DNA of 32,289 nucleotides, taken from a virus. Where the stretch lies: positions 1 through 32,289 of the IMG/VR virus record IMGVR_UViG_3300033153_005184, one strand, 5' to 3'. Below the pieces are notes generated by a model. The model was given only the letters and a program-made list of their open reading frames with translations. It had not been told where the DNA came from and did not search any database. Numbering within the stretch: position 1 is the stretch's first letter; every line of letters starts with the position of its first letter. Positions 1 to 32,289 of this stretch are shown piece after piece. The position numbers were made by a program, and so were the translations under genes.

Positions 1-702
1 ATGCTATCCTACGATACTGACCACAAGACTACTATTAATGAGATGGAAACTGGACAATTCTCTACTCAGAAACTCAAGGCTCAAAAGCTTAGGGAGTTAG
101 GTAAGAAGAATAAGGATATCCCGTACTACCATAAGAACGTGGGTGGTCGGGCCTTTGAAGATCAAATGTCTATTATGCGGCGTTGGATTGCCCGAACAGT
201 TGGTCTTAACGATCAAGGCAAAGCTAACGACTGTGTGATTATTTATGACTATCTTAAGCTGATGGACGCGGCAGAGATCAAGGGAGATATGAAGGAGTTT
301 CAGGTGCTCGGGTTCATGATGACCACTCTCCACAACTTCGCCCTACGGTACGAGGTGCCCGTTTTAACATTCATCCAGTTGAACCGTGATGGAATTACAA
401 AAGAGTCAACAGACACTGCCAGCGGCTCTGACCGAGTAATCTGGTTGTGTTCTAACTTCACGATCTACAAGCAGAAGAGCGATGAAGAGATCGCTAAGGA
501 TGGAGAAGAGAATGGCAATCGCAAGATGGTGCCCGTGATTGCTAGGCATGGAGAAGGTCTTGAGGATGGTGACTATATCAACATTCTAATGAGAGGCAAA
601 TACGCTAAGCTAATCGAAGGCAAAACCGCTTACGAACTTAATGACGGTGGATCATACAATGAATCAGGATTCGAGGATGACGAAGAAGACGTGGAGTTCT
701 AA
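1..702 (+). CDS. DnaB-type replicative helicase, C-terminal part (5' end outside window)
   Basis: This is the C-terminal part of a RecA-fold replicative helicase, the ring enzyme that unwinds DNA ahead of the phage polymerase. The visible 233 residues contain a Walker B-like strand (DCVIIYDY, about 78-85, D83). They also contain a helicase sensor strand, TFIQLNRDG (123-131), and the phage-DnaB pattern SGSDRVIWLC (141-150). The tail is strongly acidic (EDDEEDVEF). No Walker A motif is present, so the ATP-binding N-terminal half must lie before base 1. The ATG at base 1 is probably an internal Met and not the start. The primase gene follows directly and overlaps it, as is usual for helicase-primase pairs. 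The family call is firm; the exact subfamily is not. Confidence 0.82.
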   Translation: MLSYDTDHKTTINEMETGQFSTQKLKAQKLRELGKKNKDIPYYHKNVGGRAFEDQMSIMRRWIARTVGLNDQGKANDCVIIYDYLKLMDAAEIKGDMKEFQVLGFMMTTLHNFALRYEVPVLTFIQLNRDGITKESTDTASGSDRVIWLCSNFTIYKQKSDEEIAKDGEENGNRKMVPVIARHGEGLEDGDYINILMRGKYAKLIEGKTAYELNDGGSYNESGFEDDEEDVEF

Positions 703-1819
703 GTACAAGGATCAAGCGAAGCTTAACGGTCTGACCGCAACTGTTCTAGATAATATTGATGATATCTACGAGTACTTTGAGGTACGATACAAAACGGGAG
801 AAAAACTTATCTTCTCCCCTTGCTTTATTCATGGCGGTGATAATAAATCAGCCCTGAATTTATATTATAACGCCGACTACAGGACACACTACAAGTGTCG
901 TACTCACCAGTGTGAAAACCACTTTGGTACATCCCTGCTCAGCATGGTGCGAGGCGGGCTATCCCATATTCGTTACGGCTGGACAGTCCCAGGTGATAAC
1001 GAAGTATCTTTTGAAGACACAGTTGACTTTCTGCTTGAACGTCTAGGTGTAACCTTCGCGGGACTTAAAGGAGAGACTCATAGGGCTGACCATCAAGACT
1101 TCTGTAGGCTAGTCAATACCTTACAAGAAACAACTTCTCTTAGTGGTATAGTTACTAGAGATTACTATAGAGAAAACGTAGAGATTCCCTCTCAATATTA
1201 CTTACAGCGAGACTACTCAATAGAAGTGCTCGACGATTATGATGTTGGTACTTGTACAACATATGGCAAGTCCATGTTTAATCGGGCAATGGTACCCATA
1301 TACAGCGATGACGGTATACATATTGTAGGCTTTACCGGACGCAGTATCTTTGAAGCGTGCAAGAAATGTGCATCTTACCACGATCCCAAGAAAAAATGCT
1401 ATCATTTTCCCAAATGGAGGCACACAAAAGGCTTCGAAAAGGAAAAGTGCTTGTATAATTATTGGAAGGCGAAACCACACATTCTGGAGACGGGGGTGAT
1501 TATCCTCGTAGAATCTCCTGGAAACGTGTGGCGTCTAGAAGAAGCTGGTATACATAACGCTGTTGCTTTATTTGGCACCATACTTAACGATCCGCAAAAA
1601 TCTCTTATTGATGAATCCGGTGCTCTCTCTATTATTGTACTGATGGACAACGACGACGCTGGTCAAAAGGCAGCAGAACGCATCACAGAACTATGTCAGA
1701 AAGCATATCGACTTTACTTTCCAGACTTTAGCGGTAATGATATTGCAGAACTCAATACCGACTCTATAACTTCGGATATTTTACCCTGGATCAACCAAGC
1801 AAAGGAAACTTACAAATGA
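677..1819 (+). CDS. DnaG-like primase (zinc finger plus Toprim)
   Basis: This protein likely makes RNA primers on the unwound template, acting with the upstream helicase. An N-terminal CHC2-like zinc finger has the order C-x2-H, then KCRTHQCENHF. A Toprim domain follows, with the glutamate motif VIILVESPGNVWRL and the acidic motif VLMDNDDAGQKAA, the metal-binding residues of primases and topoisomerases. About 380 aa is short for DnaG, and no helicase-binding C-terminal domain is evident. I chose the ATG at 677 because AGGA (666-669) lies 7 nt upstream. ATGs at 641 and 659 in the same frame are possible and would add 12 or 6 residues. The gene overlaps the helicase end and is ATGA-coupled to the next gene. 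Confidence 0.85.
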   Translation: MTKKTWSSKYKDQAKLNGLTATVLDNIDDIYEYFEVRYKTGEKLIFSPCFIHGGDNKSALNLYYNADYRTHYKCRTHQCENHFGTSLLSMVRGGLSHIRYGWTVPGDNEVSFEDTVDFLLERLGVTFAGLKGETHRADHQDFCRLVNTLQETTSLSGIVTRDYYRENVEIPSQYYLQRDYSIEVLDDYDVGTCTTYGKSMFNRAMVPIYSDDGIHIVGFTGRSIFEACKKCASYHDPKKKCYHFPKWRHTKGFEKEKCLYNYWKAKPHILETGVIILVESPGNVWRLEEAGIHNAVALFGTILNDPQKSLIDESGALSIIVLMDNDDAGQKAAERITELCQKAYRLYFPDFSGNDIAELNTDSITSDILPWINQAKETYK

Positions 1820-2040
1820 GCGTTAAGCAGCATTCCGTGGACTATCTCAGAAACAAGGCTAAGGCAGATCAATCAGCAGCTCAGCTATCGCTAGAACTAC
1901 TAATGGACCAGTCTGCTGGTATTGGAGATCATTCTACAGGCGATTTTCATAAGAACTTAGATCAGGCTCTAGACTTGTTACTGGATGCCGAAGACCGTCT
2001 AGAACTCCTTGATAAGTATTACAATAAAGAAGGTGAATAA
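1816..2040 (+). CDS. small hypothetical protein, 74 aa
   Basis: I do not recognise the family. It is a small, acidic, mostly helical soluble protein. The C-terminal half (LDQALDLLLDAEDRLELLDKYY) looks like one amphipathic helix rich in Leu, Asp and Glu, suited to a protein contact. It starts in an ATGA overlap with the primase stop and its own stop overlaps the next ATG (TAATG), so it is translationally coupled within the replication operon. A role as a helicase-primase accessory is only a guess from position. Confidence 0.7.
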   Translation: MSVKQHSVDYLRNKAKADQSAAQLSLELLMDQSAGIGDHSTGDFHKNLDQALDLLLDAEDRLELLDKYYNKEGE

Positions 2041-2876
2041 TGACTCAGATCATCGGCTTTGCCGGAAAAAAACAGAGTGGCAAGAATACCAGTTGCAATT
2101 TCGTCATGATGATGAAGATGCGAGAGCGTGGTATTTCGAAGGCTATCAGGATTAACGAAAACACAGGAGAGCTAGAAGTACAGGAAGTATTTGACCAGAG
2201 CGTCCCTGGCATGGAGTGGTTCCCATTTCGTGAACCATATGTTAATCTTGAGGGTGTCTACCAATCGGTAGGTCCGTTCTGTAAAATCTATGCCTTAGCC
2301 GATTCTCTTAAGGGGATAGCAATCAATGTTCTTGGCCTTCCAGAAGATAAGGTATATGGAACGGATGAGGACAAGCAGACTAAGACTCACTTGCTATGGG
2401 AGAATATGCCAGGGGTAATAACCCCGGAGATAGAGAGGGCCATCTTCAAACGAGCTCAGGGGAATATAGATCCAGCTCTATTAGGCTTGATTGTTCATGC
2501 CGCAGGCCAGATGACGATACGTGACGTACTCCAGCATATGGGCACTGAAATCTTTCGTAAGATGTATGAGACTGTATGGTTTGATACTATGATGCGTAGG
2601 ATTGAAGAAGATAAACCAGAAATTGCCCTGGTCTGTGATGCTCGCTTTGACAATGAACTAATCCTGCTCAAAGAGAGCGGAGCCATAGTGATTGGGCTAC
2701 GCAGAGATATCTTCCAATCCAAAGACACACACAGCAGTGAACAGATCAACTTTGATCTATGTAGTACCGTTCTTGAGAATGGAGAGCTAACCATTGACGA
2801 GCAATGCGAAGCGATCTATGTCACACTTTGCGATTTTAAGTGTAAGAACATTCCTAAAATGATAGTGAGGGCCTAA
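2040..2876 (+). CDS. deoxynucleoside monophosphate kinase
   Basis: This is a P-loop kinase that likely phosphorylates dNMPs to dNDPs to feed phage DNA synthesis, like phage T4 gp1. The Walker A motif GKKQSGKNT sits at residues 9-17, directly after the first strand IIGFAG. The motif VLQHMGTEIFR and the strand IALVCDARFDNE with its acidic pair are typical of phage dNMP kinases. At 278 aa it is a little longer than T4 gp1 (about 240 aa). It lies between primase and nuclease genes with TAATG coupling upstream and no gap downstream. Phage kinases of this type sometimes accept modified nucleotides, but the sequence does not show substrate choice. Confidence 0.83.
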   Translation: MTQIIGFAGKKQSGKNTSCNFVMMMKMRERGISKAIRINENTGELEVQEVFDQSVPGMEWFPFREPYVNLEGVYQSVGPFCKIYALADSLKGIAINVLGLPEDKVYGTDEDKQTKTHLLWENMPGVITPEIERAIFKRAQGNIDPALLGLIVHAAGQMTIRDVLQHMGTEIFRKMYETVWFDTMMRRIEEDKPEIALVCDARFDNELILLKESGAIVIGLRRDIFQSKDTHSSEQINFDLCSTVLENGELTIDEQCEAIYVTLCDFKCKNIPKMIVRA

Positions 2877-4877
2877 ATGGGTATCCCTATAATCTTCTTT
2901 CGTAGCAGTTCGTTTAATTGCCACAGATTCTGTCCGATGCAATTTTATGCCGAGTATACATTAGGCATGAGGGGACCATCAAATAAGAAAGCAGATAAAG
3001 GGACTATCGTTCATAAAATACTGGAGATATGTGCTTTATGCAAAAAGGCTTTGCAAGATGATATCCCCGAGATAGAAGACGAGGAGATCGGGGCAGTACT
3101 CACTGATAACTATGACCCAGAATATATGTCCTCGATTGCTTCTAGGGTATATCACCACTATACCGCTGATCTGACACATCATAGCTGGGGTGAAAAAGAC
3201 TTTAAGGATTGTGTTAACTGGACCTGGAAGGCTCTAAAGTATAACGACGGAATGTTCGATCCACGTTACCGTAACGTGGTTGATGCCGAACCTCACTTCA
3301 ACTTTGAGCTACCCTTCGATTGGGCCGAATATGATTATCCTGAGCAAGGACTCAAGGGAAAACTCGGACTCAAGGGTACAATTGACTTGATCACTGACCT
3401 GGGCGATGGCGTTTACGAAGTGGTCGATTGGAAGGGGTTGCCTACCGATACTCCTATTCCAACAATCGAGGGTTGGAAAACAATGGGAACATTGACAATA
3501 AATGATATTGTCTTCGATAAAGACGGTAATCAAACTAAGGTTGTTGGCAAGTCTAAAAAAAGCTACAAAGAATGTTATGAAATTGAATTTGATGATAAAA
3601 CTAAAGCCATCTGTGATTATGAGCATCTATGGCTGCTAGACAATGATGACGTGGTAGATGCTCCGAATTTAAAGGTTGGTGACAAGATTGACGTGGCAGG
3701 TCCACTCGATACTGACTACGTAGACTTACCTATAGATCCATACGTGCTGGGTGCTTGGCTTGGCGATGGCCGAAACCGTAGTATGGAAATTACGTCTGGT
3801 GATAGCTTTATATTCAATGAAATAGAAGATCGAGGCTATCAGGCAGGAACAGATATTAATCACTCAACGTCAGATTGTCGTACTAGTACTATTTTGGCTC
3901 AAACCCATAATCTAAGAAAACTAAATCTGTTACATAACAAACATATCCCCTTGGTATATCTGAGAGCTTCATACTCTCAAAGACTAGACTTGCTTAGAGG
4001 ACTAATGGATACCGATGGCAATGTGAACAGCGTCAGGAAACAAGCTGTGTTTACGACCTGTAATAAAAAGTTGTCGAATGATGTGAAAGAGCTACTACTG
4101 AGTCTTGGACAAAGGGTTAATCAATCTACGATAGTTAGAGATACAAACTTTAAAAAGAACGTAACAGTTTATCCTCTAGCGTTTCGACCCCTAAACCTTA
4201 ACCCGTTTTTAATGCCTAGAAAATCGGACAGGATTAATGCCGACTGGGGTCCAGGTCGATCAAATAAGCGTATGATTAAGAAAATAACCAAGTTAGCTAC
4301 CAATCTAGAAACTCAATGCATTATGGTAGATAGCCCATCCAATACTTATCTTTGTACTAAAAATATGATCCCTACTCACAATACAGGCAGGCGGCTAGAT
4401 TGGGCGACAGGTAAGACCAAGGATCAGGTAAAGCTATTTTCTGATCCCCAACTCAGACTTTACCACTATGCTGTTAAGCAGATGTATCCTCACGTACACA
4501 GCTTCCTCATTACTATATATTTTATTAACGATGGTGGAGCGTTCACTGTTCATTTTCAAGATTCAGACCTAGAAAAGACAGAAGCAATTATTAAGCGTCG
4601 GTTTGAAGCTATTCGAGATACCCAGCAGCCATTGCGAATCAAAGAGACTGACCCCAAGCAAACATGGAAATGTCACAAGCTATGTCATGCTGGCATGACT
4701 ACGTTTGAGGACACTCATGTTCAGTCTATTGAACGCTATGGTAAGCCAATGAGCAAGTGCGATCAGATGAAACAGGTAATAGCTCAGAAGGGTATCGAGT
4801 GGGTTACTAAAAACTATGCCCACCCTGATCATAAGCATGGGTCATATGGAGAGGGTGGTGGGAAGGTGCAACCGTAA
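2877..4877 (+). CDS. RecB/Cas4-like PD-(D/E)XK nuclease precursor with in-frame intein
   Basis: The 666-aa precursor gives a host protein of about 350 aa after removal of a 316-aa intein. The host part is a RecB-family exonuclease, probably acting in DNA end processing and recombination. Visible motifs are SSFNCHRFCPMQFY (CxxxC, 15 and 19), GTIVHKILE (H46), GLKGTIDLI (D170) and EVVDWK (D184, K186). After splicing the sequence reads DWK-TGRR, the standard catalytic motif III, followed by DPQLRLYHYA, the Q-Y motif. Cysteines in KCHKLCHAG near the C terminus together with C15 could bind an Fe-S cluster as in Cas4/AddB, which is inference. Without splicing the active site would be disrupted. It abuts the dNMP kinase gene upstream and the HNH gene downstream. 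Confidence 0.87.
   Translation: MGIPIIFFRSSSFNCHRFCPMQFYAEYTLGMRGPSNKKADKGTIVHKILEICALCKKALQDDIPEIEDEEIGAVLTDNYDPEYMSSIASRVYHHYTADLTHHSWGEKDFKDCVNWTWKALKYNDGMFDPRYRNVVDAEPHFNFELPFDWAEYDYPEQGLKGKLGLKGTIDLITDLGDGVYEVVDWKGLPTDTPIPTIEGWKTMGTLTINDIVFDKDGNQTKVVGKSKKSYKECYEIEFDDKTKAICDYEHLWLLDNDDVVDAPNLKVGDKIDVAGPLDTDYVDLPIDPYVLGAWLGDGRNRSMEITSGDSFIFNEIEDRGYQAGTDINHSTSDCRTSTILAQTHNLRKLNLLHNKHIPLVYLRASYSQRLDLLRGLMDTDGNVNSVRKQAVFTTCNKKLSNDVKELLLSLGQRVNQSTIVRDTNFKKNVTVYPLAFRPLNLNPFLMPRKSDRINADWGPGRSNKRMIKKITKLATNLETQCIMVDSPSNTYLCTKNMIPTHNTGRRLDWATGKTKDQVKLFSDPQLRLYHYAVKQMYPHVHSFLITIYFINDGGAFTVHFQDSDLEKTEAIIKRRFEAIRDTQQPLRIKETDPKQTWKCHKLCHAGMTTFEDTHVQSIERYGKPMSKCDQMKQVIAQKGIEWVTKNYAHPDHKHGSYGEGGGKVQP
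3435..4382 (+). mobile_element. class 3 intein with LAGLIDADG homing endonuclease
   Basis: This is a 316-residue intein (G187 to N502 of the precursor). The first residue is Gly (GLPTDTPIPT), not Cys, Ser or Thr. Block B is DYEHLW with W252 (intein residue 66). Block F is QCIMVDSP with C481 (295). Block G is MIPTHN with T500 (314), H501 and N502, followed by extein T503. The W, C and T residues at these places are the defining triad of class 3 inteins, which use the block F Cys as first nucleophile. The endonuclease has both dodecapeptides, VLGAWLGDG and LLRGLMDTDG, each with its acidic residue, so cleavage activity is plausible. Boundaries follow from intein block structure and the restored DWKTG motif. 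Confidence 0.93.
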
Positions 4878-4879
4878 AT

Positions 4880-5446
4880 ATGGATAAGCAAAGTGATAGG
4901 TGGTATGCCGAAACAGCAAGACATAATAAGCATTGGAATGATAAAGAAAAGGTTTATTTAAAAAAGAACTACACTAAGCTTAGTATAGATGAGTTAATGG
5001 AAGATATGGGCCGTACCGCTCGCTCAATTCATATGGCAGCTTATAAGTTAGGGATCAGTCGTGAAAAAATCTTGGTGATAGATGGTACTAAGAAATGTTC
5101 AACATGCCTTAAAATTTTACCTATTGGTGAGTTTCATCTATCTTCTAATAATAAAGTTACAGGACTACGTTCTGACTGTAAGGATTGCGTTCGAAATCAG
5201 ACCTATCTTAGAAAATATGGTATAACTCTTAAACAATATGAATCTATGTTAAAAGATCAAAATCACAAATGTTATATTTGTAATAATAAAAGAAATGGAG
5301 AAATTGTATTTAATATCGATCATTGTCATACTACGGGCAAGATTCGTAAGATACTATGTAATGGCTGCAACCGAGCCTTGGGCTTTTTTTTAGATCGTTC
5401 TGACTGGATGCGAAGAGGTGCTAACTATGTGGAGGAATATAGCTAA
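4880..5446 (+). CDS. HNH endonuclease, endonuclease VII-like, probably free-standing homing enzyme
   Basis: This 188-aa nuclease has an N-terminal SANT/HTH-like DNA-binding segment (about 19-60) and then two zinc-binding sets. The first is C73/C76 with C100/C103. The second is C131/C134 with C160/C163. The catalytic HNH core reads NIDHCHTTGKIRKILC with D147, H148, H150 and N164, the pattern of recombination endonuclease VII (T4 gp49 family). A true Holliday junction resolvase is possible. The extra HTH, higher AT content and position between nuclease and polymerase genes favour a mobile homing enzyme. It starts 2 nt after the nuclease stop and its stop overlaps the dnaE ATG (TAATG). Confidence 0.85.
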   Translation: MDKQSDRWYAETARHNKHWNDKEKVYLKKNYTKLSIDELMEDMGRTARSIHMAAYKLGISREKILVIDGTKKCSTCLKILPIGEFHLSSNNKVTGLRSDCKDCVRNQTYLRKYGITLKQYESMLKDQNHKCYICNNKRNGEIVFNIDHCHTTGKIRKILCNGCNRALGFFLDRSDWMRRGANYVEEYS

Positions 5447-7338
5447 TGAAAACATACATACCACTCCACTGCCACTCCGAGTACAGTCTATTAGATGGAC
5501 TATCTAAATGTCAAGCTATAGTAGAGCGTACCCTGGCTATTGGTGCCACGGCTTGTGCTCTAACAGATCACGGTAGCGTGTCTGGTGCTGTAGACTTTGC
5601 TGGCAAGATGAAAGAGAAAGGCTTGAAGCCTATCTTGGGCTCTGAGTTCTATGTATGTCGTGGTCTAGTAACGCAGAAAGATAAAGAAAATCGCCCGCTA
5701 GATCACCAAGTAATACTAGCTAAGAATCATCAAGGCTGGAAAGATTTACTAGGCCTTACTTCCTTCGCGAATAAAAAAGAACACAGCTACTATAAGCCGC
5801 GTCTTGATATTGACGCTATAGCTAAAGCTGGCAGTCAAAAAAACCTTATATCATTCAGCGGTCACTTAGGGTCTATCTTAGCCAATGCTATTACTGATGG
5901 AGATAGACTTGATCCCGACTGGATGAAAAAGGGTATTGCATGTTCAAAGAACTTAGAGAACATATTCGGCAAAGGTAACTTCTTCATTGAGATTCAGCTT
6001 ATTGACTCAAAGATAAATATCTTCGCAGGAGTAGTCGCTAAGGCTTTGAGACAGATCGCGGTCAAAACCGGCATTCCCTGTCTCGCTACACCCGACGCTC
6101 ACTACTGCTCTAGAGACGACGCAGAGGATCAACAGGTGTTGCTCTGCACGAATTTTAAAAAGAGTATAGGGCAAGTACACCGAGAATTAAAACAGGGCAC
6201 GGCAAACAACACCCTGGCTACATTTTTCAAGTCGAACAACTATCACATCCCATCATATGAGGACATGATTGAGTTTCACACCGAAGCAGAGTTAGTGAAC
6301 ACACGAGTTGTTGAGGACATGTGCGAGAACTACAATATCTTACGTTCTCCTGATCCTCCCAAGTTTTCGTGTCCTAAAGGTATGGACCCAAATGAGTACT
6401 TGAGATATCTATGCCGCACAGGATGGGCAAGTAGAATGAGTCATATTGATAGTGACTCTGATAAATTTCCATCCTATGGAGAACGAATTAATCTTGAACT
6501 AGACATATTTACTAGTATAGGTTTATCTAGTTACTTCTTAATTGTAGATGACATACTTAGATTTACACGCAGTCGTGGCTATCTTACTGGCCCTGGACGT
6601 GGATCGAGTGCTGGCTGTATGGTATCCTACTTGTTAGGAATCACTCAGATCGAACCCATCAGATACAACCTTATCTTCGAACGATTCTATAATGCTGGAC
6701 GTAATACGCCCGGCAAGATATCGTGGCCGGATATTGATTTCGATGTTCCTAAAGCTGCAAGGGATGAAATTGTCGAATACGTCCGCAATAAGTACGGAGC
6801 AGATAATGTAGCTCAGATTGTGACATTCCAAACCCTCAAGGGGCGGGCCTCACTTAAGCGAGTTATGAGTGCGAGAGGCAACATATCTTTCGATGAGCAG
6901 AACGCGATCACTAAGAACATTGTGGATGAGAGCAAGATCGCGGACGAGCTGGGCGACATCAAGGCCGAGTATGGTATCTCGTCCGTCATCCTCTGGGCTT
7001 TGGAAAATAACTCTGGCAAGCTTAAAGAGTGGTGTACAATTGGAGAAGGAGGTAAGCTAGAAGGTCGTATGGCTAAAATTTTTGAACAAGCCATTAGGCT
7101 AGAGGGAACTAAGATTATCTCGGGTAAGCACGCTGCGGGCATTGTTATTTCGGCCCAACCGATTAGTGAATCCTGTCCGATGGTCTTAGATAAACAGGGG
7201 CAATATCAACTGGCCGGATTTGAAGGGCCAAGTTGCGAGGATGTTGGGCTACTTAAGCTGGACTGTCTCGGACTTTCTGCACTAGACAAACTTATGGACG
7301 CGGCCAAGATCGCGTCGGGAGAAGATGATGTCGACTAG
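5446..7338 (+). CDS. dnaE: DNA polymerase III alpha subunit, N-terminal half (split DnaE)
   Basis: This is the N-terminal 630 aa of a C-family replicative polymerase. The PHP domain opens with PLHCHSEYSLLDG (H8, H10) and TDHGSVSGAVDFA. The palm has GPGRGSSAG (382-390), PDIDFD with D431 and D433, and LKLDCLGL with D606, so all three catalytic aspartates are in this half. The protein stops about 24 residues after the last aspartate (GEDDVD). The expected next element, the TxGVFQLES block, is encoded 4.8 kb away at 12163-13788. The two halves total about 1170 aa, the normal DnaE length, so almost nothing is missing. The gene is TAATG-coupled to the HNH gene. Confidence 0.93.
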   Translation: MKTYIPLHCHSEYSLLDGLSKCQAIVERTLAIGATACALTDHGSVSGAVDFAGKMKEKGLKPILGSEFYVCRGLVTQKDKENRPLDHQVILAKNHQGWKDLLGLTSFANKKEHSYYKPRLDIDAIAKAGSQKNLISFSGHLGSILANAITDGDRLDPDWMKKGIACSKNLENIFGKGNFFIEIQLIDSKINIFAGVVAKALRQIAVKTGIPCLATPDAHYCSRDDAEDQQVLLCTNFKKSIGQVHRELKQGTANNTLATFFKSNNYHIPSYEDMIEFHTEAELVNTRVVEDMCENYNILRSPDPPKFSCPKGMDPNEYLRYLCRTGWASRMSHIDSDSDKFPSYGERINLELDIFTSIGLSSYFLIVDDILRFTRSRGYLTGPGRGSSAGCMVSYLLGITQIEPIRYNLIFERFYNAGRNTPGKISWPDIDFDVPKAARDEIVEYVRNKYGADNVAQIVTFQTLKGRASLKRVMSARGNISFDEQNAITKNIVDESKIADELGDIKAEYGISSVILWALENNSGKLKEWCTIGEGGKLEGRMAKIFEQAIRLEGTKIISGKHAAGIVISAQPISESCPMVLDKQGQYQLAGFEGPSCEDVGLLKLDCLGLSALDKLMDAAKIASGEDDVD

Positions 7339-7558
7339 TAGACGAACAATGAGTACTTTCAGACAAGACATGATTAACCTATCTAGTAAGTACTCTTTTG
7401 TTAAAAAGGTAATTATTAGCGATGAGAGCTGGGAAGATATGTGTAAATCTTTCGATAAGGACTTAGATCGATCCGAAGGCACTACCCAAAAACATATAGC
7501 AGACCTAAATGGGTCTATGTGTTTTGAAACATTGTATGTGGAAAAGGAAGAGCTGTAG
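7325..7558 (+). CDS. small hypothetical protein, 77 aa
   Basis: I do not recognise this protein. It is charged and has no membrane segment. It overlaps the end of the dnaE N-half by 14 nt. GGGAGAAG directly upstream of the ATG pair at 7325/7328 is a good ribosome site, whereas the later ATG at 7349 has none, so the early start is preferred. It is the first gene in the 4.8-kb stretch separating the two polymerase halves. Sequence similarity to the missing polymerase linker is not apparent. Confidence 0.6.
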   Translation: MMSTSRRTMSTFRQDMINLSSKYSFVKKVIISDESWEDMCKSFDKDLDRSEGTTQKHIADLNGSMCFETLYVEKEEL

Positions 7559-7596
7559 TCTCAATGCGAATAACTAATAATGTCGAGGTGTTTTAA

Positions 7597-8271
7597 ATGA
7601 AAAATAGTAGATGGTTTATCTGTTTCGATTTTGAGACAGACGGCAAAAAAGCAGAAGAATGCAGTCCCGTGGAACTAGCGGCTGTTCCTATCGATCCAGA
7701 GACGCTAGAAATAAGGCGGGCGTGTGCTTTTAGTACAGTCATTCGTCCACCTGGGATAGACAAGGAAGACTATTTCGACGATAAGAAAGTCGAGACGATT
7801 AACTGGCACGCAAAGCAGGCGGGATGTACCTTTGATGATATCGTAGAAAAATGGAAGGGCGGTATGGCTCAGAAAACCGCGTGGAAAAACTTTTGTTCCT
7901 ATTGTTCCAAATACAATGTTGACAAGAGACCAGGACAATGGTATCCTCAGCCCATACCTGTGGGCTACAATATTCTTGGCTACGACATGATCATAGCTGA
8001 ACGACTAGCGGAGAAGCATAAGGCTAAGGTGCCGTTTTCTCAGGTGACACGAGTGGATATCTTTGACATGATCTTCACTTGGTTCGAAAATCTAGATGAA
8101 CCATCTGACTTTAAAATGGATACTTTACGTAAGTTTTTTGGAATTAAGTCCGAGGGAAAAGCACACTCGGCAATAGTAGATGTGTTTGAAGAGGCTGAGA
8201 TCTTTGTTAAGTTCATGAAGTTTCAGCGTAGACAAGCTAGTGTTAAAAAATTCAAAGGAAGTTTCGCATGA
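7597..8271 (+). CDS. DnaQ-like 3'-5' exonuclease (DEDDh)
   Basis: This 224-aa exonuclease probably proofreads for the split DnaE polymerase, the role of epsilon in bacteria. Motif I is ICFDFETDG (D11, E13). Motif II is NILGYDMIIAERL (D130). Motif III is AHSAIVDV (H190, D195), the DEDDh form. An insert of about 60 residues between motifs I and II (TINWHAKQAG and on) is common in phage members. No clamp-binding motif is obvious. It follows the short 77-aa gene after a 38-nt gap with a weak ribosome site (GAGGTG). Confidence 0.88.
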   Translation: MKNSRWFICFDFETDGKKAEECSPVELAAVPIDPETLEIRRACAFSTVIRPPGIDKEDYFDDKKVETINWHAKQAGCTFDDIVEKWKGGMAQKTAWKNFCSYCSKYNVDKRPGQWYPQPIPVGYNILGYDMIIAERLAEKHKAKVPFSQVTRVDIFDMIFTWFENLDEPSDFKMDTLRKFFGIKSEGKAHSAIVDVFEEAEIFVKFMKFQRRQASVKKFKGSFA

Positions 8272-8272
8272 C

Positions 8273-8626
8273 TCAAGGCCAGTTCACAAAGCCCAGTGTC
8301 CACAACCAATGCACCATGGCAGTCCAATAGAGACATGTACCAGCGACTAGAAACGAGAACCACTTCCACTTTTTCCAGTTACATAGATATATGAAGAGCA
8401 TTGTATACATACTGATACGTGAAATCCAGAGGGCATTATAGATACCAATGAATTTAATACAATAGCTCATTGGAAGGAATGTTTCCCTCTGCCAATTATT
8501 ACCAATTATTTCCCGTGTTAGGATCATGTCAATCGTATGAATCACTAGCAACAGAACAACAAAGAACAACGAGATAAGCCATGATGGAGACTTGTACTCT
8601 TTGGGTCGCATACATGTAGAAATCAT
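8273..8626 (-). CDS. small integral membrane protein, minus strand
   Basis: This is a 117-aa hydrophobic protein with three or four membrane segments (about 16-36, 55-83 and 88-110) and basic loops (KKWKW). It is the only gene on this strand between base 1 and the terminator. Read on its own strand, GAGG lies 8 nt before the ATG, supporting real translation. The pattern IHTIDMILTREI followed by a hydrophobic G/Y-rich segment faintly recalls small bacterial membrane proteins such as the DUF5658 type, but I cannot assign it. Its stop lies 2 nt past the exonuclease stop. A superinfection or lysis-related role is possible but unsupported. Confidence 0.62.
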   Translation of the reverse strand: MISTCMRPKEYKSPSWLISLFFVVLLLVIHTIDMILTREIIGNNWQRETFLPMSYCIKFIGIYNALWISRISMYTMLFIYLCNWKKWKWFSFLVAGTCLYWTAMVHWLWTLGFVNWP

Positions 8627-8745
8627 TTTATTGGCCTCGTACGTGGTTAATGATATGCTACAGTATAATACACAATAACGGGGGTTTTCAGAAAAAACTC
8701 AAGTTTATGATAAAATAGCAGAAATTTACCTTTAGGAGCTCTCTG
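8627..8745. promoter_or_regulatory. divergent intergenic region, candidate promoters
   Basis: This 119-nt gap between two divergently oriented genes is the longest non-coding stretch in the window. It is AT-rich and must contain a start signal for the minus-strand gene and possibly one for the plus-strand block. Forward -10-like hexamers are TATAAT at 8664-8669, TATGAT at 8706-8711 and TAAAAT at 8711-8716. None has a convincing TTGACA partner at 16-18 nt. AGGAG at 8734-8738 is the strong ribosome site of the next gene. The promoter call is inference from position. Confidence 0.35.
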
Positions 8746-9207
8746 ATGAACCTTGTTATTGTTTCAGGATACTTCAACCCCTTGCACACAGGACATCTTG
8801 ACTACCTTGAGGGTGCAAGTCGTCTAGGTGATTATCTAATTGTGATAGTTAACAATGACGAGCAAGTCAGGATTAAGGGAAGCATACCCTTCCTGTCCCT
8901 TAAGGATCGTTTAAGAATAGTTCAAGCTCTAACCTGCGTGGGTAGGTCGGTGGCATCTATTGATACCGATGGCTCAGTTGTAAAAACCATAGAAGAGCTC
9001 GCCAAGCTGTGGAAGCAAGCGGGCTCCGATGGGACGGCGACACAAATTTCTGAAGATGGAATAATTTTTGCGAACGGTGGAGACCGAAACTCTAATGACA
9101 TTCCAGAGTATTCCCTATGTGAAAAATATGGTATTCAAATGGCGTTCAATATTGGGGGAGGAAAAACCCAATCATCAAGCGGACTTATTAAGAAGGTTAA
9201 GCAATAG
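8746..9207 (+). CDS. cytidylyltransferase-like nucleotidyltransferase
   Basis: This 153-aa enzyme is of the HxGH nucleotidyltransferase superfamily (TagD, RfaE C-terminal domain and PPAT relatives). It would transfer a nucleotidyl group from CTP or ATP to a phosphorylated substrate. The signature is SGYFNPLHTGHLDYL with H14 and H17, followed by VIVNNDEQVRIKG, and a C-terminal SSSGLIKKV matching the ISSTxI motif. The substrate is not visible. Glycerol-3-phosphate, heptose phosphate or ethanolamine phosphate are family precedents. A strong AGGAG lies 7 nt before the ATG. It may supply an activated sugar or alcohol for the glycosyltransferase genes further downstream. Confidence 0.85.
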   Translation: MNLVIVSGYFNPLHTGHLDYLEGASRLGDYLIVIVNNDEQVRIKGSIPFLSLKDRLRIVQALTCVGRSVASIDTDGSVVKTIEELAKLWKQAGSDGTATQISEDGIIFANGGDRNSNDIPEYSLCEKYGIQMAFNIGGGKTQSSSGLIKKVKQ

Positions 9208-9216
9208 GGGTTGACA

Positions 9217-9336
9217 ATGGAAGACAAGCCTACATTATCGGATATTGTTTTGGGAGTGATTGGAATTATTCTTATAATTGCTCTTGCATGGGATATTGTT
9301 TGTTGGAGTATCTTTCTGGGAGGATGGAATGAGTAA
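9217..9336 (+). CDS. tiny single-pass membrane protein, 39 aa
   Basis: A 39-codon frame runs from the ATG at 9217. Residues about 9-34 are hydrophobic (IVLGVIGIILIIALAW), with an acidic N terminus. GGGG directly before TTGACA serves as ribosome site, the same start arrangement found before several genes downstream. Its stop overlaps the next ATG by 8 nt. No function is recognised. Confidence 0.5.
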   Translation: MEDKPTLSDIVLGVIGIILIIALAWDIVCWSIFLGGWNE

Positions 9337-9565
9337 TCAAAGAGGTCATAACTACTTCACTTTAGTAGAGTCGCTAGAGTTGTATATAGATAATTTATCT
9401 CATTTAAACAAAAATATGAAGATAGACAGAGAAGTCAAACTGCCTTCCCCAGTAGGACGCTTCCCAGTTTATGGTGGCGAGACAGTAAATGATGAAATCA
9501 AGTTGGCTAAGGGTCGTCTTAAAATAACAAGAGAGAGATTGTTTATAAATAAAAAGGAACAATGA
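9329..9565 (+). CDS. small hypothetical protein, 78 aa
   Basis: I do not recognise this protein. It is soluble, basic and predicted helical with LVESLELYIDNLSHL near the N terminus. The frame is open further upstream to an ATG at 9278, but that would overlap most of the 39-aa gene. GGGAGG at 9318-9323 sits 5 nt before the ATG at 9329, so this start is preferred. Confidence 0.55.
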   Translation: MSNQRGHNYFTLVESLELYIDNLSHLNKNMKIDREVKLPSPVGRFPVYGGETVNDEIKLAKGRLKITRERLFINKKEQ

Positions 9566-9566
9566 G

Positions 9567-10112
9567 ATGAAAATTGGGTTAAAGAAAATTCCGAAGGCCG
9601 TCGCCCTATGGGCCATAGTAATCATGGGTGCATTCTTGATCTTTATGACTGCCCTAAGTATTGGTGAAGACAAGGGTCAGCGGATAGAAAGATCGCATCA
9701 GGCACTGGAAATTACCAAGGTGGTTGTTGCCAACACAGAAATCATAGTTGCACATGGGCAGCTTTCTCAGCAGATGAGACAAAATTCAGATATTATAATG
9801 AGGTATCATCACTACTTAGATGGTCATAATCCATCTGTTAAAAAGGTGGTATTATGTCCAGAGTGCCTGACAGAGGAAGACCGCCCAGGCAAGATCGAAG
9901 CATATTTTGTTACCGAATTTGAAGATCACCCAGAGGAATTGCCAGAAACATTTGAACAACTCTTACAGGACTGCGAAGAAATAAAGACTGGTATTCGAGC
10001 CGCCCGGTTCAGTTTGATTCTTCAAGCAGAAACATTACAACGTACATTAGATAAACTTAGAACTCAAACTTCTCCGGTGGTCGAAAATATCTTTGAAAGA
10101 ATTGATAAATGA
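9567..10112 (+). CDS. hypothetical membrane-anchored protein, 181 aa
   Basis: One membrane segment (about 11-32, AVALWAIVIMGAFLIFM) follows a short basic N terminus. The rest is a mainly helical, polar domain with coiled-coil potential. The topology suggests an anchor with a large soluble domain, as seen in phage spanins or membrane-associated replication proteins, but no family is recognised. The last residues, VVENIFERIDK, nearly match the YopX-type C terminus encoded at 11139-11171 (VVGNIFERVDK), and the DNA is 32/34 identical there. This suggests gene-end exchange between cassettes. Confidence 0.62.
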   Translation: MKIGLKKIPKAVALWAIVIMGAFLIFMTALSIGEDKGQRIERSHQALEITKVVVANTEIIVAHGQLSQQMRQNSDIIMRYHHYLDGHNPSVKKVVLCPECLTEEDRPGKIEAYFVTEFEDHPEELPETFEQLLQDCEEIKTGIRAARFSLILQAETLQRTLDKLRTQTSPVVENIFERIDK

Positions 10113-10113
10113 G
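10080..10113 (+). repeat. 34-nt gene-end/gene-start repeat, copy 1
   Basis: This stretch matches 11139-11172 at 32 of 34 positions. It encodes the last residues VENIFERIDK of one gene and the ATGAG start of the next. It probably marks a recombination or duplication junction between small gene cassettes. Confidence 0.85.
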
Positions 10114-10351
10114 CTATCGAATAACAGACGAGCAGGAAACTTTAGAAACTGTCAATTTCCACATGTTGACCGCCATGCAAAATGAATTTGTTTTTAATAT
10201 TGACGAAGAGCCAACAATTTGCAAAAGAATTCAGATTGGTGATTTGATTTGTGAAAACGACGCTTATAGTTGTCATACTACGTCAAGAGTAGATCAAGAT
10301 GGGTTTGTTAAGGTTATTGTTACGACAAAGGGGTGGGGAGTTGACAAATGA
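10109..10351 (+). CDS. small hypothetical protein, 80 aa
   Basis: I do not recognise this protein. It is acidic and soluble with probable beta structure in ICKRIQIGDLICEN, which faintly recalls small phage domains with a gD-type turn. The start lies in an ATGA overlap with the previous gene. It ends GWGVDK, the same last residues as another small gene at 11350, because the next gene's start cassette overlaps its 3' end. Confidence 0.55.
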   Translation: MSYRITDEQETLETVNFHMLTAMQNEFVFNIDEEPTICKRIQIGDLICENDAYSCHTTSRVDQDGFVKVIVTTKGWGVDK

Positions 10352-10363
10352 GTTCTGACGAAC
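10341..10363 (+). repeat. start-codon cassette repeat, copy A
   Basis: This 23-nt block runs from TTGACAA through ATGAGTTCTGACGAAC. It is identical to 11340-11362 and differs by one base from 11161-11183. It is preceded by a G-rich ribosome site and encodes MSSDE. Shorter versions (GGAG or GGGG, TTGAYAA, ATG) precede genes at 10538, 10718 and 11524, and a variant precedes 9217. Confidence 0.85.
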
Positions 10364-10545
10364 ATAATTTAGAAAATCCATTATCAAATGTTGTAGTATC
10401 CCACATTGTGCCGCCGAATTTAGACCTTGCAACCCACCCATACGCAAAATATCTAAATTTTGGTGAGCCGATAGAGTGTATTTTATCTATTTTAGATAAT
10501 GAAGAACAAGAGTTTTGGAAAAATATGGAGTTGACAAATGACTGA
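10348..10545 (+). CDS. small hypothetical protein, 65 aa
   Basis: I recognise no family. The protein is acidic with a Pro-rich middle (HIVPPNLDLATHP) and an acidic helix at the end. It begins MSSDEH, encoded by a 16-nt stretch identical to the starts of the genes at 11168 and 11347. GGGGAG precedes TTGACAA and then the ATG. Confidence 0.5.
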   Translation: MSSDEHNLENPLSNVVVSHIVPPNLDLATHPYAKYLNFGEPIECILSILDNEEQEFWKNMELTND

Positions 10546-10705
10546 CGATAGATTGATAACTCTTTACGATAAAAACAAGAATCCAAAGTTAAAAGTTAGA
10601 TTGACAGAAGAAGGATACGAAAAATATCAGGCAGGAGAAAAGTGGGATAGTGATTGGATTGAAATAATGATGGACATTGAACGTATAAAACTCGCAGAGT
10701 TTTGA
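10538..10705 (+). CDS. very small hypothetical protein, 55 aa
   Basis: A 55-codon frame begins with ATG at 10538 (MTDDRLITLYDKN) and ends LAEF. It is charged, with the segment VRLTEEGYEKYQAGEKW, similar in style to small phage proteins of unknown function. The start has GGAG directly before TTGACAA, the local recurrent start arrangement, and overlaps the end of the previous gene by 8 nt. Support is the ribosome site and the tight packing. Confidence 0.5.
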   Translation: MTDDRLITLYDKNKNPKLKVRLTEEGYEKYQAGEKWDSDWIEIMMDIERIKLAEF

Positions 10706-10717
10706 AGGAGTTGACAA

Positions 10718-11171
10718 ATGAGGGAAATTAAATTTAGGGCGTGGCATAAGAAAAAGCATAAAATGCTTTATAATGTTCAAAAAACCGAAATGGTACATCA
10801 TGCAATGTCTAGTATGGCAGCATCATGCAATGTCTAGTATGGCAGGAGAACCGTCTGGTTTAGACCATTACTTTAATGAAGAGTGGTATGAACTTATGCA
10901 ATACACCGGACTCAAAGACAAGAACGGTAAGGATATTTATGAGGGCGATATTTTAGGCTACCCAACTGATACCAACGATAAGAAACTAACAGAAGTCAGA
11001 TGGGCAAAAGCATACTCTGGAGAGCAGTGGTGTGAATTTGAAATACGAAATTATGCTGGAAAAGATGTGAAGTCAGATGAGTCAGATGAGCCAGACGATT
11101 TTTATGGCGGCATATCTCAAGCCGAATATAAAATAGTCGTCGGAAATATCTTTGAAAGAGTTGATAAATGA
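10718..11171 (+). pseudogene. YopX-family protein gene, frameshifted by a 25-bp tandem duplication
   Basis: The frame from ATG 10718 opens MREIKFRAWHKKKHKML, the standard YopX N terminus, but hits TAG at 10835-10837 after 39 codons. The rest of the family pattern is in another frame: LMQYTGLKDKNGKDIYEGDI, then KIVVGNIFERVDK. The switch occurs in an exact 25-bp tandem repeat (10796-10820 and 10821-10845). Removing one copy gives one continuous protein of 142 aa, the usual YopX length. The gene is thus either broken, switchable by repeat slippage, or affected by an assembly error. ATG 10830 or 10773 could restart translation of the C-terminal part. YopX function is unknown. GGAG before TTGACAA supports the 10718 start. 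Confidence 0.85.
10796..10845. repeat. perfect 25-bp tandem duplication (two copies)
   Basis: Bases 10796-10820 are repeated exactly at 10821-10845. Because 25 is not a multiple of 3 it shifts the YopX reading frame. Each copy holds two ATG triplets and a TAG that is out of frame in one copy only. Confidence 0.95.
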
Positions 11172-11172
11172 G
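11139..11172 (+). repeat. 34-nt gene-end/gene-start repeat, copy 2
   Basis: This is the partner of 10080-10113, encoding VGNIFERVDK at the YopX end and the next ATGAG. Since the GNIFE ending is typical of YopX proteins, this copy is likely the source and the other the acquired one. Confidence 0.85.
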
Positions 11173-11183
11173 TTCTGACGAAC
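11161..11183 (+). repeat. start-codon cassette repeat, copy B
   Basis: This copy has TTGATAA in place of TTGACAA. The following 16 coding nucleotides (MSSDE) are identical to the other copies. Confidence 0.85.
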
Positions 11184-11350
11184 TAAAAGAAAATACTTTT
11201 TATAGTATTAATACCCAATATACAAAAGGGAGATTCCAATACGCCGGGGAAGTAGATTTTCAGGGCGTTAAGAAATATCTTTTTCAATGTTTCGCTATTG
11301 ATATGTATTTAACAGAAGACGAATTAGTCTGTGTGGGGGTTGACAAATGA
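11168..11350 (+). CDS. small hypothetical protein, 60 aa
   Basis: I recognise no family. The sequence alternates hydrophobic and polar residues (GRFQYAGEVDFQGVKKYLFQ), which suggests a small beta-rich fold. It starts MSSDEL from the shared start cassette, overlaps the YopX stop by 4 nt, and ends VGVDK, overlapping the next gene's start cassette. Confidence 0.52.
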   Translation: MSSDELKENTFYSINTQYTKGRFQYAGEVDFQGVKKYLFQCFAIDMYLTEDELVCVGVDK

Positions 11351-11362
11351 GTTCTGACGAAC
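11340..11362 (+). repeat. start-codon cassette repeat, copy C
   Basis: This copy is identical to 10341-10363. It is preceded by GGGGG and starts the 57-aa zinc-ribbon gene. Confidence 0.85.
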
Positions 11363-11520
11363 ATATTATAGAAGATAAAGATTGGTCTTGTATGGACGAA
11401 ATTTATACAGACTTTTATAGATGTCCCAAGTGTGGAGAAGATATGATTATGGTTGCAGCCTTATACTGTCAGGGCTGTGGTGTTAAACTTGAGTGGAATT
11501 TGTCTGGTGATAGGGGTTGA
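11347..11520 (+). CDS. small zinc-ribbon protein, 57 aa
   Basis: The short frame starts at ATG 11347 (MSSDEH) and carries two CxxC pairs, RCPKCG (C26, C29) and CQGCG (C41, C44), a compact zinc ribbon. Such proteins often bind nucleic acid or proteins, but the target is unknown. It overlaps the previous stop by 4 nt and ends 3 nt before the next start. Confidence 0.62.
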   Translation: MSSDEHIIEDKDWSCMDEIYTDFYRCPKCGEDMIMVAALYCQGCGVKLEWNLSGDRG

Positions 11521-11523
11521 TAA

Positions 11524-12033
11524 ATGAGACTAGACCACATAGCATATCGAGTCCCTAACAGGGACGAGACTGTAGAGCATCTCAACAAAATGTTTGGGTA
11601 TCATGTTGAAGAAGAATTTACTATTGACTTTGATAATGGCTCCAAGGCAAAGTGTAAGGCACTTACCGCATTGACTGATATGCACGAATTTATAGAGGGA
11701 ATGCCAGAAGTTTTTGTGTCAGAGGGAAGTCCCGGCTCCATAGTAGAGAAGTGGATTCAAAACACTCCCAACGGTCAGGGTGGCATCCACCACCTAGCCT
11801 ATAAGGTTGACGACATAGATCCTATCGTAAAGCAATGGAAAGATAGGGGCATAGAGTTCCTAACTGAGGATGTTATTGACTGCCCCGATGACGACCTGAG
11901 ACAGATATTTACTAAGCCGCAACCGCTGCTTGGCGGCGTTATTATCGAACTGATTGAGCGTGGAGATAAGGGATTCTGCCAGAACTCTGTTAAAAACTTA
12001 ATGGAAGCTACAGATGAAAATAGAGACAAGTAA
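11524..12033 (+). CDS. VOC-fold (glyoxalase/HPPD-like) protein
   Basis: This 169-aa protein is of the vicinal oxygen chelate superfamily. Two repeated beta-alpha-beta modules begin at LDHIAYRVPN (H5) and GGIHHLAYKVDD (H90), with GGVIIELIERG (E142) as the third metal-ligand site. The end, GFCQNSVKNLMEAT, resembles the C-terminal segment of 4-hydroxyphenylpyruvate dioxygenase, but the protein is only half that length. Substrate and reaction cannot be told; epimerase, lyase, dioxygenase and antibiotic-binding members all share this fold. GGGG then TTGATAA precede the ATG. Confidence 0.75.
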   Translation: MRLDHIAYRVPNRDETVEHLNKMFGYHVEEEFTIDFDNGSKAKCKALTALTDMHEFIEGMPEVFVSEGSPGSIVEKWIQNTPNGQGGIHHLAYKVDDIDPIVKQWKDRGIEFLTEDVIDCPDDDLRQIFTKPQPLLGGVIIELIERGDKGFCQNSVKNLMEATDENRDK

Positions 12034-12163
12034 AAGCCTGTGTACGTTTTTCGCCTTAACCAACTTAGGACTGTTCGCATATAATGGACTAGCATTGAAT
12101 TTATATATTGGAATAGTTATGGTTGTGTGGGTTGTTGTACTAGAGTTTATAGGGAAACATTAA
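12014..12163 (+). CDS. tiny membrane protein, 49 aa
   Basis: A 49-codon frame starts at ATG 12014 inside the end of the VOC gene and ends in TAATG, where the polymerase C-half begins. It has two hydrophobic segments (about 8-26 and 29-46, IGIVMVVWVVVLEFIG). TGGAAG 11 nt upstream is a weak ribosome site. No function is recognised. Exact stop-start coupling to the polymerase gene supports it as real. Confidence 0.5.
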   Translation: MKIETSKSLCTFFALTNLGLFAYNGLALNLYIGIVMVVWVVVLEFIGKH

Positions 12164-13788
12164 TGAAGGAAACAGTAACATTTGATTGCGGCTGTACCTT
12201 TAATGTTAACGAGAAAGGTCTGCCAGTATTCGAACCATATCTAGATAAGATCAGACTGACCTGTCCTGCTACTTGGGACATGATCTGCGAAGGTAACACT
12301 AAGGGCGTCTTTCAGCTAGAGTCACAGCTAGGTCAAAGTATGGCCTCTCAAACTGCTCCTCGACATATGGAAGAGCTGTCAGACCTCATTAGCATCATGC
12401 GACCTGGATGTCTTGAGGCTATAGTAGAGGGAAAGAACCTGTCCACTCACTACATAGACCGCAAAGCTGGACGTGATTCAGTTAGCTACTTTCACCCTGC
12501 CTTGGAGCCAATCCTTGAGAATACATACGGCATCCTGGTATATCAAGAGCAGGCCCTAGGCATTGCTAGGCAAATCGCGGGGTATAATTTACAGGAAGCG
12601 GAGCTACTGAGGAAAGCCATTGGTAAGAAGAAGATTCAACTTATGGCTAAGGTTAAAGCCGAGTTCTTTGACAAGGCTGTGGGCTTCGGAATCATTAATC
12701 TAGAAGAAGCAGAGGAAATATTTAGCTGGATTGAGAAATCTCAACGGTACTCATTTAATAAAAGTCACGCTATAGCCTATGCTCATAACGGCTACCTAAC
12801 AGCTTTTACAAAAGCCCACTTTCCCCTGGCCTTTTTTACCGCTTGGTTGCGACACGCGAAGGGAAAGCAAAACCCGCACATGGAAATTCAAGACCTTGTG
12901 AACAATGCTCGCCTGATGGACATTGATATCGTTCCTCCGAGTATTTTGAACATGAATCGAGTATTTAAATTAATTGATAACAAACCTACGTACGGAATTA
13001 CTGACATAAAAAGAGTAGGCAGTTCAGTTTTCGACCAAATTCGTGGTGTAATAAAGAACAACAAATATGATTTAGAGGGATTTACCTGGGACGTGTTCCT
13101 GATGAAGATGGGGCGAATCATTAAATCTGACTCCTTTAAAGCTATAATATTGGCTGGGGCCTTAGACTGCTATAAAGTTTCTCGCATGAAGATGATATAT
13201 GATCTGGAGTTGTATCGAGAGTTTAGAGATTCTGACCGTAAATACCTAGAGACTGTAAAATGCAGTACATTTAAAGACGGCCTAGAACAAATCTTAACCA
13301 AAAAGATACCTCACGAAAGACGCACAGCTCACACAGACCGCTTTATTGAACTTACCCGTAGCTCCATGAGAGCGTTAGACAACCCGCCTTATCAACTGGT
13401 AGACAGCCCCGCCTGGATAGCTAAGCAGGAGCGAGAGTATCTAGGTATCGCCTTGACATGTACTGAGATTGACGAGCACGATATCGGTGACGCCAACTGT
13501 ACCTGTCGAGATTATGCACAAGGATTTAGTTCTCACTCTATTGCTATAGCTGTTAAGGTAGATGACTTGCGAGAATGGAAAATCAAAAAAGGAAAGAGCA
13601 AAGGAGAAACAATGGCTTTCTTAAAAGTGAGTGATGGAACATGCTCCTTAGATAACGTAACTATGTTCCCAGAAGCTTGGGAGAGGTACTGTCAAGACAT
13701 ACGTATTGGAAGTTTGCTATTGCTGCGAGGACAACGCGATAAGAATCGTGGAAGTTTTCTAGTAATGCGTGTTAAAAAGTTAACGTAA
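12163..13788 (+). CDS. dnaE: DNA polymerase III alpha subunit, C-terminal half (split DnaE)
   Basis: This is the C-terminal 541 aa of the C-family polymerase. It resumes with TKGVFQLES (46-54). The fingers/nucleotide-binding block QEQALGIARQIAGYN, the motif LLRKAIGKKK, RYSFNKSHAIAYA, and a C-terminal OB fold (SIAIAVKVDDLREW to VMRVKKLT) follow. The first 20 residues include an unusual CxC turn (TFDCGCTFNV) not typical of DnaE. I chose ATG 12163 because it overlaps the previous stop (TAATG) and AGGGA lies upstream; an in-frame ATG at 12127 would add 12 residues. All metal-binding aspartates are in the other gene, so activity requires both products. Confidence 0.92.
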   Translation: MKETVTFDCGCTFNVNEKGLPVFEPYLDKIRLTCPATWDMICEGNTKGVFQLESQLGQSMASQTAPRHMEELSDLISIMRPGCLEAIVEGKNLSTHYIDRKAGRDSVSYFHPALEPILENTYGILVYQEQALGIARQIAGYNLQEAELLRKAIGKKKIQLMAKVKAEFFDKAVGFGIINLEEAEEIFSWIEKSQRYSFNKSHAIAYAHNGYLTAFTKAHFPLAFFTAWLRHAKGKQNPHMEIQDLVNNARLMDIDIVPPSILNMNRVFKLIDNKPTYGITDIKRVGSSVFDQIRGVIKNNKYDLEGFTWDVFLMKMGRIIKSDSFKAIILAGALDCYKVSRMKMIYDLELYREFRDSDRKYLETVKCSTFKDGLEQILTKKIPHERRTAHTDRFIELTRSSMRALDNPPYQLVDSPAWIAKQEREYLGIALTCTEIDEHDIGDANCTCRDYAQGFSSHSIAIAVKVDDLREWKIKKGKSKGETMAFLKVSDGTCSLDNVTMFPEAWERYCQDIRIGSLLLLRGQRDKNRGSFLVMRVKKLT

Positions 13789-13792
13789 CGTA

Positions 13793-13798
13793 TATAAT
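13793..13798 (+). promoter_or_regulatory. possible -10 box before the sigma factor gene
   Basis: A perfect TATAAT lies in the 21-nt gap before the sigma factor ATG. No good -35 box lies 16-18 nt upstream, and the hexamer also borders the ribosome site AGGA (13800-13803). It may be chance or a promoter that does not need a -35 element. Confidence 0.25.
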
Positions 13799-13809
13799 AA
13801 GGATGTATA

Positions 13810-14256
13810 ATGGATAAATTAATTGAGCAACACATGCCCCTTGTGGCATCCATAGTCAATAATTTTGAACCCAAAAACAATACCGAACGAGAGGACTTAC
13901 TAGATGCGGGACGAATTGGGCTCTGGAAAGCATTGCGAAAGTTCGATCCCGCTCATGGCAGTATGGTCTCTACCTATGCGTGGCGACCTATTCAATGGGC
14001 CATTATCCGTGAAATTAAAAACAGACAGCGTAACGTGTCTCTAGATGATGTTGCACCCCCTTCTGTTAGAACCCCCGAAAGGATATGGGAGTACTACCCT
14101 AGCGACATGACTGACCAAGAAAAGCAGTTAATTGAGCTGCGATGCGAAGGGTATAAGTTTCGCGAGATATGCGAGATAGTTAATGAGACACCTTCCACGG
14201 TAAAAAACCGCTTCTATAAGGCGATAAGGAAAATCAAAGAAGGAAACCATGCATAG
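13810..14256 (+). CDS. sigma-70 family RNA polymerase sigma factor (small, two-domain)
   Basis: This 148-aa protein has region 2 (about 8-70; LLDAGRIGLWKALRKFDP, then STYAWRPIQWAIIREIKN) and region 4 (about 100-145; DQEKQLIELRCEGYKF, then the helix-turn-helix TPSTVKNRFYKAIRKIKE). It has no regions 1 or 3, an architecture like ECF and phage sigma factors. It likely redirects host RNA polymerase to phage promoters, perhaps those of the late tail genes. AGGA lies 6 nt before the ATG. Its end overlaps the first glycosyltransferase gene by 8 nt. Confidence 0.87.
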   Translation: MDKLIEQHMPLVASIVNNFEPKNNTEREDLLDAGRIGLWKALRKFDPAHGSMVSTYAWRPIQWAIIREIKNRQRNVSLDDVAPPSVRTPERIWEYYPSDMTDQEKQLIELRCEGYKFREICEIVNETPSTVKNRFYKAIRKIKEGNHA

Positions 14257-15904
14257 AAAGCCTAGAGTATTATTTGTATCCGAATCAGACAAGCTAGCTT
14301 CGGGCTTTGGAGTATACTCTCATGAGGTTCTTAAGCGGCTACATGCTACAGGAAAATATGAGCTCGCGGAATTGGCCTGTTATGGGGCACCCACCTCCTT
14401 TCAGAATACCGACTGGCTAACATATGGTGTGGCACCGATGGCCGGTGAGGACGAATATAATAAGGAGCACACTAATAACCCACAAGTCCAGTGGGGTATA
14501 GTCCGTTTTGAGAGAGTTTGTCTAGACTTCAAGCCAGATATTGTGATAACTTACCGTGACCCTTGGATGGATGCCTATATCGCTGATAGTCCATTCCTTC
14601 CCTTTTTTCATTGGGTTTGGATGCCTACTATTGACTCTGAACCACAAAAGCTAGAATGGTTATATCAACTCTTTAACCGTTGTGATGGTCTTCTAGCTTA
14701 TTCTGAATATGGAATACGAGCATTAGATCGGCAGACTAACGGTCGCCTCAAACCTGTGGGCTGTGCCTCTCCTGCGATTGACCCCAAAGTATTTGTAATG
14801 GCCCCGAACAAAGAGAAGCACAAAGAAGCTTATGGTCTAGACGGAGACAGTTTTATAGTTGGAACTGTTATGAGAAATCAGAAACGTAAGATGTTTCCTG
14901 AACTAATGAGAGCCTTCAAGCAATACCTTGATATGGCTCCTAAAGAACTAGCTGACAAGTCCTTCCTATATTTACACACTAGCTATCCTGAAAAACATGG
15001 ATGGGATATAACGTCTCTAATACACGAGTACAAACTAGGGTCTAAGGCTATATGCACATACAAGTGTAGACACTGCAAGAAGTTCTTTGTTGCTCACTAT
15101 CGCGATGCTATTACAGTTTGTAGATTCTGTAAAAACCACAGTGCTGTATTGCCTGGGGTTTCTAATGGAGTGGAAAGAGATGAATTAGTTCAGATTTTTA
15201 ATCTCATGGATCTCTATGTGCAGTATGCAATTTGCGAGGGTTTCGGCATGCCAGCCGTAGAGGCAGCTGCGTGTGGAGTACCTGTCGCAGCAGTAGATTA
15301 TAGTGCCATGGAAGACGTGGTTAGAGCTGTTAAAGGATATCCTGTTACTCCTGCTCTATCCCGAGAACTAGAAACGAATGCGGATCGTTCGGGACCGAAC
15401 AATGATGATCTGGCTCAAATTATGCTTTCCTGTGCCAAGCAAAGTAAAGAAAAATATAAGAAACATCGCCTCGAAACCCGCAAGGGATGTATTGATCGCT
15501 ATACGTGGGACAATGCTTCTAAGTCATGGGAAAACTATCTAGATAAAGTAGTACAAAAAAGCCTGGAAGGGAAGTGGGACTCTCCGCCGACAATGCGACC
15601 TCTTCCCGATAAGGCCCCAGCTGATCTAAGTCATCATCAATTCGTAGAGTGGGTCTGTACAGCACTATTACAAGATCAGTATTCGGCGTTCAATTATCGA
15701 ATGTTAGTTCTAGCTCGCAATCTTAACTTTGGGGCCAACTTTGGTGCGGGATTTATCTCTCCATGTACGCAAGAATCTGTCTTTAAGGAAATGCTTCCAC
15801 TAGCTCAACGCCGGTTCCTATTTGATGCACTGCGGGTGGGCTCTTTACAGGAAAATCCTCATCAATTCATAGTAGAGGCACATGGGAGATTAAAAAAATC
15901 ATGA
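14249..15904 (+). CDS. GT-B glycosyltransferase with internal zinc ribbon
   Basis: This 551-aa protein is of the GT4-like class. The N-terminal Rossmann start is PRVLFVSESDKLASGFGVYS. The C-terminal donor-binding motif CEGFGMPAVEAAACGVPV has the E-x7-E pair (E330, E338). Between the lobes a small zinc-ribbon insert reads KCRHCKKFF and VCRFCKN (C273/C276, C291/C294). About 100 extra C-terminal residues (HHQFVEWVCTALLQDQYSAF and on) form an additional helical domain. The sugar donor and acceptor are unknown. It overlaps both neighbours by 4-8 nt and heads the glycosylation cluster. Confidence 0.87.
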   Translation: MHRKPRVLFVSESDKLASGFGVYSHEVLKRLHATGKYELAELACYGAPTSFQNTDWLTYGVAPMAGEDEYNKEHTNNPQVQWGIVRFERVCLDFKPDIVITYRDPWMDAYIADSPFLPFFHWVWMPTIDSEPQKLEWLYQLFNRCDGLLAYSEYGIRALDRQTNGRLKPVGCASPAIDPKVFVMAPNKEKHKEAYGLDGDSFIVGTVMRNQKRKMFPELMRAFKQYLDMAPKELADKSFLYLHTSYPEKHGWDITSLIHEYKLGSKAICTYKCRHCKKFFVAHYRDAITVCRFCKNHSAVLPGVSNGVERDELVQIFNLMDLYVQYAICEGFGMPAVEAAACGVPVAAVDYSAMEDVVRAVKGYPVTPALSRELETNADRSGPNNDDLAQIMLSCAKQSKEKYKKHRLETRKGCIDRYTWDNASKSWENYLDKVVQKSLEGKWDSPPTMRPLPDKAPADLSHHQFVEWVCTALLQDQYSAFNYRMLVLARNLNFGANFGAGFISPCTQESVFKEMLPLAQRRFLFDALRVGSLQENPHQFIVEAHGRLKKS

Positions 15905-16968
15905 TAGACGTGCTCTATGTTGGACCATACCGACAGAATGACGAATGGGGTTATACCAGTAAAGCTGTTGCTACTTTACTAGCTGCACAAGATATCAATT
16001 TGGTATTGCGGCCAGTCTGGTTTACACCAGAAACTCAAGCTCAAGATGTGGAACACATAGAAGAATATGAATACAATGCGTTATCTACCAGGGATATTTT
16101 AATACAACACGGTCTACCGTCATATATTAATTACAACGGAGACTTCAAAACAAATATTGCTATTCTATCGGTAGATAGTCGTATTGATAATACAGAATGG
16201 ATAACCCATCTTCGACTAATGGACAAGATAATTGTCTTCTCTCACAGCGAAGCGAAGCTACTCTCAGATTCGGGACTCGACTCAGCCAAAATTTTTGCCT
16301 TTGAGTTTCCTCCATTCTTTTTGACTTCAAAAACTTCTGATCTAAATCTTGATTTGAAGGGGACGATTTTCTATACTACGGGATCGTTAGATATCAAGTC
16401 TGGACTAACGGAAATACTAACAGCATATCTCTCAGCATTTAGTATCGCAGATCCCGTTCATCTTATAGTTTGTACCAATCAATCCGAGGCAGTACAAGAG
16501 AAGGTTGGCGAAATCAAGAAGCAGCTAAGCATTTATTCTGTTAGCGAGTATTATCCAAACATAGTTGTTGTAGGGACTACCGCTACAGAGGTCATTAATC
16601 ATGTTCATCAAATTGGCGATTTTTTCATAGACGTATCCTACAATGCTATTCCTAATCAAGACCTATTGCGTGCCGTTGTAGCAGATAGCATCCCAATTCT
16701 ACCAGACAATATTGATATCAAGGTAGACTATCTTGCCGTTAAAACGTATGACGACTTATGCGTCTACCCTGCTCGCCCGGTTGCAGACTTGTGGAGCGGT
16801 GAGTTTACATGGACAAAGCCGAATATCTCACACCTGAAATATAAAATGCAACAGGCTATATCGACAGAGATAAATTTAGAAGAAATACATCAGTCTCTTC
16901 GTTCGTTTCAAGAAACACTGTTCACTAAGCCGAGCGAAAGAATGAAGGTCATCCTATGTACCAACTAG
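15901..16968 (+). CDS. GT-B-like glycosyltransferase
   Basis: This 355-aa protein has a probable GT-B fold. The N terminus is VLYVGPYRQNDEWGYTSKAV. A second-lobe start, GTIFYTTGSLDIKSGLTEIL, matches the strand-loop-helix that opens the donor domain of GT4 enzymes. Late in the protein the expected E-x7-E motif is weak or lost (FFIDVSYNAIPNQDLLRAVV). It may be a divergent or non-catalytic member. It is coupled by ATGA to the previous gene and overlaps the next by 13 nt. Confidence 0.7.
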   Translation: MIDVLYVGPYRQNDEWGYTSKAVATLLAAQDINLVLRPVWFTPETQAQDVEHIEEYEYNALSTRDILIQHGLPSYINYNGDFKTNIAILSVDSRIDNTEWITHLRLMDKIIVFSHSEAKLLSDSGLDSAKIFAFEFPPFFLTSKTSDLNLDLKGTIFYTTGSLDIKSGLTEILTAYLSAFSIADPVHLIVCTNQSEAVQEKVGEIKKQLSIYSVSEYYPNIVVVGTTATEVINHVHQIGDFFIDVSYNAIPNQDLLRAVVADSIPILPDNIDIKVDYLAVKTYDDLCVYPARPVADLWSGEFTWTKPNISHLKYKMQQAISTEINLEEIHQSLRSFQETLFTKPSERMKVILCTN

Positions 16969-17903
16969 AAAATATAATACGTTCCACTACTCGCACAGAT
17001 AAGGACCGATTAAATATTCTACTCTTTTGTGATAATGAGGAAGACTATATAATCCAGCTATGCAAGACCAACCATAACTTCTATATATTTACTGGACTCT
17101 ATGCATCACAATGGAAACGAGCCAAGGAACACACTCCGCTTAACCTACATATACTGCAGACCCCAACCTTAGCATGTAATAGAGCTTACGATTTAATGAT
17201 TGTATTCAATAGGTTGGGACAGTGGGAAAAGGCTGCGGATATTTCACAGGCATGGCATGTCCCTCTAATGGTTGTGGATATGACTAACTTTCAAACAAAA
17301 ATCCAACATCCATTTTTTACCAACTTTCATATTGACAAGCCCGAAGTACTGCATAATCGTGGTGGCTGTATTTCTATTGCATCTAGCGAATTTGCCACCA
17401 ATACATGGACTTCTCAGAATTCAATGCTATCTGCTACAATCAATATGCCACACAATGATGTTAATCGAACAGTTACTATAAAAGACAATAATCAAATTGC
17501 AGTTGACGTCGATCTTCCACAGCAATATATAAATAGTCTTCCTATTTCGTTAGATGATCGAGTTTTTACCCAGCTACTGTCAAAGTCTTGCTTCTATCTT
17601 CATCTGTGGCAAACAATAACCCCCAAAATGTTAGAAGCGATGGCTCTGGGAATCCCGGTCATCACCTTTAAAAGTGTAGACTTTCAAGAGCTTATGCAAC
17701 AACAGGCAATCATCTTAATTGAAGACATAGGCATCATGGCACAACCCGCTATTGTTAATGAACTAAAACAATTTAAAAAGAACGGAGATATTATCTCCAA
17801 CGCCAAACGAATAGTTCTTGCGGATCACGGTTCAGACGCATTTGTTGAATCTTGGACTAAAGTATTCGAGTACAGCAGAAACTTATTCTATACACGAGGA
17901 TGA
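16956..17903 (+). CDS. GT-B-like glycosyltransferase, divergent
   Basis: In this 315-aa protein the clearest signature is near the end: CFYLHLWQTITPKMLEAMAL, then GIPVITF, the donor-site motif of GT-B enzymes. The front half has strands typical of the acceptor lobe (LNILLFCDNEEDY, YDLMIVFNRLG). The glycine-rich N-terminal loop of active GT4 enzymes is not seen, so activity is uncertain. The reading frame overlaps both neighbours. Confidence 0.65.
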   Translation: MYQLENIIRSTTRTDKDRLNILLFCDNEEDYIIQLCKTNHNFYIFTGLYASQWKRAKEHTPLNLHILQTPTLACNRAYDLMIVFNRLGQWEKAADISQAWHVPLMVVDMTNFQTKIQHPFFTNFHIDKPEVLHNRGGCISIASSEFATNTWTSQNSMLSATINMPHNDVNRTVTIKDNNQIAVDVDLPQQYINSLPISLDDRVFTQLLSKSCFYLHLWQTITPKMLEAMALGIPVITFKSVDFQELMQQQAIILIEDIGIMAQPAIVNELKQFKKNGDIISNAKRIVLADHGSDAFVESWTKVFEYSRNLFYTRG

Positions 17904-18301
17904 TAAAAATGCATAAAGAAATTAGGCTAACAGTTATTAAACAAACTGAAAGTGATCTGGTAGAGGCTGAATTTTTTGATGCTCCCGACTCATTCTTCAC
18001 TAGTATTACAGTACAGGACGTACTAGAGATGTCTGACAAGTTAGATATTATAGATCTAGTGGCAGCCAAGGTCCGTAAAAACGGTACTCTAACATTAGAA
18101 GGTATTGACGCATTAGATGTATGTCGGCGTGTCCATTATGGAGTAATGACGCTCACTAGTGCCGCAAACGATTTTTTCACTAAAACCAAAAACTTGAATT
18201 CCGTAGCCACTCTCAAGGATTACTTTATCAAAAAGCAGTGGAAGGTTAATTTTGCGAGCCTAAAAGATGGTCGTTACCTATTGGAGGTTGTGAGAAAATG
18301 A
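17900..18301 (+). CDS. methyltransferase-like remnant, 133 aa
   Basis: The segment SITVQDVLEMSDKLDIIDLV followed by RKNGTLTLEGIDALDVCR resembles the second half of class I SAM-dependent methyltransferases. There a VLEH-type helix is followed by a KPGG-like turn and a strand. The SAM-binding glycine-rich motif I is absent, so it is probably a degenerate or repurposed fold without methyl transfer. The gene is intact and coupled at both ends (ATGA), so it is maintained. This is a moderate-to-low-confidence fold call. Confidence 0.5.
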   Translation: MIKMHKEIRLTVIKQTESDLVEAEFFDAPDSFFTSITVQDVLEMSDKLDIIDLVAAKVRKNGTLTLEGIDALDVCRRVHYGVMTLTSAANDFFTKTKNLNSVATLKDYFIKKQWKVNFASLKDGRYLLEVVRK

Positions 18302-19146
18302 CAGATCAAAAAACAGAGGGGCCGATAGTCAGTGCAACTCATACCACATGTAAAAACTGTGTCTTTGCAGAATTTAAAGACAACGTGCAAGTAGCCTGTA
18401 GTTTGCATAAGATCCAAGACTATCGTGATGCTGGCATCGAAGTACTAGAGGTGTTCGACGACGATGATCGTGAATTCTTCTTGATTAATGGTAGGTTCTG
18501 TCTGTTTTATAGAAACGAGCAGATTATGGAACGACATCCTAGGAATACATGGGAAAAAATTGCCAAGCTAACTACCAAGGTTCCATACCATGTGCTAGTT
18601 TTCTTCGAAGAACACCATAGCTTTCCTGATATAAAAAAGATCTTGCAAAAATTAGAAAATCAAGAGATACCACCTAACCTTGTAACTGTAGTTAATAAAC
18701 AGTACCAATCATATATAAAGGCTCCCGACAAGTATGTTAAGCCCAGCTTACTACTAGAGTTATTGGGTAACTGTAAATTTCACCAGTACAATCTCAAGAA
18801 CATCTACAATTCTGAACTTAGCGATAGAGCTATCATTGATTTAGTTTTTGATGTGGCGGGAAAACTACCCTATCCGTTCTACGTTACTTTTAGAGCAGGG
18901 TTCGATGTTCCCCTGGCCTTTAGTACTGAGCTAAATAATGCAGTACTTATTAAAATGATGCAAATAGGAGTTGGTTCTCCCGTAGATGACTTGAACGGAA
19001 TGATAGTCAATCGAACGGCTCATAAGAAACACGGTGGAAACGCTTTCGGAATTCATCTTGAGGATAAGATAACAAAATATGAAGAGAATGCACATAAATT
19101 TTTATATGAGGCAGTTGCCATATGTCCAAGTCTAAAAACAAAATAA
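18298..19146 (+). CDS. four-cysteine N-terminal module plus GT-A-like domain, 282 aa
   Basis: The N terminus holds C18 and C21 (TCKNCVFAE), C34 and C68 (NGRFCLFYR), a probable zinc or Fe-S knot of about 70 residues. The remainder (about 80-282) resembles a GT2/GT-A glycosyltransferase core: VPYHVLVFFEEHH, LENQEIPPNLVTVVN, then FYVTFRAGFDVPLAF and a late GGNAFG. A clear DxD motif is not seen, so catalytic status is unsure. It lies in the coupled glycosylation cluster and overlaps the next gene by 25 nt. Confidence 0.55.
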   Translation: MTDQKTEGPIVSATHTTCKNCVFAEFKDNVQVACSLHKIQDYRDAGIEVLEVFDDDDREFFLINGRFCLFYRNEQIMERHPRNTWEKIAKLTTKVPYHVLVFFEEHHSFPDIKKILQKLENQEIPPNLVTVVNKQYQSYIKAPDKYVKPSLLLELLGNCKFHQYNLKNIYNSELSDRAIIDLVFDVAGKLPYPFYVTFRAGFDVPLAFSTELNNAVLIKMMQIGVGSPVDDLNGMIVNRTAHKKHGGNAFGIHLEDKITKYEENAHKFLYEAVAICPSLKTK

Positions 19147-19595
19147 CTTTCATTGTCAATAATGATTTCGACATCCCCGAGAGTTTTAATGTAATACGCA
19201 ATACCGACAACTTACCTGAGACACAATTCTTTAATAAAGTATTGGCAGAGACATTTAACTCATTACTTCCGCTTAATGTGGTCGCGTTGATCTGCAACAA
19301 TACAGAGCTTATCAATCCCCATACAGAAGAAATAATTATGTCGCTTTTTGAATTCTATTCCGAAATAGGCTTCGTATACACAGACGCTCTTATTGTGAAT
19401 CAAGGTGTCGAATTTATAGACTATTTCAGCGGACTAAGCCTGCCAAACGAAAGCTTTTTTCTAAACTTGACAGTCCCACTACAACTAAACAATACAGAAC
19501 AAAGTAAGATTGGAGCAATGAATCAACTTCTGTCAACGGGAAAAACGTTTATTCATCTTCCCGATCCTTTGATAAAAGTTTATCATCAACTATGA
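19122..19595 (+). CDS. GT-A-like fragment, 157 aa
   Basis: This is a short protein with the strand-turn pattern of a GT2 core: LNVVALICNNTELINPHTEE followed by EIGFVYTDALIVNQG, which recalls the donor and acceptor region of family 2 transferases. It lacks the N-terminal nucleotide-binding Rossmann part in full length. It may work as a partner to the adjacent 282-aa protein. I selected the ATG at 19122, which overlaps the previous gene's end. Confidence 0.5.
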   Translation: MSKSKNKITFIVNNDFDIPESFNVIRNTDNLPETQFFNKVLAETFNSLLPLNVVALICNNTELINPHTEEIIMSLFEFYSEIGFVYTDALIVNQGVEFIDYFSGLSLPNESFFLNLTVPLQLNNTEQSKIGAMNQLLSTGKTFIHLPDPLIKVYHQL

Positions 19596-20296
19596 GTGTC
19601 CGACACATAAAGGTTATTTCTGAACCCACTCAAATAGATATTATTATTCCTGCTGCGGGGCTTGGGCGTCGTATGAAATCATGTGGACCTAAACCACTAA
19701 TCTCTATTAAGCCCAACACAACTATTATTGAGAACCAGCTAAAAATATTCAAAAAGATAGTACCTAATTCCAATATTATTCTGGTGACCGGATTTGAATC
19801 AGATAGGTTAATGAACCAAACGCCCGACTCACTGATTAAGGTAGAGAACGAGCGATACGCCGAGACAAATGTAGTTCGCAGTATTGGTATGGGACTAAGG
19901 GCCTGTAAGAATGATGTCCTAATAGTCTATGGAGATTTAATTTTCAACGACTTCGCGATCCAGGCTCTAGACTTTAACAACTCCTGCATCCTGGTTGGCA
20001 ATGAGATTATGAACGATAAAGAGGTTGGCTGCATTGTTAATAGTCGTGGATCAGTAGAGAATATGATGTATGATCTTCCAGTCAAGTGGGGTCAAATCTC
20101 TTTCTTCAGGGGACGAGAGCTAAATCTGCTAAAACAAATCTGCTGGAATCCACAAAGCTATGGGCTGTTCGGCTTTGAAGCCTTTAACTACATTATTGCT
20201 AATGGCGGCAAACTAGCTGGATGCTACAATAAAAAAGCCCGAGTAATTGACATTGACACTAATAAGGACTTAGAAAAGGTAGGAACAGTTTTATGA
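19592..20296 (+). CDS. sugar-phosphate nucleotidyltransferase (GlmU/MobA-like)
   Basis: This 234-aa enzyme has the NTP-transferase signature IIIPAAGLGRRM (17-28) followed by GPKPLISI, and a metal-site-like strand LIVYGDLIFND. It would activate a sugar-1-phosphate or similar compound with an NTP. It shows no C-terminal left-handed beta-helix, so it is a single-domain member. Position among glycosyltransferases suggests that it makes the activated donor they use. It is ATGA-coupled on both sides. Confidence 0.85.
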   Translation: MSVRHIKVISEPTQIDIIIPAAGLGRRMKSCGPKPLISIKPNTTIIENQLKIFKKIVPNSNIILVTGFESDRLMNQTPDSLIKVENERYAETNVVRSIGMGLRACKNDVLIVYGDLIFNDFAIQALDFNNSCILVGNEIMNDKEVGCIVNSRGSVENMMYDLPVKWGQISFFRGRELNLLKQICWNPQSYGLFGFEAFNYIIANGGKLAGCYNKKARVIDIDTNKDLEKVGTVL

Positions 20297-21141
20297 AAAT
20301 ATTTGTATCCCAGCACGACGACATACGAATAGGGGGTCTCGTGCAAGCCCTTAAGAGTGTTGTTCCAACTACCTTCTATTGGTCCAAAAAAGATAAACCA
20401 CTATTTGATTTGATTGAAGAAGAAGAGCCGACTATTATCTTTTATCATGATGGAGATGCCGCTGATAGTACTATCGAGTATGCTCAGGCTGAATATCCCG
20501 GTATCAAGTTTGTGTATATGCAATTTCTGCCTACTTTAAGTAAAGCTAAACCTAGCCTGACACTTGCTATGGACCCGTCCCTTGTTATAGACGGCTCGCT
20601 TCCCATAGATTATCGAACCAATCTAATAGAGATGGAGGGCGGGGTAAAGCAGGGGATGTTTACTACGGAGGTATTAATTTTAACAGATCAAGTGGATGCT
20701 AGAATCGATTTCCATCTATTGACATTAAGAGCTCTTGGTTACCAATTTCAAACGAAAATGTATGGAAATAATAAAGTAAATCTTCCCAACTACTTGGGAC
20801 GACTTCGCAAAGAAAGCTATCGCCATGCCTTAGCCTCTGCTCGCGTCTTGGTAGCGTTCGATAGCTCTAGATACTATGATGCTTGTTATCATAACTGTAT
20901 TCCTTTGGTTTTTAAGGAAAAAAAGACAACAGAGCTTGGTGCCTATGAGTTTTCCAGTCTGTCTGGTCTATTAGAGAAGTGTAAGGTAGCGATTGAAGCG
21001 GTGAATCCTGAGTTATCTCACCACGCCTCAGAATATACATATCATCATTACCTAATAGATATTTTTCGTTTACTCCAAGAAGAGACTATAGTTGATGCGT
21101 TGATACAATACCTAGAACAGAGAAAGGTAGTAGCCTCATGA
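20293..21141 (+). CDS. glycosyltransferase-like protein, 282 aa
   Basis: The fold looks like GT-B. The N terminus MKIFVSQHDDIRIGGLVQAL and the strand TIIFYHDGDAADST form an acceptor-lobe Rossmann. The late segment YRHALASARVLVAFDSSRYY, then CIPLVF, occupies the place of the donor motif but lacks the usual glutamates. It is probably a divergent member. It is coupled on both sides. Confidence 0.55.
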   Translation: MKIFVSQHDDIRIGGLVQALKSVVPTTFYWSKKDKPLFDLIEEEEPTIIFYHDGDAADSTIEYAQAEYPGIKFVYMQFLPTLSKAKPSLTLAMDPSLVIDGSLPIDYRTNLIEMEGGVKQGMFTTEVLILTDQVDARIDFHLLTLRALGYQFQTKMYGNNKVNLPNYLGRLRKESYRHALASARVLVAFDSSRYYDACYHNCIPLVFKEKKTTELGAYEFSSLSGLLEKCKVAIEAVNPELSHHASEYTYHHYLIDIFRLLQEETIVDALIQYLEQRKVVAS

Positions 21142-21584
21142 TTGGTATAATAGTTGATGAGATTGTTAACTCCCCTCAAAATTACTTCTTATTTAAAACA
21201 TTAAATGAGCTGTCAAAATCTCATGACTGCTACCTTTTCACAAGCGGAATAAAAGAACTGCCTATAGAGAACAAATTCTCTATCATGCAGCAGCTAGAAG
21301 CGTTGCATCATCCTGGTATTTTAATTAGCACAACAATGCTTAACGCACAGATCGCAGCTAATTCTCTAACCGCGACCAAAAAATACTATTACATATGGAA
21401 CTTTGAATGGACGATGCTAAATCAATTTGCATTTCATCAACTAGATAAAATATTTTACAATGACGATGTAGAACTGATAGCTAACAGTAGTACCCACAAC
21501 CATCTTCTAACCCAGTTGTTTAAATCGCCCATAGGTATAGTCTATAACTGGGATCGAAAATCACTGGAGAAGGTAATATTATAA
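21138..21584 (+). CDS. glycosyltransferase-lobe-like fragment, 148 aa
   Basis: This is a short protein resembling the N-terminal lobe only of a GT-B enzyme (IGIIVDEIVNSPQNYFLFKT, LEALHHPGILISTTML, KYYYIWNFEWTMLNQ). No donor-binding lobe is present. It may act together with a neighbour or be a remnant. The stop overlaps the next gene's ATG by one base (TAATG). Confidence 0.5.
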   Translation: MIGIIVDEIVNSPQNYFLFKTLNELSKSHDCYLFTSGIKELPIENKFSIMQQLEALHHPGILISTTMLNAQIAANSLTATKKYYYIWNFEWTMLNQFAFHQLDKIFYNDDVELIANSSTHNHLLTQLFKSPIGIVYNWDRKSLEKVIL

Positions 21585-22369
21585 TGGACTTTTTTAATAA
21601 AAATGACGAAGAACGACTTGCAACCTATAATAGCTTCTATCATGATTCTAATATGAGTTGGGCTGAGATTGCCAAGATGGTTGACACCTATCCTAATCGG
21701 GTACGTCGTGACGCTATTAAGCTAGGGATTAAGTCTCGCAATAAGTCCGAGGCCCAAAAAGTAGCCATTTCAGAAGGGCGACATGAGCATCCCACAGAGG
21801 GTAAAACTCAATCAAAAGAAACTAGAGAGAAAATCAGCATTAGTCAGGGTAAAATATGGGATGATTTGACCGAAAACCAGAGAGAACTAAGGTCCGAGAT
21901 TGGCCTAGAATCGTGGAATAAAAAAACCACGCATGAGAAGGCGGACTTCTTTAAAAAGAGCAGCGAGGCGATCCGAGAGGCGTCGAGACATGGGTCTAAA
22001 GTAGAGTTGCAGCTATTTGATTTGCTGATTCGAGCCGGATATCGAGTGGAGAAGCATAAAGAGCACCTTCTACAGAACGAAAGGTTCCATCTTGACCTCT
22101 ACGTTCCAGCCGTCAGAACAGCTATTGAGGTTGACGGACCCCTACACTTTAAGCCTGTCTTTGGAGAAGATAAATTAAAGCGTCGTCAGGCGGCAGATCA
22201 ACAGAAAAATGGTCTGGTTTTATCTGCGGGAATGGTACTTATCAGAGTAAAATTAACTAAGAGAGAATCACAACGCTACCTACGAGATATCTGGAAAAGC
22301 GTAGAAGAGATTCTAAACACAATAGCGAAGAAGTTCCCACCCAAACATGAAAGGTATTTCGAAATATGA
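21584..22369 (+). CDS. Vsr-like (EDxHD) endonuclease with DNA-binding NUMOD segment, homing type
   Basis: This 261-aa protein has an N-terminal helix-turn-helix (SWAEIAKMVDTYPNRVRRDA), a NUMOD3-like stretch SKETREKISISQGKIW, and a C-terminal PD-(D/E)XK-like nuclease. In that core HLDLYVPAVRTAIEVDGPLH places D171, E182/D184 and H188, with E141 in the preceding helix. The layout matches the EDxHD homing nucleases related to the Vsr mismatch enzyme (I-Bth0305I type). A repair role is less likely given the HTH and NUMOD parts. It is wedged between the glycosylation cluster and a recombination-like gene by TAATG/ATGA coupling. Confidence 0.8.
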   Translation: MDFFNKNDEERLATYNSFYHDSNMSWAEIAKMVDTYPNRVRRDAIKLGIKSRNKSEAQKVAISEGRHEHPTEGKTQSKETREKISISQGKIWDDLTENQRELRSEIGLESWNKKTTHEKADFFKKSSEAIREASRHGSKVELQLFDLLIRAGYRVEKHKEHLLQNERFHLDLYVPAVRTAIEVDGPLHFKPVFGEDKLKRRQAADQQKNGLVLSAGMVLIRVKLTKRESQRYLRDIWKSVEEILNTIAKKFPPKHERYFEI

Positions 22370-23121
22370 CCAAAGTACAAGAGGAAGCAGAAGCTATTGA
22401 GGGAATGATCGACGAAATAATTGAAGATAAAGTGGTCGCAGTCGAAGTCGAAGAGAATAATAGAAAATGTACTGACGTTGATTGGGTTGATTATATCCTC
22501 GACCAGCTAGCCGACCATGAACTTGCTCAGGGCAATCCAACGACTGACGGCTTACGTAGGGTAGCAGAGAAAGAATTCGGTCAAATTGTTTTGTCTGATA
22601 CCGATATCCTAGAGATTCCCGATAAAGCGTTAACCGGAAAAGTTACCGCTAAACATACTCTTGTTTTTCAACGACACGACGGTAAAGGCACTCTGCGTGT
22701 AAGTGCCTGTGTCGATGTTATCGGAACCAAACTTCCCGCTCCGTTCAATCAACACCTTGTAGCTACTGCGTGTACCCGAGCAGAAGGCAAGGCTCTTCGT
22801 AGAGCACTTAAGATTCGTGTACAAACAGCGGAGGAGTTGATGACTGCGGAAGACCCCGAAGATGATAACGGGGGAGATCCAATCAACGATCAGCAGTTAC
22901 TGGCTATCAACCAATTGTGCAAACGTAATAACCTAAATGTTGTCTTGGTTATTAAAGAAGTTGCTAAATCTATGAAGAAACTGGTAGATGTTAAGAACAT
23001 TCAAGGTCGTCACATCCTAACCAATCTGGCAGAATATCAACGTAATCAGTCTACTATTGACGATTCGCTAGTAGGCTATAATGAAAACTGGAAAGAAGAC
23101 CTGGGAGGCAAGAAGAAATGA
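22366..23121 (+). CDS. possible single-strand-annealing/recombination protein, 251 aa
   Basis: The middle part (about 65-160) contains TAKHTLVFQRHDGKGTLRVS and LVATACTRAEGKALRRALKI, a pattern seen in phage annealing and recombination proteins where ..TRAxxRALR follows a beta sheet. The C-terminal INDQQLLAINQLCKRNNLNV is like the small tail domain attached to many phage Rad52/Erf-type proteins. This is a family-style resemblance, not a secure assignment. The front third is acidic. It follows the homing endonuclease and overlaps it by 4 nt. Confidence 0.5.
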   Translation: MTKVQEEAEAIEGMIDEIIEDKVVAVEVEENNRKCTDVDWVDYILDQLADHELAQGNPTTDGLRRVAEKEFGQIVLSDTDILEIPDKALTGKVTAKHTLVFQRHDGKGTLRVSACVDVIGTKLPAPFNQHLVATACTRAEGKALRRALKIRVQTAEELMTAEDPEDDNGGDPINDQQLLAINQLCKRNNLNVVLVIKEVAKSMKKLVDVKNIQGRHILTNLAEYQRNQSTIDDSLVGYNENWKEDLGGKKK

Positions 23122-23510
23122 CTGTAACGGCGAGAATTAAAGCAACCAATGATCTATGGTTTGATGTAACGGCTGAAACTGAGCCAGAACTATTCCGTGG
23201 TATAGCACGTATCCAGGAGGTATTTGCTGTTAAGTGTTGCGGCAAATGTAAGAACACTGATGTTAAGTTTGTAGTTAGAGCTGCTAGTAAGAAGAGTCAG
23301 TGGCTAGAGGTTGTCTGTCAAAATAGAAGCTGTAACGCTAAACTGGTATATAGCTCGACCGAGGATCTGAGTAAGGTATATCCTAAAATTACCTGGAATA
23401 GCTTATCGGTTGCTCAAAAGGCAAGCCGGGCAGAGGAAGAGAAATACGCAGAAGCACACAATGGCTATCTACCTGATAATGGTTGGTACGTGTATAAGAA
23501 AATTGAATAG
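23118..23510 (+). CDS. zinc-ribbon hypothetical protein, 130 aa
   Basis: A zinc ribbon is formed by C41/C44 (CCGKC) and C67/C72 (VCQNRSC). The surrounding segments (WFDVTAETEPELFRGI and a C-terminal KASRAEEEKYAEAHNGYLP) resemble small phage proteins found next to recombination genes. It may help the upstream protein bind DNA. It is the last plus-strand gene before the terminator. Confidence 0.7.
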   Translation: MTVTARIKATNDLWFDVTAETEPELFRGIARIQEVFAVKCCGKCKNTDVKFVVRAASKKSQWLEVVCQNRSCNAKLVYSSTEDLSKVYPKITWNSLSVAQKASRAEEEKYAEAHNGYLPDNGWYVYKKIE

Positions 23511-23538
23511 TCAACTACGGCCATTTGAAAATAAAGAG

Positions 23539-23564
23539 GGAAGGCTTTTGGCCTTCCTTTTTTT
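23539..23564 (+). terminator. rho-independent terminator between convergent modules
   Basis: A hairpin has stem GGAAGGC (23539-23545) pairing with GCCTTCC (23551-23557), a 5-nt loop, and then seven T residues (23558-23564). It ends the plus-strand operon. Read on the other strand the same hairpin could also help end the minus-strand tail operon, though its T tract there is weaker (CTCTTTATTTTC). Confidence 0.9.
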
Positions 23565-23565
23565 A

Positions 23566-23823
23566 TTACTCTTCCGGTGAAGACTTCTGTCGATAAGGAA
23601 ATATCCGATTTAAGAATTGACGCCGCTTATGACAACCACACCATCGCATACCCGAAGCTTTTTGTATATTTTCTTCTGTAAGGCCAAACTTAGCAAATAC
23701 CTTTTGTAAAGTATCGCCCAAGCCTGTTGAATCCTTATTCTGGAAATTATCAAGTCGTATATCTTCCTCTTTTTCAAGATGAGCCACGACTTCATCTACC
23801 TTCTTTTGTAGTTCACCACTCAT
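23566..23823 (-). CDS. small hypothetical protein with CxC motif, 85 aa
   Basis: The middle section LGDTLQKVFAKFGLTEENIQ is followed by RWCGCHKRRQFLNRIFPY, a motif recurrent in small phage proteins encoded near tail genes. Function is unknown; the cysteines may bind metal. Reading on its strand, AAGGGAG lies about 7 nt before the ATG, 12 nt after the giant tail gene. It is the last gene of the minus-strand operon. Confidence 0.75.
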   Translation of the reverse strand: MSGELQKKVDEVVAHLEKEEDIRLDNFQNKDSTGLGDTLQKVFAKFGLTEENIQKASGMRWCGCHKRRQFLNRIFPYRQKSSPEE

Positions 23824-23835
23824 GTTTTTTCTCCC

Positions 23836-26800
23836 TTAAGCACAAGAACATCCTGAGCCGCATGATGTTACGATTCTGTTTCCGGCACACGTAGTAAATC
23901 CAGCTAAAGTTGCACAAGTAAAGGCAACATTGGTTACGTACGCACCAACCTTGGTTACATCGATATCACATACATAATCACAAGACCATGTACTTACGTT
24001 AGTAAATCCAGCTACTTTTACAGCCAACTCACCGTCCCAAGTATCGAATTCGCCACCGCACGTTGTCGTTCCTCCATCCCCCAGTTGAATAGCAAAGTCG
24101 TTGCCAAATTGAAGATCAGAAACTTGTACGAACTGTTTTGCCACACAGCCAGCATCAAAACCGTTAATATTAAAGTTATTGAAAATAATGAGGGAACAGT
24201 CGCCGCAAGAGTCAAAACCAATACCACGGCCAGCGTGTAAGTCTGTAATGTAGCTCGCGGGCTTACGGTTACAATAAGGTCCACAAGAATCTTCGATTGG
24301 AGGACAGCCCGAAGGTGAGTAACAAAGCCAATTTTCAGGTACTTGTCCAGTCACACAGTCTACATTATATTTTTCAGTTTGACCGGGAAAATCACACATA
24401 CTCATGAAAATCGGATTATGGACTTGCTTAGCACAGGCTCCTTCGCCCGGTACCGATGCAATTGACAAGCCAGGACCAAAGCGTAATTCCGTTGTAAAAG
24501 TATCAGGCGTGGGAATTTCGCCGGTATTACATACTACTTCTGCTATCCTGATACCCGCAGTAAGTTCATAGTGACAGTCGTGCGGAGTTTCGGCATCCGA
24601 TGGCTTGAACTCTAAGCTAAGTCCACTACCAAGAGTTAGGTATCTAAAATCTTTCCAAGCACCCGTACTGGGAATACCCACACCAGTCGCTGGACACCTA
24701 TTGACATCTCGTATTCTTTGGATCTGCTGAATAGTAAATTCACACGTACCAGCATTAGTTTCGATTACCTCTGAACCACTAAAGACAAGATGAGCAAATT
24801 GCTGGCCAGTTGGCGTGGTGGTGACACATGCACCACTACCAGCTACTGTATGAGGAGCAGTTACTTTCCATATACAACAATCTGCGTCATATTCTGATGT
24901 TATTCCAGTAGAAAAATGTAGTTGTTTGAAAAAGGCTCCTGGAATTCCAACAGCCTGAGTACCGCAAGGAAGGTCATTGCCCGTAGCTGTTACTGTTGAA
25001 TCTATTCTATACTTGCATCCTCCTGGTGGACCATACCCGGTGAAAGCTAAACCCGATCCCATAACAATAGTTGAAAAAACTTGCTCATAAATAGGTGCAA
25101 GTCCTGTTCCTGTTGCACAGGTATGAAGACCACTAATAAATTGCGGAGCTGAAACAAAAGCGGCACAGCCGTCTTGATATAACTGCAACCCACTGCCCAA
25201 ATGTAATTCTGTATAGTTAAATCCGGTAACAGGAGAACTCAGGCAACCAGTAACTCGACCAGTAATGTAAAGGTTGGTGTCTAGTCTAACTACGCATTCG
25301 GATTGTTTAGTTAATAAAATACCGCTTCCAATCTCTGTCAAAAGAGACTGGAAAGGACCAACTCCTGTGTTTAGCTGGGAACAAATGCCAGAAACACCAG
25401 AATATTCGGGTACCACGCCATCAACTCGCCACTCACAACCGTCTTGAGTAGACTGTAAGCCTGTGCCAAAAATTAAGCACTCAAAGGTATGCGGACCGAC
25501 TCCTGGTGCCCCAGAGCTGCATTTGGTACTATAGCCCGAAGCAGATATAATACTGCTCAAAATCGCATCGCAATCCGGGCCGCCTGTTGATCTGTCCGTC
25601 ATTAGTAGGCCAGTACTAGCAACTATGCGGCCTGCAGTGAACTGAGGCACTGCGTCTCGCCCGCATACCCCCGTTCCACTGAGTGTCATTAGGGACGGTG
25701 TTCCACTAATAAGGGCAGTGCAAGAGTCTTCTGTTGTAACGCTTAAGTTACCAACAAATTTCAGCAATTCAAATGGACTATTAGTTTCTAATCCAGCTGC
25801 CGGATTACATAGGTCAGATACGTCAAGCTCGTGACCACTGACTCCAACACCTCCACCCGTAATACCAACAAAGATATCTCGCTGGCAATCCTCCCCACCT
25901 AAGGCCGTAGTAATATTAAAGCGTAATCGGGACAATCCGCATGAACTTATCCCAGTTTCACAGTCAAAGAGAATACGTTTAATATCATACCAAGTATCCT
26001 CCGCTTGACCTCCAGCACTACAAGCAACATCTAAGCGGTTTGCAGGGAACGCATAATATTCACAATCTACGTTATCGTAGTAAACAGGAATTTTACCGAT
26101 ACCAGTCGGTGGCTGTATTGTCCAAGGCCAAGATATGCTAGCTGTTTTATCCGCTATGGTTGACCCAGTAGCGTCTTCTACTACTTTACCATTCTCAATA
26201 GTAGAAATAGGATAACTAATAACACACGTACCAGTTGGAGTAACGTGGAGCGGTCTTGGTGGCTGGGGAGTAGTCCATACTCCACGCTCTCTATCATAAC
26301 GTAGATCGAGCGGAGCCATTGGCCATGTTTTAGGTTTTTGTAGCCAGCTATCTAGAAATTTATCCTCTAAAGAACTACTTACAAATGTGCCAGCTTCTGC
26401 ACCGGCAACACTATCAGCTTTATTTGGAATAGGCTTACCACAATCATCATAACCCCATTGCTGGATAAGCAGCGGTCCACGCAATGCAAAGAAGCGATAA
26501 TCTACCGCGTAGCCCTCGCCGCCATCATCACCTTCTATAATTGCCCAACCACCAGACGGTGGGGCAACATTACGACCCAATATCTCGATATCATGCCCAG
26601 ACAATGGGGTATCAGAACGGTCAGTAGGTAAACTTTCACTTGGGTTAGCCAAAGGGTCTAAATATGCACGAGTAACAGAAAGACTAGTATATTCGATGAT
26701 TGGTGGATCGGACTGCCTACTCTTACCCGGCATACCTGAGCAATAGTCACTGCTAGACGCCGCGAATGGAGATAGCCCACCATCACCAGACTTAGAGACA

Positions 26801-29754
26801 GGACGTAGAAGGCCATCCATACTCATTACGGCTACGGTGCTATATATGGTATCTGACTGACAAGCTAAGGTCAACTCGCGAACAGGTTGAGTATTAATCT
26901 CTGGTCGATCACCAGCAGTATAACGACCCACATAACAATGATGAGCAGATTTAGGTGATCGATCACTACGGGCAAGTTGTGACGCCAACATTTGACGGGC
27001 TCGGGCAATAGAAGCACCAACCTGCCTACGTAATAATTGACCAGCACGAAGATTACGCAAGTTGCTTAGCCGAGTCTGGCCAATATTCTTCAAACGTTCT
27101 GCATTGTCTTTATTGAACCTACCAAAGGCAGGAGTATATGTACTGAATTGATACTGGGTAGTAAAACCATTTGGCCCCACACTCACAGTTATGCTAGTTA
27201 CGTTTGGGCCGAATTCCCCAGTCCACTTGTTCATGGGAACATGAACATAAGGTAGTGTCGCAGCACATAGATCAGTATTGAATGTACGTGTGCCTACATA
27301 CTTTTGAGCCCCTTGAGAATTTGGAGGCGAAGTTGCATCGACGGAAAACAGTTCGGCACCAATTGGAATATTCGGGAAACCAGCTACGGTAATAGATCCA
27401 CGTTCACCCTTACGCATCTGAGTTACAGAGCTAGCCACCTTGTTCAGGGCTGCTTGATACATGATGTTGTCACTACCATACTCCCACGGAACAAAGCCTT
27501 CATCTGTTTCTAGATTCACCTGTCCCGGCAATCCCACTACGCCCCAAGGGCCATAAACTTGTACATGGTTCCAGGTAGGAGCTAACGCGGCACTAGGAGC
27601 TAAGGCGAATGGAACAGCACCCAAAAGCCAATTACCACGATCAATTATATTGATCTTGACATCGACCAGACCAGACCCGTTTAGCATAATATCTAGCCCA
27701 CCGTATGGTTCAATCATATTGTTCGTATCACTAGTTCTATTAGTGATAGGGGAGCCAGTTTTCAATAAGAAAGAAATAGTAGATGAAGCGGGGGCTAATG
27801 GCGTACCAAATACCCATTGCTCGTCTACGTCAGCTTTAACCCAGATATCGTCAACACCGTCAGTAATATAGTTGTCGTCTCCCAGCTTAGAGGGGTCAGC
27901 TGTAAATGAAAAGGCACCACCACCGATACGTTGTGCGGCTATCCCTGGAAATTTAACAATAGGTTGATACTTACCTACTTCATCTCGGAAGAAATCTGAG
28001 GCAGCAGTATCATGAGTTAAGCCTAAGACTGTAGAAGTGCCATCATTAATCCAACAGCCCTCAGTAGAAGGCTCATGAGAATATCGTAATTTTTGAGATT
28101 CAAGGTCAGTAGTAAAGCAGACAAAGGAAGTAGCATTCGCCAACCATTGCTTACCATAAAACTCATCGGCAAAGGAACGTACAAACTCAAAAACCTTATC
28201 TAAATCTTTAGCATTTGGGGCAGTGAGAGATTGATCAGTGGCGTGGTCATCTTTTAAGCCTACTCTCCATGCGTGTGCCGGGCGAGGCTCTTCCAGAGCC
28301 TTTTTGACCAAGTCATGTCTAAAGTTCGGGACTTGCTTAGTGAGCCGAAGCCAAGTCGCAAAATCATTATTTACTAGTAGAGCTACCTCTTTCCATGAAT
28401 CTATATCACTTAAGGCAGCACGAAGCTCTCGCTCGGTAATCCAGTGAAACTGGCCCGCAAAAGGAGTAAAAAGAGTAGTGTTTAGTCTAGACAGGTCCAT
28501 ATGGACTTGATATTCACCACCTACTACCGCTGCCTGAATCAACGAACCGTCTATATCTACACCCCAAAACGGTAACATATTAGATGCTTCGGCCTCAAAG
28601 CCCTCACGTATTGCTCCGCCAATAAGGTAGGTGGAAGTATCTTCATTCCGAATCTCTTCCCCCTGTGTATACGACAATACACCCCCATTCGCTTGTCCTG
28701 CTTGGGCTTCTTTGGCGGCTATGAAGTCGTCTAATATACCCAACTGGGGCTGGGTAGAACGTACCGCTATACGTACCTTGATTACCTTAAGTACTTTACT
28801 ACCATTCTTTACCGGCAGCAACTCAACATAATAGTCACAACCTGCATCTGAACAGACCTGACTTATCATTTCCATTAGGCTAATATTTGGACCGGAGATT
28901 CTGTAGTACAAAGGAGAAAAAGGAATCTCGGTTAGATCCAGAAGATAGTGACCAATATTAAGGTTAACATTAGGTAACGCTTGGAACGCGGGATCGGTGA
29001 TAACATCGTCTCGCTTAATGATACCGTATCCATCCTCGGACGGGTCAGGACCAACATATACTATTCTATTGTCTCTACAATACCCAGTATATAGACTCTT
29101 GGCTAGAACTTGATCTGAAGAAGAAGTTAGTGTATGGACAGCACACTTGACATCGTTCCATACCATACCTCGACTATTAGCTTGGTTGCCGATAGGGTTG
29201 TCAGATGTAACGCCACCTATAGCACCAGCAGGAGATGAAGTACAAGTCGCTCCCAAACTTTCCACGAAGCCGTAAGCGTTGAGTAGATTCCAAACGCCAG
29301 AGGTAGCACCAGGAAAGTCATTGACAATTACCTGAACCTTTTCAATGATGACTCGGGGATCGACCAGATTGACCGTGAAAACAGGATTACCATTGGCATC
29401 GTTTTTTTGCGTCCAACCCGCTACAATACCACAGTATTCAAATCCTCCACGAGCAGTCTCAGTAGATCCATCAGGGTCTTCTTCCATGCGGAAGTAAGCA
29501 GCGACTCCTGGTTCTGGAAATGTAAAGCCAGGGTCAGCCATATTTGCTGAGGACTGTCTATCTAGATTTTCATCCCACCAAACTCTAGAGCCTGCACAAG
29601 AATCTTCTACTAATTCAACAGAGACACTAGATGATTGCTCGTTCCATCCAGCTTGAACAGAAAAGCTAATAACACTACATCCACAAAAGATGCTTTGTCC
29701 TAGTGGTCCGTATATTCTAGCGGGAGTACATGTATTTTTGCCTAAAACAGCCAT
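23836..29754 (-). CDS. giant tail tip/fibre protein, 1972 aa
   Basis: This very large virion protein has a mixed architecture. The first about 1150 residues look like a tail hub/baseplate core: GYCRDNRIVYVGPDPSEDGY, YRISGPNISLMEMISQVCSD, and beta-rich and helical stretches such as QTRLSNLRNLRAGQLLRRQ. The last about 700 residues contain about a dozen modules of roughly 45 residues, consensus F..L.FGSGL followed by D.C.W.V and SG...C. These resemble fibre repeats but carry two cysteines each, which suggests disulphide or metal stabilisation. The protein ends CGSGCSCA. It likely contacts the host surface. It follows the 517-aa tail gene with an 18-nt gap. Confidence 0.8.
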   Translation of the reverse strand: MAVLGKNTCTPARIYGPLGQSIFCGCSVISFSVQAGWNEQSSSVSVELVEDSCAGSRVWWDENLDRQSSANMADPGFTFPEPGVAAYFRMEEDPDGSTETARGGFEYCGIVAGWTQKNDANGNPVFTVNLVDPRVIIEKVQVIVNDFPGATSGVWNLLNAYGFVESLGATCTSSPAGAIGGVTSDNPIGNQANSRGMVWNDVKCAVHTLTSSSDQVLAKSLYTGYCRDNRIVYVGPDPSEDGYGIIKRDDVITDPAFQALPNVNLNIGHYLLDLTEIPFSPLYYRISGPNISLMEMISQVCSDAGCDYYVELLPVKNGSKVLKVIKVRIAVRSTQPQLGILDDFIAAKEAQAGQANGGVLSYTQGEEIRNEDTSTYLIGGAIREGFEAEASNMLPFWGVDIDGSLIQAAVVGGEYQVHMDLSRLNTTLFTPFAGQFHWITERELRAALSDIDSWKEVALLVNNDFATWLRLTKQVPNFRHDLVKKALEEPRPAHAWRVGLKDDHATDQSLTAPNAKDLDKVFEFVRSFADEFYGKQWLANATSFVCFTTDLESQKLRYSHEPSTEGCWINDGTSTVLGLTHDTAASDFFRDEVGKYQPIVKFPGIAAQRIGGGAFSFTADPSKLGDDNYITDGVDDIWVKADVDEQWVFGTPLAPASSTISFLLKTGSPITNRTSDTNNMIEPYGGLDIMLNGSGLVDVKINIIDRGNWLLGAVPFALAPSAALAPTWNHVQVYGPWGVVGLPGQVNLETDEGFVPWEYGSDNIMYQAALNKVASSVTQMRKGERGSITVAGFPNIPIGAELFSVDATSPPNSQGAQKYVGTRTFNTDLCAATLPYVHVPMNKWTGEFGPNVTSITVSVGPNGFTTQYQFSTYTPAFGRFNKDNAERLKNIGQTRLSNLRNLRAGQLLRRQVGASIARARQMLASQLARSDRSPKSAHHCYVGRYTAGDRPEINTQPVRELTLACQSDTIYSTVAVMSMDGLLRPVSKSGDGGLSPFAASSSDYCSGMPGKSRQSDPPIIEYTSLSVTRAYLDPLANPSESLPTDRSDTPLSGHDIEILGRNVAPPSGGWAIIEGDDGGEGYAVDYRFFALRGPLLIQQWGYDDCGKPIPNKADSVAGAEAGTFVSSSLEDKFLDSWLQKPKTWPMAPLDLRYDRERGVWTTPQPPRPLHVTPTGTCVISYPISTIENGKVVEDATGSTIADKTASISWPWTIQPPTGIGKIPVYYDNVDCEYYAFPANRLDVACSAGGQAEDTWYDIKRILFDCETGISSCGLSRLRFNITTALGGEDCQRDIFVGITGGGVGVSGHELDVSDLCNPAAGLETNSPFELLKFVGNLSVTTEDSCTALISGTPSLMTLSGTGVCGRDAVPQFTAGRIVASTGLLMTDRSTGGPDCDAILSSIISASGYSTKCSSGAPGVGPHTFECLIFGTGLQSTQDGCEWRVDGVVPEYSGVSGICSQLNTGVGPFQSLLTEIGSGILLTKQSECVVRLDTNLYITGRVTGCLSSPVTGFNYTELHLGSGLQLYQDGCAAFVSAPQFISGLHTCATGTGLAPIYEQVFSTIVMGSGLAFTGYGPPGGCKYRIDSTVTATGNDLPCGTQAVGIPGAFFKQLHFSTGITSEYDADCCIWKVTAPHTVAGSGACVTTTPTGQQFAHLVFSGSEVIETNAGTCEFTIQQIQRIRDVNRCPATGVGIPSTGAWKDFRYLTLGSGLSLEFKPSDAETPHDCHYELTAGIRIAEVVCNTGEIPTPDTFTTELRFGPGLSIASVPGEGACAKQVHNPIFMSMCDFPGQTEKYNVDCVTGQVPENWLCYSPSGCPPIEDSCGPYCNRKPASYITDLHAGRGIGFDSCGDCSLIIFNNFNINGFDAGCVAKQFVQVSDLQFGNDFAIQLGDGGTTTCGGEFDTWDGELAVKVAGFTNVSTWSCDYVCDIDVTKVGAYVTNVAFTCATLAGFTTCAGNRIVTSCGSGCSCA
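23900..25830 (-). repeat. cysteine-paired fibre-like repeat domain, about a dozen modules
   Basis: In the C-terminal third of the 1972-aa protein, modules recur with strands such as ECLIFGTGLQSTQDGCEWRV, ELHLGSGLQLYQDGCAAFV and YLTLGSGLSLEF. Each is followed by a second Cys about 15 residues on. The modules are diverged at DNA level, so duplication is old. Module limits are approximate. Confidence 0.75.
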
Positions 29755-29772
29755 CCTTTTAATCCTTTGCCC

Positions 29773-31326
29773 TTATGAGCTACAATTGTTATACGTAAAG
29801 CTAATACTTCTTGAGTATCTTCCAATTGTAAAGTTCCAACTTTGGCTTTGAGAAGATACAAATACTTGGCTATACGACGATGCAAGATCACCAGAAACTA
29901 CTGCTATAAATTCCTCGACCGCCCCTGTAGGTACGGGAGCATAAATCTCAGCGATAGTAGTGCAAGCGACTGGAGGTAGCGTTACCAACTCGACATTAAC
30001 ACTTCTAGTTCTTGCGGTAATCGTACCGATGTCTTGTAGGATTGGTCCTGCGGCTCGTCCTAAGACTACTTGTGACGCAAATACGTCATTTGCTAAAGTA
30101 TCATCAATGGTAATATTTTGTGAAAGAACACAAGAACCTGTAACACATCCACTAGTTGCTGTATCGAATTCATAGTCATAGGAGATGCTTCCCTCTAAGG
30201 GATTCATCCCGACTGATCGGTTACGAACGATAGCATTAAGTGGTCGGTCAAAGCATTCTCCGGTAACAGCGAAATATGCTACCTTTGCTCTGTCAAACAA
30301 CCTACCCTTTATCTTATTATAGTACCCCGAGGCGGCAGAAAATTTACTAGAACTGACATAAAATCCATCTGAGAGCACACCAACTCCAGAGTATACTGTG
30401 GATGCCAAGCCTTCGATGGTACCAGCAATATTAACTGAGGCTAATCCCTCGTTTTGAGCTACGCTAATCTCAAACGTCTCAATAGCATTGTTTGGTAAGC
30501 TATCTGTACCACTAGGAGTTACTATAAAAGTTTCAGTAACTCGAACAGAGCCTTCTGTTTTATTGATAGATACTTGGCGGAAATGGTTGAAGACATCAAA
30601 TTTAGCGAAATATGGAGAACCAGGAAGACCTAATACTCCCGTTAAGGTCACGAACTCTGAGTCAAACCCAAGAAGGCCGGTCGCATAATTTCGTGCGTCC
30701 TGCCAGGGAATATTGTGTTGGGGCGTCCCGCCAACTCCGCCAAGTTCTCCCGTATATGTTAGTCTCGCTTTAACGTCAACTGAATGCGTTACCGCCAGTT
30801 TGTAACCAAATTTCTCGGTGGTGCTAATGTCCGGTAAAGTCCACTCAAAACCTAATCGTTCGTCAGCAAATTCCACATCCCAGCTTTCACTTGCAGACTC
30901 GATATACTCAGGGAATTTTACCGAACTATTAAACGGGTCCACGCCACTTATCTTAGGATTTGTGTCTTGACCTCGTTTAAGGGTAGGCATCTGGAATTCA
31001 ATAGTATAGGAAGCACGACGTACCATGTTGTCGCTTTCCTTGTCGAATGTATAGCTCTCTATAGTTGGATAACCACTGATAATTGGTTGGTCATTACAAG
31101 AAATAGCTAATAAACGACCATCCTGATCTAGGGCGTCTTTAAGTTGTTCTATCTTAGCAGAAACTCCGACTATGCCACTATCCAACTCTATAGTACCTGT
31201 TAGCAACAAGTCGCCTTCTAGAGACACTGTATGCATAACTCCAAAACCAGATCCATCAGGACTCTTCAACGGTGAAGACCGAACGGAGAATCGGGGTCTT
31301 GGTCGAAAGTCGTAACCGCTGCTCAT
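29773..31326 (-). CDS. tail structural protein, 517 aa
   Basis: This is a beta-rich protein with no catalytic motif. It lies between the tape-measure-like gene and the giant tail tip gene, where distal tail or baseplate-hub adaptor proteins are found in long-tailed phages. The N terminus MSSGYDFRPRPRFSVRSSPL is followed by strands such as VMHTVSLEGDLLLTGTIELD and repeated GYY/SYS segments. The C terminus is Ser/Asn rich. The tail assignment rests on context and composition, not on a recognised domain. Confidence 0.62.
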   Translation of the reverse strand: MSSGYDFRPRPRFSVRSSPLKSPDGSGFGVMHTVSLEGDLLLTGTIELDSGIVGVSAKIEQLKDALDQDGRLLAISCNDQPIISGYPTIESYTFDKESDNMVRRASYTIEFQMPTLKRGQDTNPKISGVDPFNSSVKFPEYIESASESWDVEFADERLGFEWTLPDISTTEKFGYKLAVTHSVDVKARLTYTGELGGVGGTPQHNIPWQDARNYATGLLGFDSEFVTLTGVLGLPGSPYFAKFDVFNHFRQVSINKTEGSVRVTETFIVTPSGTDSLPNNAIETFEISVAQNEGLASVNIAGTIEGLASTVYSGVGVLSDGFYVSSSKFSAASGYYNKIKGRLFDRAKVAYFAVTGECFDRPLNAIVRNRSVGMNPLEGSISYDYEFDTATSGCVTGSCVLSQNITIDDTLANDVFASQVVLGRAAGPILQDIGTITARTRSVNVELVTLPPVACTTIAEIYAPVPTGAVEEFIAVVSGDLASSYSQVFVSSQSQSWNFTIGRYSRSISFTYNNCSS

Positions 31327-31344
31327 TATCTATATCCTTTGAAT

Positions 31345-32289
31345 TTATTTTAGCTGAGGATCACCTGTGGTAAACTCCTGTAACCTCTTACCTACCTCTA
31401 CCATGACATCATTTAATACCTTTGGTCCTATTTCCTGCAAAATCGAAGCCCCGTTTAAAATAACTTCAACCGGACCTACCTTAGTTTCTAATGCTATCTG
31501 TAAAGAAGGTAAAGCTTGGATTTTCTCTGCCGCTTGTTGGAATTGTTGCACAAGAGGAATCACAGCACCAAAGCTAGTGCCTACGGCTTCGAAATTGCTT
31601 TGAAAATTATTGCCCGCAGCAACAAGTGGTTGAAGGGCGTCAGCAGTAGCTCGGCCTGCTGCCAATGCACTTTTAGCAGCCTGAGAAACACCCGCTTCGC
31701 CGCCGCCACCAAGGGCCGGGTCCGCTGGCTTTTTCTGCCCCTGCCCGAAAATCGAAGACAATACGGCACCAGCCCCTTGTTGAGCTTGTTGTACAAAAGT
31801 GCCTGCGGTTTCGAAATTGCTTTTTAGCTGGCTACCAGCTGCAGACAATTTGTTACCTGCGATTTGTTGTCTGTTACCTGCGATTTGTTGTCTTTGTAGG
31901 GGTCTACCTCTCTCATTGATCTTCTTTTGGCTTGCTCGACGTTTGTCTAGTAAGGCATTTTGCTCTTCCTGAGTTCGGCCACCGAATTTTTTTAGACCAG
32001 GGCCAGCGGCGTCTTTAGCAGCCAAAGCACCCGTAGAGGCTGCGGCTGCATCAGGAAGGATCGGGCCAACAAATTCCTTGGGCAATGTGTCCAGATTCGT
32101 CGTGGGGAGGCTAGGAGCAGCAGCAGCAGCAGTCTGGGCAGCGGCGATTACAGGCGTCGACTGGTTCTTCAAGGCTTCGACGGCCAATGCAGTCCCGTGA
32201 CCTGATACGCCACGGGTGAGAGCACCAGTGTCATTAAGTACTTGTTGTTCGGCTTCGACTGAGGGAGCAGCAGCAGCAGTCTGGGCAGC
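31345..32289 (-). CDS. tape-measure-like tail protein, C-terminal part (5' end outside window)
   Basis: The reading frame stays open from 31345 to the window edge (314 codons), so the gene begins beyond 32289. A TTG at 32187 is only an internal codon. The protein is Ala/Gln rich with helical repeats (QQIAGNR-type, SNFETAG and SNFEAVG), low-complexity AAQTAAAAPS and AAQTAAAAAPS blocks 49 residues apart, and an end GPVEVILNGASILQEIGPKV that fits tape-measure tails. It is the most upstream minus-strand gene seen and precedes the 517-aa tail gene, the usual order. Confidence in the tape-measure role is moderate. Confidence 0.62.
   Translation of the reverse strand, partial: AAQTAAAAPSVEAEQQVLNDTGALTRGVSGHGTALAVEALKNQSTPVIAAAQTAAAAAPSLPTTNLDTLPKEFVGPILPDAAAASTGALAAKDAAGPGLKKFGGRTQEEQNALLDKRRASQKKINERGRPLQRQQIAGNRQQIAGNKLSAAGSQLKSNFETAGTFVQQAQQGAGAVLSSIFGQGQKKPADPALGGGGEAGVSQAAKSALAAGRATADALQPLVAAGNNFQSNFEAVGTSFGAVIPLVQQFQQAAEKIQALPSLQIALETKVGPVEVILNGASILQEIGPKVLNDVMVEVGKRLQEFTTGDPQLK
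31851..31892 (-). repeat. perfect 21-bp tandem repeat (two copies)
   Basis: Bases 31851-31871 are repeated at 31872-31892. They encode QQIAGN-type heptads in frame, so the duplication lengthens a helix without breaking the gene. Confidence 0.9.
32114..32289 (-). repeat. imperfect direct repeat of Ala/Gln-coding segment
   Basis: A GCAGCAGCAG-rich segment ending CTGGGCAGC occurs at about 32114-32142 and again at about 32264-32289, at the window edge. It codes for AAQTAAAAPS-type sequence. The two copies are 49 codons apart, so more copies may lie beyond the window. Confidence 0.7.

Follow-up and report, generated by a model that had tools for sequence, protein, structure and literature searches.

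Replicative polymerases are usually regarded as indivisible catalytic chains. The locus described here, in which a C-family polymerase (DnaE) is encoded by two genes 4.8 kb apart, raises the question of whether two such genes can specify a single working enzyme. We analyzed the locus in a window of 32,289 nucleotides (positions 1 to 32,289 of the IMG/VR virus record IMGVR_UViG_3300033153_005184) and in its uncultured viral relatives. Our best explanation, which we hold at a probability of about 85%, is that the two genes encode two chains of one C-family replicase that would dock non-covalently and work with a dedicated proofreader; we infer the assembly, the joint activity and the binding of the exonuclease.

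The two halves of DnaE and the site of the break

The N-half (5446..7338, + strand, 630 aa) comprises the PHP domain, palm and thumb, as judged from Pfam (PHP, E 2.9e-35; DNA_pol3_alpha, E 6e-65), sequence alignment, PDB profiles, an AF2 model and Foldseek. In agreement with the initial annotation, it carries PHP and all three catalytic aspartates (D429, D431 and D606, invariant in the alignment across 21 relatives), and it stops 24 residues past D606. The chain ends on the next helix after the D606 strand, modelled by AF2 at residues 611-623 (pLDDT of the N-half model, 87.1), and Foldseek matched the model to DnaE structures. A 77-aa ORF (7325..7558, + strand) runs over the end of the N-half; tblastn placed it at the same position in about ten relatives, within the subgroup of the window, and it had no match in Pfam or PHROG.

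The C-half (12163..13788, + strand, 541 aa) comprises the fingers, HhH and OB domains by the same lines of evidence. It is held in an ORF spanning 12127-13788, and its true start was put at the ATG at 12163 by homology. Pfam recognized the fingers with an E-value of 6.1e-43 and gave weak HhH and OB matches, whose scores in the window fall just under the cut-off, both domains being aligned in the profile search and modelled by AF2 (pLDDT 89.6, with Foldseek again returning DnaE structures). The C-half had been thought to resume at the TKGVFQLES block, which was incorrect: this block occupies residues 46-54, and DnaE homology restarts about 20 residues before it, at the stretch DKIRLTCPATWDMI. 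Ahead of the homologous region, the C-half has a new N-terminal addition of about 22 residues that carries a CGC motif (C9, C11), with C34 just beyond; all three cysteines were invariant in an alignment of 21 sequences. AF2 predicts a beta-hairpin for this N-terminal stretch (12163..12240, + strand), with strands at residues 4-6 and 12-15. The hairpin was not found in the linkers of the fused DnaEs examined, and the stretch has been lost in a few relatives, e.g., L188, L376 and L410.

Alignment of the halves to DnaE structures, which the initial annotation had proposed, mapped the break to the linker between palm and fingers. In the PDB profile alignments the N-half covers Taq (Thermus) DnaE residues 6-638 and the C-half residues 642-948 and 1000-1110, so that only three Taq residues separate the aligned halves and, with coverage of 6-638 and from 642 onward, no core part is missing. 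Together they supply the domain set of a C-family polymerase (DnaE/PolIII alpha): PHP, a palm bearing the three catalytic aspartates, thumb, fingers, HhH and OB. They depart from the family only in the usual, though not strictly defining, organization of alpha as a single polypeptide, since the window and 168 of the 169 relatives encode it in two ORFs. The E-values of the PDB search reach 1e-105, and these values, together with the 168 relatives having the same break, indicate that the matches are not due to chance. The reported distance also held, as the C-half begins 4824 nt past the stop of the N-half, and so did the contrast with the cyanobacterial split-intein site: the break precedes the fingers, and the RYxFNKSH site is intact within the C-half as RYSFNKSH (residues 195-202). 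An assembly error was ruled out; the locus recurs in two other records, IMGVR_UViG_3300033155_000769 (10.7 kb at 100%) and IMGVR_UViG_3300033143_002805 (stretches of 17.4 and 21.6 kb at 99.7-99.8%).

The exonuclease and the genes between the halves

The gene that follows the N-half (7597..8271, + strand) encodes a DnaQ/epsilon-like DEDDh 3'-5' proofreading exonuclease of 224 aa, matched by RNase_T and by PHROG 192 ('DNA polymerase exonuclease subunit'). Its DxE, Asp and HxxxxD motifs are present (D11, E13, D130, H190 and D195, invariant in the alignment), and its C-terminus carries a conserved FKGxF-like motif. The epsilon subunit of E. coli binds the polymerase at the PHP domain, and we infer that the phage protein would act as an epsilon-like proofreading subunit bound to the split polymerase.

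The initial annotation listed the exonuclease together with a dozen accessory genes between the halves. The count stands (about 13 ORFs), but it is the exonuclease, far from being one gene among a dozen, that forms the conserved centre of the locus. The remaining 3.9 kb (8272..12162; ORF list and Pfam) encodes cytidylyltransferase-like, glyoxalase/VOC, membrane and small unknown proteins, and at the same exonuclease/C-half junction other relatives have no genes or different ones. This cargo is a local insertion into an N-exonuclease-C cassette. The N-to-C distance of 4.8 kb is peculiar to the present virus, the gap ranging overall from about 0.66 to 4.8 kb with a median of 866-869 nt. The start of the C-half in relatives usually adjoins or overlaps the end of the exonuclease gene, with an overlap of 4 or 8 nt with the exonuclease stop in 51 of the 84 relatives measured.

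The split among viral relatives

A search for the same break in related phages, suggested at the outset, was successful: of the 169 non-redundant IMG/VR relatives having both halves, 168 show it together with a DEDDh exonuclease gene between the halves. The split family forms one clade, confined to viruses. It is diverse, with N-half identities down to 41% and contigs of up to 230 kb. The median dN/dS was 0.038 for the N-half, 0.046 for the exonuclease and 0.035 for the C-half, indicating strong purifying selection. The three proteins also diverge in step (correlation of pairwise identities, r 0.86-0.95), although shared descent alone would also give both this correlated divergence and the linkage of the genes.

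No full-length or second dnaE, a possibility flagged in the initial annotation, was detected elsewhere: there was no second PolIII-alpha in 35 long contigs, nor in the 28 kb contig of relative L428. The palm domain occurred once per contig in 35/35 long contigs and the fingers once each in the 20 of them for which this was shown, counts that refer to metagenomic contigs, beside which an unseen genome segment may exist. PolA and PolB were absent from 20 long relative contigs, and a search for a bacterial-type beta clamp gene found none. Terminase-like matches in 13 of 14 long contigs, the shorter of which may be other ATPases, suggest that the clade consists of tailed phages; the T4-type capsid profile PF07068 matched nothing, the controls included. 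A bacterial origin or host match was rejected, as the best genome matches reach only 35% and are to ordinary DnaE of bacteria. For the subgroup of L140 and L300, DUF1559 genes in these two relatives point to Planctomycetota as candidate hosts. The faecal records labelled 'Bacteriophage sp.' that have a fused DnaE were likewise dismissed as nearest phage relatives; several of them sit within bacterial DnaE on the tree and are probably bacterial contigs.

A probable single enzyme from two genes

In the reading that we prefer, the N and C chains would fold separately and dock without a covalent bond to complete the palm-thumb-fingers active site, with the exonuclease encoded between them serving as the proofreading (epsilon-like) subunit. 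It is very improbable that the working enzyme is instead a single chain into which the halves are later joined, whether through a split intein or through RNA splicing. Such joining has precedents in cyanobacterial dnaE and some phage polymerases, which use split inteins (PMC6892783), and inteins are present both in the window (2877-4874) and in the C-half of relative L366. At the break, however, Pfam found no intein domain, in agreement with the initial annotation, whereas it did pick up the genuine intein of L366, a positive control. Across relatives, the N-half tails past the profile end measure 0-20 aa and the C-half leaders before the TW block 32-46 aa, too short for split-intein halves, and no conserved C-terminal HN is present; a split intein was therefore rejected as the joining device. 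Rfam, which divergent group I introns can escape, found no intron in the window or in the interrupted relatives L185, L428, L366 and L139. The gap, moreover, varies in size and contains a complete, conserved exonuclease ORF that overlaps the C-half start in many relatives. Equally hard to credit is that the halves are remnants of a decaying gene in a phage relying on the host polymerase. Host replicases can serve phages, and the cargo insertion has put 4.8 kb between the halves in the present virus, but the low dN/dS (about 0.04 for each of the three genes), the invariance of the catalytic residues, a break maintained across so divergent a clade and the status of the split gene as the only PolIII-alpha, with no PolA or PolB, argue against decay.

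Somewhat less improbable, yet still poorly favored, is that the halves are separate proteins with different roles (e.g., an N-terminal PHP nuclease and nucleotidyl transferase and a C-terminal DNA-binding factor) that form one polymerase occasionally or never. The PHP metal-binding residues look largely intact in the alignment, each half is predicted by AF2 to fold alone, and the C-half has gained its own CGC hairpin. From established DnaE structures, however, a palm without fingers cannot normally bind template and incoming dNTP, and both halves occur in relatives wherever the flanks allow. The initial annotation had also recommended looking for fused versions, and exactly one was found: L428 encodes palm and fingers in one ORF and has the exonuclease gene downstream of it, an arrangement in favor of the two halves being one enzyme. 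An extension of the two-chain reading is that N-half, exonuclease and C-half form an obligate heterotrimer, in which the proofreader, translated between the halves and coupled to them, binds and helps to hold palm and fingers together. We consider this unlikely, although it deserves more weight than the alternatives above; if true, polymerase activity would depend on the proofreader being present.

Origin of the split

The split would date from the root of a large uncultured tailed-phage clade, or earlier, and the exonuclease/C-half junction of the present virus would later have gained 3.9 kb of unrelated genes. L428 was considered as a surviving pre-split ancestor, but in the concatenated tree it falls within the split clade, which favors a re-fusion of the split gene, a preference that the AU test (p 0.067) leaves short of decisive. 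Compatible with the two-chain reading is a genes-in-pieces origin, in which a homing endonuclease broke the gene first and the exonuclease gene replaced it later, as opposed to direct insertion of the exonuclease gene. A gene for an Endonuclease VII-type HNH nuclease (4880..5446, + strand; PF02945, E 3.7e-21) adjoins the N-half on its 5' side, is seen only in near-identical contigs of the window itself, and is a possible free-standing homing endonuclease. Relative L139 has a 227-aa HNH-like ORF, with no Pfam match, between N-half and exonuclease, L185 and L428 carry LAGLIDADG insertions at their PDID motif, and precedents exist in Aeh1 NrdA and gene 43 of phages 25 and 44RR (PMC2988022). No such nuclease is conserved at the break, however, where the exonuclease is the gene present in 168 relatives, and we regard the homing origin as conceivable, with the odds somewhat against it.

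Comparison with known split polymerases

Split phage polymerases in general are already known. In the literature we found no account of a full-length DnaE divided clade-wide at the palm/fingers linker, although an earlier mention is possible. Here a large, diverse, uncultured phage clade has kept its only detected polymerase as two chains, and the gene for the proofreader lies at the point of division. Such a natural two-part polymerase would make palm-fingers communication in the C family and alpha/epsilon co-assembly testable through subunit mixing. It also serves as a warning for annotation, since half-length DnaE ORFs in viral contigs may be genuine and not frameshifts.

In group 2.2 jumbo phages, a minimal form of PolIII alpha is split (Iyer et al. 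2021, PMC7824862); it too is a C-family catalytic subunit specific to phages, encoded as two proteins that are proposed to reconstitute one enzyme. That version lacks PHP and other PolIII domains, has its genes far apart and accompanies a family B polymerase (PMC7824862), whereas the present halves retain PHP, thumb, HhH and OB at full length and lie on either side of an exonuclease gene, and the 20 long contigs have no PolB. The split PolB gp43A/gp43B of the T4-like Aeromonas phages 25 and 44RR is also a replicative phage polymerase in two chains without an intein, and its chains co-purify and are active (PMC2988022). It belongs to family B, has been reported from a few phages, and has its pieces separated by a seg endonuclease or by an insert that is untranslated, in place of a proofreader (PMC2988022); at the present break only the exonuclease is conserved, not a homing endonuclease gene.

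Cyanobacterial DnaE is similarly produced from two separated genes, but it is broken within the fingers at RYxFNKSH and restored by protein splicing. Gordonia phage Djokovic, Microbacterium phage Tedro and Bacillus phage vB_BpsS-140 encode DnaE in two ORFs with no intein detected; there the cut falls between PHP and palm, and palm-fingers stay one chain. The closest likeness in position is Rossellomorea phage phiT1 (PV767480), whose gp20/gp18 are cut at the same palm/fingers linker into a 573-aa piece and a C-half with a 49-aa ORF between them. Nevertheless, phiT1 is distant in both trees, has neither an exonuclease between the pieces nor the CGC hairpin, and yielded no relatives in IMG/VR; its split is an independent break, and its occurrence in a distant lineage indicates that the palm/fingers site tolerates breakage. 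The bacterial DnaE and DnaQ core and PolC, like the phage cassette, bring together a polymerase, a PHP domain and a DEDDh exonuclease. In bacteria, alpha is a single chain and dnaQ a separate gene, or the exonuclease lies inside PHP (PolC), whereas in these phages the exonuclease gene parts the palm from the fingers.

Genes of the split polymerase and position of the break

The window is an IMG/VR virus record of 32,289 bases. In it, the N-half ORF (5446-7338, 630 aa) matches PHP and DNA_pol3_alpha, the exonuclease ORF (7597-8271, 224 aa) gives an RNase_T/DnaQ-type match, and the C-half ORF (12127-13788) matches DNA_pol3_finger, with weak HhH and OB matches. Judged by the family alignment, the C-half actually starts at ATG 12163, giving 541 aa; the halves are 4824 nt apart, in accordance with the initial annotation of two dnaE genes separated by 4.8 kb. 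Two further records carry this locus at 99.7-100% identity over 10.7-21.6 kb, which rules out an assembly error.

Profiles built from 21 sequences each cover Thermus aquaticus (Taq) DnaE residues 6-638 for the N-half and 642-948 for the C-half, leaving a gap of only three residues; the OB part of the C-half aligns weakly, at 1000-1110. AF2 models the N-half and the C-half with confidence (pLDDT 87.1 and 89.6, respectively), Foldseek found DnaE structures with either half, and the modeled N-half terminates in helix 611-623, after the D606-bearing strand 603-610. In terms of established DnaE structures, the break falls at the palm/fingers junction. As initially claimed, this is away from the cyanobacterial split-intein site (RYxFNKSH), which is uncut at C-half residues 195-202 (RYSFNKSH). 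In the 21-sequence alignments, no catalytic residue of the N-half or the exonuclease varies.

The C-half carries an extra N-terminal stretch of ~22 residues with a conserved CGC and C34 close by, predicted by AF2 to form a beta-hairpin; it is absent from the fused DnaEs examined and lost in a few family members (L188, L376, L410). These cysteines are a possible metal site.

Gene order across the family

IMG/VR scans revealed at least hundreds of relatives among the matches listed. The same break, with the exonuclease between the halves, is present in 168/169 non-redundant loci having both halves, and the exonuclease is fused to either half in none of the 169. N-half stop codons are separated from C-half start codons by a median of 866-869 nt (range 664-4821). 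In 51/84 measured loci, the C-half gene begins inside the end of the exonuclease gene, with an overlap of 4 or 8 nt, which suggests translational coupling of these two genes.

A ~60-aa ORF lies between N-half and exonuclease in many members of the distant subgroup, and a 77-aa ORF in that of the window. The ~60-aa protein gene is conserved ('SCC..NA'), often overlapping the exonuclease start (L134, L141, L146, L153, L156, L179 and others). In L139, this N-half/exonuclease interval contains a 227-aa HNH-like ORF (2130-2813) with no Pfam match, possibly a homing endonuclease at the break.

The exonuclease/C-half junction admits further genes, including ThyX in L020, DUF1559/N-methyl pilin-like proteins in L140 (3584-4561) and L300 (9265-10242); the window has 3.9 kb of cargo genes at this point. 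DUF1559 proteins are expanded in Planctomycetota, a possible host clue for the L140/L300 subgroup. Within the cargo, near-identical junctions 'GTTGA(C/T)AAATGAGTTCTGACGAAC' occur at three small-gene borders (~10341, ~11163, ~11340); since those at 10341 and 11340 are the top promoter-like scan matches (TTGACA), they are possibly repeated promoter/start cassettes. Beyond the C-half, a glycosyltransferase-like gene run (14249-23510) is followed by a 1972-aa ORF (23836-29754, minus strand) with no Pfam or PHROG match.

Phylogeny and selection

In the N-half tree, the family branches as a single clade with 100/100 support, on a stem of 1.63 changes per column, with bacterial and other phage DnaEs outside. 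All matches in the genome contigs were ordinary bacterial DnaEs that do not exceed about 35% identity, and cultured phages gave no match above about 35%. The DnaE of phiT1 is cut at the same palm/fingers linker, but without an exonuclease in the break; it lies away from the family in both N and C trees, and its break is therefore independent. Among relatives, the search for fused versions found one family member, L428, in which a single ORF encodes palm and fingers; it lacks the CGC leader, and its exonuclease gene lies downstream. Its nesting within the split clade in the concatenated tree suggests re-fusion, although a split clade without L428 is not rejected (AU p 0.067). The DnaEs of faecal 'Bacteriophage sp.' records (L103, L109, L112-L115; GenBank MT835xxx/MT836xxx) place inside bacterial DnaE clades, and these records are probably bacterial, not phage.

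Median dN/dS is 0.038 for the N-half, 0.046 for the exonuclease and 0.035 for the C-half, and their pairwise identities correlate at 0.86-0.95. A full-length dnaE elsewhere, which the initial annotation named as evidence against a split enzyme, did not appear: 35 contigs of 36-230 kb contain one palm domain each (in two pieces in L185's), the 28 kb contig of L428 likewise one in two pieces, and twenty contigs one fingers domain each. In twenty contigs, neither PolA nor PolB nor a beta clamp of the bacterial type was detected. The split enzyme is thus the sole DNA polymerase found, and selection maintains it. Terminase-like matches in 13/14 contigs suggest that family members are tailed phages.

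Probable assembly of the halves and comparison with known split polymerases

The analysis establishes what the halves are, that they are complete, the order of the genes and the selection on them; docking, activity and exonuclease binding we infer. Most likely, the halves would be translated as separate chains, each folding by itself, and would then dock, building the active site, with the exonuclease serving as proofreading subunit. Joining by an intein or intron is disfavoured: Pfam found no intein domain at the break, as the initial annotation had held, N-half tails are 0-20 aa and C-half leaders 32-46 aa, and Rfam found no intron in the window. As a control, Pfam detected a genuine intein in L366, where it interrupts the C-half (5968-8361) at the RPGC site in the fingers.

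A PD-(D/E)XK nuclease ORF of the window (2877-4877) contains a LAGLIDADG intein-like insert, from about 'GLPTDTPIP...' to '...NMIPTHN|TG', whose first position is apparently Gly, not Cys/Ser. The N-half is broken again at or just before the catalytic PDID motif in L185, L428, L189 and L190, by ~0.8-1 kb; Pfam identifies a LAGLIDADG ORF in the L428 insert, a similar-looking ORF occurs in L185, and Rfam detected no intron in either.

Split polymerases are already known in phages. The split PolB of Aeromonas phages, gp43A/gp43B, co-purifies and is active, and a split NrdA is functional (PMC2988022), while the PolB of MIJ3 has a split intein (PMC6892783). Phage DnaE is broken repeatedly at domain borders, since vB_BpsS-140, Djokovic and Tedro (L100, L106, L107) are cut between PHP and palm, splits that are annotated in the latter two. 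For a clade-fixed, full-length DnaE cut at palm/fingers around a proofreader gene, no report was found in the literature covered. Jumbo phages encode a minimal split PolIII alpha, without other PolIII domains, alongside PolB (PMC7824862), whereas the DnaE of this family is full-length.

What the first reader, a model, noticed from the sequence alone, without database searches (positions are those of the whole stretch)
23836..26060. Fibre-like repeats with two cysteines each in a giant tail protein
About a dozen modules of roughly 45 residues combine the GSGL fibre-repeat style with a regular Cys pair. Phage fibres rarely have many cysteines. Regular disulphides or metal staples could give a rigid extracellular receptor-binding rod, fused directly to the tail hub chain.
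Basis: partly seen in the sequence, partly recalled or inferred. Interest (0 to 1): 0.6.

Follow-up and report, generated by a model that had tools for sequence, protein, structure and literature searches.

The report
Cysteine-paired fibre repeats on phage hub
A phage, probably of Planctomycetota bacteria, carries a giant tail-tip protein whose far end is a string of ten 46-residue units, each with one pair of cysteines; close relatives have lost or multiplied the string, so it looks like a fast-changing, probably disulphide-stapled, host-contact fibre.

Summary
Minus-strand ORF 23836-29754 (1972 aa) ends in ten clear modules (residues 1328-1787, mean pitch about 46 aa), two divergent modules and a Cys-rich cap. 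Every clear module has a Cys pair 13-19 residues apart. A module profile with all Cys masked and the window left out still finds six modules, against 0.005 per shuffled copy. Residues 1-905 model as a gp27/VgrG-type tail hub (VIA-align Z 7.9-11.4 to true hubs), in the slot after the tape measure, so 'fused to the hub' is supported. The modules form a family across uncultivated relatives: about 78 of 100 carry both Cys. Arrays are confined to one hub clade and were gained or lost at least four times in it; the window's nearest relative (68% identical) has hub and cap but no array. Disulphides remain inferred: the monomer AlphaFold model of four modules failed (pLDDT 29.5). Closest design precedent: Agrobacterium phage Milano's short tail fibre, one Cys pair per roughly 40-residue bead cross-linking the trimer; sequence unrelated. 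DUF1501 genes point to Planctomycetota, whose walls can be disulphide-rich. An exported thioredoxin also occurs in array-less relatives, so it supports no special link. Verdict: real, a new variant of a known kind.

The parts
23836..29754 (-). Giant tail-tip protein, 1972 aa: hub, linker, Cys-pair module array and cap in one chain
   Evidence: same gene at 99.97% DNA identity in a second contig, G001
27040..29754 (-). Hub part, residues 1-905, gp27/VgrG-like fold
   Evidence: AlphaFold2 pLDDT 78.2; Foldseek to VgrG1 E 8.5e-4; phage tail proteins in BFVD, best E 6e-10; VIA-align Z 11.4 phi812 hub, 10.3 Mu gp44, 7.9 T4 gp27
26035..27039 (-). Conserved post-hub region, residues 906-1240, not modular
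   Evidence: alignment with L003 and L004
25774..26034 (-). Cys-containing junction, residues 1241-1327 (Cys 1245, 1265, 1272, 1290, 1316)
25636..25773 (-). Module 1, residues 1328-1373, Cys 1345/1364
25486..25635 (-). Module 2, residues 1374-1423, Cys 1395/1412
25345..25485 (-). Module 3, residues 1424-1470, Cys 1440/1458 plus extra Cys 1426
25216..25344 (-). Module 4, residues 1471-1513, Cys 1487/1504
25078..25215 (-). Module 5, residues 1514-1559, Cys 1530/1546
24931..25077 (-). Module 6, residues 1560-1608, Cys 1580/1597
24799..24930 (-). Module 7, residues 1609-1652, Cys 1626 or 1627/1643
24649..24798 (-). Module 8, residues 1653-1702, Cys 1671/1687
24496..24648 (-). Module 9, residues 1703-1753, Cys 1727/1742
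24250..24495 (-). Module 10 (Cys 1774/1787) followed by a Cys-rich insert (Cys 1800, 1811, 1817, 1824, 1828), residues 1754-1835
24133..24249 (-). Divergent module 11, residues 1836-1874, Cys 1850, 1853, 1870
23839..24132 (-). Cys-rich C-terminal cap, residues 1875-1972; homologous to the cap of array-less L003
   Evidence: BLASTP E 6e-11, 54% over 35 aa
29773..31326 (-). 517-aa gene between tape measure and hub (Dit-like position; 71% identical in G002)
   Evidence: no family match
31345..32289 (-). C-terminal end of the tape measure protein (cut by the window end), no Cys
   Evidence: the full-length homologue in G002 (L066:110-9151) matches phrog_4211 tape measure, E 6e-30

Best explanation
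The protein is the tail-tip hub of a long-tailed phage with its central host-contact fibre built into the same chain. Residues 1-905 form the gp27/VgrG-like ring that closes the tube (shown at fold-model level). Residues 1328-1874 are a shaft of ten to eleven beads, each a GSGL beta-hairpin followed by a variable loop, ending in a cap. By analogy with other hubs and fibres the chain is a trimer (inferred). One Cys starts the second hairpin strand and one ends the loop; they most likely form one disulphide per bead after the virion leaves the reducing cytoplasm, within a chain or, as in phage Milano's fibre beads, between neighbouring chains, so that a thin fibre is covalently stapled about every 46 residues (inferred). 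Whole arrays are added or removed between hub and cap, changing fibre length and probably host range (array change shown, consequence inferred).
For: Hub fold and gene order capsid - tail genes - tape measure - 517 aa - hub in the close relative. Modules above chance without using Cys. In relatives about 78 of 100 modules have both Cys; C1 and C2 co-occur (odds 7.8, p = 0.0035 after hand correction of a few misaligned modules; automatic p = 0.039). Modules that lack C1 often carry an alternative Cys near the start of the core (C0): 8 of 9 modules with C0 lack C1, against 14 of 91 without C0 (p = 1.3e-5), as expected if one bond is kept. Modules without any Cys keep the same core (L022, L027). 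Cys enrichment is confined to the array: tape measure end 0, 517-aa protein about 1.2%, hub part 1.46%, distal part 5.9%. Array confined to one hub clade with at least four gains or losses; L003 has hub and cap but no array. Milano STF: Cys84-Cys102 and Cys127-Cys144 in two beads of 39 and 34 aa, listed as inter-subunit bonds (PMC10811340).
Against: No structural model of the modules: pLDDT 29.5, so no Cys-Cys distance. No Pfam, PHROG, PDB-sequence or cultured-phage match for the modules. Some modules hold only one of the two Cys. Modules are related by duplication, so the p values overstate independence. Trimerisation and receptor binding are analogy only.
Confidence: 0.66

Rival explanations
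1. The Cys pairs are metal-binding staples: C1 and C2 from the three chains bind a metal ion (zinc or iron) at each step of a trimeric fibre.
For: Regular Cys at fixed steps on a presumed three-fold axis; metal-binding fibres such as T4 gp37 exist (own knowledge).
Against: No CxxC or CxH clusters in the ten clear modules; C1-C2 spacing varies from 12 to over 20 residues across the family, atypical for a metal site; no conserved His nearby.
Confidence: 0.08
2. The Cys stay reduced or exchange with the host surface: the fibre reacts by thiol-disulphide exchange with a cystine-rich protein wall.
For: Probable host phylum Planctomycetota: DUF1501 genes in five related contigs including the window's own virus; both genome relatives found for that gene are Planctomycetota; P. 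maris envelope described as Pro/Cys-rich and disulphide-stabilised (PMC3035269). The phage encodes a predicted exported WCGPC protein.
Against: Exported thioredoxin-like proteins also occur in array-less relatives, so no specific link; two Cys per module argues for internal pairing; host not proven.
Confidence: 0.06
3. A flexible spacer of diverged repeats whose Cys pairs form local loops inside each bead without making a rigid rod; only the cap binds the host.
For: Variable loops and linker lengths; module number can drop to zero with the cap kept.
Against: Core conservation and regular pitch; similar repeats make rods in known phage fibres (own knowledge).
Confidence: 0.17
4. Compositional artefact or misassembly, not a functional array.
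For: The closest relatives lack it.
Against: Near-identical in two contigs, open frame, homologous arrays in other relatives.
Confidence: 0.01

Closest known systems
Agrobacterium phage Milano short tail fibre gp31 (PMC10811340; MK637516)
   Same: Trimeric slender shaft of two beads of 39 and 34 residues, each with one Cys pair 17-18 residues apart; hairpin-based beads
   Different: Sequence unrelated: module profiles give no hit above 0 bits on gp31; only two beads, a separate protein on a myovirus baseplate, and Cys enrichment across the whole virion
gp27/VgrG/Tal tail hubs (T4 gp27, Mu gp44, VgrG1, phage p2 and NF5 Tal)
   Same: Fold of residues 1-905 and genome slot after the tape measure
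   Different: Much larger, no detectable sequence relation, carries the fibre in the same chain
Lambda J / T1 gp33-type central fibre
   Same: Chain at the tail tip that continues into a single distal fibre (PMC11945409)
   Different: No repeated Cys-pair beads described in the passages read; no sequence match found
GSGL repeats of phage fibres / triple beta-spiral shafts (adenovirus, named only)
   Same: GxGL turn with hydrophobic strands on both sides
   Different: 46-residue unit with an extra loop and two Cys; relation rests on a recalled motif, no sequence hit

Membership tests
gp27/VgrG-like tail hub | Hub fold | tested here: met
   VIA-align Z 7.9-11.4 over 235-315 residues to about 30 hubs, with unrelated rows at about 4; Foldseek top hits VgrG1 and contractile-injection hubs
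gp27/VgrG-like tail hub | Gene follows tape measure and distal tail gene | tested here: met
gp27/VgrG-like tail hub | Trimer at the tube end | not testable with these tools
   only monomer prediction available
Milano-type disulphide-crosslinked virion | One Cys pair per roughly 40-residue fibre bead | tested here: met
   versus Milano Table 1
Milano-type disulphide-crosslinked virion | Cys enrichment across virion proteins | tested here: not met
   tape measure end has 0 Cys, 517-aa protein about 1.2%, hub 1.46%
Milano-type disulphide-crosslinked virion | Sequence relation to gp31 beads | tested here: not met
Milano-type disulphide-crosslinked virion | Disulphides observed | not testable with these tools
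   needs virions or purified protein
Triple beta-spiral fibre shaft | Beta-spiral fold in a trimer | tested here: inconclusive
   monomer model pLDDT 29.5, hairpins at each GL only; no PDB sequence hit
Tail fibre receptor-binding protein | Binds a host receptor | not testable with these tools
   position and variability only

The most novel reading that the evidence does not exclude
A planctomycete phage uses an array of cysteine-paired beads to bind its host's disulphide-rich protein wall by thiol-disulphide exchange, aided by a phage-encoded exported thioredoxin; array gain and loss tracks the wall proteins of different hosts.
Probability: 0.05. Interest if true: 0.85.

Novelty: new variant of a known kind. 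Interest (0 to 1): 0.5.

Why it matters
It defines an uncharacterised family of Cys-paired fibre beads (about 25 or more per chain in the longest) fused to tail hubs, in a phage group with no cultured member in the collection searched. It shows whole-array gain and loss between close relatives with a conserved hub and cap, a ready natural experiment on fibre length and host range. If the staples are real, it extends the Milano-type disulphide fibre to a hub-borne rod of many units. It also links these phages to Planctomycetota, a phylum with few known phages (own knowledge).

Tried and rejected
AlphaFold2 of four consecutive modules with a 27-row repeat alignment: pLDDT 29.5, no use for Cys distances. 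Sequence searches of modules in Pfam, PHROGs, PDB and cultured phages: nothing significant; one tblastn hit at E = 8 to a cyanophage tail tube gene is chance level. Exported thioredoxin as a partner of Cys arrays: rejected as specific evidence, because the array-less control group carries it too. Erv1-type sulphydryl oxidase: no hit, but the control genomes also gave none, so uninformative. Alternation of two module types: permutation p = 0.027 in L034 and 0.04 in L027, not significant in the others, where missed modules spoil the count; left open. Homology to Milano gp31 beads: not supported by profile. Neighbour-module pairing of C2(n) with C1(n+1): no correlation. Hub hit to ryanodine-receptor repeats vanished with the deeper alignment.

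Full report
What is there. The window is a 32,289-base virus record nearly identical to part of a longer contig, G001 (99.68-99.97% over the shared stretches). The finding lies in a minus-strand ORF, 23836-29754, 1972 aa. Its last 645 residues hold ten clear modules (1328-1787), a Cys-rich insert, one divergent module and a cap. Each clear module reads roughly F-x-x-L-x-F-G-S-G-L-x-V-x-x-x-G-C-x-x-x-I ... C, with the two Cys 13-19 residues apart. Cys content is 5.9% beyond residue 1230 and 1.46% before it (p = 7.5e-8).

Chance. I masked every Cys, built a module profile from other contigs only, and searched the window protein: six hits above 4 bits in the C-terminal part, none in the N-terminal part, mean 0.005 in 200 shuffles. 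The Cys-free consensus (FekLvFGsGLsvtddgd-geatisGp) looks like the usual phage GSGL fibre style, so the Cys pair is an addition to a known-looking repeat. That likeness is recalled, not tested: no cultured-phage hit was significant.

The hub. Residues 1-905 with 35 relatives fold at pLDDT 78. Foldseek finds VgrG1 and contractile-injection hubs and many phage tail proteins. VIA-align gives Z 11.4 to the phi812 hub, 10.3 to Mu gp44 and 7.9 to T4 gp27, while unrelated rows sit near 4. In the relative G002 the order is capsid (phrog_2522, weak, 9e-5), tail genes, a 3014-aa tape measure (phrog_4211, 6e-30), a 517-aa protein, then this gene.

The family. Scans of viral contigs gave 49 loci of the hub family in the widest scan; a scan of 84,980 prokaryote genomes gave none. 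Arrays occur in one clade of 14 hubs (quick maximum-likelihood tree, SH-aLRT 96; the careful search did not finish). Hub-family proteins outside it have 0.6-1.15% Cys, apart from one short fragment with none. Detected module numbers run from 2 (L004, L025) through 10 (L027) to 22-25 (L034, L022); these are undercounts where modules have diverged. The window's near relatives L003 (68% identical) and L019/L028 (61%) have no array; L003 goes from hub almost directly to a cap homologous to the window's. Starred branches force at least four gains or losses. In L030 and L031 the distal part is a separate ORF right at the hub stop.

The Cys pair. Of 100 modules defined without Cys, 73 have both Cys automatically and about 78 after I corrected modules with long inserts by eye. 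C1 and C2 co-occur (odds 7.8, p = 0.0035 corrected; p = 0.039 uncorrected). A third position, C0, near the start of the core, almost excludes C1: 1 of 9 modules with C0 has C1, against 77 of 91 without (p = 1.3e-5). That is what one conserved bond per bead would give. There is no correlation between neighbouring modules. Modules share ancestry, so these p values are optimistic.

Mechanism. I think the chain forms the central fibre of the tail tip, stapled by one disulphide per bead. Shown: modular array, Cys pairing pattern, hub fold at model level, gene order, array turnover. Inferred: trimer, disulphides, rigidity, receptor contact. The structural test of the modules failed, perhaps because such fibres fold only as trimers. 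The best precedent is Milano gp31, a trimeric fibre with two beads of 39 and 34 residues, each with a Cys pair 17-18 apart that the authors list as inter-subunit bonds. It shares the design but not the sequence, and Milano's Cys enrichment is virion-wide whereas here it is confined to the array.

Host and oxidation. G001, the same virus, encodes a DUF1501 protein (2.3e-56) and a thioredoxin-fold protein with a lipoprotein-like N terminus and WCGPC. The only two genome relatives of that DUF1501 protein found are Planctomycetota. A planctomycete envelope has been described as Pro/Cys-rich protein stabilised by disulphides (PMC3035269). This makes a link between Cys-rich fibre and Cys-rich wall tempting. 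The control weakens it: array-less relatives also carry exported thioredoxin-like proteins. I keep it as the novel case at 5%.

Verdict. Real and conserved; a new variant of known hub-borne tail fibres and of the Milano disulphide-bead design. Interest 0.5.

Noticed in passing
window 5446-7338 and 12127-13788: The DNA polymerase III alpha-like gene is split into two ORFs about 4.8 kb apart: they match consecutive parts of phrog_405 (42-614 and 622-1054), with several unrelated genes between.
   Followed up: no
window 14249-20296: Cluster of glycosyltransferases and a nucleotidyltransferase-like gene on the plus strand near the tail gene; parts are conserved in order in L002, L003 and L019; may modify virion or host glycans.
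   Followed up: no
L071:1378-1806; L070:1354-1845; L072:1438-1983: Phage-encoded thioredoxin-fold proteins with signal or lipobox-like N termini and WCGPC; similar exported forms (L073-L078) are widespread in this phage group.
   Followed up: partly
L071:1851-3074; L083-L088: DUF1501 proteins (one with a twin-arginine-like start) encoded by five contigs of this phage group; unusual phage cargo that points to Planctomycetota-like hosts.
   Followed up: partly
L030:9971-16509; L031:9989-14069: Hub and distal part encoded by two adjacent ORFs instead of one, so fusion or fission has happened in this family.
   Followed up: partly
L034 and L020 arrays: Modules seem to alternate between two types (F-x-SG/GNLS and GSGL with different loops), a possible 90-residue super-repeat; statistically weak.
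   Followed up: partly
window 2877-4877: 666-aa protein whose N-terminal part matches phage exonuclease (phrog_69) and whose C-terminal part matches terminase large subunit families; function unclear.
   Followed up: no
window about 28040-28220 (residues 513-572): Hub alignment of ten sequences gave a weak match to ryanodine-receptor repeat domains (E 3e-4) that disappeared with 35 sequences.
   Followed up: partly
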